Shown: piece by piece, positions 1 through 64,000 of the stretch
Layout: every line of letters starts with the position of its first letter
Numbering within the stretch: the first letter of the stretch is position 1
Origin: Flavihumibacter profundi
GTDB taxonomy: Bacteria > Bacteroidota > Bacteroidia > Chitinophagales > Chitinophagaceae
Length of the DNA stretch: 64,000 nucleotides
Assembly: GCF_020076305.1 (NCBI RefSeq)
Contig: NZ_JAIQXE010000003.1
Location: forward strand, 62,001-126,000
Direction of reading: 5' to 3'
The notes under the pieces: generated by a model
Databases searched by the model: none
What the model saw: the letters and a program-made list of their open reading frames with translations, nothing else
What the model was told of the DNA's origin: nothing
Position numbers and translations under genes: made by a program

Positions 1-99
1 GGCGTGAACAGTTGCAGTCACGAATAAAAAAAACAGTGTACAGTTTACCGGAATGGTTCTTCTCCACATAAACCGATACCGTTTTTTTATGGTGTTCAT
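1..99 (-). CDS. Secreted or membrane protein, N-terminal fragment (runs off window)
   Basis: A minus-strand ATG at 99 overlaps the TGA stop of the upstream membrane-protein gene in an ATGA junction. The frame stays open for 33 codons to the window edge. The peptide has a basic N-terminus (KKRYRFMWRR) followed by a hydrophobic run (CTLFFLFVTATVHA) ending in a plausible signal-peptidase site, so it looks like a signal peptide or membrane anchor. The ATGA overlap suggests translational coupling and makes it a further member of the cyclase/STAND operon. An internal ATG ten codons in could also be the start. Function cannot be told from this fragment. Confidence 0.6.
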   Translation of the reverse strand, partial: MNTIKKRYRFMWRRTIPVNCTLFFLFVTATVHA

Positions 100-899
100 T
101 TATGCGCGATCTTATTCCTTTTTAAGAAATCGTCATATTTTTCCTTAAAGACCTGGTAGCGGTATTTTCCATCAACCGGTTTTTCCTTTCCGGAAGCAGC
201 CTTATCAACGAGTTCAAAATAAGCCTGTGGAAATTCATCAGAATAAATGGCTGGAATCATACCGGCCTTGTTAAACCCGACATAGAGTGAAAAGAGAAAG
301 AACAGGGAAATGATCAGGAATGAATAGTCTTTATATTGAAGAACATATTTCAATGCAGAAACAGGTTCGCCATCTTCCCCCCGCCCTTTTTTCACCAGGC
401 TTGCAGTGAGGAAACAAAGCAATAAAATAAATGCCAGCGCACCAACAATTTGCGCAGAACCCGGTACAAATGGCATAACCACCAGCGAAAGCAAAAACAA
501 AATAATACTCGCGTGGAAAATAAGTACAGACAAGGCAAGGAAATTATTAATGGGTTGCAGTTTCCTGTAGCGGTATATCATTTTACGCATATAGATTCCG
601 GCAAGGCAAATTCCTGCTACCACAAACAAGCCTTCAACAAATTGAAAATGGATATAAAAAACACGCAGCATAAGAATGAAGGCAAGCAGGGTAAGACTGG
701 ACATTTCAATCAACGCATAAATATTTTTCCGGTCTTTCTTCCATAAAAGGGAAATTAACCTCACCCCGAAAATCAACCCAAATGCAGCAGCTACGCCACC
801 CAGGATTTTTAGTCCGTAACTATTCTGGGCCATGGCGGCAAACGCGCCCATGATCAGCAGCACAAACAACAGGTAATATAAGGATTGGTCTCTTTTCAT
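96..899 (-). CDS. Multi-pass inner-membrane protein of unknown function
   Basis: This 267-residue protein has about seven hydrophobic segments: near residues 8-25, 32-52, 65-85, 90-105, 118-145, 148-168 and 192-212. They are followed by a charged soluble tail (from about 213) ending in a Lys-rich stretch. I do not recognise a named family. Its ATG shares one base with the TAA stop of the STAND gene before it (TAATG), and its own stop overlaps the next ATG, so it is embedded in the operon. Co-expression with two single-pass STAND proteins suggests a membrane partner or effector, but that is inference from position only. Confidence 0.75.
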   Translation of the reverse strand: MKRDQSLYYLLFVLLIMGAFAAMAQNSYGLKILGGVAAAFGLIFGVRLISLLWKKDRKNIYALIEMSSLTLLAFILMLRVFYIHFQFVEGLFVVAGICLAGIYMRKMIYRYRKLQPINNFLALSVLIFHASIILFLLSLVVMPFVPGSAQIVGALAFILLLCFLTASLVKKGRGEDGEPVSALKYVLQYKDYSFLIISLFFLFSLYVGFNKAGMIPAIYSDEFPQAYFELVDKAASGKEKPVDGKYRYQVFKEKYDDFLKRNKIAHK

Positions 900-3800
900 T
901 AGTTAGGGAGGTAGTTTAGGTAGTTTATATCCCACAACAGGTTTTTGTCAAAGGAGGTCCATTTTTGATCGCCTGTCTGGCGTTCCCTGACCCGGCAGGC
1001 TTCCAGTAAGATCAGGGTTCGGCAAACCAGGTCCTGTGATTCTGTAAGCGTGGAAGGCAGGGAAGTTAAAGCGCGGTAATAATTCCCTTCATAGGAAACA
1101 CCAAGCACCTGGTAGTAAATGCCAAAAAATTTTCCACCTTCCGGAATATCCCTTAATATTTCACTTGCGTGTGTATTGACAGATTTACTGCCTATTTCCG
1201 AAAGCACCAGGATCTGGTCTACGCGTGGATCCAACCGGGCATCAAGCTTTGCATAATCAAGCTTAGCAATATTGGCGTAGGCGGAATCCAGGTAAACAAA
1301 TGCTTTTGGATTGGCGTTCTGCCTGTATAATTTTTCTGCTATATGCAGGTACCCAAGAACTTTTTCATGGTTTTCTTCGAACAATTCGGCAATGCTGACA
1401 GATTTTTCCATTTTCCCTAATTCAGCCAGGTGCTCAGCCAGCTGCCGCATTAAATTCAGGAAGAATACTTTCTCGAGGTATTCATATTTGTCCTTGGACC
1501 GATGGATGTTTTGCAGGTCCAAAAGGCCTGTATATTTCATTCCTTCAAGGCTATCACCCCGGTCAAATGCCCGGTTCGCTAATACCAGTAACAGCAGGTT
1601 CTTATCAAATGCTTTACCCTCAGGGTGCTGGTCCGTAAAGCTGATGATGTTTTGTAAAGTGGAATCAGGTAGTGAATAGTTTTTTGAATATGCTTCAGGG
1701 GAAATATCAGCTTTGGTTTCAAAAGCCTTTGCTACCCAATAATGAATAGCCTGGAGGTCATTGCCCGTTTTATACAATTGGGAAAGCAGTCCATTCTTAC
1801 GCAGGTAATTGAAAAAATAATCGCTGTGGAAAGTCCAGCTGAACCAGCCATCCCGGTAATCCGGATAGATAAAAAGGTCATGCCTTGAAATAAGTTTTGT
1901 CCTGACACCATCACCATTATAGACCACAGTTGTTGAAATCATTGCATCAAGTGAGTCTTTACTGACTTGCCCGTACAGGTCAACTGCTGCTTTTAGGTAA
2001 CCATCTAACTTTACTTCATCAACAGGCATATTCCGGTCCCACCAGTATTTATGGTAGAACATGGCCTTTCGTTTATAATTCATGGCCAGTTCGAAATTAC
2101 GTTCAGAGGGGTTCGGGATCTGCTTAAGCGTGCTATCATAATCAGCCATCTCTTCATCAAAAACTGCACGGTCAGACAGGTAAAGGTTCGGGAAAACATA
2201 CCCCCTTGTGGAACGGTGGTAATTGCGGATAACGTTTAACAAATACATATGTGTAATATATCCGGAACGGATAACAACATTGCGCAGCTGCACCTGGGGA
2301 GAGTTATCGCGGGTATTTGAACTTATCCATTGCATTAATGAAATTGCCTCCTTTTGATGCCCGTATTGATAGAGGTACCCTATTATATTGAGGTGGCTAT
2401 TCAGGATCCGCGGCAACTCAAAATAATCCCTTTGGTTATTGTCAAGGAGTTGCCTGAAACACCAGGTTATATGATCCGTCTCACCTGCAGCAGCATACAA
2501 TGAAGCCAGTGTATGGTATCCGCCGTTAAAATCATTGGCCAGCCGCCCATTGGTTTCAAAACTTCCCTTGGGATAATACAAATTGAAAACAGCTTCTCCT
2601 TCTTTTGAGGAAAGTGGCGATACAAGCGCCAGTAAATTTTTGATTTGTTCCGGGCTGGCCTTACCCACAGTAAGCCAGTACTGTATGGCCATATTAAGTT
2701 CAATTGGAATAGTTGGCAGGTACAATTTTTTATTACCCAGGAAACGCATCACCAACTGGTAATTTTTTTCTGCAATTGCTGCAAGCACTTCCTCTTTTTT
2801 AGGGTCAGGTAGGTAATACTTGTCCATCGCCAGCAATGCCGTGAATTTATTCCCTTCCAGCAGCAAAAATTCAGGGTCTGCCGCTGGGTCCGGGTTCATT
2901 AAATTTTTTGTAATGAGGGAAAACAATTGGTTTTTCAAATCACCTTCCAGGTGTTTTTCCTGCAGCAGCAATTGCTTATATGACTCAACTGCAATTTTTA
3001 CCCTGCTTTTAAAATCACGTGCCTCCAGTGCCGGAACCAGGGAACCTTGCTGGTACCGCTCTTCTGCCAGCATATAAACTGCTTTGTCCTGGATATTGAC
3101 TTCCTGGCTGTTCAATAAGGCAGATGCTTCTTTCCTAACGCGTTTGATCACATTTTCATTTTTCTTTTGCTCTGCATCGTACCAATAAAACCCGGTAAGT
3201 ACAAGCATGATCATTATTGCCAGTATAGCCGTAATCCTCCTGGCGCCATATTTCATGAATGCACGGGTAACCATTTCTTTCCGTGCACTTTTTTTCAGGA
3301 ATTCTTTAATATCACCCAGGTCTGCTTCTGCTGTGTGAAGGGACTCCGCCGGATCACCTGTAATTCCACCATACCGGCGTAACCAGCCTGTATTTGGTTT
3401 ACAGTTATTATACCAGTTTTCAAAATAAGTCAGCGGGCCGATGGGTAATAAGTAACCACTGCTTTTACCACTATTTTTCCAACGGTCAACCTGCTTTTGG
3501 AAATCGAGGTAAGTAGAATAAAATTCATATTCCCTGTTAGCCCAACTGTTTAATTTATTCCAGTTCCGGATCAGGCTTTCATGGGTAATATCCAGTACTG
3601 TTTCGGGCGACAGGTCATGGGTTTTCGGGTCATCCGTTTTAAAAGGCCTGATAAATGAATTGCCTTCTTCCCGGTATATATTGATCACCCCGCCCACAAC
3701 TTCCGGAGACAGGTGTGGTGTGTTGATGATACTGGTTATTTCAGCCAGGGTCATCCTGTTCCTTACAGCGCGGCTGTTATCATATTTTGTGAGGCAACTG

Positions 3801-4921
3801 AAAGTGAGCGCTATGATCCGTTTGGCATCCCGTTGTGAAACGGGACTGTCCGGATGCTGCTGGTTGTAATAATTCCATGCATTTTCATATAATAAGCTGG
3901 CATGTATTTCAATGACTTTATGCAATCCTGTTTCCGCATAAAATTTCTGCTGCTGTTCAGGAATAGTCGCCAGCCAGTTGGTGAATTTCACCCTGTCTTC
4001 ATCAGGCAAATCATCAGCGGGCATACCACCAACCATGGCATAATGCAGCAGGTCCATTTCCTCCCTGCCATTATCCGCTGCCTGCCAGATGCGGCTGAGG
4101 GCATGTTGCAAAATGGGCAACTGGTCAACGCCATCGGCAATATCATAAACCAGTCTTTCGATCAGGCGTTGTGAAATACGGTTGCCACTTAAAATTGCGG
4201 GTTCTTCAATGACCTGTTTTAAATCTTTCCTTTTTAACCTGGGAACAAAGAACTGGGAGAACCCTATATATTCCGGTAAACCCCGGAAAGAAGAACACTG
4301 GCCAATATAATCCGAACGCATGGTGCATACCACATATACCGGCAGGTTCCGGCTGATGGCAATGCGTGCAGTTTCCAATAAGAGGTTTACAACGATCTGT
4401 GCATCCTTTGAATGGACATCATTGAAAAAATTCTCGGGGTTGGTAAAAAATTCCTCGAACTGGTCAACCAGGATCATCAGGTTCGCCGACTTACGCTTTT
4501 TTTCCAGGCTCACCTCTTCTTCCCCTGCATAAAAAGATGAATTCAGGTAAAGGTCGATCAGGGAGCTGTATCCACGCCTCAATTCAGTTTCAACCGTATC
4601 AACACTTAGTTGCAATTGTTCAGCAACTGCTGCAGCCATATTCCTGACCGGATTCCTTTCAGGCCGGAAACCAGCAACAAGCCAATTGGAATACCTGGCT
4701 TTAAAAAATCCTGCGCGTGCATTGGGAATAAGGCCTGCATAGATCAGCGACGATTTGCCTTCACCGGAAGCACCGGTAACCATCAGGAATTTGTTCTGTT
4801 CGAGTAGTGCCGTGATCTGATCCACCTGCAGGTCCCTGCCCTTGAAATAAAGGCTTTCTTCCTCCGTAAATGAACGGAGGCCGGTATATGGACAAATATG
4901 GTTCAGGTCAGTTGTTTTCAT
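899..4921 (-). CDS. Membrane-anchored nSTAND1-type NTPase (copy 2 of a tandem pair)
   Basis: This is a 1340-residue STAND-type NTPase. The N-terminal half holds a Walker A motif GASGEGKSS (about residues 50-58), a Walker B stretch ILVDQFEEFF (about 150-159), an MRSDYIGQ motif (about 201-208) and the DITHESLIRNW signature (about 444-454) usual in nSTAND1 proteins. One transmembrane helix lies at about 561-581. The remaining 750 residues are mostly helical and would sit outside the cytoplasm; they are not WD40 blades, the common partner of this NTPase class. STAND proteins are generally ligand-triggered switches that oligomerise. It overlaps the preceding paralogue by 14 bp, and the first 590 residues of the two are closely similar. 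The C-terminal part is probably the sensor, which is inference. Confidence 0.85.
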   Translation of the reverse strand: MKTTDLNHICPYTGLRSFTEEESLYFKGRDLQVDQITALLEQNKFLMVTGASGEGKSSLIYAGLIPNARAGFFKARYSNWLVAGFRPERNPVRNMAAAVAEQLQLSVDTVETELRRGYSSLIDLYLNSSFYAGEEEVSLEKKRKSANLMILVDQFEEFFTNPENFFNDVHSKDAQIVVNLLLETARIAISRNLPVYVVCTMRSDYIGQCSSFRGLPEYIGFSQFFVPRLKRKDLKQVIEEPAILSGNRISQRLIERLVYDIADGVDQLPILQHALSRIWQAADNGREEMDLLHYAMVGGMPADDLPDEDRVKFTNWLATIPEQQQKFYAETGLHKVIEIHASLLYENAWNYYNQQHPDSPVSQRDAKRIIALTFSCLTKYDNSRAVRNRMTLAEITSIINTPHLSPEVVGGVINIYREEGNSFIRPFKTDDPKTHDLSPETVLDITHESLIRNWNKLNSWANREYEFYSTYLDFQKQVDRWKNSGKSSGYLLPIGPLTYFENWYNNCKPNTGWLRRYGGITGDPAESLHTAEADLGDIKEFLKKSARKEMVTRAFMKYGARRITAILAIMIMLVLTGFYWYDAEQKKNENVIKRVRKEASALLNSQEVNIQDKAVYMLAEERYQQGSLVPALEARDFKSRVKIAVESYKQLLLQEKHLEGDLKNQLFSLITKNLMNPDPAADPEFLLLEGNKFTALLAMDKYYLPDPKKEEVLAAIAEKNYQLVMRFLGNKKLYLPTIPIELNMAIQYWLTVGKASPEQIKNLLALVSPLSSKEGEAVFNLYYPKGSFETNGRLANDFNGGYHTLASLYAAAGETDHITWCFRQLLDNNQRDYFELPRILNSHLNIIGYLYQYGHQKEAISLMQWISSNTRDNSPQVQLRNVVIRSGYITHMYLLNVIRNYHRSTRGYVFPNLYLSDRAVFDEEMADYDSTLKQIPNPSERNFELAMNYKRKAMFYHKYWWDRNMPVDEVKLDGYLKAAVDLYGQVSKDSLDAMISTTVVYNGDGVRTKLISRHDLFIYPDYRDGWFSWTFHSDYFFNYLRKNGLLSQLYKTGNDLQAIHYWVAKAFETKADISPEAYSKNYSLPDSTLQNIISFTDQHPEGKAFDKNLLLLVLANRAFDRGDSLEGMKYTGLLDLQNIHRSKDKYEYLEKVFFLNLMRQLAEHLAELGKMEKSVSIAELFEENHEKVLGYLHIAEKLYRQNANPKAFVYLDSAYANIAKLDYAKLDARLDPRVDQILVLSEIGSKSVNTHASEILRDIPEGGKFFGIYYQVLGVSYEGNYYRALTSLPSTLTESQDLVCRTLILLEACRVRERQTGDQKWTSFDKNLLWDINYLNYLPN

Positions 4922-7900
4922 CTACGTATTGTATATATCGTGTGATAAATGGCCGGTAATACTCATTAAAGCCAGCCCATTCACTACCAGACACTTTATC
5001 TTTTTCCCAATAACCATAAAGGATAGTGGCTAAAAAATCGGCCTGGTCATTATCAGAAATAGCATTGGGTATATGGTCTGTTGCCCCGAATAAATCACCA
5101 TTAAAAGCATAAGACCTGCAGGTATTCTTAAATGCAGAAAATTTTTGTGGCAGGTTCTTTATCAGGCGGTTTATTTCAGTTGCATTTTTACCAGGCGACT
5201 GCATGGCTAATGCAAAGGCCAGTAATTGCCGGTTGGGCTGGTCCGTGGTTACATTCTCTGCACGTTTGGCCTCGCTTCCAGCGGAATCAATTAGTTGCTG
5301 TATGATCTTAGCATCCTGTTTTTCGCGTATCATTTCCGTTGCAGCAAATGCATACAGCGAAGACCTGTTCATCGGCAACTTGAATGTGGCGACAATTTTA
5401 TGGGCCTCATCAAAATGACCGGCTTTTACCAGCCCTTTTACGGCAACAGCTATAAGCCGGAAAGACTGGTTACTTGGCTGGCCACCAAACTCGATTGTCT
5501 TTAATTGGTTAAAGAGGGTGTTATTTTGCAGCTTTCGGTAATAGCGAAGCATCTCTTCCGTATTTCCTGCCTGTTGTGCCTCCTGGCCCAGGTAGAGGTA
5601 AAGCAGGTTTAATTCAAGGCTCCTGTCCACTTTTCGCCTTTCCAGTTCCTGGTCTAATTTGCTGAATATGCCAGGCTTTGGTTTCGGGGTAAAGAACCCG
5701 CGGGGAAAAAACATTTTTACATTATAATCATGTAACCAGTAAGAAATATTATTCAATTCATCCTGGCCGGGATACAGCTGGTCAAACAGGTGCTGATCAA
5801 TTATATACTGCAGGAAAATATCTGTAAAATAAAAAAAGAAGAAAGCCCGGGGTTCCAAAGGATGATATATTGTCCTGATGTCGGGATAAATAAAAAGTGT
5901 TTTACGGGGAACATTTAATTCATCACCGCCGCTGGCACCAACAATTGAAGTTGCCTGGTTAAGGTAAGCCGGACTAACTTTATTATAATAACTAAAGGCC
6001 TTATCAAAATAAGCCTGTGTAGTTAATTCTCCATTGGGAGGTAAATCCTTATAGGCAGATTTTGATATGCCTTCATCCTTAAAGGAAAGGGCTGTAAAGA
6101 AATTCTTCTTATCATTATCACCCGCAGATAATTGAATCACCTCCCGGAATTTGTTATAGAAAAAACTTAACTGGTCGCGGCTACTGAATTGCAAATTCAG
6201 ATTGAAGGAATTATCCATCCAGAAATACAATTCCAGGTTGGACATGGTAAGACGATCTGGTAATGTCCGGCCCAGCAGGCGCGTATAAAACTCCTGTTCA
6301 TCAATTTTTTTCCTCGTGCAATACCCTTTTACAAAATTGTCCAGCACTTCCGTTTTCCCGTTGCTGTAAAATACTGCGGCGATATTAGCGGCATTATCGG
6401 CCAGTGTTGCATAGTCTCCCTGGTGATAATTCTGGTTGTACTGAAGCAGGGTATCAATGCATTGTAAAGCCTTTTCACTATTGCCCGAAGCCGCATAGAG
6501 ATAAGCCAGGTCCTGGTACAAACCATTGGACATAAAACCGTAATTCAATTCACTCCGCAATAAAAACTTATCTCTTTGGAAATTTGTTTCTACCCATTTA
6601 GATGGTGAACTGTTTTCAAATGGCGATAAAATTCCGAGCAGGTTATGTATTTCCTCACCGGAAAAAGCCTTGTAATTAATGGCATTTTCAAGGGCAAGGA
6701 AAAATTGCTGGATATCAGAAAACCCGGCAGGTTGCCGGAGTGCTATATGAAAGGACCATTGGGCAGAGCGCCTTGCATTCCGTTTCCGCCATTCCATGAC
6801 CTGCGGATCAGCCAGGTTAAAATAACCCAGTTCCAGGATAACCCTGAAATCATTGATTTCCTTAAGCACGGAAGAAAGGAGTATGGGATTATTTTCCGGA
6901 ATCGTAATCGCCTCCAAAAGGCTGTCTGTAAGTGACAGGCTTTGCATAATAAGATCCCGGGGATTATCCCTGCCCTGCAATAATAATAAGGTTGCGATGC
7001 CATTGGCTACATTAATCCGGTCGATTGGTTCTTTACTGGCCATAACAGCTTCCTTCAGGGTAGTAAGGCCCATCTTTAATTCTTCACAAGCCAGGGTAAC
7101 TTTATACTCCAGTTTTACTTTGGGGTTGGCTGTCAGTGCAAGGCCCTGCTGATGGATATTCTTCAACACAGATTCATTCTGCCGTTTGAAATACACATTG
7201 ATCGCAAAGGCACTTAAAGCAATTACTGCAATTAATCCCACGAAAGCAGCGATCCGTTTTGGCCCGTAGCGCATGATGGTACGGGTTACCACATGCCTGC
7301 TGGCGCTACGGCTGATAAATTCCCGGCCATTATTGAGTATTTCATTGGCTTTATTGAGCTTTACTTCTTCCCTGCCTTCTTCCGGCAGGTAACGGGCAAT
7401 CCACCAGGCATTGGGTTTTACTTTATTATACCAGGTTTCAAAATAAGTAAGCGGCCCGATAGGCAGCAGGAAGCTGTTCGATTTGCCACTATTTACCCAG
7501 CGGCCCAACTGCTGTTCGAAATCCAGCGAAATAGAATAGTTATTAAATTCTTCTTTTGCCCATTGTCCAAGGTATAACCAGTTCCTGATCAGGCTTTCAT
7601 GGGTGATGTCAAGGACCTGGCCGGGTTGCAGTGATTGGCTTTCCGGTATCTCTGTATTAATAAAAGGCCGTATAAAAGTATTGCCGGGTTCCCTGAAAAT
7701 GTTCAATACAGTTCCGACCATACTGGCATCTATACCTGGTTGCCCTAAAATATTGGTGATTTCCTGCAGGGTCATCCGGTTGCGCACTGCCCGTCCCTGG
7801 TCAATTTTAGTCAGGCAGGTAAAGGCTGTACGGATGATTAACCGGCTTTCATCCCTGGAAACAGGCTTACCCGTTTTTTGGGTATAATATCCTGCTGCCT

Positions 7901-8963
7901 GTTCATATAATTTATTGACATGGGTATCGAGTACATTTTGCAAACTGGGCGCATGGTAACAGGCTTTGATCTCCGGCGTCAGCGAAGCAAACCATTCGTT
8001 AAAACGAGGCACTTGTTCCTCTGGCAACTCCTGCACATTCATACCGCCTACCATAGCATAGTGCAGAAGGTCCATTTCTTCATTGCCCATATCAGCAGCC
8101 AGCCAAATCTGGTTAAGTGCATGCTGGAGAATGGGCAGCTGGTCGCCCCCTTCTGTAAGGTCGTGTATCAATCGCTCTGTTAACCTGCGTGTAATCCGGT
8201 TCCCACTGAGTACTGCCGGTTCTTCAATAACCTGTTGCAATTGCGAGCGGTTCAGGCGGGGTACAAAAAACTGGGAAAAACCAATATATTCAGGCAGGCC
8301 ACGGAATGCAGCACACTGACCAATATAATCGGACCGCATCGTAAAGATCACATAGACAGGCAGGTCTTCTTCCAGCGCAATGCGGGTCGTTTCCAATAAC
8401 AGGTTGAGTACCAGGTTCGCTTCTTTAGAAGGGGCTCCCTGCTGGTAATTTTCGGGGTTGGTGAAAAATTCCTCAAACTGGTCTACAAGGATAACCAGGT
8501 TGGCAGCTCCCCGGCGCATTACAGCTTTACCGGAATCATCCGCCTGCAGCCATTCTGCAGATGCTGTGTCTATATACCTTTTTGAACTTTTATATAAATC
8601 AACCAGGGCAGAAAAGCCATGATTCAATTCAGACTCAACTGTAGTCTGGTTGGGTATGTCCAGTTGCCTGGCAATAGCAGTTGCCAGGTTCCTGAAAGGT
8701 GTCCTTTCCGGCCGGAAATCGGCTACACACCACTGTGAGTATTTTGATTTCAGGAAACCTGACTTTGCATTGGGAATGATACCGGCATATACCAGGGAAG
8801 ATTTACCATCTCCCGATGCCCCGGTTAACATCAAAAATTTGTTCCGCTGTAGTTGTGCGGTAGCCAGGTCTATATCATCTTCCCGCCCCTTAAAATAAAG
8901 GGATTCCTCTTCCGTAAAGGATCTCAAACCAGTATAAGGACAAATCTGATAAGCTTCAAGCAT
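4908..8963 (-). CDS. Membrane-anchored nSTAND1-type NTPase (copy 1 of a tandem pair)
   Basis: This is a 1351-residue paralogue of the next gene in the operon. Walker A is GASGDGKSS (about 48-56), Walker B is ILVDQFEEFF (about 158-167), and LDITHESLIRNW lies at about 451-462. A transmembrane helix is at about 571-592, followed by a roughly 750-residue helical region with no repeat family that I recognise. Both copies open with the same CPYTGLRSFTEEESLYFKGR block, so the NTPase engine is conserved while the C-terminal regions have diverged strongly. It lies 84 bp downstream of the cyclase-TIR gene on the same strand. The likely role is an NTP-dependent switch coupling an envelope-side signal to a cytoplasmic response; the ligand is unknown. 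Confidence 0.85.
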   Translation of the reverse strand: MLEAYQICPYTGLRSFTEEESLYFKGREDDIDLATAQLQRNKFLMLTGASGDGKSSLVYAGIIPNAKSGFLKSKYSQWCVADFRPERTPFRNLATAIARQLDIPNQTTVESELNHGFSALVDLYKSSKRYIDTASAEWLQADDSGKAVMRRGAANLVILVDQFEEFFTNPENYQQGAPSKEANLVLNLLLETTRIALEEDLPVYVIFTMRSDYIGQCAAFRGLPEYIGFSQFFVPRLNRSQLQQVIEEPAVLSGNRITRRLTERLIHDLTEGGDQLPILQHALNQIWLAADMGNEEMDLLHYAMVGGMNVQELPEEQVPRFNEWFASLTPEIKACYHAPSLQNVLDTHVNKLYEQAAGYYTQKTGKPVSRDESRLIIRTAFTCLTKIDQGRAVRNRMTLQEITNILGQPGIDASMVGTVLNIFREPGNTFIRPFINTEIPESQSLQPGQVLDITHESLIRNWLYLGQWAKEEFNNYSISLDFEQQLGRWVNSGKSNSFLLPIGPLTYFETWYNKVKPNAWWIARYLPEEGREEVKLNKANEILNNGREFISRSASRHVVTRTIMRYGPKRIAAFVGLIAVIALSAFAINVYFKRQNESVLKNIHQQGLALTANPKVKLEYKVTLACEELKMGLTTLKEAVMASKEPIDRINVANGIATLLLLQGRDNPRDLIMQSLSLTDSLLEAITIPENNPILLSSVLKEINDFRVILELGYFNLADPQVMEWRKRNARRSAQWSFHIALRQPAGFSDIQQFFLALENAINYKAFSGEEIHNLLGILSPFENSSPSKWVETNFQRDKFLLRSELNYGFMSNGLYQDLAYLYAASGNSEKALQCIDTLLQYNQNYHQGDYATLADNAANIAAVFYSNGKTEVLDNFVKGYCTRKKIDEQEFYTRLLGRTLPDRLTMSNLELYFWMDNSFNLNLQFSSRDQLSFFYNKFREVIQLSAGDNDKKNFFTALSFKDEGISKSAYKDLPPNGELTTQAYFDKAFSYYNKVSPAYLNQATSIVGASGGDELNVPRKTLFIYPDIRTIYHPLEPRAFFFFYFTDIFLQYIIDQHLFDQLYPGQDELNNISYWLHDYNVKMFFPRGFFTPKPKPGIFSKLDQELERRKVDRSLELNLLYLYLGQEAQQAGNTEEMLRYYRKLQNNTLFNQLKTIEFGGQPSNQSFRLIAVAVKGLVKAGHFDEAHKIVATFKLPMNRSSLYAFAATEMIREKQDAKIIQQLIDSAGSEAKRAENVTTDQPNRQLLAFALAMQSPGKNATEINRLIKNLPQKFSAFKNTCRSYAFNGDLFGATDHIPNAISDNDQADFLATILYGYWEKDKVSGSEWAGFNEYYRPFITRYIQYVDENN

Positions 8964-9047
8964 GTTGCGGGATGTATCTATGTCAAGGTATTATTGACAG
9001 AGATATGGGTTTAGGGTTTATATATATTTAGCCGGGGCTCTGAAAAT

Positions 9048-11156
9048 TTACTTTATTTCTACAACCGCGTTGTACACTTTTTTCACTTCTACAGGAATGG
9101 ATTCTTTAGGCACTATACTTGATATTACTTTTGGCGCCTTGAAATTCCGGGCAATATTAGTATAGGGGTCATCCTCACCCACCAGGAACATGGGTGTAGG
9201 GGATGAGGCCCCGCCAACCTGTTTCCAGATTTGTTTTATAAATGGAAGCGCCCAGTCTGCAGCATATTTGAAATACACCACAGCCAGTTTGCTTTTCGGG
9301 ATCTGTTGCGAAGACATTTCCCGGTAGGAGTCTTCCCCTTCCGGAAGGATATTCATGGTCTCTACAGGGAACTCAAGACTCAGTGTATTAATAATATGCT
9401 GCGCCTCCTGTTCGTCCTGCTGGTTGAAAATAAAGAAGATGTCGGTATCTTTCGAATCATACACTTTGGTATCATTTTTCATCATTACCACCCTGATATC
9501 ATCTACCAGTTGCATGGGCCCAAGACTATTGGAGAACATCATGTTCCGGGTGATATTGTTCCGGATATATTTGATGAAATTCTGTTGCGCCGGTTTTATA
9601 GCCACTGAATTTTCAGGGGACTGCCAGACAAATACACTAAAGTCCGAACCGGGTGCATCAACTTTGTTTTTGGCTGCCAGGAATTGGTACTGCGGGAAAG
9701 ACATCTCTTCATCGGCTTCAAACCGCCTTCCAAATTCCCCGCTTAACATATGCAGCGAACAAACACATTTATCGATTTCTTCTGTTGTTTTTTGCTTAAA
9801 GGTTTCATCATCAGCCGGACAATCAACTGCCGGCAAAACATTAAAGCCTGCTTTCTGCAGGATGATGGCCATCTCTTCCCGGCTTTCTTTTAAATCACTG
9901 GAAGTCCAGGCCAGGTATATATTTGGGCGATCTCGATTGATCACCTGGACCTTAATACCAGGCGACAAAGAGGTGGACACAACATTAGGCACAATCTGGC
10001 GGGCAGTTGCAGAGATGGTCGTATTTATAACAGGGGCACCCTGCTGTTTCAATTTAATTCCGCTGATGATTTCCTTTACTGCATTCGCCAGTTTATTGAT
10101 CTGGTTGCGGTACATGGGTCTAAGCGGACTGGTATTCTTTTCATCATCAAGCGGGCGTAAAGGGCGATTAACACCTTCATCACGGTAGATAAAATCAATG
10201 GAGCGCATTATGCCAGACAATTCCGACTCCAGCAGTTTGACATCATCGGTGTCGATATCATGGATCTTCACCGGAATGACCCTCGATACGGCATTACCGT
10301 TGGAAAGCTTGATATTCGGACCAATGCTGTCCGATTTTGCCTGCGCCAGGAAAGGAGCGAACTCCCTTTTCCAAACCGGGGAAGAGGTATCACAATAGGT
10401 CTGTGAAATGATAGGAATGAAAATCAGGGATTGGACAGGTGATTCAGGCAGGTTTTCCTCCGGGCGCTTATCAAAGAATATTGAAAGTTTGTCTTTAATG
10501 GTGGCGCTTAATTCCTGCTGTAGTTTCTCCACAAATTCGGTCACCCAGCCATCATATTTATTATCGTTGAAACGGTAACTGATATGGATATCACAATCAT
10601 AACCAGGAACAATAGAACCTAAAGCAGCAGGTTTCTCCTGCACATTCAGTATTTCTTCCCCGCCAAGCAGGATTTTGTATACCCCAACCGGTTCCTTAAC
10701 ATTCTTCAGGATTTCCAGTCTTACAAATTCCGAGCGGATATCATTTTTATTGGATACATCGCGGTGTACCGATTCGGAAATGAATATCCCACCGGGAGTA
10801 GCCGCAGTTTGAATGCGTGCGGCAATATTTACGGCATCCCCGAATATATCATCATTTTCGAAAACCACTTCGCCCTGGTGGATGCCTATACGCAGTGAAA
10901 AAGCATTCACCTGCCTGCAGAGTTCCTGGATTTTCATGGCTGCATAAACTGCATTACTTACCGCAGGGAAAGTAGCCATCACCCCATCACCCAGTTCCTT
11001 GATCCACCTGCCACCGAATTCTTCGATGACGGGTTTCTGTATTTCCCGGTTTTTACGGAGCAGTTCAAATGCCTTCTGTTCATTATTTCCCATCAAAGCT
11101 GTATACCCAACAATATCGGTAAACATGATGGCTGCGAGTTGGCGGTGCTGAGACAT
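9048..11156 (-). CDS. Class III adenylate cyclase fused to TIR-like domains
   Basis: In this 702-residue protein, residues 1-165 form a class III cyclase catalytic domain. All canonical residues are visible: metal-binding D14 (FTDIVGY) and D57 (ELGDG), adenine-selecting K53 and D103, and transition-state N110 and R114 (GDAVNIAAR). An active ATP cyclase is therefore predicted. Residues about 187-370 look like a TIR domain (DCDIHISYRFND), with a candidate catalytic Glu at E265 in VWKREF. Two further Rossmann/TIR-like modules follow at about 411-560 (NIYLAWTSSDLKESRE) and 570-700 (DIFFIFNQQDEQEA); these look degenerate. There is no membrane segment. It is the first gene of the STAND operon, so cAMP or an NAD-derived product may link it to the STAND proteins (inference). 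Class III cyclase fused to several TIR modules is uncommon. Confidence 0.85.
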   Translation of the reverse strand: MSQHRQLAAIMFTDIVGYTALMGNNEQKAFELLRKNREIQKPVIEEFGGRWIKELGDGVMATFPAVSNAVYAAMKIQELCRQVNAFSLRIGIHQGEVVFENDDIFGDAVNIAARIQTAATPGGIFISESVHRDVSNKNDIRSEFVRLEILKNVKEPVGVYKILLGGEEILNVQEKPAALGSIVPGYDCDIHISYRFNDNKYDGWVTEFVEKLQQELSATIKDKLSIFFDKRPEENLPESPVQSLIFIPIISQTYCDTSSPVWKREFAPFLAQAKSDSIGPNIKLSNGNAVSRVIPVKIHDIDTDDVKLLESELSGIMRSIDFIYRDEGVNRPLRPLDDEKNTSPLRPMYRNQINKLANAVKEIISGIKLKQQGAPVINTTISATARQIVPNVVSTSLSPGIKVQVINRDRPNIYLAWTSSDLKESREEMAIILQKAGFNVLPAVDCPADDETFKQKTTEEIDKCVCSLHMLSGEFGRRFEADEEMSFPQYQFLAAKNKVDAPGSDFSVFVWQSPENSVAIKPAQQNFIKYIRNNITRNMMFSNSLGPMQLVDDIRVVMMKNDTKVYDSKDTDIFFIFNQQDEQEAQHIINTLSLEFPVETMNILPEGEDSYREMSSQQIPKSKLAVVYFKYAADWALPFIKQIWKQVGGASSPTPMFLVGEDDPYTNIARNFKAPKVISSIVPKESIPVEVKKVYNAVVEIK

Positions 11157-11430
11157 GTCAGGAAATTAGTAAAAAATTGTCACTTTCCATAAAAGTATTC
11201 AATACCCAAAATAAATATCCTGCACTGCACTGGCGTTTTTTCCACTACCGGCAGAGCATGCATGCATTACCGAAATGCTACTACCGGACCTGGCTTCGCA
11301 CTTTTTAAAACGCCTGCCATTAATTATTTCACCGACCATTTACTGCCATTCACCGGAAACTCACGCTATCCTGCGGATAACCCCTTGTGCGGCGCCCTAT
11401 CCCAACCTAGTTTTGATAAAAATTAATACA

Positions 11431-12231
11431 ATGGATAAATTCAACAGATATGATAATCGCTGGGGACACAAAAATCGGGACAACCGGCATGGCGGTATTT
11501 TCTTTGGATTGGCACTATGTGTTGCAGGCGGATTACTTTTCGCCCGTAACGTTGGGGTGCCCATCCCCGACTTTGTTTTTTCCTGGCAGATGCTACTGAT
11601 TGGCATTGGCATTTTTTCAGGTTTCAAAAATCGTTTCCGGAATATCGGTTTCGTTTTCCCGATATTAATCGGAACAGTTTTCCTGTTCCGTGATTTTTAT
11701 CCCGATTTCTTACCCGGTGAATTATTAGTGCCTGCTGCATTGATACTGGTAGGCCTCATGATCATCCTGAAACCCCGTGGTCCCGGGAAGTTCTGGCAGC
11801 ATGACCCCAGCCCTGACAACAATGTATCTAAAGAAGCAAACGAAGCTGGCAGTCAGGGTGGCCCGGCTCCCACTACAGAACCCATATCTGATACATTCAC
11901 TGACAGCATCAGGGAAACCGCGGTCTTTGGAAATATCCGCAAGGCTGTTATCGCAAAAAACTTTGTAGGAGGCGAAGTGTCGAGTGTGTTCGGGAGCGCT
12001 GAAATAAACCTGATGCAGGCTGATATCCAGAACCAGGCCAGCCTGGAACTTAATGCCGTATTCGGAAGCATCCGGCTCATTGTGCCGGCGCACTGGCAGG
12101 TAAAAATGGAAACCTCTGCAGTATTAGGCGGTGTCGAAGACAAACGTGCAAAACATGCCATTTACTCCGACAAAGTGCTGCTGCTGGAAGGAAATGCAGT
12201 ATTCGGCGGAATCCAAATAGAAAGCTATTAA
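11431..12231 (+). CDS. LiaF-like membrane protein
   Basis: This 266-residue protein has about four short transmembrane helices in its first 120 residues (for example GGIFFGLALCVAGGLLFA). A linker follows, then a C-terminal domain with repeated motifs such as AVFGNIRK, SVFGSAEINL and AVFGGIQIES, which are typical of the LiaF/DUF2154 C-terminal beta-helix-like fold. LiaF proteins modulate cell-envelope two-component systems. The ATG at 11431 is chosen because the family begins with this short polar N-terminus; the open frame extends upstream to 11275, but that extension has no family-like sequence. A LytS-type kinase and LytTR regulator follow directly, so it probably acts as their membrane modulator. 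Confidence 0.8.
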   Translation: MDKFNRYDNRWGHKNRDNRHGGIFFGLALCVAGGLLFARNVGVPIPDFVFSWQMLLIGIGIFSGFKNRFRNIGFVFPILIGTVFLFRDFYPDFLPGELLVPAALILVGLMIILKPRGPGKFWQHDPSPDNNVSKEANEAGSQGGPAPTTEPISDTFTDSIRETAVFGNIRKAVIAKNFVGGEVSSVFGSAEINLMQADIQNQASLELNAVFGSIRLIVPAHWQVKMETSAVLGGVEDKRAKHAIYSDKVLLLEGNAVFGGIQIESY

Positions 12232-12264
12232 CCATAACTGGCTGTTCGCCCAAAACATAGCACA

Positions 12265-13323
12265 ATGTCAACCATACCATTTTCATACCTGACTTTAAAA
12301 AACCTTTGCGGGGGCATCATTTTTATGATCTGGCAACTGCACTTCTTCACCGTATGGGGAATGGGCTTTCCGCTGCGTACCAGTTTTATAGATTCCATGG
12401 TGAATATTGGTGTGCTTACCTTCGCTACCATGGCCATTATCCAGATCTTTCGCTATTACCATCCGCCAGCAAAAAATTTCTGGTTCATTATCATCTTCTC
12501 CGGTGTCTGTTCCATTTTACTTGCTGGTCTGGCAAAACTTTTGATGCCGCTATTTAATACTAACGATGCAGAATATACTAAATTTTTAAACCTGAGTACG
12601 GGGATCAGGGGAATGGTTTATGTTTTAGCAATTGGATTTATAGTTGTGCTGAACCTGCTCTGGAATATGCTGCAACAGGAACTGGAAGCCAAAGACCGGC
12701 GCACCGAAACCCAGACCCTTGCACGTGAAGCCGAACTCTTTAAACTGCGCCAGCAATTACAGCCGCATTTCCTGTTCAACAGCCTCAACTCCATAAATGC
12801 AATGGTAGTGTCGCGACCCCAGGAAGCCCGCAAAATGATTGAGCAGCTGAGTACATTTTTACGCGCAACCATCAACCGTAAAGAAGATGAACTGGTGCCC
12901 TTCCGCGAAGAAATGGAACAGATCGACCGGTACCTTCAGATTGAAAAACTGCGCTTCGGGCATCGCCTGCAGACTTCAGTAAGCATCGATGAAGCCTGTA
13001 ACGATGCCGTTTTGCCGCCGCTGATTTTGCAACCAATTGTTGAGAATGCCATTAAATTTGGGCTATACGACACCGTTGGGGAAGTTACCATTCAAATAGA
13101 AACAAAATGTGAAAATAACAACCTGGCCATAAAAGTGACCAACCCATTTGATCCGGAAACGAGCCCTGAAAATAAAGGAACAGGGTTCGGCCTCAGCGCA
13201 GTCCAGCGCCGGCTTTACCTGCTCTTTGGCCGCCAGGACCTGCTCACAGTAAGCACCGGGAATAACCAGTATATTACCTCCATAAATATTCCACAGCTTT
13301 ATGCCAACCGCCATACTGATTGA
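12265..13323 (+). CDS. LytS/YehU-type sensor histidine kinase
   Basis: This 352-residue kinase has four predicted transmembrane helices in the first 130 residues and a short coiled linker (about 135-160). The phospho-acceptor motif LQPHFLFNSLNSINAM puts the conserved His at H168, as in the His_kinase/PF06580 family. The ATPase domain shows LQPIVENAIKFG (N box) and GTGFGLSAVQRRL (G box). It has no large extracytoplasmic sensor, so the membrane part or the LiaF-like neighbour probably senses the signal. Its 3' end overlaps the response-regulator gene by 23 bp, indicating translational coupling. Confidence 0.9.
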   Translation: MSTIPFSYLTLKNLCGGIIFMIWQLHFFTVWGMGFPLRTSFIDSMVNIGVLTFATMAIIQIFRYYHPPAKNFWFIIIFSGVCSILLAGLAKLLMPLFNTNDAEYTKFLNLSTGIRGMVYVLAIGFIVVLNLLWNMLQQELEAKDRRTETQTLAREAELFKLRQQLQPHFLFNSLNSINAMVVSRPQEARKMIEQLSTFLRATINRKEDELVPFREEMEQIDRYLQIEKLRFGHRLQTSVSIDEACNDAVLPPLILQPIVENAIKFGLYDTVGEVTIQIETKCENNNLAIKVTNPFDPETSPENKGTGFGLSAVQRRLYLLFGRQDLLTVSTGNNQYITSINIPQLYANRHTD

Positions 13324-14032
13324 TGATGAACCCCTTGCCTGCGAAATGGTGCTGGAATACCTGCAGAGACATCCCGAGATTGAAGTACTGGCAGTATGCC
13401 ATGATGGTTTCGAGGGATTGAAAGCCATCCAGCAAAAAAAACCCGACCTTATTTTCCTGGATATCCAGATGCCCAGGATCAATGGCTTTGAAATGCTGGA
13501 ACTCGTGGAAAATCCTCCGGCCGTGATCTTTACCACCGCTTTCGATGAGTACGCCATCAAAGCGTTTGAACTGCATGCGATGGATTACCTGCTGAAACCT
13601 TATTCACAGGAAAGGTTTGATAAAGCCATAAATAAATTTTTACAGCAACCGGCCAGCGGGAAAACCCCCGCACTCCTTGAAACAACCGCACTATCGCCAC
13701 AACAGGCAGACCGCATCGTGATCCGCGATAACAGCAATATCCGCATCATTAACATCAACGATATTTTATACATTGAAGCAGCCGATGATTATGCACGGAT
13801 AGTTACTGCAAGCGGCTCATACCTGAAAAACCGGACGATGTCTTCTTTGGAGAAACAATTGCCCGGTAACAGTTTTGTACGCATCCATCGTTCCTGCATT
13901 GTAAACATTAAAGAGATCACCAAAATACATCCCCACGAAAAAGAAAGTTACCTGGTGCAACTGCGCAATGGCAAGCAATTGCCGGTAAGCAAAAGCGGCT
14001 ACCCGAAGTTGCGTGAGAAGCTGGGGTTCTGA
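13301..14032 (+). CDS. LytTR-family response regulator
   Basis: This 243-residue regulator has a receiver domain at residues 1-120 with acidic pocket DDE (8-10), phospho-acceptor D54 (IFLDIQMPRING) and the conserved Lys in LLKPYS. A LytTR DNA-binding domain occupies about 140-243 (DILYIEAADDYARI, FVRIHRSCIVNI). It is the cognate partner of the overlapping LytS-type kinase. LytTR regulators usually bind paired direct repeats. Targets are not evident here, but the LiaF-like gene in the same cluster suggests envelope stress. Confidence 0.92.
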   Translation: MPTAILIDDEPLACEMVLEYLQRHPEIEVLAVCHDGFEGLKAIQQKKPDLIFLDIQMPRINGFEMLELVENPPAVIFTTAFDEYAIKAFELHAMDYLLKPYSQERFDKAINKFLQQPASGKTPALLETTALSPQQADRIVIRDNSNIRIININDILYIEAADDYARIVTASGSYLKNRTMSSLEKQLPGNSFVRIHRSCIVNIKEITKIHPHEKESYLVQLRNGKQLPVSKSGYPKLREKLGF

Positions 14033-14055
14033 GTGGGTTTCATTCCTTCTTTTCA

Positions 14056-14090
14056 ATTCACCATTCACCATTCACTATTCACCATTCACC
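14056..14090. repeat. ATTCACC/ATTCACT short-unit intergenic repeat, single arm
   Basis: Five tandem copies of a 7-bp unit (ATTCACC, once ATTCACT) lie between two convergent genes. The same repeat occurs near 29.3-29.4 kb and 37.9 kb, where it forms long inverted repeats. Here only one orientation is present and it runs into a C-tract. Confidence 0.8.
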
Positions 14091-14095
14091 CCCCC

Positions 14096-15199
14096 CTACG
14101 CCTCTGTCCCTAACCACAAAGCCCCGCCGATGCTATCCTTACGGGCGCCTGTAACCGAAGACAGCACATTAAACTCTTCCCGCCAGCGCAACACCCCGAT
14201 CAGGGCCATGATCACCGCTTCCTTATATTCCACCAACTGCTGGTCCGGAACTACAACAGTAACGCCCATCGGCTGAAGATGTGCGGTGATGCGACCCACC
14301 AGGAAATCATTAAGCGCGCCACCGCCCGTAACCAGCAACTGCTGGCCTTCAAGGGCAATACCTTCCCGCCGCGCAATAATACTGATGCCTGAAGATACCT
14401 GCGTTGCAATATGTTCTATAAATGTACTTAGCTCATCTTCAACAGCTAATTTATAGGAGGTAACCAAAGGATATACGAGGTCGGTCCCGAAATCATTCGC
14501 CAAAGATTTCGGGTAAGGCAGGCCGTAATAATCAAGCTGGTCGAGTTCTTCCAGGAGGCGCTCATTAACCTTACCGCTGGCTGCAAGGGTCCCGCCCTTG
14601 TCCATTTCAAGCCCAAGGGGTTTAACCAGCATATTCAGCACGCGGTTAGCCGGACAAAGATCAAATCCGAAATATTGGTCACCGGCGCGAAATGAAATGT
14701 TGGCAATGCCGCCCAGGTTCAGCAAAAAGCCATACTCGGCCAGCAATAATTTCTCACCAATCGGTACTATCGGAGCCCCCTGTCCGCCGAATGCCATATC
14801 CAATGCCCGCAGGTCACTGATTACCGGCAATCCGGTTTCCGCTGCAATTGCCGCACCATCCCCAAGCTGGTGGGTCATGCCGCGCATTGGCAGGTGAAAA
14901 CTGGTATGGCCATGCGAAGTCACCATATCCACTTTATGATCCAGGTTAAAACTATGGATGAACTTATTCACCGCATCCCCTAAATAATGGCCATAATCAG
15001 CATGAAGCAACATATAATCCAGGGCCGGCAGCCTGGTAGCTGTGCGTAATTTCTCGGTCCATTCGGCTGAATAGGGATAACATGCCGTGTGCTGGATCTC
15101 CATTGTCCACCGCCCACCGGTTTCATGGAAATGCACATAGGCAATATCCAGGCCATCCAGGGAACTGCCACTCATTAACCCGATCGCTTTATACACCAT
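14096..15199 (-). CDS. anmK: Anhydro-N-acetylmuramic acid kinase
   Basis: This enzyme phosphorylates and opens 1,6-anhydro-MurNAc to MurNAc-6-phosphate during recycling of peptidoglycan fragments in the cytoplasm. At 367 residues it matches the usual size (about 370). The N-terminal phosphate-binding motif GLMSGSSLDGLD, the central LLNLGGIANIS and the late LLVTGGGALNDFL are the ASKHA-type motifs expected for AnmK. It stands alone on the minus strand, convergent with the LytTR regulator gene and divergent from upp. Confidence 0.95.
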   Translation of the reverse strand: MVYKAIGLMSGSSLDGLDIAYVHFHETGGRWTMEIQHTACYPYSAEWTEKLRTATRLPALDYMLLHADYGHYLGDAVNKFIHSFNLDHKVDMVTSHGHTSFHLPMRGMTHQLGDGAAIAAETGLPVISDLRALDMAFGGQGAPIVPIGEKLLLAEYGFLLNLGGIANISFRAGDQYFGFDLCPANRVLNMLVKPLGLEMDKGGTLAASGKVNERLLEELDQLDYYGLPYPKSLANDFGTDLVYPLVTSYKLAVEDELSTFIEHIATQVSSGISIIARREGIALEGQQLLVTGGGALNDFLVGRITAHLQPMGVTVVVPDQQLVEYKEAVIMALIGVLRWREEFNVLSSVTGARKDSIGGALWLGTEA

Positions 15200-15205
15200 G
15201 AAAAA

Positions 15206-15241
15206 TTGATTTTAGATTTAACCGCCCACAGGTTAGATTTG
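15206..15241 (+). promoter_or_regulatory. Possible Bacteroidota-type promoter for upp
   Basis: TAGATTTG at 15234-15241 matches the TAnnTTTG -7 consensus exactly. A TTG at 15206-15208 could be the -33 element, but the 25-bp spacing is longer than usual. It lies in the anmK-upp divergent gap, about 53 bp before the upp start. Confidence 0.4.
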
Positions 15242-15293
15242 TCAGGCGGGTGCAAATTACAACGATTGGCCCCTGCAGAAAAATAGGAATACA

Positions 15294-15944
15294 ATGGTGG
15301 TCAATTTAAGCAAGCATTATTCGATTTTGTGCGACTGGATCAATGAGATCCGGGATATGGAACTGCAAAGCGACCGCATGCGGTTTCGACGTAACCTGGA
15401 GAGGATCGGGGAAGTTGCCGCCTATGAAATCAGCAAGGGTTTGGCTTTCGACCAATCCGAAACCCAAACCCCGCTGGGAACATCCAGTAGCAAGAAACTT
15501 CAGCAACAACCAGTGCTGGCAACTATTTTAAGGGCCGGGCTCCCCCTGCACCAGGGCCTTCTAAATTACTTCGACCGCGCCGATAATGCCTTCATTTCAG
15601 CCTACCGTAAGCACCATCCCGACGGTTCTTTTGAAATAAGCCTGGAATATGTGACCTGTCCGGATATCGAGAATCGCGTAGTTATACTATGTGATCCTAT
15701 GATTGCAACCGGAGCTTCCCTTGTAAAAACCATACAAGCGCTGCGCGAGGAAGGCAACCCTAAAGAAATTCATATCGTTTGTGTTATTGCATGTACCGTA
15801 GGAATTGAGTATGTTCACAGAAATGAACCAAATGTAAAGATCTGGTGCGGCGCCATAGACGATGAGCTAACAGCAAAAGGGTATATCGTACCCGGATTAG
15901 GAGATGCAGGAGACCTGGCCTTCGGGTTGAAACAACAATCCTAA
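15294..15944 (+). CDS. upp: Uracil phosphoribosyltransferase
   Basis: Converts uracil and PRPP to UMP in pyrimidine salvage. The PRPP-binding loop CDPMIATGAS and the uracil-binding C-terminal segment YIVPGLGDAGDLAFG are both present. Length (216 residues) fits the family. The N-terminal half also shows the expected ILRAGLPL region. It is monocistronic, divergent from anmK, with 47 bp before the next plus-strand gene. Confidence 0.94.
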   Translation: MVVNLSKHYSILCDWINEIRDMELQSDRMRFRRNLERIGEVAAYEISKGLAFDQSETQTPLGTSSSKKLQQQPVLATILRAGLPLHQGLLNYFDRADNAFISAYRKHHPDGSFEISLEYVTCPDIENRVVILCDPMIATGASLVKTIQALREEGNPKEIHIVCVIACTVGIEYVHRNEPNVKIWCGAIDDELTAKGYIVPGLGDAGDLAFGLKQQS

Positions 15945-15991
15945 TTTTAACAGCTGCCATCAGCATTTTTTTTTACTTTACCGTTCCGATT

Positions 15992-17005
15992 ATGAGAATA
16001 GTGTTAGGCATACTGCTGCTGACGGGTTTTTTTTCTGCCCCTGTTATTGCGCAAGATCCCCATTTTTCACAGTTTTTCGCGTCACCGCTTACGCTGAATC
16101 CTGCCTACACGGGTAAATTCAACGGTGTTGTGAGGATTGCAGGCAACTATCGTGACCAATGGCCAACGATCAGCAAAGCCTTTGTTACCTCTACTATTTC
16201 CGTTGACGCCCCCATTATGGCAGGCAAACTGAACAGCAATGATACCTGGGGCATCGGTGGAATGGCCATGACCGACCGCACTGCTAACGGAATCCTGAAT
16301 AGCAACTACCTGTCATTTTCCACCGCATACCATAAAGCATTAGATGAAAACGGTTTCCACCAGCTGGGTATCGGCTTCCAGGGTGTATATGCCAGCAAAA
16401 GGCTGGATGGAACACAACTGAACTTCGAGAACGAACTGGCCCTGGATGGTACCTGGACCAACCCCAGTGGCGAAGCAATTGACGGCACCCAGGTGAACGT
16501 GAGTTATTTTGATTTTAACGCGGGAATGATCTACAGCGGATCTACCACAGGGGATGATAATTTTTACTTCGGCGCTTCTGTCTACCATATCAACAGGCCC
16601 CAGGAAAGTTTCACCAATGGGTTTTATACCCTTGAACCCCGGGTAACAATTCATGGTGGCGGATATGTACCCGTTGGACAAACCACCACCCTGCATTTTT
16701 CAGCCCAGCACAGCCGCCAGGCCGGTGCCTATGAAACCCTGCTCGGCGGCGCTATCGCCTTTAACCTGAATGATGATTTTGACCGGCCCAATAGCTTTTA
16801 CGTGGGTTCCTGGTATCGCTTCAACGATGCCCTCATTCCTTACCTGGGATTCGAATGGGCTGATTTCCGGTTTGGTGCTACCTACGATGTGAACACCTCC
16901 AACCTTAAAACCGCTTCCCAAAAAAGAGGGGGTATTGAAATATCACTGATCTACATCAAAAGACGTAGTGACGGCCGGAAAGATATCCCTTGCCCGAAAT
17001 TCTGA
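15992..17005 (+). CDS. PorP/SprF-family outer-membrane protein
   Basis: A 337-residue protein with a clear signal peptide (cleavage near VIAQ-D) followed by the family opening DPHFSQFFASPLTLNPAYTG. Members are outer-membrane beta-barrels linked to type IX secretion, often serving a particular secreted adhesin or anchoring secreted proteins. The sequence alternates polar and aromatic residues as expected for a barrel. No large adhesin gene is adjacent, so the partner is unknown. Several paralogues are usual per genome, so I do not assign porP or sprF. Confidence 0.9.
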   Translation: MRIVLGILLLTGFFSAPVIAQDPHFSQFFASPLTLNPAYTGKFNGVVRIAGNYRDQWPTISKAFVTSTISVDAPIMAGKLNSNDTWGIGGMAMTDRTANGILNSNYLSFSTAYHKALDENGFHQLGIGFQGVYASKRLDGTQLNFENELALDGTWTNPSGEAIDGTQVNVSYFDFNAGMIYSGSTTGDDNFYFGASVYHINRPQESFTNGFYTLEPRVTIHGGGYVPVGQTTTLHFSAQHSRQAGAYETLLGGAIAFNLNDDFDRPNSFYVGSWYRFNDALIPYLGFEWADFRFGATYDVNTSNLKTASQKRGGIEISLIYIKRRSDGRKDIPCPKF

Positions 17006-17006
17006 C

Positions 17007-17033
17007 ACCCGGCGGGTAATACCCGGCGGGTAA
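17007..17033. repeat. Two direct copies of hairpin motif ACCCGGCGGGTAA
   Basis: Copies at 17007-17019 and 17021-17033, each with a self-complementary ACCC-GGC-GGGT core. The site separates two convergent genes and probably acts as a transcription terminator or attenuator. A third copy with longer arms is at 62380-62400. Confidence 0.65.
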
Positions 17034-17034
17034 A

Positions 17035-17634
17035 TTATCGTTTGCGCCCACTTACAAAGCGGTTACCGCTAATAAAAAACCTGTACGGCAAAACAGCATC
17101 TTCACCTGCATAGTCAACACCAATGCGGGGTGAGGCCAGAATTTCCCCTTCATCCCGGTTGTCGGTCCAGATGCTGATTTCCTTTTCCAGTGTAATACCT
17201 GTGTAAGCCGTCGTGATGCCCATTGCCTTCGACAGGTTACCCGGCCCGCGGCCAACGGTAAAGTCCAGCCGCTCTTTCTTCATGCGCTGCAGCATAAACC
17301 CTATACCTTCCATAGGTTCTATTGCCCTTATCAGAACCGCATGCGGTATATCTTCAGCATTGGTTACCACATTGAACAGGTGGTGCATACCATAACACAG
17401 ATATACATACGCAATACCACCTTCCTGGTACATAACTTCCGTGCGGCTGGTCCTTCTTCCCATATATGCATGTGATGCCCTGTCCACCACGCCGTTATAT
17501 GCTTCAGTCTCCACAATACGCCCGCTGGCATAAGCGCCGTTAATTTGCGTCACCAGTATTTTCCCGATCAAATCCCTTGCAATAGCCAGCACATCGGGCC
17601 GCGTAAAAAAAGAGTTGTCCAATTTTGTCATCAT
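17035..17634 (-). CDS. DNA-3-methyladenine glycosylase (AAG/MPG family)
   Basis: A 199-residue base-excision-repair enzyme that removes 3-methyladenine and other alkylated purines. The catalytic Glu lies in GRIVETEAYNG, followed by DRASHAYMGRRTSRTEVMY, the DNA-contacting region, and AYVYLCYGMHHLFNVVT, all characteristic of the AAG family. The C-terminal GRGPGNLSKAMGI motif is also present. The gene overlaps by 10 bp, head to head, with the annotated 5' end of the EI24-like gene. Confidence 0.93.
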   Translation of the reverse strand: MMTKLDNSFFTRPDVLAIARDLIGKILVTQINGAYASGRIVETEAYNGVVDRASHAYMGRRTSRTEVMYQEGGIAYVYLCYGMHHLFNVVTNAEDIPHAVLIRAIEPMEGIGFMLQRMKKERLDFTVGRGPGNLSKAMGITTAYTGITLEKEISIWTDNRDEGEILASPRIGVDYAGEDAVLPYRFFISGNRFVSGRKR

Positions 17635-18446
17635 TTTCCCCGGGGTCTTACTTCAAAGTAATAAATTTAGGCGCTAAAACCAGCGTATTGCTTAAAGAGA
17701 TCATTATAGCCATAGAATCCTATTTCAAGGCGCACCAGTTTATCCGGGAGCACAAACTCTGGCGCTGGATCATTATACCGGGCATCTTGTATATGATTTT
17801 GTTCATGACGGGTATGTATTTTTTCCTCGGCTCCAGCAATACAGCGGTGAACTATTTCAGTAATGTCATCGGAATTGACCATTGGCTGCAGGAACAAAAA
17901 AACCCACTCCTGAATTTTTTATTTGTGATGGGGAATATTATGGTTCGCTTGTTGCTGGTCTTTTTTTATTTTTCCCTGTTCAAGTTCATGTTCCTTATTG
18001 TGGGTTCGCCCCTCTTTGCCTACCTGAGTGAAAAAACAGAATCAATTCTGGAAAACCGTGATTACCCTTTCAGTTTTAAACAATTACTGAAAGATATCCT
18101 TCGTGGCATCCGTCTGGCTGTTCGCAATATGTTGTGGCAAACCGTGTACACCATTTCTATCCTTATCCTTTCTTTTGTTCCCATTGTTGGCTGGGTGAGT
18201 CCTATGTTATCGCTTTTTTCAGAATGTTACTACTATGGTTTTTCCATGGTCGATTACAGTTGTGAAAGAAGGAAATTATCCCCGGCTGATAGCATTAAAT
18301 TCATCACCGACCACAAGGGCCTGGCCATTGGCAACGGATTACTGTTCTACGCCATGCATGCCATCCCTGTTATAGGCTGGATACTTGCACCATCCTATGC
18401 AGTAGTAGCCGCTACTTTAAGTGTTCGTCAACTTGAAAATAAATAA
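17625..18446 (+). CDS. EI24-domain-like inner-membrane protein
   Basis: A protein of up to 273 residues with four to five transmembrane helices (about 45-70, 100-130, 170-195 and 235-262). It fits the EI24/CysZ-like family, for example in AHQFIREHKLWRWIIIPG and the SPLFAYLSEKTE loop. The function in Bacteroidota is unknown. The open frame starts at 17625 inside the divergent glycosylase gene; a TTG at 17688, giving LLKEIIIAIESYFKAHQF, is a plausible true start that removes the overlap. It is followed 2 bp later by an RsmI-like methylase gene, so the two are probably co-transcribed. Confidence 0.75.
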   Translation: MSSFSPGSYFKVINLGAKTSVLLKEIIIAIESYFKAHQFIREHKLWRWIIIPGILYMILFMTGMYFFLGSSNTAVNYFSNVIGIDHWLQEQKNPLLNFLFVMGNIMVRLLLVFFYFSLFKFMFLIVGSPLFAYLSEKTESILENRDYPFSFKQLLKDILRGIRLAVRNMLWQTVYTISILILSFVPIVGWVSPMLSLFSECYYYGFSMVDYSCERRKLSPADSIKFITDHKGLAIGNGLLFYAMHAIPVIGWILAPSYAVVAATLSVRQLENK

Positions 18447-18448
18447 CC

Positions 18449-19159
18449 ATGGCCAGCGCTGCATTAGGCAAGGTTTACCTGATCCCCACTTTCCTGGATG
18501 AACGAAGCCTCCAAACTATTCCGCCATATGTCACCGATGCCGTGAAAGAATGTCATGTTTTTTTTGTGGAGAATGAACGCAGTGCCCGAAGGTTCCTGAA
18601 ACAACTCTGGAAAGAGATGGTGATCGATAACTACGAATGGTTTGCTATCCATAAGGCTGAAGAAGAAACCCGCAACCATTTGCGGCAGCAATTGCAAAGG
18701 GGAAAAACCATTGGTATACTCAGCGAGGCAGGATGCCCTGGTGTTGCAGACCCCGGACAATTGCTGGTTGCCACAGCACAGGAAATGGGCGCTGTTGTGA
18801 AACCATTTGTGGGACCTAGTTCTATCTTGCTGGCGCTGATGGCGAGCGGCATGAATGGCCAGCAGTTCAAATTCAACGGCTACCTGCCTATCGATGCGGC
18901 GCAGCGCAATAAATTATTGAAAGAACTGGAAGCTGAATCCATCAAAAATAATTGCACGCAGCTGTTTATAGAAACACCATACCGGAATAACCAGCTTATC
19001 GATACACTGCTGACCCAATGCCGGCCCGGTTCACGGCTATGTATAGCTGTAGATTTAACAGGTCCGGATGAAGTCATAAAAACGCATACCATTGCCGAAT
19101 GGCAAAAAAGAACACCGGATATTCATAAAAAGCCGGCGATGTTCCTGCTGTTGGGGTAA
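18449..19159 (+). CDS. RsmI-like SAM-dependent methyltransferase (tetrapyrrole-methylase fold)
   Basis: This 236-residue protein belongs to the SAM-dependent methylase superfamily of RsmI and CobA. Visible motifs are GKVYLIPTFL at the N-terminus, ILSEAGCPGVADPG (the SAM-binding region, matching the SDAGTPxISDPG of RsmI), VKPFVGPSSILLALMASG and FIETPYRN. RsmI 2'-O-methylates C1402 of 16S rRNA. This Bacteroidota protein is shorter and divergent, so its substrate may differ. It follows the EI24-like gene with a 2-bp gap. Confidence 0.82.
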   Translation: MASAALGKVYLIPTFLDERSLQTIPPYVTDAVKECHVFFVENERSARRFLKQLWKEMVIDNYEWFAIHKAEEETRNHLRQQLQRGKTIGILSEAGCPGVADPGQLLVATAQEMGAVVKPFVGPSSILLALMASGMNGQQFKFNGYLPIDAAQRNKLLKELEAESIKNNCTQLFIETPYRNNQLIDTLLTQCRPGSRLCIAVDLTGPDEVIKTHTIAEWQKRTPDIHKKPAMFLLLG

Positions 19160-19184
19160 GCGGTGAACGCTTACCGCTCACCTT

Positions 19185-19595
19185 TCACTCATTCGCCGGT
19201 TTCGGGTTAATCACCGGTCCTCCGGCAGAGCCGCGCATCGATAAAATACTATCAACAATATATAGTGAATTCCCTCTCCAGGGCAATGAACCCAGGTACT
19301 CTTTATAATGCAATTCAAATTCTTTACCGCTATTGTTCATCAGCTGGGTAGCAATGGATTCTTTGGTTACGGAAAATTCAAACTCATAAGATTGTATACC
19401 TCCGGCAGCGCCGCCTTTAAATCCGCTTTGGATCAGCTTACCCTCATAGGTTTTAAAAATATACCCCTTCTTCACCAGGAAATTCAGTTCCCCGGCTTTA
19501 ACACCTTCACCGAAAACCCAGTAGAAACGCCAATAGATAAACCCGGTTGCAAAGAGAAGTAAGCTTACTATGACTATCGTTAAAAACCTTCCCAT
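19185..19595 (-). CDS. Small membrane-anchored protein, Bacteroidota-conserved
   Basis: A 136-residue protein with one N-terminal transmembrane helix (IVIVSLLLFATGFIYW) and an extracytoplasmic domain of about 110 residues. Homologues in Bacteroidota are often labelled 6-phosphogluconate dehydrogenase, but no Rossmann fold or dehydrogenase motif is present and the length is far too short. The tail is Pro/Ala/Gly rich. Function unknown. It lies 27 bp upstream of the minus-strand M28 peptidase's 3' end, on the same strand and downstream of that gene. Confidence 0.7.
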   Translation of the reverse strand: MGRFLTIVIVSLLLFATGFIYWRFYWVFGEGVKAGELNFLVKKGYIFKTYEGKLIQSGFKGGAAGGIQSYEFEFSVTKESIATQLMNNSGKEFELHYKEYLGSLPWRGNSLYIVDSILSMRGSAGGPVINPKPANE

Positions 19596-19622
19596 AAAAC
19601 TTAGTTTAAATAGTGAAAATAA

Positions 19623-20999
19623 TCATAATCCGTATTTATCCACCATATATATAAGCATAGCCATGTTCAGTGCGCCAAAATCCAGCTCGCGTTTATTCAC
19701 GTTCTCAAAAACATCACCGCGCGCGTGGTGCAGGTCAAAATACCGCGAATTATCTGGATTTAGTCCGGCCATTGGAGTTCCCAACAACCTGTTCAAAGGG
19801 CCAATATCGGCCCCGCCCCCGCCGGCGTTAAACTGGTAAACACCATAGGGCTCAAAAAGAGATACCCAGGCCCGCATATTCCGCAACTGATCTAAAGAAG
19901 CCGTGAACCCAAAACTGCGGGGCGTGAACCCACCGGCATCGCTTTCCAGCGCAAATACGTGTTTCTCCCCTTTTGCTTTGGCTTCTTCAGCATATTTATT
20001 TCCACCACGCATACCATTTTCTTCATTGGCAAATAATACCACCCTTAGGGTATAACGGGGCTTATAACCAATGGCCTTCAAGGCGCGCAGCACTTCAATG
20101 GAATGCACGCATCCCGCACCATCATCATGCGCGCCTTCAGCCGGGTCCCAGCTATCGAGGTGACCGCCAACTGTTATATACTGATCGGGAAACTCGCTTC
20201 CGGTTAATTCCCCTATTACATTGTGACCAACAGCATCTGGTAAAAACCTGGCTTCTGAACGGTAGAAAACATAAACTTCCTCACCGGCTTTTAAACGCGC
20301 GATCAGGGCATCTGCATCTTTCAGTCCCATCGCCGCGGCCGGAATTTTCGGGTAAGCAGTATCATACACCAGTGAGCCGGTATGCGGATTATTATCAGTG
20401 CTTGCTGTTATCGAACGAACCAGTACTGCTTTTGCCCCGTATTTTGCGGCCATACTGGCCCCCCTGACCCGGTAAGCCCCGGATTCACCATAAGATTTAA
20501 AAGTGGACAGGTTCTTTGGGTCGAATATATTGTTGAACACCACGATCTTGCCTGCCAGTTCCGCCTTCCTGGCTTCCAGTTCATTGAAATCATTTATCAG
20601 GATGGCGGGTAAGAATATGCCCTTGGGATCCGTACCCATGGAATTGCCCAGGGCAAGGATATCCATCGGTGTTTTTTTTATTGTTTTGCCATCTTTCGAA
20701 CTATACCAGGCTTCGTCTTTATTGCCACGCACCCAGTTCGGCACCGCGCATTCCTGTAACCAAACCTTATCGGCCCCGGCATCCCGGAGGGCTTTTTGTC
20801 CCCAGGCCTCAGCCTTCACCATTCCGGACGAGCCCGCAAGCCTCGGTCCAACTGTTTTACACAGTGCACGCAGGTTCTCATATGCTGCATTCGAGCTCAA
20901 AACATTGTCTGCAATTTTTCGCAGGAAACCGGAATCATCAGTTTGTGCCGTTGCCGATTGAAAAACTAAAAGAGCCATTACCCAAACAAATCGGTTCAT
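19623..20999 (-). CDS. Secreted M28-family metallopeptidase (carboxypeptidase Q-like)
   Basis: A 458-residue zinc peptidase with a signal peptide (cleavage near ATAQ). A PA-domain-like insert lies at about 110-255. The peptidase core shows VGGHLDSWDPAEGAHDDGAGC with zinc ligands H280 and D292, and the catalytic/ligand pair in FANEENGMRGG (E326/E327). A late GGADIGPLN motif and DLHHARGD are consistent with the M28 fold. It probably acts in the periplasm or outside the cell on peptides. Substrate specificity cannot be fixed. Confidence 0.88.
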   Translation of the reverse strand: MNRFVWVMALLVFQSATAQTDDSGFLRKIADNVLSSNAAYENLRALCKTVGPRLAGSSGMVKAEAWGQKALRDAGADKVWLQECAVPNWVRGNKDEAWYSSKDGKTIKKTPMDILALGNSMGTDPKGIFLPAILINDFNELEARKAELAGKIVVFNNIFDPKNLSTFKSYGESGAYRVRGASMAAKYGAKAVLVRSITASTDNNPHTGSLVYDTAYPKIPAAAMGLKDADALIARLKAGEEVYVFYRSEARFLPDAVGHNVIGELTGSEFPDQYITVGGHLDSWDPAEGAHDDGAGCVHSIEVLRALKAIGYKPRYTLRVVLFANEENGMRGGNKYAEEAKAKGEKHVFALESDAGGFTPRSFGFTASLDQLRNMRAWVSLFEPYGVYQFNAGGGGADIGPLNRLLGTPMAGLNPDNSRYFDLHHARGDVFENVNKRELDFGALNMAMLIYMVDKYGL

Positions 21000-21064
21000 G
21001 TTGTGTTTTTTTAAAATTAGCTAAACATTTTAATCCTTTACCTTCACATCCAATTTTTTCAATT

Positions 21065-22186
21065 ATGCGTATTGGTATCGTTTGTTACCCAACTTTTGGA
21101 GGCAGTGGTGTACTGGCAACCGAACTGGGAAAAGCGCTGGCAGAAAAAAATCACCAGGTGCATTTTATTACTTACCAGCAACCAGTACGCCTGAACGAAT
21201 TCAACGCAAATATTTTTTACCATGAAGTAAGGGTGCCTACTTACCCCCTCTTCGATTACCCGCCTTACGAAACAGCTTTGGCCAGCACCATGGTGGATGT
21301 TATCGTCAACCAGCACCTCGACCTGTTACACGTGCATTATGCTATTCCCCACGCATCTGCAGCTTATATGGCGAAGCAGATCATCCTCAAAACAACAGGA
21401 AAAAATATCCCGGTTATCACCACACTGCACGGTACCGATATCACCCTTGTTGGCCGCGATAAAACCTATGCACCGGTTGTTACTTTCTCTATCAACGAAA
21501 GTGATGCCATCACCGCAGTTTCGGATAACCTGCGCGAAGAAACGTATAAGTCTTTTAAGATCGAAAAAGATATTGAAGTAATCCACAACTTTGTGGACGT
21601 ATCGCGGTTCCGTAAAAAAGGGATCGATGCGTTTCGCCGGGTCATCGCACCGAATGGGGAAAGGATTTTAATGCATGCATCGAATTTTCGCAAGATCAAA
21701 AGGATTGATGATGTAGTGCGCATATTTGCCAATGTTGTAAAACAGGTTCCCAGCAAATTATTGTTTGTAGGTGATGGCCCCGAGCGCCCGGCTGCAGAAA
21801 GCCTTAGCCGCGACCTGGGTATCTGCGACGAAATTCGTTTTGTCGGGAAACAGGAACAGATTGAAGAAATACTGGCCATTTCCGACCTGTTTTTGCTTAC
21901 CTCCGATTATGAAAGTTTCGGTCTTGCTGCACTCGAAGCTATGGCCGCCGGGGTTCCCGTGATTAGTACCAATGCCGGGGGATTACCCGAAATTAATATC
22001 CATGGCGAAACCGGCTTCCTGAGCCCGGTTGGGGATGTCGCCGGCATGAGCCAGCATGCAATTGATTTATTGAGCAACGAAGACATGCTGAACCGTTTCA
22101 AGATAAATGCCATGAAGCAAAGTGATCGCTTCGATATCCACAATATTGTACCGATCTATGAAGATTTGTACAATCGTTTTTTATAA
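21065..22186 (+). CDS. bshA: N-acetyl-alpha-D-glucosaminyl L-malate synthase
   Basis: Catalyses the first step of bacillithiol biosynthesis, transferring GlcNAc from UDP-GlcNAc to L-malate. The start at 21065 gives [22 protein letters not shown], the usual BshA N-terminus, and a 373-residue GT4 glycosyltransferase. The open frame reaches back to 20669, but that extension overlaps the M28 gene's 5' region and has no family similarity. GT4 motifs include [34 protein letters not shown] and the donor-site [22 protein letters not shown]. No bshB or bshC is in the window. Confidence 0.94.
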
Positions 22187-22241
22187 CCTGTATCCCCACT
22201 GCCATTCATCCTTTTACCCTTTACAAGGCAAAAAATATTTT

Positions 22242-22249
22242 TACCTTAG
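22242..22249 (+). promoter_or_regulatory. Possible -7 element (TACCTTAG) before the M16 pair
   Basis: TACCTTAG differs from TAnnTTTG by one base and lies 24 bp before the M16 peptidase start. No convincing -33 element was found. Confidence 0.3.
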
Positions 22250-22273
22250 GCCTAACCATTTAACCTTCTGCAA

Positions 22274-23644
22274 ATGAATTGTTCCCGAATCTGCCATTCC
22301 TTATGGATGGTCATTTGTATATTAATATGCTCCGGGTATGCAATGGCTGCCCCCCGGATGACCATCCCCGTAGAATACTACAAATTAGCCAACGGATTAA
22401 AAGTGGTGCTATCACCCGACAAGCACGCACCTATTGTTACCGTTGCTGTTTATTATAATATCGGTTTCAGGATAGAACCCAGGGACCGCACAGGCTTCGC
22501 TCACCTGTTTGAACACATGATGTTCCAGGGTTCAAAGAATTTTCCCAAAGGGGAATTCGATAAACTCACCGAAAAAAACGGTGGCTTCAATAACGGTTCC
22601 ACCCGGTTTGATTTCACCAACTATTATGAAGTGATGCCCGCGCATATGCTGGAACCTGTTATTTGGGCAGAGAGTGATCGGATGAAACAACTAGACCTGA
22701 ACCAGGCTTCATTAACTAACCAGCAGGGTGTTGTTAAGAATGAGGTAAAAGTGAATGTAATCAACCGGCCTTACGGTGGATTTCCTTGGCTCGACATGCC
22801 GCAGTATGCCAACGAAAACTGGTACAACGCGCACAATTTTTACGGCGACCTGAAAGACCTCGACGCTGCCAGGCTGGAAGACGTTGAAAGTTTTTTCAGG
22901 ACTTATTATTCGCCTAATAACGCCGTAGTGGTTATTGTCGGTGATTTTGAAACGGCCCAGGCCAGGCAATGGATAGATAAATATTTCAGCGGTATCCCAT
23001 CCGCACAACTGCCGCAAAAGCCTGACCTTACAGAGCCTGCGCAGCTCAGGGAAAAACGTTTTACAAAAATCGATTCACTGATCAATAAACCTGCAATCGC
23101 CATAGCCTATAAAATGCCGGAAAAGAACACGCCGGAGTATTATGCGATGGGACTCATCAGCCAATTGCTTGTGGAAGGAAAAGACAGCCGGCTTTATCAA
23201 CGCCTGGTACAGCAAAAAGGCTACACGTCCAATGTGAATGGAGGTATAAACTACCTGGGCAATATGTATAATTATAACGGCCCCATGATATGGATGACCG
23301 ACCTTATTTATGATGGGGCAGTGAATCCCGATTCCATTATCAGCCAGGTGGATGGCGCCATTGCTGATATTAATAAAAACATCAGCCAGTCTTCAATTGA
23401 CCTGGCGATGGTGAAAATGCGGTCTGACCTCTACGATAACCTCGGTGGGTATTATGGCATCGGGCTGGCTGATATGCTTGCCTGTTTCGCTCTGTTTGAT
23501 GACAATCCTGCCAGGGTGAATAGTCTTGAGCAGGAATTCAAACAGGTAACACCCGAACTGGTACGCAAAACCATCAATACTTACCTGCGCCCGGAAAACC
23601 GCACCATCCTTATTGACCAACCTGCCAAAACCAGCACCAAATGA
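22274..23644 (+). CDS. M16-family zinc peptidase (catalytic partner)
   Basis: A 456-residue pitrilysin/mitochondrial-processing-peptidase-like protein with a signal peptide (about 1-26). The inverted zinc motif HxxEH is intact as HLFEH (residues 77-81), and the downstream Glu ligand lies in VVKNEVKVN. The C-terminal half contains LLVEGKDSRLYQRLVQQKG, a conserved M16 element. It is followed with a 4-bp ATGA overlap by a second M16 gene lacking the zinc motif, the usual arrangement of an active and an inactive subunit forming a periplasmic peptidase. Confidence 0.92.
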   Translation: MNCSRICHSLWMVICILICSGYAMAAPRMTIPVEYYKLANGLKVVLSPDKHAPIVTVAVYYNIGFRIEPRDRTGFAHLFEHMMFQGSKNFPKGEFDKLTEKNGGFNNGSTRFDFTNYYEVMPAHMLEPVIWAESDRMKQLDLNQASLTNQQGVVKNEVKVNVINRPYGGFPWLDMPQYANENWYNAHNFYGDLKDLDAARLEDVESFFRTYYSPNNAVVVIVGDFETAQARQWIDKYFSGIPSAQLPQKPDLTEPAQLREKRFTKIDSLINKPAIAIAYKMPEKNTPEYYAMGLISQLLVEGKDSRLYQRLVQQKGYTSNVNGGINYLGNMYNYNGPMIWMTDLIYDGAVNPDSIISQVDGAIADINKNISQSSIDLAMVKMRSDLYDNLGGYYGIGLADMLACFALFDDNPARVNSLEQEFKQVTPELVRKTINTYLRPENRTILIDQPAKTSTK

Positions 23645-25041
23645 AGCAAATTATCTGCTACATAATAGCTGTTACCAGCCTTTTAACGGGAGTTAATTGT
23701 TTTGGGCAAACCCAGTTACCGGCTCCGGGCAAACCCAGGGAATTTACCCTGCCTACCCATAAAAAATTCCAGCTACCCAACGGTTTTCGCGCTACCCTGG
23801 TACCCTATGGCATTATCCCGAAAGTATCCGTTGAAGTTGTGGTTAAAACCGGGGCAGTGCATGAAGGCGCCAATGAAAAATGGCTTGCCCGCTTCACGGG
23901 TAAATTGATGGAAGAAGGCAGCACTAAAACTGATTTTGCCACCCTGTCTGAAAAAGTGGCGGCAATGGGTGGGCGGTTAAGCATCTCTGTTGGTATGGAA
24001 ACCATTTCCATCGGCGGGGCCGTTCTCTCTGAATTCGCTCCTGAATTTATTAAGCTGATCGCTGAAGTGATTACACAGCCCGCTTTCCCGGCTGCTGCTG
24101 GTGATCGCCTGAAGAACGATATGAAAAGGGACCTCAGCGTAAGGAAAGCACAACCCGATGCCATTGCTTCCGAAAGGTTTTTCACGATGATCTATAAAGA
24201 CCATCCTTATGGCAATAAAATGGCAACTGATGAAATGATCGACAGCTATTCCGTAGAAAAAGCCAAAGCTTTTTACACGAAGAATTTCGGTGCCCGGCGT
24301 TCCGCTATTTATATCGCTGGCAATTATAATGAAGCAGCGGTAAGCAAGGCCATTAAGGACGGCTTCTCGGGCTGGACCAAAGGACCAGCTGTGAATTATC
24401 CACCGGCTATTGCAGCAAAAAACAGCGAAATAGCAGTTATCGACCGGCCCAATGCTTCCCAAACAGTTGTTTTCCTGGGCACACCGGTTGCCGATCCTAC
24501 CAGGCCCGATTATACGCAATTAGAAGTGACCAATTCTTTACTGGGCGGCTCTTTCGGCTCCAGGATCACGCTTAATATCAGGGAAGACAAAGGCTATACC
24601 TATTCACCCTTCAGTGGTATCCAGAACCGCCAGGGCAATGGCGTTTGGTATGAAAAAGCAGATATCACGAGTGAAAGTACTGCCGATGCCCTTAAAGAAA
24701 TTGCAAAGGAAATCAGTTTACTCCAATCCACCCCGCCTTCTGTTGAAGAACTGAAGGGAATCCAGAATTATGAAGCCGGAAGTTTTGTTTTAAACAATTC
24801 AAGTGCCGATGGTATTATTGACCAGCTGAGTTATATGGACCTGTTTGGCCTGGATGAAACCTACCTCACTAACCGGATCAGGAATATCAATTCGGTTACT
24901 CCCGTCCAGGTGCAGAACATGGCCAGGAAATACCTGGATTACGGGAAAATGACCCTTGTTATGGTGGGCGATAAAAAATTACTGGACACGCAGATGGGCA
25001 CTATAAAGGCTGACAGGGAGAATGTGAAAAAAGCCTTCTAA
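23641..25041 (+). CDS. M16-family protein lacking the zinc site (non-catalytic partner)
   Basis: A 466-residue M16 homologue with a signal peptide (cleavage near CFGQ). Where active members have HFLEH, this one reads RFTGK (in LARFTGKLMEEGST), so metal and catalytic residues are missing. The glycine-rich loop LLGGSFGSRITLNIREDKGYTYSPFSG is conserved, as in the regulatory subunits of heterodimeric M16 enzymes. It overlaps its catalytic partner by 4 bp. Its 3' end overlaps the convergent minus-strand gene by 4 bp. Confidence 0.9.
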   Translation: MKQIICYIIAVTSLLTGVNCFGQTQLPAPGKPREFTLPTHKKFQLPNGFRATLVPYGIIPKVSVEVVVKTGAVHEGANEKWLARFTGKLMEEGSTKTDFATLSEKVAAMGGRLSISVGMETISIGGAVLSEFAPEFIKLIAEVITQPAFPAAAGDRLKNDMKRDLSVRKAQPDAIASERFFTMIYKDHPYGNKMATDEMIDSYSVEKAKAFYTKNFGARRSAIYIAGNYNEAAVSKAIKDGFSGWTKGPAVNYPPAIAAKNSEIAVIDRPNASQTVVFLGTPVADPTRPDYTQLEVTNSLLGGSFGSRITLNIREDKGYTYSPFSGIQNRQGNGVWYEKADITSESTADALKEIAKEISLLQSTPPSVEELKGIQNYEAGSFVLNNSSADGIIDQLSYMDLFGLDETYLTNRIRNINSVTPVQVQNMARKYLDYGKMTLVMVGDKKLLDTQMGTIKADRENVKKAF

Positions 25042-26171
25042 CCTTTAATAAAATCTAACCTGCACAATGTAAGCGCTGCATTTAACCGGCCATGCCTGAG
25101 ATGGCCCGTTAAATCTTCCAGCCTTTGGTGATATATCCCGAAATCTTCCTGGTATGCTTCTTCCAGGTGTTCTTTTTCATCCACCGAAAGCTTGCCATCG
25201 AAAGCTGCGGCTACGGTAAACAGGTCTAACAAAAAATTCCTTTCCTGCTCGCTAACCTTACTTAAAGTTTCCAGGAAAAGCGGCCAATCGTCGTAACGGT
25301 CTTCTTCGGTAAGCTGCAACAGGGAACGAAAACGCAGCAAAAGGATAACCATATTGGGGTGATAGTTCTGGGCCATTACCACTGCATTGCCAATGGCCTG
25401 CAGGCAGCCCCGCCTGGCCTGTGGTGATAAAATGCTGAGGTATCCATCAGCGCTGATATTATCAGCAATTTTATTGGCCAATGCATACCCGAAGAGGCGC
25501 AACCGCGCTTCATGGATCACTTTGTAAATGACCACGCTGTTCCAGAAAATTTCTACCGGGATGGCTTCATATAAAATGGGTACCCCCATCAAACTATCAC
25601 CTACGGCAAACCGCAATGAATACTTTAAAATGAAATTTGATACCAGGATTTTTCCCTTGTACAATAAGCCGAGCACAAACAGGTTCTTTTTTGATATTTT
25701 CTCAAACGGGTCGATACCCAAAATTTTTAATTCGGGATCTTCTATTTCCAATGCTGTGCGCGCAAGGATATTCTTCACGCCAAAAACACCATCCTGTAAT
25801 GCTTCATGTTGCAGGTCATGCAAATTTATGAGCTCGCTGACCCTGTGCACCGACTTCAGGGAAATATAGAACAGTGCATAAAATTCCAGCCCTGTAGCAA
25901 CAATGGTTACCAGTGCCACCCAACCATAGTGTTCCAAAAAAGGGGCATTGGTAAAATAAACATCTGTATAAATGATGGCGAATACAGCCAGCAGGCCGGT
26001 TAATGAAGAAAGGAAAACACCCTCCCAGGTAATCTGCTGCACCCGCCGGGTAAGTTGCTGATCAGTTTGAAGAAAAGCACTCGGGCTGGTTTCATAGCGC
26101 TTAAAGATGTTCAGGTAATAAAGACCGAACCGTTCAAACCGTGAGGGTGGCAATTTGGGCAATGTATCCAT
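25038..26171 (-). CDS. Membrane protein with TerB-like C-terminus, unknown function
   Basis: A 377-residue protein with two transmembrane helices at about 50-72 and 83-105. Between about 160 and 220 lies a second moderately hydrophobic stretch (NLFVLGLLYKGKILVSNFILKYSLRFA). The C-terminal region (about 300-350, LFTVAAAFDGKLSVDEKEHLEEAY) resembles a TerB/EF-hand-like helical motif. It may correspond to the LBF_2804-like family, but I am not certain. The gene is convergent with the M16 pair and followed on the opposite side by the EnvC-like gene on the same strand (21 bp gap). Confidence 0.65.
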   Translation of the reverse strand: MDTLPKLPPSRFERFGLYYLNIFKRYETSPSAFLQTDQQLTRRVQQITWEGVFLSSLTGLLAVFAIIYTDVYFTNAPFLEHYGWVALVTIVATGLEFYALFYISLKSVHRVSELINLHDLQHEALQDGVFGVKNILARTALEIEDPELKILGIDPFEKISKKNLFVLGLLYKGKILVSNFILKYSLRFAVGDSLMGVPILYEAIPVEIFWNSVVIYKVIHEARLRLFGYALANKIADNISADGYLSILSPQARRGCLQAIGNAVVMAQNYHPNMVILLLRFRSLLQLTEEDRYDDWPLFLETLSKVSEQERNFLLDLFTVAAAFDGKLSVDEKEHLEEAYQEDFGIYHQRLEDLTGHLRHGRLNAALTLCRLDFIKG

Positions 26172-26192
26172 GCCCGTTAAAGATAATATGGA

Positions 26193-27503
26193 TTACCGTA
26201 ACCAGGATTCCGGATTCAGGTTTACGTTTTTGTCGTTGGTGATCAGGAACTCCAGCTCACCGCGGCCGGCATCTTTTTCATCCAGCTTGCCGATCACCTG
26301 CCCGGTTTTTACCTGCTCCCCTTTACTTACACTTACGCTGGACAGGTTGCTGTAGGTAGTAAAATATTTTCCGTGTTTCAGGATTACACCCTGAACAGAA
26401 CCAATTGAAATTACAGTGGCTACTTCACCATCGAATACAGCTTTAACTGAACTTCCCGCATCGGCTTCGATGGTAATACCCGGATTGTCATAGGTAATGC
26501 CCGCCAGTCCTTCGTACTCGGCTTTGCCAAATTTCATGGCAATACGTCCTGAGCTGATTGGCCAGGGCAGCTTGTGTTGGTTTATCTCAAATTTGTCAGA
26601 TAACAATTTTACTTCTTCCGAACCTTCAAGCGGGCTAAGCGGTTTCACTTCCCGGGCTGACTTTTCCGTGGATTTAGTCACAACGGGTTTACTGGCGCCG
26701 GCTGCCGGTTCTTCCTTATTATTGGCAGCGGCCGCTTTTCTTTCTTTTTCTGCTGCTGCCACCCTTCTTCTTTCCGCTTCAATTTCCCTGCGGATCGCAG
26801 CACTGATGGCATTTCTCAATGCTATATCCTGCTTACGCTTTTTATTCATGTCATTCATCAGCTCTTTCTCCTGCCCTTTGATCTCACGGACAACAGCATC
26901 TTTTTCCTTCTTCTCTTCTTCGAGTTGCTTGAACTGTTTATTTTGCTCCTCAAGCGCCTGGCTCTTCTGTTGTTTATTTTGGTTTAGCCCGGCTATCTTC
27001 AGTTGCAGCTGGTTTTGTGTATTGCGGATGCTTGCAGCCTGTTGCTCACGGTAAGCTCTATACGATTTGAGGTAGGACACACGATTCAGCGCGTCGTTAA
27101 AACTGCCCGATGAAAAAATAAAATTCAGGAAATCGTAGTTGCTGCGGTTTTTGTAGGCATAGACCACACTTTTTTCATACTGCATTTTCAGGGTATCGAG
27201 CTCACTGCGAAGCTTAACGATATCGCGCCAGCTTTGGTTGATATTTCCCTGGATGAGTTCAATCTGGTCATTGATGTTACGGATCTGCGATTCACGCAGG
27301 CGCAGTCTTTTCTGCACCAGGTTCAGTTCACTAAGGCTTTTCTTCTTGTATTTCTTGGTTTGGTTCAGTTGCTCGCGCAGGTCATCAATTTCCCGTTGAA
27401 TTTCGGCCTGCTTCTTCTTCAGTTCCGCACTACTCTGGCCCTGGGCATTCTGGAAGACCATTGCCAGGATCAATACTGCGAGAAGAAGAATTTTTTTTAT
27501 CAT
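26193..27503 (-). CDS. EnvC-like murein hydrolase activator (degenerate LytM/M23 domain)
   Basis: A 436-residue periplasmic protein with a signal peptide (cleavage near AQGQ) and a long coiled coil at about 22-260. A Lys/Ala-rich linker follows, then a C-terminal LytM domain (about 310-436). The zinc ligands of active M23 peptidases are replaced: FGKAEYEG has no His, the second motif reads HGKYFTTYSNL, and the HxH-type motif is LEFLI. It therefore resembles EnvC, which activates cell-separation amidases rather than cutting peptidoglycan itself. Upstream on the same strand lie the DUF4292, dut and ispF genes. Confidence 0.85.
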   Translation of the reverse strand: MIKKILLLAVLILAMVFQNAQGQSSAELKKKQAEIQREIDDLREQLNQTKKYKKKSLSELNLVQKRLRLRESQIRNINDQIELIQGNINQSWRDIVKLRSELDTLKMQYEKSVVYAYKNRSNYDFLNFIFSSGSFNDALNRVSYLKSYRAYREQQAASIRNTQNQLQLKIAGLNQNKQQKSQALEEQNKQFKQLEEEKKEKDAVVREIKGQEKELMNDMNKKRKQDIALRNAISAAIRREIEAERRRVAAAEKERKAAAANNKEEPAAGASKPVVTKSTEKSAREVKPLSPLEGSEEVKLLSDKFEINQHKLPWPISSGRIAMKFGKAEYEGLAGITYDNPGITIEADAGSSVKAVFDGEVATVISIGSVQGVILKHGKYFTTYSNLSSVSVSKGEQVKTGQVIGKLDEKDAGRGELEFLITNDKNVNLNPESWLR

Positions 27504-27552
27504 GCCGGTTTCAATTGGTGTTGGAATCTTTCAAATATAAACTCCCTAACGC

Positions 27553-28368
27553 TTATTGCACAGTATAATTTTTCGGAATCGGGAAAGGGAAGTTTAAAGT
27601 TTCGTTAAAGGCAAACTGCTTAAAATCGAGTTGTACTTCAAACCTGTTCTTTTCAGTAAGGATAATACTCCTGGAGGTGGAGAATGCTTTACCTCCGGCT
27701 CCGTCGTAATTGGCGTAACTTAAATCGGCCGTGCGATTGCGAATGGGGTTCACATCGTCCAGCTTACTATGCCTTACCAGGAAATCTCCATTATCAATAG
27801 TTAACAGGTTTTTAAATATTTCACCGATGCACAACAGGCTGGTAACGTCGGGTTCTTTTTTGTACGATACAATATTAGAGTCCAGAAAAACAGGGTTACC
27901 AATAATGAGGTCTTGCAATCCGGCAAAATCAAATGGAAGGTGTGCTACTTCCACCAGGTAATTTGATGATCGCAATTGCAATATTTTGTCTTTTTTATTC
28001 AAGAGCTTCACACTATCTGGTGTAATGATTACCCTGAATGCCTCATAGCTGAATACTGTTGCATTAATTGATAACCAGATGACACTGTCTTTCTGCATGC
28101 GCACAAAAATGGTCAGGTCCGGACCTTTCCCATCTTTATCCCAGTAGTCTACCTTGATTTTTGCTGAGAAGGTTTTATAATCTATCCTGTTTTTGCCGAT
28201 AGCGCTCATCAGGTTATTGATGTATTGCACGGAATCAATATGGGGATCTACCAATACTGTTTCAGTAGAATCTTTCCTGGTAATGACAGCATTGATTTTT
28301 TTTGTGGTATGGCATCCTGTCGTAACCAGTGCTGCAATGATTACCAATACATAAATAACCTGTTTCAT
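27553..28368 (-). CDS. DUF4292 lipoprotein
   Basis: A 271-residue lipoprotein: the lipobox is LVTTGC (Cys at residue 19). The body fits DUF4292, a LolA/LolB-like family common in Bacteroidota, with repeated amphipathic beta-strands (VDYWDKDGKGPDLTIFVRMQKDSVIWLSI). A role in outer-membrane lipoprotein or lipid handling is possible by fold similarity only. It follows dut by 5 bp, and EnvC-like follows it by 49 bp, so the four minus-strand genes may form one transcript. Confidence 0.85.
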   Translation of the reverse strand: MKQVIYVLVIIAALVTTGCHTTKKINAVITRKDSTETVLVDPHIDSVQYINNLMSAIGKNRIDYKTFSAKIKVDYWDKDGKGPDLTIFVRMQKDSVIWLSINATVFSYEAFRVIITPDSVKLLNKKDKILQLRSSNYLVEVAHLPFDFAGLQDLIIGNPVFLDSNIVSYKKEPDVTSLLCIGEIFKNLLTIDNGDFLVRHSKLDDVNPIRNRTADLSYANYDGAGGKAFSTSRSIILTEKNRFEVQLDFKQFAFNETLNFPFPIPKNYTVQ

Positions 28369-28373
28369 TGTGT

Positions 28374-28817
28374 TTATGATTTTCCGGTATGACCGAACCC
28401 GCCGGCATCGCGTACCGTTGATGTTAAAGTATTAACGGGTTCCCATTCTACAAGTTCCACTTTTTGTACGACCATCTGGGCAATCCTGTCGCCCGGCTGT
28501 ATGACCTGCAGCTCCTGTGAAAGATTAATTAATATGACCTTGATCTCCCCGCGATAATCAGCATCAACCGTTCCGGGTGTGTTGAGGCAGGTGATGCCTT
28601 GTTTAACGGCTAGTCCGCTCCTGGGCCTTATCTGGGCCTCATAACCCTCAGGTAATTCTATAAACATCCCGGTCGGGACAAGTGTACGCTCAAGGGGTCG
28701 TAATTCAATGGCTGCAGTTAAATTGGCCCGAAGGTCCATCCCCGATGATCCGCTGGTGGCATATGAGGGTAAGGGGTGGGCTGACTGGTTGATAATTTTT
28801 ACGACGACAGTTGACAT
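28374..28817 (-). CDS. dut: dUTP diphosphatase
   Basis: Hydrolyses dUTP to dUMP, keeping uracil out of DNA. The conserved motifs appear in order: SSGMDLRA (motif 1), [11 protein letters not shown] (motif 2), [19 protein letters not shown] (motif 3), GDRIAQMVV (motif 4) and the C-terminal GGFGHTG (motif 5). The start at 28817 ([10 protein letters not shown]) gives 147 residues, the family length. The open frame also has an ATG at 28856, overlapping ispF's stop as ATGA; that would add 13 unusual residues and cannot be excluded. Confidence 0.93.
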
Positions 28818-28852
28818 GGGTGCAAAATTAAGGGAATAGGGTAATTCCTGAA

Positions 28853-29329
28853 TCACCTCTTCTTCAGCAACACCGTAGCATAAGCAACCAGGCCTTCTTC
28901 GCGGCCTACAAAGCCCATCGTTTCTGTGGTAGTGGCTTTTACAGAAACATCGTCAATGGTGAGTTCCAGTATTTCAGCAATGATTTCGCGCATGCGGCCC
29001 GAATATTTTTTAATCTTCGGTGCTTCCAGGCATAGTGAGCTGTCAATATTCACAACACCATAGCCTTTTGCACTGATCAGTTCATAGCATTTGCGCAGCA
29101 ATATCTTACTGTCGATATTTTTGAAGGCCGCATCGGTATTGGGAAAATGAATGCCAATATCCCCAAGGCTCAGTGCGCCAAGCAAGGCATCACAAATGGC
29201 ATGTAACAGGACATCTGCATCGCTGTGCCCCAACGCGCCTTTATGATGAGGGATGCTTACCCCGCCTATAACCAGGTCGCGACCCTCTACAAGCTGGTGG
29301 AAGTCTATGCCGAATCCTATACGTAGCAT
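28853..29329 (-). CDS. ispF: 2-C-methyl-D-erythritol 2,4-cyclodiphosphate synthase
   Basis: Catalyses formation of MEcPP in the non-mevalonate isoprenoid pathway. Metal-binding residues are visible in GIDFHQL (DxH near the N-terminus) and [19 protein letters not shown]. The C-terminal [19 protein letters not shown] motif is conserved. The start at 29329 ([12 protein letters not shown]) gives the standard 158 residues. The open frame runs back to 29425 only because it reads through the intergenic inverted repeat. Confidence 0.95.
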
Positions 29330-29342
29330 TTGTAATAATTTA

Positions 29343-29443
29343 GTGAATGGTGAATAGTGAATGGTGAATAGTGAAACGACATGAAAACAGGAAGATAACC
29401 TGTTCCCTAACTCCCGATTCACCATTCACTATTCACCATTCAC
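29343..29443. repeat. Long inverted repeat built of TGAATGGTGAATAG-type units
   Basis: Arms at 29343-29369 and 29417-29443 are perfectly complementary over 27 bp and made of GTGAATG/GTGAATA heptamers. The 47-bp spacer contains a smaller hairpin (AACAGG at 29386-29391, CCTGTT at 29399-29404). It lies between porV and ispF, just upstream of ispF. The transcript would fold into a long stem. The same unit occurs at 14.06 kb and 37.9 kb. Confidence 0.88.
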
Positions 29444-29501
29444 CTAAAAGAAAACGTCCCGCAAAGATGCAGGACGTTCGCCATATCAAAAATAAATATG
29501 T

Positions 29502-30686
29502 TTATTGATTCAGGCTGGAGCCAGTTTTACCATCGCCACCACCCAAATCGAAGATCAGGCCTAATCGTAGTGTGTTAGACAACGGGTTCTGGTTTACACC
29601 ACTACCCGATGGAATAATATAAGAGAAATTCAATCCGAATACATTGTACTTGATACCCATACCTACAGTGAAATACTGGCGGTTACCTTTCGTTTTGTCC
29701 TCATAAAAATAACCCGTCCTAAGGGCAAACTGATCCTGGTACCAGTACTCAATACCGGTAGAAATAGTCCATTCCCTCAGCTCTTCGCTAAATCCACCCG
29801 GGGCATCCGAAAAAGAAGTGAACCAGCTTTTTACAACAGGTATGGAATGGTATTCAGCCAGTCCGGCAGAATCACCCGATGCTGGTGGCGTTGGTACCAT
29901 CAGCTTGTTGAAATCCATGCCGAAAGTGATTTTGTTGCTTTCATCAAAAACCTTGGTATATGTACCCCCCAAACCCAGGTTCGCAGGGATAAAATCCTTT
30001 TGCGTAGCGTCTGTGGTATAACCGATTTTTGTTCCCAGGTTTGTTGCTGTAGCCCCTCCACTAAAACCTTCTCCAACAGCATTGGTTCCATTATAATAAA
30101 AGGTGATATCACCCGCAACTGCATTTCCTGCCTGGTAGGTAGTACCGTTTACATTTTGCCCGCCTGCCAGGTTCGAATAAATATACCGAAGGGCAATACC
30201 CAACCCTATCTTTTCCGAAAGCTTACGGGAGTAGCCCACATCAAAACTGAATTCCCTCGGCCTGAAACTGCCAAATTCATTGCCCTGGTTATCGGTGAAC
30301 TGGATATCTCCCAGGTTAAAATAGCGTAAAGAAGCAGATATGGCCTGGTCATCATTATCACCAATTTTTCCATAACCACTGGCAGTTACCATATACACAT
30401 CATTCAAACCAAGTCTTTTTAACCAGGGGGTATAAGTTAAACCGATGGCTCCTTTACTGGTATTAAAGGGCGTTTTAGCCAGGTTCAGGAAAGGCGCATT
30501 TACATCGGCTGTGGTGGCGATTCCTACTTCTCCCATACCACCTGAACGGGCATCGGGAGATATGCGCAAAAAGGGTACTGCAGTGGTAACTACGTTAATC
30601 GGTTCAGTGGTTTGCGAACGCGCCTGCATAGCTGTAAATCCTGTTATGCATAGCGATAAAGCCAGTTTTAGGAAATTGTGATTCAT
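29502..30686 (-). CDS. porV: Type IX secretion system outer-membrane protein PorV
   Basis: A 394-residue beta-barrel protein with a signal peptide (cleavage near ARSQ). After it comes the family hallmark VPFLRISPDARSGGMGEVGIATTADVNA. PorV is a FadL-like barrel that collects cargo emerging from the SprA/Sov translocon and shuttles it to the PorU sortase. The C-terminal part repeats amphipathic strands and ends with LSNTLRLGLIFDLGG. It lies 170 bp downstream of porU on the same strand, the order known in other Bacteroidota. Confidence 0.93.
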   Translation of the reverse strand: MNHNFLKLALSLCITGFTAMQARSQTTEPINVVTTAVPFLRISPDARSGGMGEVGIATTADVNAPFLNLAKTPFNTSKGAIGLTYTPWLKRLGLNDVYMVTASGYGKIGDNDDQAISASLRYFNLGDIQFTDNQGNEFGSFRPREFSFDVGYSRKLSEKIGLGIALRYIYSNLAGGQNVNGTTYQAGNAVAGDITFYYNGTNAVGEGFSGGATATNLGTKIGYTTDATQKDFIPANLGLGGTYTKVFDESNKITFGMDFNKLMVPTPPASGDSAGLAEYHSIPVVKSWFTSFSDAPGGFSEELREWTISTGIEYWYQDQFALRTGYFYEDKTKGNRQYFTVGMGIKYNVFGLNFSYIIPSGSGVNQNPLSNTLRLGLIFDLGGGDGKTGSSLNQ

Positions 30687-30856
30687 GTGATGTTGTCTTT
30701 CGTATTAATAATTCACATGAAACGCCGGGGACTTGCGTCTAAACAAAGAGATATTACCCTTTGAACAGTTCAGGGTTGCCTGGTCGTTTCAATAAAATCT
30801 TTGGGTAAATTTTCTCTATAAGCGGCTTAAATATTGGTTAAATATCATCATTTTTT

Positions 30857-33800
30857 TCAGATCCGGATCAGCTTCTTTACTACGAAGGCTTGCTGGCCAT
30901 TTGCTGTTGTGATGATAATCCGGTACACATAAACTCCGGGGGGAACCAGGTTACCCCTGTCGTCTCTTCCATTCCAATCAATGTAGGAACGGTTACCATT
31001 ACCAATTATTGTACCATGTATAGTTTTTACCATGTGTCCGCTGATCGAAAAAAGCTCAACCACGGCCTGTAAAAGTTCATTCCCCTGGTTGTGGTTTATA
31101 CCAAAACGAACGTTTCCGGTGGAGGGATTGGGCCAGGCCAGGACTGACTCCACTACCAGTTTGCCGCTATTTTTTACCCGGAAATTGAGGTTGACTGTAC
31201 TGCTGTTGTTCACTACATCCCAGGCTTTTATAGTCAGTACATGGTCACCATCAGCAAGAACAGGTAACCTGAACTGAACCGATCCTCTCTTATATGTATC
31301 GGTTTCTGTTTCAAAAAATGAATTCAAAACCAGGGGCGCCTGTATATTTCCATCTATAATTACAGTTACATCATGCCCGATACCATTACCCAATACATTG
31401 ATCCCCGAACTATCGGCCAGTTTCAGCAGCAGCAGGGGCGTTTCATCTGTTAACCCCCCATTCCGGAAATTAGTGTCATTCAGCCAGGCACTGATAGCAG
31501 GCCCCTGGAGGTCAGCAGGCGGAAGTGCCGAGCCGCCTATCGGCAACTGGTCAAAAACCCCGGCTGCATCGGTTAAGCTATCCTGGGCATAATAGCGGAT
31601 GGCACCCAGTCCGGCTGCATAATTCAAATCTTTGGGCACAACAAAGGAGAAGGAAAAACGACCGTCCTTAACTGTTGCCTTACCTTTAAAAAGATATTGG
31701 TCCTGCACAATAAAATCTTCTGCTATACTTCCCGGATCATTGGCCAGGGTCCTCCGTTTATACGGTTTATCCAGCACTTGCGGGAACACCAGTCCATTGA
31801 AATCCGCCCTTATTTGTCCCTGCCCATCGGCAACCAGGCCCGCTACCGTAATTTCTTCCAAAGCTTGCAATGAATCCACACCGGAACTTACCGCCTTCCC
31901 GTTGACAGACGTGGTTATTACCTGGTATTTGGGAAAAGCCAGGCTAACCGCCGGATCACCCAGCAAGGTAAATTTCAGGTTATTGAATACGTCTGACGAG
32001 CCCTGGTAAGTTAAATTTTTGGCCGCCTTCACAGCTTCCCCCAGGCTCCTGTAATGCCCGTCAGGCAAAGGCTGCAGGGCAACAGCCAGGTAATTGCTGT
32101 TCATAATCCGGTTGCTGAAGGCAAATACCAGCCGGGTTGTGGTCATCAAAGCAATGGCCCCTGCGGCGGGCTTTAATATTAAGTATTCCCCTAATGAAGT
32201 TATGGATGGGTTATCATAGGGTGCAAAATCGCAGGTGGCTGTTATGAATAAAGGCAGCCTTCCGTTTTGCTGCCATCCGTCTACAATGCCCTGGTCCAGC
32301 ACCACTTCTTCCGCCAGCCTCCTGAAACCACCGTGCCCGTTGAAATTCCAGATAAGGGTGCCTTTTTGCATTCTATCGCTGATGGCCTGGTTCACCAGTG
32401 GATAACGGCTTCCTGCTGCATCGCTTTCCTGCTGATAGGCATCCAGGTAAATTTTATCCAGTTGAAAAAGGTCATTAACCGACTTCACCCGGCCTGTTAT
32501 TTCTTCCGCATCCCTGAGATGCAGGTTAAAGTCTTCATCATCTGCAATAAAACTGAGGACATTGCGCCAGTCGCCACGCGCCGCAGGCTGGTGGTAAAGG
32601 ACAATCTTATCAATATAGTTGTTAGCGCCCTCCAAATCCGGGGCAGGAATCCGGCCTATGCCAATATCAAGCTGAAGCCCTGGACCGACTGAATTGATAT
32701 CTTCAGTATCCTCTAAAAATCCATAATAATCATCGGAAACATAGGTCGTCAGGGGGTCCAGTGAAGAACTGCTTTCATATGCCGGCACACCTGCATTATT
32801 GCCGGGTACCCTGTTTTTATAATCGTAAGAAGCATCGCCAAACAGCAATAAATACCTGGGTCGCAGGCTGCTGTCCTTCCCTGCGCGGTCATAGTACATT
32901 TTTACAAAATCCCTGATGGCTGTTGGATTGACCTGCCCTGCAGAAAACTCCTGGTAAACCTGCTCTGTCGTTACTACCAGGCTATTTAGCGCATCGTGTT
33001 GCTGGTGCCAGCTGGCCAGCCTGTTGGCTGCTGGCAATAGTGCGGGTGTTGTCACCACAATCATTTGGGGTATTGCAGTTCCGTGCAGGTCCTGGTTGCT
33101 GATCAACCCCTTTATCACCGGTACAGGAAGCTGTGCAGGATCATCTTCAAATGCCAGGTATTCTTCCGCCTTTTCATGCAAATCAGTGAAAACAAGGTTG
33201 GCGCCCTTCAGGCTGGCAGCCACCTGGACGGGCAAATTTCCATTGGACACCCGCCAGACCCGGGTACTGGCGCTGGCATTGGCCACCCTGTATTCCGCCA
33301 GGCGACCACTGCCCGTATTCAACCAGCTCCGAAAATCAAGCTGCAAGCCGGCTTGCAGGGATAACTGGCTTTGCGCAAAACAATCAAAATAGTTGATCCA
33401 GCCAATTGCCGAAGAATTGCCCGGTTGAAAGCTGTAGGAAAGCTGGTTATCTGGCAAGGGACTAAATTGGGCCTCCTGGCTGTTTTCCCGGGCGAACTGG
33501 TCCAGGTTCGAAGAGGTCACCGGGCTTATTGCCTGGGTGAGCAGGGCGGCACCATTCATGTCCAGCTGGAAACTGCTGGCGGCATCCACCGACCTGGCGG
33601 CAGCGGCAGACACCAACGATGCAGTGCTGCCCGGAACCGGGAAAGGTATCTTTAAGGCAAGGCTCAATATTGCAGGTGATTCAGCCAGGAAACGCTCGCC
33701 ATACCATTCCTTGCCGCTTGACAACAGGTTATACAGGTCTTTCTCATAATGGTACCGGAACTGGTAGCTGGTGATGGTATCGGTGGCTATACCTTTTACC

Positions 33801-34276
33801 GTATCGGTACTGATCCGTGCTGTTGCATTGCCCAGTGTAAAGTATATATATGCTGTATCACTATAAATATTATGCACGGCTGAAAATCGCTGGTTTGCCG
33901 TATCAGCTTTCCATCCGTGCGGACCGGAAGCATAAAAAACAAGATAATCTGTATTGTTAAAATTGCCGTCATTACCATCGTGCACAATTACCGGCATTTC
34001 CTGCAGGTCATCAGTATATGGTGACGAACAGGCTTCCCCGGGAGGCAATCCATTCCGGCCAAAGACCTGCAGTTTTGCGGAAGGAACCGGCAGGGAAAGG
34101 CCAAGTTGCTGCAGGAATGCCCCATCTATTTTATACACGCCCGCCTGTGTTACTGCCAATTTGTACCAGTTGCCGGTTGCAAGCACCGAATGGCCGGCAT
34201 AACTACGCTGCGCCCGGACAGAAAGGGAAGCGGACAGGAACAGGAAGACACAAACATTTTTGAGGCAGCACATCAT
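30857..34276 (-). CDS. porU: Type IX secretion system sortase PorU (C25-type)
   Basis: PorU removes the C-terminal sorting signal of cargo at the cell surface and attaches it to lipopolysaccharide. The gingipain-like C25 core shows the catalytic His in IWNFNGHGGFRRLAEE and the Cys in FITATCDFAPYDNP. From 34276 the protein is 1139 residues, starting MMCCLKNVCVFLFLSASLSVRAQ, a normal signal peptide. The open frame begins ten codons earlier (34306), which would place polar residues before the signal. The C-terminal roughly 90 residues form a T9SS-type domain (WPNPSTGNVRFGI, WNGRDDRGNLVPPGVYVYRI). Divergent from gldJ. Confidence 0.92.
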   Translation of the reverse strand: MMCCLKNVCVFLFLSASLSVRAQRSYAGHSVLATGNWYKLAVTQAGVYKIDGAFLQQLGLSLPVPSAKLQVFGRNGLPPGEACSSPYTDDLQEMPVIVHDGNDGNFNNTDYLVFYASGPHGWKADTANQRFSAVHNIYSDTAYIYFTLGNATARISTDTVKGIATDTITSYQFRYHYEKDLYNLLSSGKEWYGERFLAESPAILSLALKIPFPVPGSTASLVSAAAARSVDAASSFQLDMNGAALLTQAISPVTSSNLDQFARENSQEAQFSPLPDNQLSYSFQPGNSSAIGWINYFDCFAQSQLSLQAGLQLDFRSWLNTGSGRLAEYRVANASASTRVWRVSNGNLPVQVAASLKGANLVFTDLHEKAEEYLAFEDDPAQLPVPVIKGLISNQDLHGTAIPQMIVVTTPALLPAANRLASWHQQHDALNSLVVTTEQVYQEFSAGQVNPTAIRDFVKMYYDRAGKDSSLRPRYLLLFGDASYDYKNRVPGNNAGVPAYESSSSLDPLTTYVSDDYYGFLEDTEDINSVGPGLQLDIGIGRIPAPDLEGANNYIDKIVLYHQPAARGDWRNVLSFIADDEDFNLHLRDAEEITGRVKSVNDLFQLDKIYLDAYQQESDAAGSRYPLVNQAISDRMQKGTLIWNFNGHGGFRRLAEEVVLDQGIVDGWQQNGRLPLFITATCDFAPYDNPSITSLGEYLILKPAAGAIALMTTTRLVFAFSNRIMNSNYLAVALQPLPDGHYRSLGEAVKAAKNLTYQGSSDVFNNLKFTLLGDPAVSLAFPKYQVITTSVNGKAVSSGVDSLQALEEITVAGLVADGQGQIRADFNGLVFPQVLDKPYKRRTLANDPGSIAEDFIVQDQYLFKGKATVKDGRFSFSFVVPKDLNYAAGLGAIRYYAQDSLTDAAGVFDQLPIGGSALPPADLQGPAISAWLNDTNFRNGGLTDETPLLLLKLADSSGINVLGNGIGHDVTVIIDGNIQAPLVLNSFFETETDTYKRGSVQFRLPVLADGDHVLTIKAWDVVNNSSTVNLNFRVKNSGKLVVESVLAWPNPSTGNVRFGINHNQGNELLQAVVELFSISGHMVKTIHGTIIGNGNRSYIDWNGRDDRGNLVPPGVYVYRIIITTANGQQAFVVKKLIRI

Positions 34277-34426
34277 AGGCTTGTCAAAAATAACATAATC
34301 CAACACGTTTTAAGATTTTGGCAAGGGTATTGATTAGGTAATCTCGCTATATTCGCAACCAGCTTTTTTATAAAAACACAATAATAGGGATGGCCTCCCG
34401 TTATTACTGTCTTAAAACCAGCGTAA

Positions 34427-35995
34427 ATGGCTATCAATATGAACTGGAAAAACCTAACCATCCTCCTATCCTGCGCTGCAATGGTGGCGTCTTGTAAGAA
34501 TGGAAAACTTTTCGGAAAAAAAGAACAGAAATCTGACGTAACCGGTTGGAATTACAATGACAAAAACCAGGGTGGTTACCAGGTATCTAAGGAAAAAGAA
34601 CAAAGGACCGGTCCCGGTCTTGTATTTATACAAGGTGGAACCTTTACCATGGGCGCTACCCAGGAAGACGTAATGGGCGACTGGAACAATGCTCCGCGCC
34701 GTGTTACTGTTAACTCATTCTACATAGATAAAACAGAAGTAGCCAACGTTCACTACCGCGAGTACCTTTACTGGATCAACACGGTATTTGATGGTGATGA
34801 GCACCAGGCTGTGCGCAACGGCGCCCTGCCCGATACACTGGTATGGCGCAGTGAGCTGGCTTACAACGAACCGCTGGTTGAATACTATTTCCGTCACCCT
34901 TCCTATAATTACTACCCGGTTGTGGGCGTAACCTGGAAACAGGCCAACGACTTCTGTTTGTGGAGAACAGACCGTGTGAATGAACTGGAACTGATGAAAA
35001 GGGGTTTTATCAATGAAAAGTCATTGAAAAACATGAGCGGTATCGCTGAAGAGCATTTTGATACAAAATCTTACCTCGCAGGTGAATACCAGGCTACTCC
35101 TGGTGCAGCTGCCAAGTCTAAGAAGAATACCCTTAAGAACCCCAATGGTACGCCCCGTACCAATGTAACTTTCGAAGATGGTATCCTTTTACCAAGCTAT
35201 CGCCTTCCTACAGAAGCTGAGTGGGAATATGCAGCGCTTGGTTATATCAACCAGAACCCGTCTCCTTCAAAGAAAGAAGGCCAGCGTGGTGAAGAACTGG
35301 TTGTGAACAAACAGGTTTATGCCTGGAATACCAATTCAAACGGACTTCGTGATACCCGTAAAGGTAGCTGGCAAGGTACATTCCTGGCCAACTTCAAACG
35401 CGGATCAGGTGATAACATGGGTGTTGCAGGTGGTTTGAACGACCGTGCTGTATACACTGCACCTGTACAATCATTTTTCCCTAATGGTTTTGGCATCTAC
35501 AATATGAGTGGTAACGTTAACGAGTGGACTGCCGATGTTTACCGTCCGCTTTCTCTCGCCGACTTTGATGATGTTTCACCCTATCGTGGTAACAAATACC
35601 AGACTGTTGACCAGACAACCGGCAAACCGGAAAGGGATAGCCTGGGTCGTATCAAGTACAGGATGATGACCGATGATGAAAGCAAGAACCGTCGCAATTA
35701 CCAGAAAGCTGATGTGATCAACTACCTCGATGGTGACTCCCTGTTAATTGGTGTAAATTATGGTTATGGTGTAACTACACTGATCAGCGACAAGAGCCGC
35801 GTAATTAAAGGTGGTAGCTGGAACGACCGCGCATATTGGCTGAGCCCGGGTACACGCCGCTTCATGGAAGAAGACCAGGCCAGCAGTACAGTAGGATTCC
35901 GTTGTGCGATGGATCGTACAGGTAGTCCTGAAGGTAACGGTCGCAAAACCGGTATCAACTACAAAGAGAGAAGACAAAATTCCCGCAAAAAATAA
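34427..35995 (+). CDS. gldJ: Gliding motility / T9SS lipoprotein GldJ
   Basis: A 522-residue lipoprotein (lipobox near MVASC) with a formylglycine-generating-enzyme-like fold. The opening VTGWNYNDKNQGGYQVS, then GPGLVFIQGGTFTMGATQEDVMGDWNN and REYLYW, distinguish GldJ from its relative GldK. GldJ is needed for gliding and for stability of other Gld proteins in F. johnsoniae. The C-terminal GFRCAMDRTGSPEG is conserved. An alternative ATG at 34439 would shorten the signal peptide by four residues. porV-porU, gldJ, murF is the same neighbourhood as in F. johnsoniae. Confidence 0.93.
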   Translation: MAINMNWKNLTILLSCAAMVASCKNGKLFGKKEQKSDVTGWNYNDKNQGGYQVSKEKEQRTGPGLVFIQGGTFTMGATQEDVMGDWNNAPRRVTVNSFYIDKTEVANVHYREYLYWINTVFDGDEHQAVRNGALPDTLVWRSELAYNEPLVEYYFRHPSYNYYPVVGVTWKQANDFCLWRTDRVNELELMKRGFINEKSLKNMSGIAEEHFDTKSYLAGEYQATPGAAAKSKKNTLKNPNGTPRTNVTFEDGILLPSYRLPTEAEWEYAALGYINQNPSPSKKEGQRGEELVVNKQVYAWNTNSNGLRDTRKGSWQGTFLANFKRGSGDNMGVAGGLNDRAVYTAPVQSFFPNGFGIYNMSGNVNEWTADVYRPLSLADFDDVSPYRGNKYQTVDQTTGKPERDSLGRIKYRMMTDDESKNRRNYQKADVINYLDGDSLLIGVNYGYGVTTLISDKSRVIKGGSWNDRAYWLSPGTRRFMEEDQASSTVGFRCAMDRTGSPEGNGRKTGINYKERRQNSRKK

Positions 35996-36014
35996 CGGGG
36001 TTTAGATAGCCTGC

Positions 36015-36045
36015 AAAATGCCATTCCCAACCGGAATGGCATTTT
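36015..36045 (+). terminator. Hairpin terminator after gldJ
   Basis: Perfect 13-bp arms, AAAATGCCATTCC at 36015-36027 and its complement at 36033-36045, with a 5-bp loop. The right arm ends in TTTT. It would stop gldJ transcription before murF, so murF probably has its own promoter. Confidence 0.85.
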
Positions 36046-36061
36046 CATTTACTTCAGCAAT

Positions 36062-36069
36062 TATCTTTG
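36062..36069 (+). promoter_or_regulatory. Possible -7 element (TATCTTTG) of murF
   Basis: An exact match to TAnnTTTG, 4 bp before the murF ATG and 17 bp after the gldJ terminator. The spacing would place the transcription start at or next to the ATG, giving a very short or absent leader. Confidence 0.4.
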
Positions 36070-36073
36070 TCCT

Positions 36074-37369
36074 ATGACTATTGAACAATTGTACGCTGTT
36101 TACCTGGCCCATCCTTCCATCCAGACCGATACACGGAAATTAAAAACAGGCGATATTTTTTTTGCATTGAAAGGTGAGCATTTCAACGGCAACAAATTTG
36201 CCCGGACTGCTTTGGATGCCGGTGCAGCTTATGCTATAATTGATGAACCTGAATATGCAAGCGGTGAAAAAACCATTTTGGTACCCGATTCCTTGTCTGC
36301 ATTGCAGGCACTGGCCCGCCATCACCGGAGACAGTTCCCTATTCCCTTTTTGGCCATTACCGGCAGCAACGGAAAGACTACAACAAAAGAATTAATACAT
36401 GCTGTACTATCCACCAGTTTCCGCACGTACACCACGGAAGGCAACCTTAACAATCATATCGGCATCCCGCTTACCCTTTTAAAAGTTAAGCCGGATGCAG
36501 AGATGGCCGTAATTGAGATGGGCGCCAACCACCAAAAGGAAATCGCCGGATATTGCACCTACGCCGAGCCTACACACGGCTTGATAACAAACCTGGGGAA
36601 AGCCCACCTGGAAGGATTTGGCGGCGTGGAAGGCATTCGAAAAGGGAAAGGTGAACTATTTGATTGGCTCAGGAGCCACGAAGGAACCGCATTTGTTTTT
36701 TGCGATGATCCCTGGCTGGATCAAATGAGTGAAGGCATTAAAACCGTATACAGGTATGGTTTGAAAGATGGCGACCTGACCGGGCAGGCGATTCCCGTTC
36801 CTTCCCCAGATGGACAGGATGCATTTTTGCGGGTACAGATTTTGCAGGGTGCGCAAATGGATCCTATCCAAACACAACTGGTGGGTGATTATAACCTGCC
36901 GAATGTGTTGGTGGCAGTTGCGGTCGGGAAATTTTTCGGGGTCGCAGAAGCTAAAATAAAATCCGCCATAGAAGCTTACCAGCCATCCAATAACCGATCC
37001 CAGTTGGTGGAAAAAGACGGCAATACTATTATACTTGATGCGTATAATGCCAATCCAAGCAGCATGCGCGCCGCTATAGAAAATTTTGTGCACCTGAAAG
37101 GAAGCGACAAAGTGCTTATGCTGGGAGCGATGGCTGAACTGGGCGGGGAAAGCCTCGATGAACACCGCGGTATTGTATCCCTGATTGCGCAATACCCCTG
37201 GAAAGCTGTTGTGCTGGTGGGCGGTGATTTTGCGAATATCAGCCACCCGTTTATCCAACTCAGCTCAAGTAATGAGGCAGCGGAATGGTTCAGGCAGCAA
37301 AACTTCAGCAATACACAGGTATTGATTAAAGGATCACGGAGCATGCAGATGGAAAAAGTATTACAGTAA
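36074..37369 (+). CDS. murF: UDP-N-acetylmuramoyl-tripeptide--D-alanyl-D-alanine ligase
   Basis: Adds D-Ala-D-Ala to UDP-MurNAc-tripeptide, the last cytoplasmic step of peptidoglycan precursor synthesis. The N-terminal domain shows SIQTDTRKLKTGDIFFALKGEHFNGNKF. The ATP site is AITGSNGKTTTKELI. Further Mur motifs are TEGNLNNHIGIPLTLL, VIEMGANHQKEI, and NRSQLVEKDGNTIILDAYNANPSSM. At 431 residues it is slightly short but complete. It follows gldJ, as in F. johnsoniae. Confidence 0.95.
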   Translation: MTIEQLYAVYLAHPSIQTDTRKLKTGDIFFALKGEHFNGNKFARTALDAGAAYAIIDEPEYASGEKTILVPDSLSALQALARHHRRQFPIPFLAITGSNGKTTTKELIHAVLSTSFRTYTTEGNLNNHIGIPLTLLKVKPDAEMAVIEMGANHQKEIAGYCTYAEPTHGLITNLGKAHLEGFGGVEGIRKGKGELFDWLRSHEGTAFVFCDDPWLDQMSEGIKTVYRYGLKDGDLTGQAIPVPSPDGQDAFLRVQILQGAQMDPIQTQLVGDYNLPNVLVAVAVGKFFGVAEAKIKSAIEAYQPSNNRSQLVEKDGNTIILDAYNANPSSMRAAIENFVHLKGSDKVLMLGAMAELGGESLDEHRGIVSLIAQYPWKAVVLVGGDFANISHPFIQLSSSNEAAEWFRQQNFSNTQVLIKGSRSMQMEKVLQ

Positions 37370-37427
37370 TCCTTATCACTTTTATACTGGCTGGTTTCCG
37401 GTAACTTCGCGAAAAATTTGGGGGTTT

Positions 37428-37895
37428 ATGGCAAAGGAAAATAAACACAGGTCTTACCTGGGAACTGTATTAAGTAATCGCTGTCCGCGTTGCCGTGAAG
37501 GAAAAATGTTTGAATCACCTAATCCATATACGTACGGAAAGGTATTGAAGATGAATGATCGTTGCCCCGTTTGTGGCCAACCTACTGAAATTGAAGTTGG
37601 CTTTTATTATGGTACCGCTTACGTGAGCTATGCGTTAACTGTAGCTTTTTCCATTGCTACTTTTATTGCCTGGTGGGTTCTACTGGGTTTTTCCCTTGAA
37701 GACGGCGACCTGAGGGTATTGTATTGGGGGATAACCAATGCGGTGCTGATGCTTGCCCTTCAACCGGTATTTATGCGCTTATCAAGGGCCATCTGGCTCA
37801 GTTGGTTTGTAAAATATGAGCCCGATTGGAAGGAAAAAGAAATTAACCCGGAAACCCTGGAAAGAATTGTACCGGGCCAAATGGGCAACTGGTAG
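37428..37895 (+). CDS. DUF983 membrane protein
   Basis: A 155-residue protein with two CxxC pairs near the N-terminus (RCPRCREGKMF and RCPVCGQPTEIEVGFYYG), typical of DUF983 and probably metal-binding. Two or three transmembrane helices follow (about 66-88 and 98-118). The family is widespread in Bacteroidota and Alphaproteobacteria with no settled function. It follows murF by 58 bp and may share its transcript; a TAACTTCG element at 37402-37409 could alternatively be a weak promoter. Confidence 0.88.
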   Translation: MAKENKHRSYLGTVLSNRCPRCREGKMFESPNPYTYGKVLKMNDRCPVCGQPTEIEVGFYYGTAYVSYALTVAFSIATFIAWWVLLGFSLEDGDLRVLYWGITNAVLMLALQPVFMRLSRAIWLSWFVKYEPDWKEKEINPETLERIVPGQMGNW

Positions 37896-37901
37896 TTAAT
37901 A

Positions 37902-37962
37902 GTGAATGGTGAATGGTGAATAGTGAATGGTGTCGACTCACTATTCACCATTCACCATTCAC
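37902..37962. repeat. Inverted repeat of TGAATGG-type units between convergent genes
   Basis: Perfect 24-bp arms at 37902-37925 and 37939-37962 with a 13-bp loop that includes GTCGAC. Additional ATTCACC units continue to about 37983. It fills the gap between the stops of the DUF983 gene and xylA and could act as a two-way terminator. Same unit as at 14.06 and 29.3-29.4 kb. Confidence 0.88.
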
Positions 37963-37984
37963 CATTCACCATTCACCATTCACC

Positions 37985-39304
37985 CTAAATAAACCTGTTC
38001 ACCAGGTTCTCCAAAAACTCCTGGCGGCCGCTTCTTACTTCAGGCTCACCTTTTTCGATCGCAATATTTCGCAGGTCCGTTAATGTTAGTTTACCTGATT
38101 CAAATTCTTTTCCTGCACCACTGTCGTAAGAGGCATAACGATCACGGCGGATTGCGCGGTAATCAGATTCCTGCAGGATTGCATCTGCTGCCAGCAAGGC
38201 CCTTGCGAATGTATCCATACCACCAATATGTGCGTGGAAAAGGTCTGCGGCGTCTGTAGAATTCCTGCGGATCTTTGCATCGAAATTGATGCCGCCACCA
38301 CCAAAACCACCCGCTTCCAGGATAATCAGCATGGCTTCTGTCAGTTCATTAATATTGTTGGGGAACTGGTCGGTATCCCATCCGTTCTGGTAATCACCCC
38401 GGTTAGCATCAATAGATCCAAGGATGCCTGCGTCTGCGGCTACCTGCAGCTCATGCTGGAAGGTATGCCCTGCAAGGGTAGCATGATTCACTTCAATATT
38501 CAGGGAAAAGTCATTGAGCAAATCGAACTGGCGCAGGAAACCAAGTACAGTAGCGCTGTCATAATCATACTGGTGTTTAGTAGGCTCGCAAGGTTTAGGT
38601 TCTATAAAAAACTTGCCTTTAAATCCCTGTCCACGCGCATAATCGCGGGCCATTTGCAGAAAACGCGCCAGGTGTTCCTGCTCCCTTTTCATATTGGTAT
38701 TTAAAAGGCTCATATAACCTTCACGCCCACCCCAGAAAACATAGTTTTGCCCGCCAAGTGCAATCGTCGCATCAAGCGCTGCCTTCACTTGCGCTCCTGC
38801 GTGAGCCAGCACCTGGAAATCAGGATTTGTTGCTGCTCCATTCATATAGCGGCGGTGCGAAAATAAATTTGCGGTTCCCCAAAGTAACTGGATACCGCTG
38901 TTCTGCTGGTGCTGCTTTGCATATTCAGTAACAGCCTGCAACCTTCTTTCATTGTCGGCAACATCATTTGTAAAATCCACTACATCCACATCGTGGAAAC
39001 AATAGAATGGCATAGACAATTTGCCCATGAACTCAAAAGCCGCATCCATCTTGGCTTTCGCACGGTCAACAGCATCAGGGATACTGTTCCACCCAAAAAT
39101 ATGGGTTGGCTCACCAAATGGATCTGCACCATTTCCGCAAAATGAATGCCAGTAGGCACAGGCAAAACGGAGGTGCTCTTTCATGGTCTTCCCTGCAACC
39201 ACCCTGTTTTCGTCGTACCAGCGAAAAGCGAGCGGATTGGCTGATTCTGTGCCCTCATAGGCAATCTTGCCGATTCCTTTAAAATAGTCTGATGATGTTG
39301 ACAT
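37985..39304 (-). CDS. xylA: Xylose isomerase
   Basis: Interconverts D-xylose and D-xylulose; metal-dependent cytoplasmic enzyme. Family motifs seen are [11 protein letters not shown] at the N-terminus, YCFHDVDV (catalytic His), [52 protein letters not shown] and [20 protein letters not shown]. The start at 39304 ([10 protein letters not shown]) gives 439 residues, the class II length; the open frame reaches 39358 but would overlap xylB. It follows xylB by 20 bp in one operon. Confidence 0.96.
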
Positions 39305-39324
39305 AACGTTAATGCTTATGTGTT

Positions 39325-40803
39325 TTATAAAATTTGTTTTTGCAATAATTGTAACCATTCCTGGTAAGCCGCCTCAAGGTTATCGCAATCATCCGGATGC
39401 ACGGTCCTGATCGCCTGCTGGCGGCTGAATGCATCTTTCACCTGCTTGTAATAACCACAACCGATACCTGCACCCAAAGCTGCACCTACACTTCCATCCG
39501 ATGCATACAAGGTTACCGGCACACCGGTAGCCGCAACAAAGGAATGCAGGAAAACATCACTTTGAAATAAATTTGCTTTACCCGCACGGATGCTGGTGGG
39601 GAAGACTTTGTTGCTGCGCATAATGTCAATGCCATAACGGAAGGCAAATGCAATCCCCTCCTGGATAGCCCTGAAAAGATGGGCTTGCTTATGCTGGTTG
39701 AGGTCTATTCCACTGAAATGCACACCCGTAACCTTGTTTTCCAGCATCCTTTCGCTGCCATTGCCAAATGGAAGCACCCTTACACCACCACTGCCAGCTT
39801 CTGTATTGGCAGCCAGTTCATTCATGGCAGCATAAGATAACCCGGATCCCAATTGCTGCCGGGCCCAGCTGTTTAAAATTCCAGTGCCGTTAATACACAA
39901 TAATACACCGGTGCGGGTTTGCTGGCGGGTATGGTTCACGTGTGCAAAACTATTCACCCTTGACAGTGGATCATAGGTTAATTGATCACTCACCGCATAT
40001 ATCACCCCCGAAGTTCCTGCTGTTGCGGCAACTTCACCGGGTTCTGTAACGCCAAGCGATAATGCATTATTCGGCTGGTCGCCTGCTTTGTAACTAACAG
40101 GAATGCCCGCCCGAAGTGATAAGGGCGCTGCAACTTTTGCGTCAAGTTGCCCGTGTTCTGAAAACACATCCTGGAGTGATGGAATGAATGAGTCCGCAAA
40201 GCCATAGTAACGCATCAGGGCGGTACTGATGGAATGGGTCGTAAAATCCCAGAAAACACCTTCCGATAATGCAGATGGTGTTGTTGTAACGTTACCACAT
40301 AAACGAAAAGCTATGTAATCACCGGGCAGCATCACATGGGCAACCTGCGCATAGGTATCTGGTTCATTTTCCTTAACCCAGGCGAGTTTGGAGGCGGTGA
40401 AATTGCCCGGCGAATTCAATAAGTGCTCCAGGCAGTATGCCGGTCCGAGTGCCTGGTTTGCTGCGGCGCCAATGGCAACCGCCCGGCTGTCACACCAGAT
40501 TATGGATGGCCTTAATACATTAAATTCACTATCGGTAATCACCAGTCCATGCATCTGGTAAGCAATACCAATGGCCCCAATATCAACAGGGTCATATTTC
40601 CCGCTTCCATTGGCTTTCAAAATCGCTTTCTGTACATGCTGCCACCAGGTCTCCGGCGATTGTTCCGCCCAACCAGGTTTTGGCGAGCTGATCGGCGTTT
40701 CGGTTTCAGGGTATTGTACCGTTGCCAGGCTGCGCTGGGTTGCGGCATCCACAACTGATACTTTAATGGAGGAAGTCCCGATGTCTATTCCCAGCAATAA
40801 CAT
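39325..40803 (-). CDS. xylB: Xylulokinase
   Basis: Phosphorylates D-xylulose to xylulose-5-phosphate for the pentose phosphate pathway. A 492-residue FGGY-family kinase with the N-terminal phosphate loop [27 protein letters not shown] (substrate site), and [16 protein letters not shown]. The C-terminal ATP-binding area shows [15 protein letters not shown] and [13 protein letters not shown]. First gene of the xylB-xylA operon, divergent from an AraC-type regulator. Confidence 0.95.
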
Positions 40804-40947
40804 ATGGCAATCATTAGATCGTTTAATATAGGACTACTAAATTAGACCCCGGAAAAAGATTTGGACCCTATTTTTTTGTTGATTTTACAAACTATTTTAA
40901 TATTTTTACAGCAGATTTATGCTCGTATCTGTTAATATAGTTCCACC

Positions 40948-41847
40948 ATGAAGCCCTTTATTGAAAAACTACCCATCGAAACAGAAAATTCCTTCGTGGC
41001 ACGTACTTACCGCACTCCCCACTTTGAAGTTCCCTGGCACCAGCATCCGGAACTTGAACTGATTTTATTTACCGAAGGGGAAGGCAATGCTTTCGTTGGA
41101 AACCATGTTGGCAATTTCACCACCGGGGATATTTATTTTTTAGGCAGCAACCTGCCGCATACATTTCAGAAAGCAAATGATGACCTCATTACAGGTGCAG
41201 TTGTGGTGCAATTCCTGGGCAACTGCTGGGGCGACAAACTTCTGGAAATGCCGGAATGCCGCAGTGTAAAATTGCTTTTCGATACTGCAAATGCCGGAAT
41301 GAAACTGCACGGCGAGACCAGGGAACTGTTAATACCGCTGATTACACAACTGGAACATGCCACCGGAATTAATCGCATCCTGCTCCTTTGGCAATGCCTT
41401 GCGCTGATCAGTGCAAGAAAAGAATTTGAACTTCTATCTACCCAAAACATGGCCAACCTGCAAAGCCGCCTGCAGGCCCGGATCGATAAAATATTCCAGT
41501 ACACGATTGAACATTATGCCGATGGCATAACGCTTCAGGAGGTTGCCGACCAGGTAAATATGAGCACCCCGGCATTTTGCCTGTATTTCCGTAAGCATAC
41601 CAAAAAAACATATATCGAATTCCTGAATGAAGTGCGCATCGGGAAAGCCTGCCAGCAATTAATAGATACACAAAAATCGATCAGTGAAATTGCCTACGAA
41701 TGCGGCTACAATACACTTGCCAATTTCAATAAACAATTCCTGAAAATAAGGAATATGCAGCCGAGCCATTACCGGAAGGTATTTGCTGAGAGCACGGCAG
41801 TTAGCCATGAACACCTTGCAGCATCGGGAAAATCCTACTTTCCTTAA
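40948..41847 (+). CDS. AraC-family regulator with cupin sensor domain (likely xylose regulator)
   Basis: A 299-residue regulator. Residues about 20-100 form a cupin-like ligand-binding domain (PWHQHPELELILFTEGEG, GDIYFLGSNLPHTF). Residues about 190-285 carry the two helix-turn-helix motifs of AraC proteins (ITLQEVADQVNMSTPAFCLYFRK and SISEIAYECGYNTLANFNKQFLK). It is divergent from xylB, separated by 144 bp, so control of the xylose operon is the natural inference. The 144-bp gap is AT-rich and shows no clear palindromic operator. Confidence 0.88.
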   Translation: MKPFIEKLPIETENSFVARTYRTPHFEVPWHQHPELELILFTEGEGNAFVGNHVGNFTTGDIYFLGSNLPHTFQKANDDLITGAVVVQFLGNCWGDKLLEMPECRSVKLLFDTANAGMKLHGETRELLIPLITQLEHATGINRILLLWQCLALISARKEFELLSTQNMANLQSRLQARIDKIFQYTIEHYADGITLQEVADQVNMSTPAFCLYFRKHTKKTYIEFLNEVRIGKACQQLIDTQKSISEIAYECGYNTLANFNKQFLKIRNMQPSHYRKVFAESTAVSHEHLAASGKSYFP

Positions 41848-41880
41848 CAGCCGCTTAACGCTGGTTAATACTGCGTTAAG
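41844..41880 (+). promoter_or_regulatory. TTAAC tandem array A, upstream of the GH18/CE4/GT2 gene
   Basis: Half-sites begin at 41844 (TTAAC), 41855 (TTAAC), 41865 (TTAAT) and 41876 (TTAAG), spaced 11, 10 and 11 bp. The first overlaps the AraC gene's last codons. The core also forms an inverted repeat, GCTTAACGC (41853-41861) with GCGTTAAGC (41873-41881). It ends 67 bp before the downstream ATG. Proposed binding site of the OmpR-type regulator encoded at 47110. Confidence 0.7.
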
Positions 41881-41946
41881 CAGCCCTAAATCACCGTCCG
41901 GGCGGTTTTTATTGAGTTGCTTTGTATTTGGAAAAAGCAACATATT

Positions 41947-44900
41947 ATGTCATCTACACGCCAGATTTTTCATACCGGGTCAAATAGAAGATGGGCCCGC
42001 TTTAAATGGAGCCTTGGTTTATTACTGGCACTTATTTCCATTTTGCTGCTGACGCTTATCGCTTCCCTCTGGATGAATTACCATCCGGATCTGCCGGTAT
42101 TATACAACCGCAACGAACAATTGAAAAGCATTTTGAAGCCTAATGAAAATTTTATACTTGAAAATAAAATAAACAGGGAATACGCAGGGTTCAGGTCCTT
42201 TATCGCCGAAAGAAAGGACAGCATGGAGAATAAGCAGTCCTGGGTAAAATCGAACCAGTCGGCACCGGTAAGGGCTGCTTTCTATGTTGCCTGGGATGCA
42301 CAATCTTATTTCTCCCTGCGTAATAATATTTCCAAATTAAATATGGTATTGCCGGAATGGCTTTTTATTGACCCGAATGCAGATACTGTTTATACAAATA
42401 TTGATCAACGTGGATTAAAAGTGATCCGGGAATCAGGCGTGCGCATTGTCCCGATGTTGTCCAACTTCTTCAATAACGATTTCGATGGCGAAGCCGTTCA
42501 CCGGATCATATCTAATCCCCTCAAAAGAAAACAGGTTATCGCCAGTGTTCTCAATATTTTGCTATCTAATCATTTCGACGGCATTAATGTCGACTTTGAA
42601 GAGCTAAAGGAAAAAACAGATGAAAACCTGGTTGCTTTCCAACGGGAACTGTATACTGCTTTGCACCAGAAAGGCCTGCTGGTAAGCCAGGATATATCGC
42701 CATTTAATGAGGACTACAACTACCGCGAACTGTCCCGCTACAATGACAATATCTTCCTGATGGCCTATGACGAACACAATTCAGAAAGCAAACCCGGACC
42801 TATCAGCTCCCAAAAATGGATTGAAGCTGCAATGGATGCAGCCGCCAGTGAAATACCTTCCGAAAAAATCATCCTCTGCATTGCCGCTTACGGTTATGAT
42901 TGGCCGAAAGGTGGGGCAGGCACTGATATTACCTACCAGGAGGCATTGACAACAGCCTCAGAAAGTGATGCAAAGCCTGAATTTGACAATGATACCTACA
43001 ACCTGCATTATACGTATTACGATGACAATAACCTGGAACACGAGGTTTATTTCACCGATGCTGCCACAAACTTCAATACGCTGCGGTTTGCTGCAGAATA
43101 TGGCATAAGCGGGGTTGCCATGTGGCGGCTCGGCAGTGAAGACAGCAGGCTTTGGCAATTCTATGATAATGACGCTACAAAAGCCGGATTGAAAAACTTT
43201 GACCTTGCTGCACTGAACCATGTGAAGGAAAGCAATGATGTGGATTATATCGGCGAAGGGGAAATCCTGGATGTAAAAAGCAATCCGACACCAGGAAAAA
43301 TAGCTGCTGAAATAGATTCATCAGAACTGCTTATCAGTGAAGAAAAATACATCAGCCTGCCCTCAATGTTTGTGGTAAAAAAATTCGGCACCGCCAATAA
43401 GAAAATAGTCCTGACTTTCGATGATGGTCCTGATCCGACTTATACGCCAAGGATCCTGGACATCCTCCACAGGGAGCATGTTCCGGCGGCTTTTTTCATG
43501 GTTGGCCTGAATGCTGAAAATAATATTCCACTTGTAAAGCAGGTTTATTCCGAAGGCCATGAATTGGGAAACCATTCCTTTACACACCCTAATATGGCAG
43601 AAGTGAGTACAACCAGGGCCGAACTGGAAAGGAAGCTCACCCGTTTACTCATTGAATGTATTACCGGGCATAGTACACTTTTATTCAGGGCGCCTTATAA
43701 TGCGGATAGCGAGCCGGAAACCATGGAAGAATTAAAACCTGTGGCAGATAGCAGGGTCGATAATTACCTTACTGTCGGGGAAAGCATTGACCCGAATGAC
43801 TGGGAACCAGGTGTAACCGCAGATACCATCCTGAGCCGGATAATCCAACAGCAGAAAAATGGCAATATCATTTTATTGCACGATGCCGGTGGTAACCGGG
43901 AAGCTACCGTACAGGCTTTACCCCGGATTATTGAATACTTTAAGGGACAAGGTTACCAATTTACTACAGTAGCAGGTTTGCTGGGTAAAAAAGAGCTGGA
44001 CCTGATGCCTGCTGTTCCCCAAAAAAGCGGGTTCTATTTGATTAAGGCCAACTACTTTCTGGCAGACATCGGGTATTATCTATCAAGGTTCCTGAACATT
44101 CTCTTCTTCTTATTCATTGCAGCAGGTGTATTAAGGCTATCAATAATGGCCGTGCTGGCACTTAAAAAAAGAAAAAAAGACAGGGAAGCATTACCATTGG
44201 CAAACCTGGCCCAACCTTTTGTTTCAGTAATTATACCCGCTTACAATGAGGAGGTAAATGCGGTGCGGTCCCTTGACCTTTTACTGCAAACTGATTACCC
44301 GAATATTGAATTCATATTTGTTGATGACGGCAGCAAAGACAATACCTATGATAAAGTATGGACTGCGTTCCATATGAATAAAAAGGTAAAAATACTAAGG
44401 AAACCAAATGGCGGTAAAGCTTCGGCGCTCAATTACGGCATACAGGAATCCACTGCAGAATTTGTGGTATGCATCGATGCTGATACGCACCTGTTGCCGG
44501 ATGCCATCAGCAGGTTAATGGAAAATTTCACCCATCCAAATGTGGGTGCTGTTGCCGGGCAGGTTAAAGTTGGCAATGAAGTGAACCTTCTGACCCGGTG
44601 GCAGAGCATAGAATATACAACCGCCCAGAACTTCGACCGACAGGCTATGGCCGCTGTTAATGCAATTACCGTAGTTCCGGGAGCTATTGGCGCTTTCAGG
44701 AAAGAAGCCTTGCTGAATGCTGGCGGGTTCACAACAGATACCCTTGCCGAAGATTGTGACCTGACCATCCGGATGCTGTTAAAGGATTATACAGTTACTG
44801 AAGATAGCAGGGCCATTGCAATAACAGAAGCCCCTGAATCTTTATCAATGCTCTTAAAACAACGATACAGATGGAGTTACGGCGTGCTTCAAACCAGCTG

Positions 44901-45324
44901 GAAACATCGGAAAGCACTTTTTAATACCCGTCATAAATGGCTTGGCTTTTTTGCCTTGCCCAATATCATCCTTTTCCAGTTTATCATCCCGGTATTTGCA
45001 CCAATCGCCGACCTGCTGATGATTATTGGCTTACTCACAGGCAATGAAGGCAAGATTATACTGTACTACCTTCTGTTTATGCTCATTGATCTGAGTATTG
45101 CCCTGATGGCCTTTATCCTGGCCGAAGAACCGGTTTATAAACTTCTATGGCTGCTGCCACAAAGGATTATCTATAGGTGGCTAATGGTATGGGTCCTGTT
45201 CAAATCATATTTCAGGGCCCTGAAAGGGGAATTACACAGCTGGGGAGCTTTAAAAAGAACCGGGAATATAGGCCCAGACACCATTTTTAAAACACCGGGA
45301 AAAGACCCGGTTCCACAAGGATAA
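41947..45324 (+). CDS. Trifunctional GH18 / NodB deacetylase / GT2 exopolysaccharide synthase
   Basis: A 1125-residue membrane protein with three enzyme domains, counted from the ATG at 41947. After a transmembrane helix (about 21-43), residues about 105-425 are a GH18-like glycosidase with the catalytic motif FDGINVDFEE (E218). Residues about 480-680 are a CE4 polysaccharide deacetylase: TFDDGPD (490-496), HSFTHP (543-548), LFRAPYN and ILLHDAGG. After another helix (about 712-738), residues about 757-1000 are a GT2 synthase (IIPAYNEE, FVDDGS, IDADTHL, EDCDL, QRYRW) followed by C-terminal helices. It is suited to making and partly deacetylating a beta-linked GlcNAc-type polymer. The upstream in-frame start at 41917 is less likely. 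Confidence 0.9.
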   Translation: MSSTRQIFHTGSNRRWARFKWSLGLLLALISILLLTLIASLWMNYHPDLPVLYNRNEQLKSILKPNENFILENKINREYAGFRSFIAERKDSMENKQSWVKSNQSAPVRAAFYVAWDAQSYFSLRNNISKLNMVLPEWLFIDPNADTVYTNIDQRGLKVIRESGVRIVPMLSNFFNNDFDGEAVHRIISNPLKRKQVIASVLNILLSNHFDGINVDFEELKEKTDENLVAFQRELYTALHQKGLLVSQDISPFNEDYNYRELSRYNDNIFLMAYDEHNSESKPGPISSQKWIEAAMDAAASEIPSEKIILCIAAYGYDWPKGGAGTDITYQEALTTASESDAKPEFDNDTYNLHYTYYDDNNLEHEVYFTDAATNFNTLRFAAEYGISGVAMWRLGSEDSRLWQFYDNDATKAGLKNFDLAALNHVKESNDVDYIGEGEILDVKSNPTPGKIAAEIDSSELLISEEKYISLPSMFVVKKFGTANKKIVLTFDDGPDPTYTPRILDILHREHVPAAFFMVGLNAENNIPLVKQVYSEGHELGNHSFTHPNMAEVSTTRAELERKLTRLLIECITGHSTLLFRAPYNADSEPETMEELKPVADSRVDNYLTVGESIDPNDWEPGVTADTILSRIIQQQKNGNIILLHDAGGNREATVQALPRIIEYFKGQGYQFTTVAGLLGKKELDLMPAVPQKSGFYLIKANYFLADIGYYLSRFLNILFFLFIAAGVLRLSIMAVLALKKRKKDREALPLANLAQPFVSVIIPAYNEEVNAVRSLDLLLQTDYPNIEFIFVDDGSKDNTYDKVWTAFHMNKKVKILRKPNGGKASALNYGIQESTAEFVVCIDADTHLLPDAISRLMENFTHPNVGAVAGQVKVGNEVNLLTRWQSIEYTTAQNFDRQAMAAVNAITVVPGAIGAFRKEALLNAGGFTTDTLAEDCDLTIRMLLKDYTVTEDSRAIAITEAPESLSMLLKQRYRWSYGVLQTSWKHRKALFNTRHKWLGFFALPNIILFQFIIPVFAPIADLLMIIGLLTGNEGKIILYYLLFMLIDLSIALMAFILAEEPVYKLLWLLPQRIIYRWLMVWVLFKSYFRALKGELHSWGALKRTGNIGPDTIFKTPGKDPVPQG

Positions 45325-45341
45325 AACTTAACCAGATAAAT

Positions 45342-45369
45342 AAAGCCATTCACTTGCGTGAATGGCTTT
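45342..45369. terminator. Bidirectional hairpin terminator
   Basis: Perfect 12-bp arms, AAAGCCATTCAC at 45342-45353 and GTGAATGGCTTT at 45358-45369, with a 4-bp loop and flanking A/T. It sits between convergent genes and can serve both strands. Confidence 0.88.
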
Positions 45370-45403
45370 CTACGTATCAAACCATTGGGTACTTGCTGGA
45401 CGC

Positions 45404-45652
45404 TTAGTTCTTCTTTGGAGCTGGCTTAGTTTCAGTAGTAGCCTTTGTTGAGGTAGTAGTTTTTGCTGGGGTTGTTGTCTTTGTTGAGGTACTTGTCTTT
45501 GTTGAGGTAGTTGTCTTAGTGGATGTTTCTTTCTTTTGTGCCTCAGTTTTAGTGGCGGGCTTTTCTGTTGTTTTAGCAGCCGGTGTTGTCTGGGCAAATC
45601 CAATTCCTACCGTGGCAAGCAGCATGGAAGCTGCTAATACTAATTTTTTCAT
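45404..45652 (-). CDS. Small secreted Thr/Lys-rich protein
   Basis: An 82-residue protein with a clear signal peptide (MKKLVLAASMLLATVGIGFAQ), leaving a mature chain of about 61 residues made almost entirely of Thr, Lys, Ala, Ser, Pro and Glu in short repeats such as STKTTT and TKTEAQKK. It should be disordered and strongly cationic. No family is recognised. It is divergent from the histidine kinase gene, and the TTAAC array B lies between them, 87 bp from its start, so shared control is possible. It may coat or crosslink the envelope, which is speculation. Confidence 0.75.
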   Translation of the reverse strand: MKKLVLAASMLLATVGIGFAQTTPAAKTTEKPATKTEAQKKETSTKTTTSTKTSTSTKTTTPAKTTTSTKATTETKPAPKKN

Positions 45653-45738
45653 TTTTCGAAACTTTAATTTTTTAAAATAATCTGGTTAATAACAAATATT
45701 ATTCAAACTTCCTGCCTAATCCAAACATTCGGGCATGG

Positions 45739-45775
45739 TTAACCGGGCTTTAACCAGGGTTAACCAATTGTTATG
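45739..45775 (+). promoter_or_regulatory. TTAAC tandem array B, upstream of the histidine kinase gene
   Basis: Half-sites begin at 45739 (TTAAC), 45750 (TTAAC), 45760 (TTAAC) and 45771 (TTATG), spaced 11, 10 and 11 bp, the same phasing as array A. It ends 61 bp before the kinase ATG and fits autoregulation of the two-component system. The divergent small secreted-protein gene could also be controlled from here. Confidence 0.72.
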
Positions 45776-45836
45776 GTAAAAAACCGGGTATTCAAGCCTT
45801 ACAAGGGGAAGCTATTTTATACGACATTTGTTACTC

Positions 45837-47108
45837 ATGCGGTCATCAACTACCCGGATATTAATACTTCTCCTGGCAATTACTATCGCAGCCATCATTG
45901 GCCTCCAGATTCACTGGCTGCAAAAAACCTATGCCTTTGAAAAAAATGTATTCAACACCTCGGTGATAAAAAGTATACGCGGACTTTATGAAGACATGGA
46001 CCTGACCCATGAACCCGGCAGCCACCTGAGCTCTTTAATTGAACATCCCAATCCAAATATCTTCCTGTTTAAAATTGATAGCATACCCCAAAAAGACAGC
46101 CTTGCTTATTACCTCAAAAATGAATTCGAAGATTTTGATGTGTATACAGATTGCCGGGTAGCTGTATATAATTATTCCCGGCAAGGTTTTATTTATGAAT
46201 CCGTCATTACAGCTACTGCACCAGGAAAAAAATTTACCGGTATGGCGCAATTGGTTCCGGTAAAAAAGGATTTCTCCTACGTTTACCTTTTCTTCCCCAA
46301 CCGTAACCGCTACATTATAACCCAAATGAATGCCTGGATACTTACCAGCTCATTATTGCTCCTGTTGCTTATTGGATTTTCATTCGCGATTTACTACCTC
46401 TACCAGCAAAAATTCCTTAATGAAGTGCAGAAAGATTTTATCAATAACGTAACCCATGAATTTAGCACCCCGCTAATGGTTATCGACTTGTCTACTGATG
46501 CACTTACCAAACAATCGGTTTTACAGCAACCTGAAAAAATCGCCAAATACGCCAATTCAATCAGGCACCAGAGCGACTACCTGAAAAGCCATATCAAAAA
46601 CCTGATTAACACTGTTGTGGCCGACCAGTATACTTTCGCCATTAAAAAGACCGCGGTAATTCCTAATGAACTGATCAGGCAGGCTGTACTCCAGTTAGAC
46701 CCTATAGTAATGGATAAAAAAGGAGTAATAGAACTCAACCTTGAAGAAAACAACAAGGTAATCCAGGCTGATAATGAAAATCTTTACCTGGCCCTTTTTA
46801 ATATTATCAACAATGCCCTGAAATACGCAACCCAACCGCATGTAATTATCAATACTTATTCCCATAACAGCCACTATTATATCAGCATAAAGGATAACGG
46901 TATTGGCATTGACGCAGTTGAACTAAAGAAAATATTCAAGAAATTCTACCGTGGACAAAAAGGCAACCTGCATAACTCAAAAGGGCTTGGACTTGGCCTT
47001 TATTTTACAAAAAAAATAATTTCCCTGCACCACGGAAACATACACGTAAACAGCATCCCCGGCATAGGCACTGATTTCACAATTGAATTACCAGTAAACA
47101 ACATCTAA
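45837..47108 (+). CDS. Sensor histidine kinase of the envelope regulon
   Basis: A 423-residue kinase. Transmembrane helices at about 7-24 and 164-187 enclose an extracytoplasmic sensor of about 140 residues with no recognised fold. There is no obvious HAMP domain. The dimerisation motif is NNVTHEFSTPLMVIDL (His about 207), and the ATPase domain shows NIINNALKYA, KDNGIGID and GLGLGLYFTKKI. A TTG nine bases upstream is in frame, but the ATG at 45837 is preferred. The stop is one base before the response-regulator ATG, so the pair is co-translated. Confidence 0.92.
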   Translation: MRSSTTRILILLLAITIAAIIGLQIHWLQKTYAFEKNVFNTSVIKSIRGLYEDMDLTHEPGSHLSSLIEHPNPNIFLFKIDSIPQKDSLAYYLKNEFEDFDVYTDCRVAVYNYSRQGFIYESVITATAPGKKFTGMAQLVPVKKDFSYVYLFFPNRNRYIITQMNAWILTSSLLLLLLIGFSFAIYYLYQQKFLNEVQKDFINNVTHEFSTPLMVIDLSTDALTKQSVLQQPEKIAKYANSIRHQSDYLKSHIKNLINTVVADQYTFAIKKTAVIPNELIRQAVLQLDPIVMDKKGVIELNLEENNKVIQADNENLYLALFNIINNALKYATQPHVIINTYSHNSHYYISIKDNGIGIDAVELKKIFKKFYRGQKGNLHNSKGLGLGLYFTKKIISLHHGNIHVNSIPGIGTDFTIELPVNNI

Positions 47109-47109
47109 A

Positions 47110-47814
47110 ATGGAAAGCAAAGCAAGAATACTACTCGCAGAAGATGACGCAAGCCTGAGTGAATTAATGAAGGAAGCCCTTGAAGATGAAGGCTATACTG
47201 TGGAAATTTTTTCCAATGGACAGGAAGCCATAAATAATTTCGATAAACATAAATACGATATATGCCTCCTGGATATCATGATGCCTGTTAAAGATGGCTT
47301 TATGGTGGCCAAAAAAATAAGGCAGGTTTCCGATATCATCCCTATCTTATTTATCAGCACAAAAGGCCTTGAAGAAGATAAATTAAAAGGTTACCAGACA
47401 GGCGCCGACGACTATATCACTAAGCCTTTCAGCATGAAAGAACTGCTGATGAAGCTGGATGTTTTCCTGCGCCGTACCCGGAAAATGTTTTACGAAACCA
47501 AACAGGAATACCAGATCGGGAAAATCCATTTCTCCTATACCGATTTAAAACTGAAAAGTCCTGCCGGGGAATTTGACATGAAGCAAAAAGAAGCTGACCT
47601 TTTAAAATTCCTGTGTGAACATGCTAATAAGGTGTTGCGCAGGGATGAAGTTTTACTGGCCGTCTGGGGCAAGGACGATTTCTTCCTGGGCCGAAGCATG
47701 GATGTATACATGACAAAAATCAGGAAATACCTGAAAGCAGACCCGGATATTATAATTGAAACAATACATGGGCTTGGCTACAGGTTTACAGTGCCTGGGT
47801 TAACAGAGCAATAA
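47110..47814 (+). CDS. OmpR-family response regulator (candidate TTAAC-array binder)
   Basis: A 234-residue regulator. The receiver domain shows AEDD (10-13), phospho-acceptor D55 (ICLLDIMMPVKDG) and the Lys in DYITKPFSMKELL. A winged-helix domain occupies about 135-230 (FDMKQKEADLLKFLCEHANKVLRRDEVL, SMDVYMTKIRKYL, IIETIHGLGYRF). It resembles the RprY type of Bacteroidota. OmpR-type regulators bind tandem half-sites roughly one helical turn apart, which matches the four TTAAC arrays in this neighbourhood, including one before its own operon. Confidence 0.93.
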   Translation: MESKARILLAEDDASLSELMKEALEDEGYTVEIFSNGQEAINNFDKHKYDICLLDIMMPVKDGFMVAKKIRQVSDIIPILFISTKGLEEDKLKGYQTGADDYITKPFSMKELLMKLDVFLRRTRKMFYETKQEYQIGKIHFSYTDLKLKSPAGEFDMKQKEADLLKFLCEHANKVLRRDEVLLAVWGKDDFFLGRSMDVYMTKIRKYLKADPDIIIETIHGLGYRFTVPGLTEQ

Positions 47815-47891
47815 TGCCCCTTTTTACGCCTGCATGATTATTTCACTGCTGGCATTTCAGGAATTCAAACACCTCAAAACCTTAACATATA

Positions 47892-48446
47892 ATGATACTG
47901 AGAATTAACCTGGTACTGGTACTTTCAATATTATTAATTACCCAAAACTGCAAAGCCCAAAACCTAATGCACTACGCTGCCGACGGCCAGCTCCTGCACA
48001 GTACACATGGCACTAACTACTGGGGATTCAGCCTTTCAGCCGAGCGTTTAGTTAGCCCCGTTACCAGCCTGGGAATAGGCGCCGAATATTCCTATTGCTC
48101 TTACCATGAAGACAATGGCTGGAATTTGACCAACCTGAATTTTTTCCCGGTCTATGTACAGGAACGGTTTAGCCTTTTTCCCAAAAGCAGGCTGCAGCCA
48201 TATATCCGCCTTGAAGAAGGCGTTAGTTTCAACAATTACAATAAGGAACTTCAAAATGCTAATGAAGGTATCCAACATGTTTATGAAGCGGGTATTTATG
48301 GGCACATGGGTATTGGTATAATCTGGCTGAAGGTGAAAAAAACGAGCTGCTATCTGGAAGCAGGACTAAAGTCTTATAATATCACCTTTGATAACCTCGA
48401 TGTTAACCCACATGGTTTTACTGCCAGGATAGGCTTAACAATTTAA
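47892..48446 (+). CDS. Small outer-membrane beta-barrel protein, unknown function
   Basis: A 184-residue protein with a signal peptide (cleavage near CKAQ). The rest has alternating hydrophobic and polar residues, many aromatic, and ends in a typical last barrel strand (GFTARIGLTI). It probably forms a small eight-stranded barrel. No family is recognised. It follows the response regulator by 77 bp and precedes TTAAC array C. Confidence 0.65.
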   Translation: MILRINLVLVLSILLITQNCKAQNLMHYAADGQLLHSTHGTNYWGFSLSAERLVSPVTSLGIGAEYSYCSYHEDNGWNLTNLNFFPVYVQERFSLFPKSRLQPYIRLEEGVSFNNYNKELQNANEGIQHVYEAGIYGHMGIGIIWLKVKKTSCYLEAGLKSYNITFDNLDVNPHGFTARIGLTI

Positions 48447-48472
48447 TAACTGTTTTAAATTCAACGGCTTGC

Positions 48473-48508
48473 TTAACCTGCTTTTAACCAACAATAATTG
48501 CAGTTAAC
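48473..48508 (+). promoter_or_regulatory. TTAAC tandem array C, upstream of the tolC-type operon
   Basis: Half-sites begin at 48473 (TTAAC), 48484 (TTAAC), 48494 (ATAAT, weak) and 48504 (TTAAC), spaced 11, 10 and 10 bp. It ends 45 bp before the downstream ATG at 48554. Proposed target of the OmpR-type regulator at 47110. Confidence 0.68.
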
Positions 48509-48553
48509 TTAATCGCATAGCAGTTTTGCATTTGTAAACAAAATTTGTTACCG

Positions 48554-49828
48554 ATGCGACGTATACTGCTATTGCTGACTGTACCTTTATGCTTACTGCA
48601 GTCCAGGTCCACAGCCCAATCGAGCCCGGATACCATAAGACTGAGTATACCGGAAGCCGAAAAATTATTTCTTCAAAACAATCTTTCTTTACTCGCTGCC
48701 AAATACAATATCGATGCGAATAAAGTATTGATCCAGCAGGCTAAACTTTGGGATAATCCTACATTAATTACTGACCAGAATATTTATGACGGGAAATTTT
48801 TCCGCCATTACGGCGATTATGGCCAGATATTTATACAGGTCCAGCAACTGATCAGAACTGCAGGTAAAAGATCAAAGCTGGCGAAACTGGCCGAAGACAA
48901 TACGGCAATATCGCAGGAACAATTTGAAGATCTGCTTCGGAGCTTACGCTACACCTTACGCGCAGATATGCTCGATATCTGGCAGCTTGAAAAAGTCATT
49001 CGCGTTTATACCAACGAAATTAATGAAGTTTCAAAACTGGTGAAGGGCATGGATGAAGTGTACAAAGCAGGCAACATTTCCCTTAAAGACAATATGCGCC
49101 TGAAGGCCCTGCTTTTCAGCCTGCAGAATGAACTGGTCAATATCCAAACGCAAATGTTTCCGATCCAAAGCGAAGTCAAACTGTTATTGCAATCAAAAGA
49201 TTCGGGCTTCATCCAACCCAATTTCACCTACGAACTTCCTGTGTTGATTAACTCTTCGCTTCCCCCTATAGATACGCTGATTGCGCAGGCTATGGAGAAC
49301 AGGCCGGATGGAAGGCTGGCAAAAAAAGCGCTTGAATTCCAGCAGCACAACCTTACTTACCAGAAAGCACTGGCCAAACCTGATGTTACGGTAGGTCCGG
49401 AATATGACCAGCACAGCAGCTATGTACCCAATTACGTTGGTCTTACCGTTTCTTTACCCCTGAATATTTTTAACAGGAACCAGGGCAATATCAAATCTGC
49501 CGAATATGGCATTAAATCCCAACAGAGCCAGGTTGACCAGGAAACCGACCGCATCAGAAATGAAGTACTCAGCAGCTACTCCAAGGTGAAGTACCTGCAG
49601 GGTATCAATAATCGCGAACAATTGGTTTTTGCAACCGATTATGAAAAGCTTTTCCAGAACATGGTGAAAAGTTACCAGGACAAGCAAATCAATTTGCTGG
49701 AATTCACCGACTTCCTGGATGCCTATAAAGACACGAGGCTGAAAATTGTAGACCAGCACATCAACCTCGTAAAATCATTTGCAGAATTGAATTACGTGGT
49801 AAACAATACGATCATCCCTATACAATAA
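48554..49828 (+). CDS. TolC-family outer-membrane factor of a metal-efflux RND pump
   Basis: A 424-residue protein with a signal peptide (about 1-20) followed by SPDTIRLSIPEAEKLFLQNNLSLLAAKYN, the usual TolC-family opening, and long helical repeats. It would form the outer-membrane channel of the pump encoded by the next two genes (gaps of 18 and 53 bp). The start is set at the ATG 48554 rather than the in-frame TTG at 48545. The two-repeat helical structure is typical of CusC-like proteins. Confidence 0.9.
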   Translation: MRRILLLLTVPLCLLQSRSTAQSSPDTIRLSIPEAEKLFLQNNLSLLAAKYNIDANKVLIQQAKLWDNPTLITDQNIYDGKFFRHYGDYGQIFIQVQQLIRTAGKRSKLAKLAEDNTAISQEQFEDLLRSLRYTLRADMLDIWQLEKVIRVYTNEINEVSKLVKGMDEVYKAGNISLKDNMRLKALLFSLQNELVNIQTQMFPIQSEVKLLLQSKDSGFIQPNFTYELPVLINSSLPPIDTLIAQAMENRPDGRLAKKALEFQQHNLTYQKALAKPDVTVGPEYDQHSSYVPNYVGLTVSLPLNIFNRNQGNIKSAEYGIKSQQSQVDQETDRIRNEVLSSYSKVKYLQGINNREQLVFATDYEKLFQNMVKSYQDKQINLLEFTDFLDAYKDTRLKIVDQHINLVKSFAELNYVVNNTIIPIQ

Positions 49829-49846
49829 CAGATTATTTATCATTTT

Positions 49847-50953
49847 ATGAAGAATAAAATACTGCTGCCAGGCACTACCCTATTAACCTTGATTAGTTTA
49901 ATCTCCTGCCAGCCTAAAGAACCCGCAGAAGATAAAAAAATAAAAGAAGCGGTTTGTGTAACCGATTCTATGGCAAGTATCATACAAATTGACACAGCCA
50001 TCACCAGCAATATTAACGATGAAGTTAAACTGAGCGGCGAAGTCAATTTCAATGACAAAAAAGTGGTGAAAGTATATCCCTTCAGCAGCGGACAGGTTAT
50101 AAAAGTAATGGTGTCTCTTGGTGATAAAGTAAACGCCGGACAAACACTGGCCATCATTAAAAGTGCCGATGTTGCCGGAAACTATAGTGATCTTTCGGCC
50201 GCCTCCAATGACCTGGCTATTGCCAAAAAACAAATGGACAATGCAGAATCATTATTCAATAATGGAATTGCCAGTGAGCGGGAATTTATTGAAGCTAAAG
50301 AGAATTACAGCAAGGCTGTATCGAACGCCAATAAAATAAAAGACCAGATCAATATTAATGGCGGCGGGCACACTTCCGAAAATGGAACTTATGTAATTAC
50401 CGCACCTATGAACGGTTATGTTGTAGAAAAAAAGATAAATGAGGGAGGTTTTATACGGACCGACAACGGAGATAACCTTTTTACAATCGGCGACATCAGT
50501 GATGTTTGGGTATGGGCCAATGTGTATGAAACCGACATAGCAAAAGTTAAAGAAGGATATACTGCAAGGGTTACCACACTCGCCTATCCGGATTCTTCAT
50601 TCAACGGGGTTGTTGATAAAGTAAACCAGATACTGGACCCCGTAACCAAAGTAATGAAAATCAGGGTTCGCCTCCCCAATCCGGGAATGAAACTAAAGCC
50701 CGAAATGTTTGCCAATATCGCCATAGAAAACAAAGAAAGTAAAAAGGCGGTATCCGTTCCGGAACAGGCCCTCATAAATGATAATGGCAAGGTCTATTTA
50801 GTTATTTATGAAGACAAGTGTAAACTTTCCATTAGGCAGGTTGAAGTGATCAAGACAACAGCAGGTAGAGCATACCTGAAAAATGGCATTCAGGAAGGCG
50901 AAAAAGTAATTTCCAAAAACCAGATCCTGTTCTTCCGGGCCCTCACATCTTAA
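49847..50953 (+). CDS. RND efflux periplasmic adaptor lipoprotein (CusB/CzcB-like)
   Basis: A 368-residue membrane-fusion protein with a lipobox (ISLISC, Cys near residue 22). It shows the barrel-sandwich halves (VVKVYPFSSGQVIKVMVSLGDKVNAGQTLAII and VITAPMNGYVVEKKINEGGFI) around a short helical hairpin (about 110-160), then beta-barrel and membrane-proximal domains. No extra His-rich metal-binding extension is visible. It links the RND pump to the TolC-type channel. Confidence 0.92.
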   Translation: MKNKILLPGTTLLTLISLISCQPKEPAEDKKIKEAVCVTDSMASIIQIDTAITSNINDEVKLSGEVNFNDKKVVKVYPFSSGQVIKVMVSLGDKVNAGQTLAIIKSADVAGNYSDLSAASNDLAIAKKQMDNAESLFNNGIASEREFIEAKENYSKAVSNANKIKDQININGGGHTSENGTYVITAPMNGYVVEKKINEGGFIRTDNGDNLFTIGDISDVWVWANVYETDIAKVKEGYTARVTTLAYPDSSFNGVVDKVNQILDPVTKVMKIRVRLPNPGMKLKPEMFANIAIENKESKKAVSVPEQALINDNGKVYLVIYEDKCKLSIRQVEVIKTTAGRAYLKNGIQEGEKVISKNQILFFRALTS

Positions 50954-51006
50954 GTGCGGTATTCTCCCACAACATCCAATTATTCAGGCTTTAGAAATGC
51001 AGCAAT

Positions 51007-54000
51007 ATGAACAAGTTTATAAGAAGCATCATACATTTTTCACTGCGCCACCGGTACTTTGTTTTTTTCCTTACCCTGGTGCTGGTAGCAATCGGGGTAT
51101 GGAGTTACAAAGAAACACCCATAGAAACCTTCCCGGACGTTACGAATACGCAGATTGTTATTATCACCCAATGGCCCGGCAGGAGTGCTGAGGAAGTTGA
51201 GAAGTTCATTACTATTCCATTGGAAACAGTTTTGAACTCTGTTCAGAAAAAAGCCAACCTGCGTACAAACTCATCCTTTGGCCTTAGTTTTATTACTTTA
51301 ATTTTTGACGATGACGTAGATGATGCATTCGCCCGCCAGCAGGTGATGAGCCGTATTATCAACGCAGACCTGCCCGAAGGCATAAGGCCGGAAGTCCAGC
51401 CACCCTATGGCCCAACCGGTGAAATTTACCGGTATACACTGGAAAGCAAGATTAAAGATATTCGCGAGCTGACCGCCATACAGGACTGGGTATTAGACCG
51501 CCAGTTTAAATCGGTACCCGGAGTTGCTGATGTTAACAGCTTTGGGGGTGAAGAAAGGATTTTTGAAGTAAGCGTAAACCCCGACCTGCTGATTAAATAC
51601 AACCTGACTTCATTGGATGTTTATAACGCCGTTTCCAAAAGCAATGTGAACGTAGGCGGGGATGTCATCCAGAGAAACGGCCAGGCTTACGTTGTTCGTG
51701 GCATCGGCTTATTAAACAACATTGATGAAATAAATAATATTATCATCACTAAAATAAACGGGGTTCCCCTGCTGGTGAAGAATGTAGCCAAAGTAGTGGA
51801 ATCACATGCCCCTTTATTGGGCTCCGTTTCAAAAGATAATGTTGCCCACCAGATCGAAGGAATTATTGTTATGCGCAAGGGCGAAAACCCAAGCGAAGTG
51901 CTGGAGCGTGTTCATGCGAAAATCACCCAGCTAAACAAAAATATCCTGCCGAAAGATGTAAAGATTATTCCGTTCTATGACCGCACAGTGTTAATGGATT
52001 ATGCCACAGAGACTGTTATCCATAACCTTATTGAGGGCATAGTCCTGGTTACCGTTATTGTATTGCTTTTCATGGCCGACTGGCGCACTACCATTACTGT
52101 TAGCCTTATTATTCCGCTGTCACTCTTATTCGCATTTATTTGTATGCGGATTAAAGGAATGAATGCAAACCTGCTGAGTATGGGTGCGGTGGACTTCGGG
52201 ATTATCATTGACGGGGCCGTGGTAATGGTGGAAGGGCTCTTTGTTGCCCTTGACCAGAAGGCCAGGGAAGTGGGCATGGAAAAATTCAATAAGCTCGCCA
52301 AACTGGGTCTCTTCAAAAGCAAAGGAACTGAAATGGGTAAATCCATCTTCTTTTCCAAACTGATCATCATCACCTGCCTTATGCCCATTTTCGCCTTCCA
52401 GAAAGTTGAAGGGAAAATGTTTTCACCACTTGCTTACACCCTTGGATTTGCATTGCTTGGCGCCTTAATTTTCACACTTACCCTCGTACCCGCGCTCTCC
52501 AGTATTTTATTAAGGAGGAATGTCCGGGAAAAACATAACCCGATTGTCCTGTTTTTTGAAAAGGGAGTGGAGAAATTATTCAAGATCGTTTATGGTCACC
52601 AGAAAAAGAGTTTGCTGGTGGCTTTGGTAATTATGTTTTTATCCTTTCTTTCCTTCAAGTTTTTAGGATCAGAATTTCTTCCTCAGCTGAACGAAGGCGC
52701 TCTTTGGGTAACAGCAGAGTTACCAAGAAGTGTTTCGCTGGATGAAGCCGACAGCCTTTCCGATAAAATGGTGAAAATAATCGGCAAATTTCCAGAAGTG
52801 CGGCATACGCTTACACAGGTGGGTCGTACAAACGACGGAACAGACCCTAAAGGTTTCTTTAATGTTCAGGTTGCGGTTGACTTGCTACCCAAGGAACAAT
52901 GGACCAGGAAAATTACACCCGACCAATTGGTAGATGAGATGGATGCAAAGCTGAAGCAGTTCCCGGGAATTGTTTTAAACTATTCACAACCCATCCGGGA
53001 TAATGTTGCAGAAGCGGTGGCTGGCGTACCGGCTGCATTGGCAGTAAAAATTTTCGGACAGGATTTTAATGTCCTGGACAGCAGTGCCACAAGGGTAATG
53101 TCTATCCTGAAAGATATTAAAGGTGTGGAGGATTTGGGGGTAATCAGGAACCTGGGGCAGCTTGAATTCAGGATAGAACTGGACCAGCAGAAAATGGCAT
53201 TCTATGGTGTTAATACAGCAGATGCGAATGCCGTAATTGAAATGGCTATTGGCGGCAAAGCCGCTACCCAGCTTTATGAAGGTGAACGTAAATTTGATAT
53301 CCGCGTTCGGTACCAGGAAGATTACAGGGCCAGCCAGGAATCCATTGAAAACCTGATGGTACCAACCAATGATGGCAGCAAAGTTCCGCTTAAAGAAATA
53401 TCCGTTATCAAAACGCTTACCGGCCCGGGATTTATTTACAGGGATAACAACATGCGCTATATAACGGTAAAATTTTCTGTAAGGGGCCGTGACCTGGGAG
53501 GTACCGTAAAAGAAGCGCAGGAAAAAGTAGCCCAGGGGTTTTCAGTTCCGGCCGGTTATGATATGACCTGGAACGGGGAATTTGAAAACCAGCAAAGAGC
53601 CAGTAAAACACTTGCAAGGGTTGTGCCTATCTGCCTCCTGGTTATCTTCCTGATACTATTTATCACATTCGGTAATGTGAAAGATGCCATCCTGACCATA
53701 ATGAACGTTCCATTTGCACTCATTGGCGGAATTCTGGCACTGCACCTCACCGGGATCAACTTCAGCATCTCGGCAGGTATAGGATTTATCGCCCTGTTTG
53801 GCGTTTGTATTCAAAATGGGGTGATCCTGATCTCCGTGTTCAGGAAAAACCTGGATGCCGGAATGCACCTTGATGAAGCGGTTGAACAAGGAGTATTATC
53901 CCGCGTGAGGCCCGTAGTAATGACCGCTTTGATGGCTATGATCGGACTGATGCCGGCAGCAGTTTCAACAGGCATTGGCAGTGAAACCCAAAAACCGCTG

Positions 54001-54162
54001 GCCATTGTAGTAATTGGCGGGTTAATTACAGCTACCATTTTAACCCTTCTCATTTTGCCCGTTATTTATGCATTGGTATTCAAATTGATGCATGCACGCG
54101 AAAACAGGAAAATACTTCGCAAAGCCGGACTCGTCAGCAAAATGGACAAGTACAATGAATAA
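51007..54162 (+). CDS. Heavy-metal RND efflux pump (CusA/CzcA family)
   Basis: A 1051-residue inner-membrane proton-driven transporter with 12 predicted helices and two large periplasmic loops. The heavy-metal RND signature in helix 4, DFGIIIDGAVVMVEG (about residues 396-410), has the two Asp and the Glu expected for proton relay in this subfamily. The start MNKFIRSIIHFSLRHRYFVF is typical. Copper-type Met clusters versus divalent-cation residues cannot be assigned confidently by eye, so the metal (Cu/Ag or Co/Zn/Cd) is open. Third gene of the tolC-type operon. Confidence 0.93.
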   Translation: MNKFIRSIIHFSLRHRYFVFFLTLVLVAIGVWSYKETPIETFPDVTNTQIVIITQWPGRSAEEVEKFITIPLETVLNSVQKKANLRTNSSFGLSFITLIFDDDVDDAFARQQVMSRIINADLPEGIRPEVQPPYGPTGEIYRYTLESKIKDIRELTAIQDWVLDRQFKSVPGVADVNSFGGEERIFEVSVNPDLLIKYNLTSLDVYNAVSKSNVNVGGDVIQRNGQAYVVRGIGLLNNIDEINNIIITKINGVPLLVKNVAKVVESHAPLLGSVSKDNVAHQIEGIIVMRKGENPSEVLERVHAKITQLNKNILPKDVKIIPFYDRTVLMDYATETVIHNLIEGIVLVTVIVLLFMADWRTTITVSLIIPLSLLFAFICMRIKGMNANLLSMGAVDFGIIIDGAVVMVEGLFVALDQKAREVGMEKFNKLAKLGLFKSKGTEMGKSIFFSKLIIITCLMPIFAFQKVEGKMFSPLAYTLGFALLGALIFTLTLVPALSSILLRRNVREKHNPIVLFFEKGVEKLFKIVYGHQKKSLLVALVIMFLSFLSFKFLGSEFLPQLNEGALWVTAELPRSVSLDEADSLSDKMVKIIGKFPEVRHTLTQVGRTNDGTDPKGFFNVQVAVDLLPKEQWTRKITPDQLVDEMDAKLKQFPGIVLNYSQPIRDNVAEAVAGVPAALAVKIFGQDFNVLDSSATRVMSILKDIKGVEDLGVIRNLGQLEFRIELDQQKMAFYGVNTADANAVIEMAIGGKAATQLYEGERKFDIRVRYQEDYRASQESIENLMVPTNDGSKVPLKEISVIKTLTGPGFIYRDNNMRYITVKFSVRGRDLGGTVKEAQEKVAQGFSVPAGYDMTWNGEFENQQRASKTLARVVPICLLVIFLILFITFGNVKDAILTIMNVPFALIGGILALHLTGINFSISAGIGFIALFGVCIQNGVILISVFRKNLDAGMHLDEAVEQGVLSRVRPVVMTALMAMIGLMPAAVSTGIGSETQKPLAIVVIGGLITATILTLLILPVIYALVFKLMHARENRKILRKAGLVSKMDKYNE

Positions 54163-54230
54163 ATTAATATCAGCATAACGATCGCATCGGCGACAAATGC
54201 TGGAATGCCCTGCATTCCACGTCACCGAAC

Positions 54231-54260
54231 GGGCGCCGTTTTTACGGTGCCCTTTTTTTT
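54231..54260 (+). terminator. Rho-independent terminator after the RND pump gene
   Basis: Stem GGGCGCCGT (54231-54239) with ACGGTGCCC (54244-54252), one G-T wobble, followed by eight T. A second hairpin, TGGAATGC/GCATTCCA (54201-54219), lies just before it. Confidence 0.9.
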
Positions 54261-54268
54261 ATTCAACC

Positions 54269-54304
54269 TTAACCGCCGGTTAACCATTGTTAAGCAATAA
54301 TAAC
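54269..54304 (+). promoter_or_regulatory. TTAAC tandem array D, upstream of the mprF operon
   Basis: Half-sites begin at 54269 (TTAAC), 54280 (TTAAC), 54290 (TTAAG) and 54300 (ATAAC), spaced 11, 10 and 10 bp, the same phasing as array C. It ends 45 bp before the ATG at 54350, the same distance as in array C. A TAATTTTA element at 54327-54334 could be the -7 site. Confidence 0.7.
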
Positions 54305-54349
54305 CCTGAGTGGTCCAGCATTTAAGTAATTTTACATAATCAATTTACC

Positions 54350-56953
54350 ATGCTTGCAGTAAATAAGGACAAACTGGTTCAGTTCTTTCGAAACATCCAT
54401 TGGAAAGAATTATTGGCTGTTCTTTTCATCCTTGTCGGCATTTATTTTTTCCGCCAGGAAAGACATGAATTAAGTTCTATTATCCCATATATCGAACAAG
54501 CCAATAAAAACTGGCTGCTAGCCGGTTTTGCAATTACTTTGGTCTATATCATTTTGCAAACGGGGCTTTTTGTTTACAGTTTCAAATCAATACAATCTAC
54601 CCTTCACTGGCTGCCTGCCGGCCAGCTTTTCCTGAAACGGAATTTTATAAGCACTTTCCTTCCTGGCGGTGGTATTACAGCATTTGCTTACCTGCCTTCA
54701 ATGCTGCGCAAGGAAAATATCGAGCGCCATAAAGTTTTCCAGGGCGCTGGTATGCAGGGATTCATCGGCATTGCTTCTGTAATACTGGTAGGCTTACCCG
54801 TTATATTGTATACGATATTCCAGCAACAGCATATTAAAGGTGCAGTTTCAACACTTATTACCGTAATTATTCTTTTGGCTGTATTAATTTTTGCGCTGGC
54901 AACCTTTCGGAAAAAGGGCCGTTTGCACCAGGTTTTTGTTCGGTATTTCCCCCAGGCTGAAAAACACCTCGAAGACTTATTTTCATTTAACCTTGCATAC
55001 AGGCCACTGGTAATCGCCATTCTGTTTTCCGTTGCCATTGAACTGGCAGGCATCCTTCACCTGTATATCGCCATGCGGGCAATAGGGGTTCAGCCTTCCT
55101 GGGAAGCGGCTTTCACGGGTTATATTATTTCTACACTGTTCCTGGTCATTTCACCCTTTTTAAAAGGTCTGGGTGCTGTTGAATTATCACTCACCTATAT
55201 CCTGAAGCTGTATGGATTCACCACCATGGAGGCCCTTGAAATCACTTTACTATACCGGCTCTTCGAATTTTGGCTGCCCTTACTCGCCGGCTTCCTGGCA
55301 TGGGCCTGGAAAGGCAGGCATTTGTTTTTGCGTTTACTCCCGCCTACCCTGATTTTCCTCCTGGGAATGGTCAACATTTTCTCTGTATTAACACCACCTG
55401 TAGCTTCCCGTATGCGGCTGCTGAGGGAATACCTGCCTTTGGGATCAATCCATGCTTCCAATTGGATGATCATATTAACCGGGCTTGTATTGTTGGTTAC
55501 CGCGGCTTTTTTATTCCGCGGACTAAAAGGGGCCTGGTGGCTGGCTGTGCTGTTTTCTTCTTTGTCGCTTTTGGGACACCTTACGAAAGCGCTTGATTAC
55601 GAAGAAGCAATCCTGGCATTTTGTATAGTCATTGTTTTGCTGCTCACAAGAAACCAATACAGGCAAAAAAGCAATTCAAAATTTATAAATATCGGGGTAG
55701 TTACAGCGTTGGCTACATTCGTAGTGGCACTTATCTTTGGCGCTATTGGATTTTATTACCTCGATAAAAGGAACTTCGGGATTGATTTCAGCTTTCAGCA
55801 ATCTGTAAAATATGCCTTCAACAGTTTCCTCCTAATCGCAAACGACGACCTTGTGCCCATAACCAGGTTTGGCAATGAATTTATTGTATCCCTTAAAGTA
55901 TTAGGATCCGGTGCCTGGATATTCCTGCTATACACGATCGTCCAGCCATTCATCCACCCCAAAGGAACGGGTCTGGAAGCGCGTGAAAAAGCAAAATTCC
56001 TGCTAAGCCAATACGGTAATTCACCAGTCGATTTTTTCAAGGTGGATGCTGATAAATTGCTGTTCATCTCAGACCATTATGAAGGTTTTGTAGCGTATAA
56101 AGTTGCTAATGGATTCGCTATCGTACTGGAAGAACCCGTATGTGCCGAATCTGATAAAACTTTAATACTGAATGAATTTGAAATACAATGCCGGAAAATG
56201 GGATTAAAACCCGCTTTTTACCGGATTGATGAAGAGAGCCTCTACTATTTTGATGAACTCAAAAAGAAAAAATTATTAATCGGGCAGGAAGGCATTATGT
56301 CCATAAAAGACTTCACACTGGAAGGAAAACAAAACAAGTCGCTGCGCAATGCATTAAACAGTTTAACAAAAAAAGGGTATACCCTGAAAATCCATACTGC
56401 GCCTTTGTCCGGCTCCCTGGTAAATGAACTGAAAGCCGTTTCCGATGCCTGGCTTACAGCTTACAATAAATCTGAAATCGTGTTTTCGCAGGGCATGTTT
56501 GATCCAAGGATAATCACCAACCAGGATATCATTGCCCTGCATGACAGCGATAATATGGTGGTGGCCTTCCTGAATATCATACCCGATTACACACCAGATG
56601 AATGCACGTATGACCTTATCCGTAAGACGGAAGATGCTCCCGGTGGCAGCATGGATGCCCTGTTGCTTAAATTGGCCGAATACGGAAAAGAAAAAGGCCT
56701 GAGTTACCTGAACCTCGGACTGGTTCCGATGTCTGGTATAACCCAGCCTGAGAATACCGCTGAAAGGGTGGTAAAATATGCCTATGAAAAAATCAAGCGG
56801 TTCCGTCATTACCAGGGCCTGCGGGAATTCAAGGAAAAATATGCTACCGAGTGGGTTAATAAATACCTGGTCTATGAAAATGACTTTGACCTGGTACAGC
56901 TTCCTGCCGCACTGAATAAAGTGATGCAACCTGAAAAAATGCCTGGCATATGA
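54350..56953 (+). CDS. mprF: MprF-like aminoacyl-phosphatidylglycerol synthase/flippase
   Basis: An 867-residue protein. The N-terminal roughly 500 residues hold about 13-14 transmembrane helices forming the flippase (LLAGFAITLVYIILQTGLFVYS, FLPGGGITAFAYLPSMLRKE, LGAVELSLTYIL). The C-terminal DUF2156/GNAT-like synthase domain (about 545-860) shows KFLLSQYGNSPVDFFKV, HYEGFVAYKVANGFAIVLEEPVC and LSYLNLGLVPMSGI. MprF adds Lys or Ala from aminoacyl-tRNA to phosphatidylglycerol and flips it, lowering surface charge and giving resistance to cationic peptides. The amino acid used is unknown. It overlaps the hydrolase gene by 4 bp. Confidence 0.9.
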   Translation: MLAVNKDKLVQFFRNIHWKELLAVLFILVGIYFFRQERHELSSIIPYIEQANKNWLLAGFAITLVYIILQTGLFVYSFKSIQSTLHWLPAGQLFLKRNFISTFLPGGGITAFAYLPSMLRKENIERHKVFQGAGMQGFIGIASVILVGLPVILYTIFQQQHIKGAVSTLITVIILLAVLIFALATFRKKGRLHQVFVRYFPQAEKHLEDLFSFNLAYRPLVIAILFSVAIELAGILHLYIAMRAIGVQPSWEAAFTGYIISTLFLVISPFLKGLGAVELSLTYILKLYGFTTMEALEITLLYRLFEFWLPLLAGFLAWAWKGRHLFLRLLPPTLIFLLGMVNIFSVLTPPVASRMRLLREYLPLGSIHASNWMIILTGLVLLVTAAFLFRGLKGAWWLAVLFSSLSLLGHLTKALDYEEAILAFCIVIVLLLTRNQYRQKSNSKFINIGVVTALATFVVALIFGAIGFYYLDKRNFGIDFSFQQSVKYAFNSFLLIANDDLVPITRFGNEFIVSLKVLGSGAWIFLLYTIVQPFIHPKGTGLEAREKAKFLLSQYGNSPVDFFKVDADKLLFISDHYEGFVAYKVANGFAIVLEEPVCAESDKTLILNEFEIQCRKMGLKPAFYRIDEESLYYFDELKKKKLLIGQEGIMSIKDFTLEGKQNKSLRNALNSLTKKGYTLKIHTAPLSGSLVNELKAVSDAWLTAYNKSEIVFSQGMFDPRIITNQDIIALHDSDNMVVAFLNIIPDYTPDECTYDLIRKTEDAPGGSMDALLLKLAEYGKEKGLSYLNLGLVPMSGITQPENTAERVVKYAYEKIKRFRHYQGLREFKEKYATEWVNKYLVYENDFDLVQLPAALNKVMQPEKMPGI

Positions 56954-57612
56954 GGGGAACAGTCATTTCCATTTTATTGCTTGCCGGATTTACAGCATTT
57001 GCACAACCTGATTTTCCGGTTAAATACTATCCCGCTAAAGACACCCATAAACCTATTGTCTTTTACATCTCCGGGGATGGCGGATGGAATAATTTTTCCA
57101 CAAAGCTGGCTTCCACCATCAATGCAAATGGCTTCAGGGTGGCCAGCCTTAACGCCAGGGATTATTTCTGGAATAAAAAAACTGCAGAGCAAACTGCACT
57201 CGACATAACCAACAACCTGCAAAAGGAATACGGTAACCTCCAAAATGAAAAAATCATTTTCATAGGTTATTCATTCGGTGCAGATGTATTGCCTTTCATT
57301 ATTAATCAGCTGCAGCCAGGAATCCGTGAAAAAATAAGCGGACTGTTGCTTTTGGCGCCTTCTTCCTCTACAGATTTCGAAATACATGTATCCGATATCC
57401 TTGGATTTTCAAATTCCCGGAAACTCCAGGTGGCAGAGGCTATTAATGCCTTACAAATCCAGAAAACTGTAGCTGTATTCGGAGCAGATGATAAGAATTT
57501 CCCGTTGCAATCCATACACCTTAAGAATTTCACTGCCATTTCACTGCCTGGTGGTCATCATTTCGAGGGTAATACCGATGAATTGGCACAAATAATGTTT
57601 ACAAATTTCTGA
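56950..57612 (+). CDS. AcvB/VirJ-like lysyl-phosphatidylglycerol hydrolase
   Basis: A 220-residue secreted alpha/beta hydrolase (signal peptide ending near AFAQP). VFYISGDGGWNNFSTKLA and the nucleophile elbow FIGYSFGADVLPF fit the AcvB/VirJ family, which in Agrobacterium removes lysine from lysyl-phosphatidylglycerol. The late acid and His are probably in VFGADDKNFP and SLPGGHHFEGN. The ATG overlaps the mprF stop (ATGA), so synthesis and removal of the modified lipid are coupled in one transcript. Confidence 0.88.
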   Translation: MRGTVISILLLAGFTAFAQPDFPVKYYPAKDTHKPIVFYISGDGGWNNFSTKLASTINANGFRVASLNARDYFWNKKTAEQTALDITNNLQKEYGNLQNEKIIFIGYSFGADVLPFIINQLQPGIREKISGLLLLAPSSSTDFEIHVSDILGFSNSRKLQVAEAINALQIQKTVAVFGADDKNFPLQSIHLKNFTAISLPGGHHFEGNTDELAQIMFTNF

Positions 57613-57622
57613 CGCAGATTTT

Positions 57623-58615
57623 ATGAAGCCGAAATATTTTCTTTTTTTTATTATCCTTCTGTCGCTTGTCCAGAATTGCCTGGCCCAGCAGGCACAGGAT
57701 TCAAATTATATCCGGCCATTCACGAAATCAAACGACCTGGAATGGTATACCGGCAGGTACAATACTGTATTTAATTTCAAACCAAACAATAACGACAGTT
57801 ATTTAAGTCACCATGATTTAAAAGCGAATACAAGTGCTTATATAGGAATGCATATCGATTACAAATGGTTAGCAGTGGATGTTTCTACCAGCCTGCCCAG
57901 GACCTTTGTTGACAACAATATCAAAGGGCGCAAGGCGCATAGCCTGCAATTAAGTAAAACAGGGTCAAAGCTCAGGATTGAAGGTTTATATGAAAAATAC
58001 AATGCGCTTGTCATGCCCATCAGCAGGAGGCACCAGGAATACCAGGTGTTCAATAACTTTGGTTATGCTAATTATTCTGCGCAACTGACCTACATTTTTA
58101 ATTCAAAACGGTTTTCATTACCCGCCGCAATAAATTATGGGGAGCAGCAGGTAAAATCAGCAGGCAGCTTCCTGTTCAATTTCAACCCAACAATACACCA
58201 GTTTGCCCAAAACAATAACCCGGGCCTCAAATTAACCCCATCCGACAGCCTGTTGAATCATGCAATTTCGAATCATTCCGGCTGGATGAATACTTTCTTC
58301 AATGGCGGCTATACGTACAACTTCGTTTGGAACAAAGGGCACTGGAGCCTTAACCCCTGGATAATGGGTGGTTTGGGTGTTCAGAAAGAACTCGCGGATG
58401 AAACAAAAAATTCAGGCAAACTGACGTACAATTTCCGTGGAATGATAAGCAGCGGCTACAATGGCACACTGTTTTATATTTACCTGAATACCCTTTATAA
58501 TAAAACGGAAAGCAGGTTACCTGCGTCAAAACTAACGGTAAGGAACAGTGATACTTATTTAACGATGGGTTATCGTTTTGGGAATGCACCGCACAAAATT
58601 ATGGGCCTGCTATAA
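57623..58615 (+). CDS. DUF4421 outer-membrane protein
   Basis: A 330-residue protein with a signal peptide (cleavage near CLAQQ). Sequence such as YNTVFNFKPNN and the alternating aromatic strands fit DUF4421, a Bacteroidota family predicted as beta-barrels or beta-rich envelope proteins. It ends with LTMGYRFGNAPHKIMGLL. Third gene after mprF and the hydrolase, 10 bp behind, so probably under array D. Function unknown. Confidence 0.8.
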   Translation: MKPKYFLFFIILLSLVQNCLAQQAQDSNYIRPFTKSNDLEWYTGRYNTVFNFKPNNNDSYLSHHDLKANTSAYIGMHIDYKWLAVDVSTSLPRTFVDNNIKGRKAHSLQLSKTGSKLRIEGLYEKYNALVMPISRRHQEYQVFNNFGYANYSAQLTYIFNSKRFSLPAAINYGEQQVKSAGSFLFNFNPTIHQFAQNNNPGLKLTPSDSLLNHAISNHSGWMNTFFNGGYTYNFVWNKGHWSLNPWIMGGLGVQKELADETKNSGKLTYNFRGMISSGYNGTLFYIYLNTLYNKTESRLPASKLTVRNSDTYLTMGYRFGNAPHKIMGLL

Positions 58616-58698
58616 AAGGTGGTTCTCCGTGTCCCTTAATTAAAATAGCCTGAAACTTTCCTATCTTCAATAAGCTTCACTATTCTAATTTCAAGTAC

Positions 58699-60543
58699 AT
58701 GAAACAAGCCATTATTCTGCTGCTGTTTTCTTGCATCATCAGCATTAGCACCTATTCACAAACCGATAGTATTGCTTTCTATAAGAAAACATCTGCCATG
58801 ATCCCCATGCGGGACGGTAAAAAATTATTTACGGTTATACTTAGTCCGGTTAACCCGAAACAAAAAGTACCCATTTTGATACAGCGTACCCCATACGGCG
58901 CTGACATCCCTATTCCTGATGACACTGTTTTTCAAACACGCCTGATGGGGTCTGTTTATCCAATGGCTAAAGAAGGGTACATTTTTGTATTCCAGGATAT
59001 CCGTGGCAAATACAAAAGTGAAGGCGATATGCAAATCCACCAGCCACTCACCCATGAAAAAGTGAAAGGAGCAATTGATGAAAGCACCGACACATGGGAT
59101 GCTGTAGACTGGCTGGTCAAAAACCTGGCAGACAACAATGGGAAAGCTGGTATTTATGGTATTTCTTATCCAGGCTGGTTAGCCCTGGTGGGATCCGTAG
59201 ATCCGCACCCCGCCTTAAAAGCCGCATCTGAACAGGCCTGCATGGGTGACCTGTTTTTAGGCGATGACTTTCACCACAACGGTGCTTTCCGTTTGAGTTA
59301 TGGTATGGAATATTCTTATGAAGTGGAATTTGATAAAACGACCGACAGTAATTTTCCATTCCCCCAGTATGATCTGTACGATTGGTACCTTAAGCTGGGG
59401 CCGCTTAAAAATGTTAATGGTGTTTACTTCAGGAATAAGATCCCAACCTGGAATAGTTTTGTAGCACATCCAAACTATGATGCATACTGGTCAAAAAACT
59501 CCCCGCTGGATTATATCCGTTACCCGCAGATTCCGCAATTACATGTTGGCGGTTACTTCGACCAGGAAGACATTAATGGGCCGCAACTGATGTATAGCCA
59601 CATGGAAAAGAAAGATTCCAATAACCGGAACTTCATCGTGCTTGGTCCATGGAACCACGGCCAGTGGGGCGGAAGCAAGGCCGACAGCCTGGGTAAAATT
59701 TCCTTTGGCAGCAATACCGGCGAATGGTTTCGCAACCTCCAGAAGCAATGGTTTGATTATTGGCTGAAAGGAATTGGCAACGGACAATTTGCAGAAGCCA
59801 ACTGTTTCCAGACCGGCAGCAATAAATGGCAGCAGTATGCTACCTGGCCACCAAAACAAGCTGTCATTAAAAAATTGTATGCCGGCGCGGGAAATACTGC
59901 ATCATTCAATAAACCGGGTTCAACAGGCTCCTTTACGAGCTATACCAGTGATCCGGCCAAACCTGTACCCTATCGTACACTGCCCATTGAAGCGACTTAC
60001 GGCCCTGGAAGCCGCTGGAGACAATGGCAGGTAGAAGACCAGCGTTTTGTATATACCCGGCCGGATGTAGTGAGCTTTGTTATGGATTCCCTTAAGGAGG
60101 ATCTTACAGTAACGGGTAAAATTTTGGCGCATTTATTTGCAAGCACCTCCGGAACTGACGCAGACTGGGTGGTAAAACTTATTGATGTATACCCGGATTT
60201 TGATCCTGAAAATTTAGCCATGAGCGGTTACCAGTTACCGGTAGCCATGGAAGTATTCAGGGGAAGGTTCAGGAAAAGTTTTGCAAAGCCTGCCCCGCTG
60301 ACCCCGGGAAAGCCCGAAGAATTTGTGATTGACCTCCACGACATTAACCACCGGTTCAGGAAAGGCCACCGCATCATGATCCAGGTTCAAAGCAGTTGGT
60401 TCCCCATAATTGACCGCAATCCGCAAAAATATGTCCCGAATATTTTCGAAGCCAATGCCACCGACTATATCAAAGCGGAACAGCATATTTACCATTCTGC
60501 GCAATACCCGACTTATATTGAGTTGCCGGTAATGAGGGATTAA
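58699..60543 (+). CDS. CocE/NonD-family hydrolase (X-Pro dipeptidyl-peptidase S15-like)
   Basis: A 614-residue secreted serine hydrolase (signal peptide ending near STYSQ). The nucleophile is S156 in GIYGISYPGW, and the oxyanion-loop Tyr is in RTPYG (about 64-68). The His of the triad is probably in GPWNHGQWGG, and the C-terminal jelly-roll domain is at about 390-610 (HDINHRFRKGHRIMIQVQSSWFP). Family members are acyl hydrolases, amidases or dipeptidyl-peptidases; the substrate is not apparent. A TATCTTCA element lies about 30 bp before the ATG. Confidence 0.9.
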   Translation: MKQAIILLLFSCIISISTYSQTDSIAFYKKTSAMIPMRDGKKLFTVILSPVNPKQKVPILIQRTPYGADIPIPDDTVFQTRLMGSVYPMAKEGYIFVFQDIRGKYKSEGDMQIHQPLTHEKVKGAIDESTDTWDAVDWLVKNLADNNGKAGIYGISYPGWLALVGSVDPHPALKAASEQACMGDLFLGDDFHHNGAFRLSYGMEYSYEVEFDKTTDSNFPFPQYDLYDWYLKLGPLKNVNGVYFRNKIPTWNSFVAHPNYDAYWSKNSPLDYIRYPQIPQLHVGGYFDQEDINGPQLMYSHMEKKDSNNRNFIVLGPWNHGQWGGSKADSLGKISFGSNTGEWFRNLQKQWFDYWLKGIGNGQFAEANCFQTGSNKWQQYATWPPKQAVIKKLYAGAGNTASFNKPGSTGSFTSYTSDPAKPVPYRTLPIEATYGPGSRWRQWQVEDQRFVYTRPDVVSFVMDSLKEDLTVTGKILAHLFASTSGTDADWVVKLIDVYPDFDPENLAMSGYQLPVAMEVFRGRFRKSFAKPAPLTPGKPEEFVIDLHDINHRFRKGHRIMIQVQSSWFPIIDRNPQKYVPNIFEANATDYIKAEQHIYHSAQYPTYIELPVMRD

Positions 60544-60614
60544 CTGCGTATACCCTGATTATGGTATTGGTTGGCTGATGGTCATAAGGTGGTTAGGTGG
60601 AGGTAATGAGCAAC

Positions 60615-60652
60615 ACGTAGGAAGACGTAGGATAACGTAGGATGACGTAGGA
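60615..60652 (+). promoter_or_regulatory. Four tandem ACGTAGGA repeats, exact 10-bp period
   Basis: ACGTAGGA occurs at 60615, 60625, 60635 and 60645, each followed by two variable bases. The array ends 32 bp before the winged-helix protein's ATG. The exact helical-turn spacing suggests an operator or protein-binding array. A TAAATTGT element at about 60671 could be the -7 site. Confidence 0.65.
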
Positions 60653-60684
60653 TGGCAAATTCAAAATGTTTATAAATTGTACAC

Positions 60685-61290
60685 ATGGCGCGTGTAACAA
60701 ATAACCTGTTAATGACCGGTGCCCAGGGAGCCGTGGGCAAACAGATCGTATACAAAGAGATCAACGGAAAGAGCTTTGTAGCGCAATACCCTGATATGAG
60801 CCATGTGCAATATAATGATGCACAAAAAGAATACCAGAAATTATTTGGACTGGCATCGGCCTATGCCAGTGGGGTCATTAAAGATCCGGAGCGCAATGCA
60901 GCCTACGAAAAGAAGATCCGCAACGATAAAAGACTACGCGGAAAAAGCGTCTACCACACTGCACTTCAGGCCTACATGGCAAAGCACAGCTATAAACTGT
61001 CCAGCGCACAACAGCATAAAATCCTGCAATATTACCTGGATAAGTTCCTGCTGACGGTGCCACAGGCAACCGCCCTCGCCTACCTGGTTGCCCAGCAAAA
61101 ATTATCCAATGCCATTTACCAGGAGATCAATAAAGTGTCAAAAGCTACGGCTACCCGCCACTTGCAGGACATGATGAGCCAGGGCATTATCAGCTTCCAG
61201 GCAAAGGGCGCCGGTGCCATCTATAGCCTGGCGCATCCCTATCCTGAAGACCCCAATACACCCGGCAAGAATAATATTGACCTGATTTAA
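60685..61290 (+). CDS. Fic-type winged-helix protein of a Bacteroidota hypothetical family
   Basis: A 201-residue cytoplasmic protein with no signal peptide or membrane helix. The N-terminal half (GAQGAVGKQIVYKEINGKSF, YPDMSHVQYNDAQKEYQKLF, YASGVIKDPERNAAYEKKI) matches a Bacteroidota hypothetical family I cannot name. The C-terminal 70 residues, including YQEINKVSKATATRHLQDMMSQGIIS and GAGAIYSL, resemble the winged helix that follows Fic domains, but no Fic HPFxxGNG motif is present. It is flanked by ACGTAGGA repeats upstream and AATTGGCTCA repeats overlapping its stop, so autoregulation is plausible. Confidence 0.7.
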   Translation: MARVTNNLLMTGAQGAVGKQIVYKEINGKSFVAQYPDMSHVQYNDAQKEYQKLFGLASAYASGVIKDPERNAAYEKKIRNDKRLRGKSVYHTALQAYMAKHSYKLSSAQQHKILQYYLDKFLLTVPQATALAYLVAQQKLSNAIYQEINKVSKATATRHLQDMMSQGIISFQAKGAGAIYSLAHPYPEDPNTPGKNNIDLI

Positions 61291-61361
61291 TTGGCTCAGA
61301 AATAAAAATAATTGGCTCATTCTTAATTATAATTGGCTCATTTAGGTATATAATGGGCTCA
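61289..61361 (+). promoter_or_regulatory. Four tandem AATTGGCTCA repeats, exact 21-bp period
   Basis: Copies start at 61289, 61310, 61331 and 61352 (the last reads AATGGGCTCA), separated by A/T-rich spacers. The period is exactly 21 bp, two helical turns. The first copy overlaps the TAA stop of the preceding gene, and the last ends 24 bp before the -33 element of the DUF2975 promoter. Confidence 0.78.
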
Positions 61362-61384
61362 CTACCGTAATTCAGCTAATATTT

Positions 61385-61415
61385 ATTGTTTTTCAATAAT
61401 TATTTATTATATTTG
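61385..61415 (+). promoter_or_regulatory. Bacteroidota-type promoter of the DUF2975/HTH pair
   Basis: ATTG (61385-61388) as -33 and TATATTTG (61408-61415), a perfect TAnnTTTG -7 element, are 19 bp apart. This is the best promoter match seen in the window. The gene's preferred ATG lies 27 bp downstream. Confidence 0.68.
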
Positions 61416-61441
61416 ACTTGTTAATGCCAAAACAAGCAATT

Positions 61442-61996
61442 ATGGAAATTAAAATCACAACCGGGCAGATCTTAAACGTATTGGCTGTGCTGTCCTGGAT
61501 CATCTTCATCGGTGTCTGTATCGAGGCCGGCGGTTTCATCTCCAATACCGTTTATACTATGGTGATCAACCCGAAGGGGGCCTCCAATTTTTGGGAAGGC
61601 AACGACCTGTCTCCCCTATACAATTTCGACCGCGGCTATTTTTTAGTACAGACCTCGATCATGTGCATCGTAGCCATGATGCGGGCAACGATCTTCTACC
61701 TGATCATCAAAATGCTGCAGGACAAAAAACTAAATATGTCACAGCCTTTCAACAAGGACGTGTTGCGTGTGATCCTCAACATCGCTTACCTGGCTTTAGG
61801 CATTGGCTTATTCTCCTGGTGGGGTGTGAAACATGCAGCCTGGTTTACGCAGCAGGGTGTGAAAATGCCCGATATACAATACCTGCGTTTAGGAGGCGCT
61901 GATGTATGGCTATTTATGGGCGTTACCCTGATTGTGATTGCCCAGGTATTCAGGCGCGGCATTGAAATACAAACCGAAAACGAATTAACTGTATAA
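61442..61996 (+). CDS. DUF2975 membrane protein
   Basis: A 184-residue protein from the ATG at 61442 (MEIKITTGQIL) with four transmembrane helices at about 12-35, 75-95, 110-130 and 155-175. DUF2975 proteins are typically paired with a small Cro/CI-type regulator, as here (3-bp gap to the next gene). The in-frame starts at 61418 and 61424 are too close to the promoter -7 element. The pair probably forms a self-regulated module of unknown physiological role. Confidence 0.85.
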   Translation: MEIKITTGQILNVLAVLSWIIFIGVCIEAGGFISNTVYTMVINPKGASNFWEGNDLSPLYNFDRGYFLVQTSIMCIVAMMRATIFYLIIKMLQDKKLNMSQPFNKDVLRVILNIAYLALGIGLFSWWGVKHAAWFTQQGVKMPDIQYLRLGGADVWLFMGVTLIVIAQVFRRGIEIQTENELTV

Positions 61997-61999
61997 CCT

Positions 62000-62209
62000 A
62001 TGCCAATCATTGTAAATCTTGATGTAATGATGGCTAAGCGTAAAATGTCGCTGAATGAACTTTCAGACAAAGTAGGTTTGACATTATCCAACCTGTCTAT
62101 ACTCAAAACCGGCAAAGCAAAAGCGATCCGGTTTAGTACGCTCGAAGCAATATGCAAAGTGCTGGATTGCCAGCCTGCCGATATCCTGGAATACAAAAAG
62201 GAGGAATAG
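62000..62209 (+). CDS. Cro/CI-type small transcriptional regulator
   Basis: A 69-residue helix-turn-helix protein (MAKRKMSLNELSDKVGLTLSNLSILKTGKAKAIRFSTLEAICKVL), followed by the CQPADILEYK tail common in the YozG-like family. It is translated 3 bp after the DUF2975 gene and most likely represses that pair. Confidence 0.92.
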   Translation: MPIIVNLDVMMAKRKMSLNELSDKVGLTLSNLSILKTGKAKAIRFSTLEAICKVLDCQPADILEYKKEE

Positions 62210-62238
62210 TCCGATTTTACTACCTGGCTTAAACGAAA

Positions 62239-62269
62239 AAAACGCAATTTCTTTCCGGAACTGCGTTTT
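62239..62269 (+). terminator. Possible terminator after the HTH gene
   Basis: AAAACGCA (62239-62246) pairs with TGCGTTTT (62262-62269) across a 15-bp loop that contains the palindrome TTCCGGAA. The right arm ends in TTTT. Confidence 0.6.
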
Positions 62270-62282
62270 CATTGATTTATTG

Positions 62283-62370
62283 CGGAGAGTAAGGGATTCG
62301 AACCCTTGATACCCTTTAGAGGTATACACACTTTCCAGGCGTGCTCCTTCAACCACTCGGACAACTCTCC
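62283..62370 (-). tRNA. tRNA-Ser (anticodon GGA)
   Basis: An 88-nt tRNA with a 7-bp acceptor stem (GGAGAGT / ACTCTCC), discriminator G and long variable arm, as expected for serine. The anticodon loop reads CTGGAAA, anticodon GGA, decoding UCC/UCU. The T-arm has GGTTCGAATCC. CCA is not encoded. Confidence 0.95.
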
Positions 62371-62379
62371 AATTTCCTG

Positions 62380-62400
62380 TTTTTACCCGGCGGGTAAAAA
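62380..62400. terminator. Hairpin TTTTTACCC-GGC-GGGTAAAAA
   Basis: Perfect 9-bp arms with a 3-bp loop and T/A tracts on both sides, placed between the ansA stop and tRNA-Ser. It probably terminates the tatD-ansA transcript. Its core is shared with the pair at 17007-17033. Confidence 0.8.
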
Positions 62401-62421
62401 CGGGTCGCAAATATAGTGAAA

Positions 62422-63471
62422 TCAGGCATTGGTCAACTCACCACGCAAAGAAGTTTCCAATAATTCACGGAGGCGGCTTCGTGAAAGTTTCTGTGCAAGC
62501 AGGAACATCAGCTTCGCCAATGCGGCTTCGAAAGTCATATCATATCCGCTTACCACACCCATTTCCTTCAGCTGTACACTGGTTTCATAGCGCCCCAGCT
62601 CAACGGCACCACCATCACATTGCGTAATGTCTACAATGACCAACCCCCTTTTGATTCCTTTACGCAAACTATCCGTAAACCAGCTTGCCGTTGTTGTATT
62701 GCCGCTACCAAAAGTTTCGAGGATTACAGCCTTAATGCCCCTGGTTTCCAATACAGCATCAACCGTTGCCTGGGTTATTCCCGGAAACACTTTCAGCACC
62801 GCCACAGCAGGATCCAGCTTCCGGTGCACTTTCAATGGCTTTTCAGGATGTTTTAAAATAAACTGCCGCTGGTATTTGATGCTGATGCCTGCTTCTGCCA
62901 GGGGCGGGTAATTCATTGAATAGAATGCTTCAAATTTCTCGGCATTGTATTTCTTGGACCGGTTTCCCCGGAAAAGCTGGTAATCAAAATATATACAGAC
63001 CTCTGGCACCAGGGCCTTCCCACCCTTACGGGCTGCAGCTATTTCCAACGCGGTGATAATATTCTCCTTCGCATCTGTACGGATTTCCCCGATGGGTAAC
63101 TGCGAACCGGTTAAAACCACTGGCTTCGACAGGTTTTCCAATAAAAAACTGAGGGCCGATGCTGTAAAGGCCATGGTATCTGACCCATGTAAAATCACAA
63201 ACCCATCGTAGGCGGCATATTTCTTCCCGATAATCCCCGCAAGTTCCACCCAGATATCGGGATGCATATTGGATGAATCCATCGGTGGATTAAATGCATG
63301 CACTTCCACTTCGAAACCGAGTTTAACGATTTCTGGAATATTGTCCCGGATCTCCTTGAAACCAATGGGTTTCAGGGCGCCCGTAGCTGCATCCATTACC
63401 ATCCCTACAGTACCGCCGGTATAAATAATCAGGATGCGGGTTTTTGCTGATTTTGGGGTGGAATTGGTCAT
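62422..63471 (-). CDS. ansA: Type I L-asparaginase
   Basis: Hydrolyses L-asparagine to aspartate and ammonia in the cytoplasm. A 349-residue protein with the two threonine-containing motifs of the family: ILIIYTGGTVGM near the N-terminus and GFVILHGSDTMAFTASALSFLL. The VVLTGSQLPIGEIRTDAKEN region is also conserved. There is no signal peptide, which fits the cytoplasmic type. The ATG overlaps the tatD stop by 4 bp. Confidence 0.94.
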   Translation of the reverse strand: MTNSTPKSAKTRILIIYTGGTVGMVMDAATGALKPIGFKEIRDNIPEIVKLGFEVEVHAFNPPMDSSNMHPDIWVELAGIIGKKYAAYDGFVILHGSDTMAFTASALSFLLENLSKPVVLTGSQLPIGEIRTDAKENIITALEIAAARKGGKALVPEVCIYFDYQLFRGNRSKKYNAEKFEAFYSMNYPPLAEAGISIKYQRQFILKHPEKPLKVHRKLDPAVAVLKVFPGITQATVDAVLETRGIKAVILETFGSGNTTTASWFTDSLRKGIKRGLVIVDITQCDGGAVELGRYETSVQLKEMGVVSGYDMTFEAALAKLMFLLAQKLSRSRLRELLETSLRGELTNA

Positions 63472-64000
63472 GGAAAGGTAGATTTAAAGAGTTTCCGTGC
63501 ATTGGAGGTGGTTATTTCCGCAACCTCTTCTGGTGATACCGAAAAAATTTCGGCCAGTTTGGCAACCACATAGGACAAATAACTGCTTTCATTCCTTTTG
63601 CCCCTGAAAGGTACGGGCGTCAGGTATGGTGCATCGGTCTCCAGTACAAGATGATCGAGGCCAAGTTTTTCCAATACAGCAGGTAAACCGGCATTTTTAT
63701 AGGTTAGTACACCCCCGATACCCAGGTAAAAACCGGCTTTAACAACCTCTTTAGCCAATTCATAACTGCCACTAAAACAATGAAATACCCCCGAAAGCCG
63801 GCCATCCTGTGCCTCCTTAACCAACTCAATACATTCCTGGGTTGAATTCCTTGAATGGATCACAATAGGCAGTTCATATTGCCTGGCAAGGGCGATCTGT
63901 TCCCGGAATGCTATGTATTGCTGCTCCTCAAAGGTCCGGTCCCAGTAAAAATCCAGCCCGATCTCTCCCACTGCCGCAAATGGCCTTTTGGCCAGCCAAT
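63468..64000 (-). CDS. tatD: TatD-family metal-dependent hydrolase (5' end outside window)
   Basis: A partial gene; the frame is open to the window edge and reads PFAAVGEIGLDFYWD at its left, so the true start lies beyond 64000. TatD motifs seen are GEIGLDFYW, IVIHSRNSTQECIELV, GVFHCFSGS and LETDAPYLTPVPFRGKRNES, which carry the metal-binding Glu, His and Asp residues. TatD proteins are DNases or related hydrolases. It overlaps ansA by 4 bp and is probably co-transcribed with it. Confidence 0.93.
   Translation of the reverse strand, partial: WLAKRPFAAVGEIGLDFYWDRTFEEQQYIAFREQIALARQYELPIVIHSRNSTQECIELVKEAQDGRLSGVFHCFSGSYELAKEVVKAGFYLGIGGVLTYKNAGLPAVLEKLGLDHLVLETDAPYLTPVPFRGKRNESSYLSYVVAKLAEIFSVSPEEVAEITTSNARKLFKSTFP

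Follow-up and report, generated by a model that had tools for sequence, protein, structure and literature searches.

The locus examined here raises the question of whether four arrays of TTAAC-like half-sites in a 64-kb window (the whole stretch of DNA analyzed) are the operators of the OmpR-type two-component system encoded among them, as the original prediction had proposed in assigning autoregulation and control of four units to its regulator. Direct reading of the sequence confirmed the four phased arrays and their spacings: array 1 (41844..41880, +; TTAAC/TTAAC/TTAAT/TTAAG, 11-10-11) lies 5′ of the gene of a 1125-aa GH18–polysaccharide deacetylase (CE4)–GT2 fusion (41947..45324, +; PF00704, PF01522, PF00535), array 2 (45739..45775, +; TTAAC/TTAAC/TTAAC/TTATG, 11-10-11) 5′ of the kinase gene, array 3 (48473..48508, +; TTAAC/TTAAC/ATAAT/TTAAC, 11-10-10) 5′ of an efflux operon, and array 4 (54269..54304, +; TTAAC/TTAAC/TTAAG/ATAAC, 11-10-10) 5′ of mprF. 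The array-to-ATG gaps were measured as 66, 61, 45, and 45 bases (ATGs at 41947, 45837, 48554, and 54350), in agreement with the 45–67 bp given before, while the TTAA core, earlier counted in 12 of the 16 half-sites, is kept in 13 (4, 3, 3, and 3 in arrays 1–4), and full TTAAC in 10. The sequence thus shows, upstream of candidate target genes, half-sites in tandem with a spacing of roughly one turn of the helix, as in operators of the OmpR/PhoB family.

Each of the four arrays scored 18 of 20 letters, compared with six arrays at score 16 and none above when one strand of each of 20 random 64-kb sequences from a first-order Markov model was scanned; elsewhere in the window, 16 was reached only near 23651–23696 and 35767. 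The half-sites, which had been selected for, were far better conserved than the spacers, and the much lower conservation of the latter indicates that they are not duplicates of a single repeat unit. Half-site 1 of array 1 overlaps the stop codon of an AraC-type gene (at 40948); of the 40 kinase loci compared in relatives, only that of the congener G108 included this gene. Pattern matching also placed a weak terminator-like hairpin (41893..41906, +) between array 1 and the fusion gene, where it may close the AraC unit; the search gave 26 such matches in the region vs. 19.9 in shuffles.

The sensor histidine kinase (45837..47108, +; 423 aa; PF00512, PF02518) apparently has two membrane helices, placed by eye on a 29-sequence alignment, that flank a periplasmic region of ~130 aa; no His, Cys, or Met of this sensor region was invariant in the alignment. 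The 234-aa regulator (47110..47814, +) carries a receiver and a Trans_reg_C winged helix (PF00072 and PF00486, above cut-off) and thus belongs to the OmpR/PhoB type. Its nearest NCBIfam model was RprY (NF051850), with 256.6 bits under a cut-off of 370, and the best own-genome match to this model was a paralogue at C2:866405 (308.8 bits, likewise below 370). A gene absent from the original prediction runs divergently from the kinase and has array 2 in common with it; it encodes a secreted-looking, low-complexity, very basic protein (45404..45652, −; 82 aa; pI ~10) with no Pfam or NCBIfam match.

Downstream of the regulator, a 184-aa ORF (47892..48446, +; no Pfam or NCBIfam match) precedes array 3 and the genes of a TolC-type outer membrane efflux protein (48554..49828, +; PF02321), a CusB/HlyD-type periplasmic adaptor (49847..50953, +; PF16576, and TIGR01730 above cut-off), and an RND efflux pump of the CusA/CzcA family (51007..54162, +; 974.4 bits on TIGR00914 vs. 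a cut-off of 701.45). A strong terminator-like hairpin with a T run (54231..54252, +; pattern match) separates the RND unit from array 4. The last unit comprises an MprF-like lysylphosphatidylglycerol synthase/flippase (54350..56953, +), which scored 536.1 bits on NF033480 (cut-off 600), with its LPG_synthase_C and transmembrane Pfam domains (PF09924, PF03706) above their cut-offs, a VirJ/AcvB-like alpha/beta hydrolase overlapping it by 4 bases (56950..57612, +; PF06057), and a 330-aa ORF (57623..58615, +; no NCBIfam match) named DUF4421 only in the original prediction.

The whole genome (4.87 Mb) was then scanned by a rule that required four TTAA cores and tolerated no more than one mismatch, deliberately chosen to include all four arrays. 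Six places satisfied it, four of them being arrays 1–4; the others were C1:2052037, 68 bases upstream of a DegT-type aminotransferase gene, and C1:1606115, upstream of a second TolC-like gene. The latter, read toward the TolC-like gene, consists of TTAAG half-sites at 11-11-10, and was therefore left out of the proposed regulon. The probability of such clustering by chance was ~1e-6 in this genome. The 11-10-11 scan gave 8 strand-matches (4 places, both strands) vs. 2 for the reversed pattern, and the 11-10-10 scan 2 vs. 4, the control exceeding the real pattern; as the reversed controls were not empty, a few sites of such quality are expected by chance. The clustering before starts, rather than the bare number of sites, is what stands out. 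A three-half-site scan with two mismatches returned noise (35 matches vs. 41 in the control), and its extra matches, no better than the reversed control, were discarded.

Further, 147 genomes of the family were compared, 29 with a full-length relative of the kinase and 118 without, by a cut (full-length match, identity ~35% or more, 284 bits) that was chosen post hoc, looser and stricter cuts then being counted too. The exact 11-10 pattern occurred in 26 of the 29 kinase-bearing vs. 14 of the 118 other genomes (p ~1e-15), and this link held under the looser and stricter cuts and without the own genome. In contrast, the 11-11 control spacing showed no link to the kinase (5/29 vs. 22/118, p = 1). 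With both spacings pooled, real vs. reversed-pattern matches numbered 63 vs. 8 in kinase-bearing genomes and 51 vs. 62 in the others.

Recurrence at the kinase locus itself was evaluated in the 350 bases upstream of the kinase, one of 30 loci being dropped as cut off upstream. Scores of at least 17 were found in 15 of 29 clade loci vs. none of 11 distant homologues (maximum 14; these controls are part of those available), and shuffled stretches reached at least 16 in 2 of 580 cases; 14 of the 29 clade loci fell below 17, including that of the congener G108 (16), and 11 below 16. In a class-level search, 2 of 295 genomes matched the kinase, the own genome and G407, an orthologue outside the family whose best array before the kinase scored only 16. 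Small basic protein genes, chosen by an ad hoc composition filter, adjoined the kinase in 16 of 30 loci, and 6 of these, picked by eye, were tandem with an array of their own. In the ~400 bases after the regulator, an array was present in 11 of 30 loci vs. 0 of 11 distant homologues, with 3 of 600 shuffled stretches at 16 and none higher; behind these 11 arrays were TolC genes (9), another adaptor (1), and mprF (1). The window's own locus scored only 12 directly after the regulator, array 3 lying beyond the 184-aa ORF.

The two outer units were compared likewise, with controls drawn from 80 of the 118 kinase-less genomes. An array preceded the fusion gene in 7 of 18 scorable loci of kinase-bearing genomes (11 of 18 lacked one of score 17; 1 of 19 was dropped as cut off upstream) vs. 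0 of 30 in others (30 loci returned and scored from 32 matching genomes), and 11 of the 29 kinase-bearing genomes had no GH18 fusion match. For mprF, 18 of the 29 had no match; among 9 scorable loci, the window's own scored at least 17 and one other 16, while one further genome carries mprF behind an array after the regulator (3 of 12 loci in kinase-bearing genomes and 1 of 10 in others were dropped as cut off upstream). By this sequence comparison, the array before mprF appears almost confined to the window's genome and the mprF arm barely conserved. Single arrays, array 4 especially, could be idle. Two of the outcomes that the original prediction had named against itself, placement at random positions as often as before genes and a lack of conservation before orthologues, were looked for, and neither was seen for the kinase operon, the efflux operon, or the fusion. 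These comparisons support autoregulation and the inclusion of three of the four units; that of mprF/acvB is weakly supported.

Promoter geometry was examined in 30 array rows, 13 of which had a Bacteroidota-like TTTG 51–53 bases from the array start, compared with 0.5 expected. In the window, only array 3 has TTTG at the usual position (52); array 4 has TTTA there, and arrays 1 and 2 have neither. Across the rows, the arrays lie upstream of TTTG at a near-constant distance and not over it, the geometry expected of an activator.

Computation shows where the arrays lie, that they cluster in the genome and occur together with the kinase, that they recur upstream of related genes, and that one distance to TTTG is preferred; from there we infer binding, its dependence on phosphorylation, activation over repression, and the signal. 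The arrays probably serve an autoregulated RprY-like OmpR/PhoB two-component system that activates an envelope regulon through these candidate operators. In such a model, the arrays are the predicted operator boxes of the regulator at 47110–47814, which would be phosphorylated by its partner kinase and would bind head to tail to the four TTAAC(C) half-sites, whose spacing of roughly one helical turn puts them all on the same side of the helix. The array would stand immediately 5′ of a −7 element of Bacteroidota type, overlapping or replacing the −33 region, and the bound regulator would recruit RNA polymerase, activating its own operon in positive feedback. Further putative targets are the small basic secreted protein encoded divergently from the kinase, the efflux pump (TolC/adaptor/RND), and the GH18/CE4/GT2 enzyme, with mprF/acvB in the window's genome and perhaps the remote DegT aminotransferase.

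Chance occurrence of A+T-rich half-sites within intergenic DNA would account for the noise of the loose two-mismatch scan, indistinguishable from its control, and for the stricter reversed controls that were not empty, but as an explanation of the array set as a whole it has a negligible probability and is refuted by the way the sites cluster, by the association of the pattern with the kinase, and by the 11-11 and reversed-pattern controls run on the 147 genomes. The arrays might instead be Pho boxes, the phosphate-starvation operators of a PhoB-type regulator, and the TTAACA repeat of B. subtilis PhoP counts for this reading. So does the description of PHO boxes, in the available part of PMC4415409, as direct repeats with an 11-base unit to which the regulator binds head to tail. 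However, no recognizable phosphate gene stands behind any of the six genome-wide sites, which precede the four window units, the DegT aminotransferase, and the second TolC-like gene, and the regulator failed both PhoB models (173.5 vs. 270 bits on NF053854 and 163.2 vs. 296.2 bits), making this very improbable.

A different RprY-like or PhoB-like paralogue could be the main binder of the arrays, the kinase/regulator operon being just one of its targets. The recognition helix GRSMDVF/Y is almost unchanged between the regulator, distant regulators of RprY-like type, and the paralogue at C2:866405, which outscores the regulator on the RprY model (308.8 vs. 256.6 bits), so the helix cannot tell which paralogue binds, and the exact 11-10 pattern occurs in 14 of the 118 genomes without a kinase orthologue. 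The pattern nevertheless tracks the window's kinase, the sites cluster around its kinase/regulator pair, and the 3.7-kb locus of the paralogue holds no comparable array (best score 15); this alternative is accordingly unlikely. Repression by the same regulator, with the arrays blocking RNA polymerase, would agree with the suggestion, made in the part of PMC3646045 available, that P. gingivalis RprY is a repressor, and with its binding to its own promoter, but the arrays lie upstream of TTTG rather than over it, and we consider this unlikely as well.

As for the signal, the original prediction had made metal efflux part of the theme. Although the RND subunit passes the CusA/CzcA cut-off, the heavy-metal models (TIGR01386/TIGR01387) were failed by both kinase (85.2 vs. 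292.55 bits) and regulator (128 vs. 279.2 bits), and the sensor region lacks invariant metal ligands; a copper-sensor reading was rejected, and metal as the signal is not supported. Cationic or acid envelope stress is the leading candidate, put forward tentatively. Asr is a small basic secreted acid-shock protein. A wider reading, which we regard as doubtful, is that the near-invariant recognition helix of Bacteroidota RprY-like regulators reads TTAAC, that the number and phasing of half-sites rather than their sequence would assign promoters to paralogues, and that this clade would use four at 11-10-11/10 to run a response to acid or cationic stress under positive feedback. On that view, the main effector would be the small secreted protein by the kinase, disordered and highly basic, as an Asr counterpart of independent origin. 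No Pfam match to the Asr family was obtained for the protein of the window (E up to 0.01) or for three relatives (E up to 1); the likeness is in size, charge, and secretion only.

Among known systems, CusRS/CopRS also adjoin a TolC/CusB/CusA-type operon, and the window's pair differs from them in failing the heavy-metal models and in having no invariant metal ligands. The mprF-like synthase followed by a VirJ/AcvB-domain hydrolase resembles lpiA and acvB, an operon in Agrobacterium (PMC13197417, as far as its available text goes), with the difference that the mprF array is almost confined to the window's genome. PHO boxes, bound by OmpR/PhoB-family regulators that contact sigma (PMC4415409, available part), share the 11-base direct repeat units, and differ in half-site, in the genes behind the sites, and in the 11-10 phasing of the first three units here. 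RstBA, of OmpR/PhoB type, uses tandem 4-base sites (classic box TACA, N6, TACA), and the enterobacterial asr promoter has RstA and PhoB sites (both from the accessible portion of PMC4117788); the half-site differs and the small proteins scanned had no Asr family match, while the divergent small basic protein resembles Asr in kind. RprXY of Bacteroides/Porphyromonas includes the nearest NCBIfam family of the regulator, RprY, which in P. gingivalis is reported to bind its own promoter and to act in stress (PMC3646045, in part). The window's regulator is below the RprY cut-off and second to its own-genome paralogue, and the RprY targets named in the available text are chaperones. Neither of the RprY papers PMC3646045 and PMC6032018 uses "consensus," "binding site," or "motif" anywhere in its main text, and a literature search with the half-site letters gave nothing relevant-looking among the matches listed, which is not proof of absence. 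With these arrays, a Bacteroidota two-component system of the RprY-like kind has a concrete, phylogenetically supported candidate operator, along with a predicted regulon, a predicted promoter layout, and an unannotated small protein that recurs.

In the window, array 1 (41844-41880), before a GH18/CE4/GT2 fusion gene, and array 2 (45739-45775), before the kinase gene (45837..47108, +), are spaced 11-10-11 and end 66 and 61 bases before the start codon, respectively, and array 3 (48473-48508), before a TolC/adaptor/RND efflux operon, and array 4 (54269-54304), before mprF/acvB, are spaced 11-10-10, each with a gap of 45 bases. On direct reading these are the spacings of the original prediction, and its count of TTAA cores, 12/16 half-sites, is corrected to 13/16; the full TTAAC is kept in 10/16. 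Scored as matching letters out of 20 over the four 5-base half-sites, every window array reached 18, and the maximum over a single strand of each of 20 random sequences of 64 kb was 16.

The F. profundi genome (4.87 Mb in six contigs, window included) was then scanned under a rule that required four TTAA cores and tolerated a single mismatch, set for all four arrays to pass. The 11-10-11 rule matched at four places, on both strands each (arrays 1 and 2, C1:2052037 and C1:1606115 on contig C1), and the 11-10-10 rule at two, on one strand each (arrays 3 and 4). Reversed patterns gave 2 strand-matches vs. 8 real ones for 11-10-11 and 4 vs. 2 for 11-10-10, so some sites of such quality are expected by chance, and the bare count of sites is unimpressive. 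As to whether their placement is random, the sites cluster, four of the six lying inside 12.5 kb, with a chance of about 1e-6 under random scatter of six sites. The fifth TTAAC-type array of this genome (C1:2052037-2052073; L135:3038-3074 in the retrieved locus) is followed 68 bases on by the start of a DegT/DnrJ/EryC1 aminotransferase gene. The array at C1:1606115-1606150 (L235) has another kinase-like frame on one side and, on the other, a second TolC-like frame with an adaptor-like frame behind it, all assigned by eye; read toward the TolC-like frame it shows TTAAG half-sites spaced 11-11-10, and perhaps belongs to a parallel two-component/efflux module of like design.

Recurrence of the arrays was evaluated in up to 20 kb around each of 40 kinase homologues in relatives, namely 29 clade loci from 28 genomes, of which one has two copies, plus 11 distant ones (28-34% identity); adding the F. 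profundi locus made 30 clade loci, 29 of them scorable upstream of the kinase since one is cut off there. Upstream of the kinase, scores of at least 17 were found in 15/29 and of at least 16 in 18/29 scorable clade loci, none of the 11 distant homologues reached 15, and only 2/580 shuffles reached 16. Within about 400 bases downstream of the regulator, 11/30 clade loci vs. 0/11 distant ones scored at least 17 (shuffles: 3/600 at 16, none higher); these 11 arrays precede the TolC/adaptor/RND operon (nine), a different HlyD-type adaptor (one) and mprF (one). Where TolC immediately follows the regulator, in 10 loci of relatives, an array is present in 9. In the window a 184-aa ORF (47892-48446, +), which matched nothing in Pfam, NCBIfam or the other 40 kinase loci, sits between them, so that array 3 falls beyond the scored stretch. 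Before the GH18/CE4/GT2 fusion, arrays of at least 17 occurred in 7/18 scorable loci of kinase-bearing genomes vs. 0/30 loci of kinase-less ones (maximum 16); in one of the seven (G028) fusion and kinase share the array. Gene order varies among relatives (in some the fusion lies upstream, in others it is divergent or sits at another place in the genome), and the boxes are therefore not explained by one conserved DNA stretch. For mprF, only F. profundi among 9 scorable loci scored at least 17, with one other at 16; in a congener (G108), mprF immediately follows the RND gene. Thus, of the four units originally proposed to share control, the kinase, the efflux operon and the fusion have arrays that recur in relatives, and the array before mprF is almost confined to the F. 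profundi genome.

Among 147 family genomes, 29 were taken as kinase-bearing (full-length match, identity of at least about 35%, a cut-off picked after part of the co-occurrence data had been seen) and 118 were not. The exact pattern TTAAC-N6-TTAAC-N5-TTAA was present in 26/29 kinase-bearing vs. 14/118 other genomes (Fisher test, p ~1e-15), while the same half-sites at 11-11 spacing were found in 5/29 vs. 22/118 (p = 1), although these tests assume independent genomes and related genomes are not independent. Phasing, and not base composition, therefore tracks the kinase. The 11-10 result was 28/35 vs. 12/112 with a looser kinase cut and 21/23 vs. 19/124 with a stricter one, and changed little without F. 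profundi (25/28 vs. 14/118). With both spacings pooled, real and reversed-pattern matches numbered 63 vs. 8 in kinase-bearing and 51 vs. 62 in kinase-less genomes.

Several 11-11 TTAAC arrays occur in two kinase-less genomes (G094, G039), where another regulator with the same half-site is possible, and in G030 (C25:321-423, L078) a head-to-tail tandem repeat of TTAACCATGCT, with a period of exactly 11 bases, mimics an 11-11 array. In the incomplete, kinase-less genome G122, a short contig has a TolC/adaptor/RND operon with an array in front of it. Beyond the family, the kinase was found at E <= 1e-85 in 1/294 other genomes of the class, a sample with few own-family genomes, and its best upstream array scored 16.

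The regulator (47110..47814, +) has receiver and winged-helix domains; its top NCBIfam model is RprY, under cut-off, for which another F. profundi gene scored higher, likewise under cut-off. Distant RprY-like regulators and an F. profundi paralogue have nearly the same DNA-recognition helix; it is therefore by co-occurrence, not by the helix, that the boxes are assigned to this regulator. In the sensor region of the kinase (~130 aa), E52, D53, E96 and D99 are each conserved in 90% or more of the 29 sequences compared, which have no invariant His, Cys or Met there; this pattern weakly favours protons, divalent cations or cationic peptides over copper-type metals as the possible signal.

In Bacteroidota, the -7 element (TAnnTTTG) has TTTG as its core. 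In 13/30 aligned gene-front rows TTTG starts 51-53 bases from the array start (0.5 expected), the rows not being independent, as one array is entered twice, in different registers, and several pairs belong to a single genus. The last half-site therefore lies at about the -33 element position, and the placement is predicted to be that of a polymerase-touching activator. In the window, TTTG is at the typical position for array 3 only, and array 4 has TTTA. Across 24 rows conservation is strong in the half-sites, which had themselves been selected for, and not in the spacers, save a C following half-site 1 (17/24) and a G preceding half-site 3 (18/24).

In kinase-bearing genomes, the genes behind remote exact 11-10 arrays are GH18 fusions (G040, G130), Orn/Arg-decarboxylase-type genes (G040, G130, G086; Pfam for G040 only), long TonB-receptor-like genes (G126, G085, G029, G021; Pfam for G126 only) and a BatD-type gene (G100); further remote arrays, e.g., in G035, G127 and G126 C22, had no convincing downstream gene. 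In G102 and G002, of the same genus, a DUF1003 gene close to the kinase is preceded by an array of this kind (Pfam for G102 only). The phased arrays before an Orn/Arg-decarboxylase-type gene in three relatives (loci L139, L142 and L143; Pfam for L139 only) would be in keeping with a response to acid.

A low-complexity 82-aa frame (45404-45652, -), overlooked originally, is divergent from the kinase and has a signal-peptide-like N-terminal start and a tail rich in Thr/Lys/Ala/Pro (pI ~10); it matched nothing in Pfam or NCBIfam. Small basic secreted-looking frames, chosen by composition and by eye, adjoin the kinase in 16/30 loci, some counterparts carrying KKDGTPDKRYKENK-type repeats, and four that were scanned hit no Pfam family beyond chance. 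Ten, including that of F. profundi, are divergent, with an intervening array of at least 17 in 9/10; six are in tandem upstream of the kinase, and in all six an array starts 100-113 bases upstream of the small gene, scoring 15-17 toward it and 17-18 in the opposite reading (120 shuffles, at most 15).

Comparison of these genomes gives good support for the proposed operator system. As to signal, binding and activation, we infer that, most likely, the kinase would sense envelope stress and phosphorylate the regulator, dimers of which would occupy the four half-sites along one DNA face; the bound regulator would activate its own kinase operon, the gene for the small basic protein, the efflux genes, the polysaccharide fusion and, in F. 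profundi, mprF/acvB also.

Tandem boxes for OmpR/PhoB-type regulators are of a known kind, and a literature search found no description of the present motif, phasing or regulon. Asr, the enterobacterial acid-shock protein, is small, basic and secreted. The asr promoter has sites for RstA and PhoB (PMC4117788). The small basic proteins beside the kinase resemble enterobacterial Asr in size, charge and predicted secretion.
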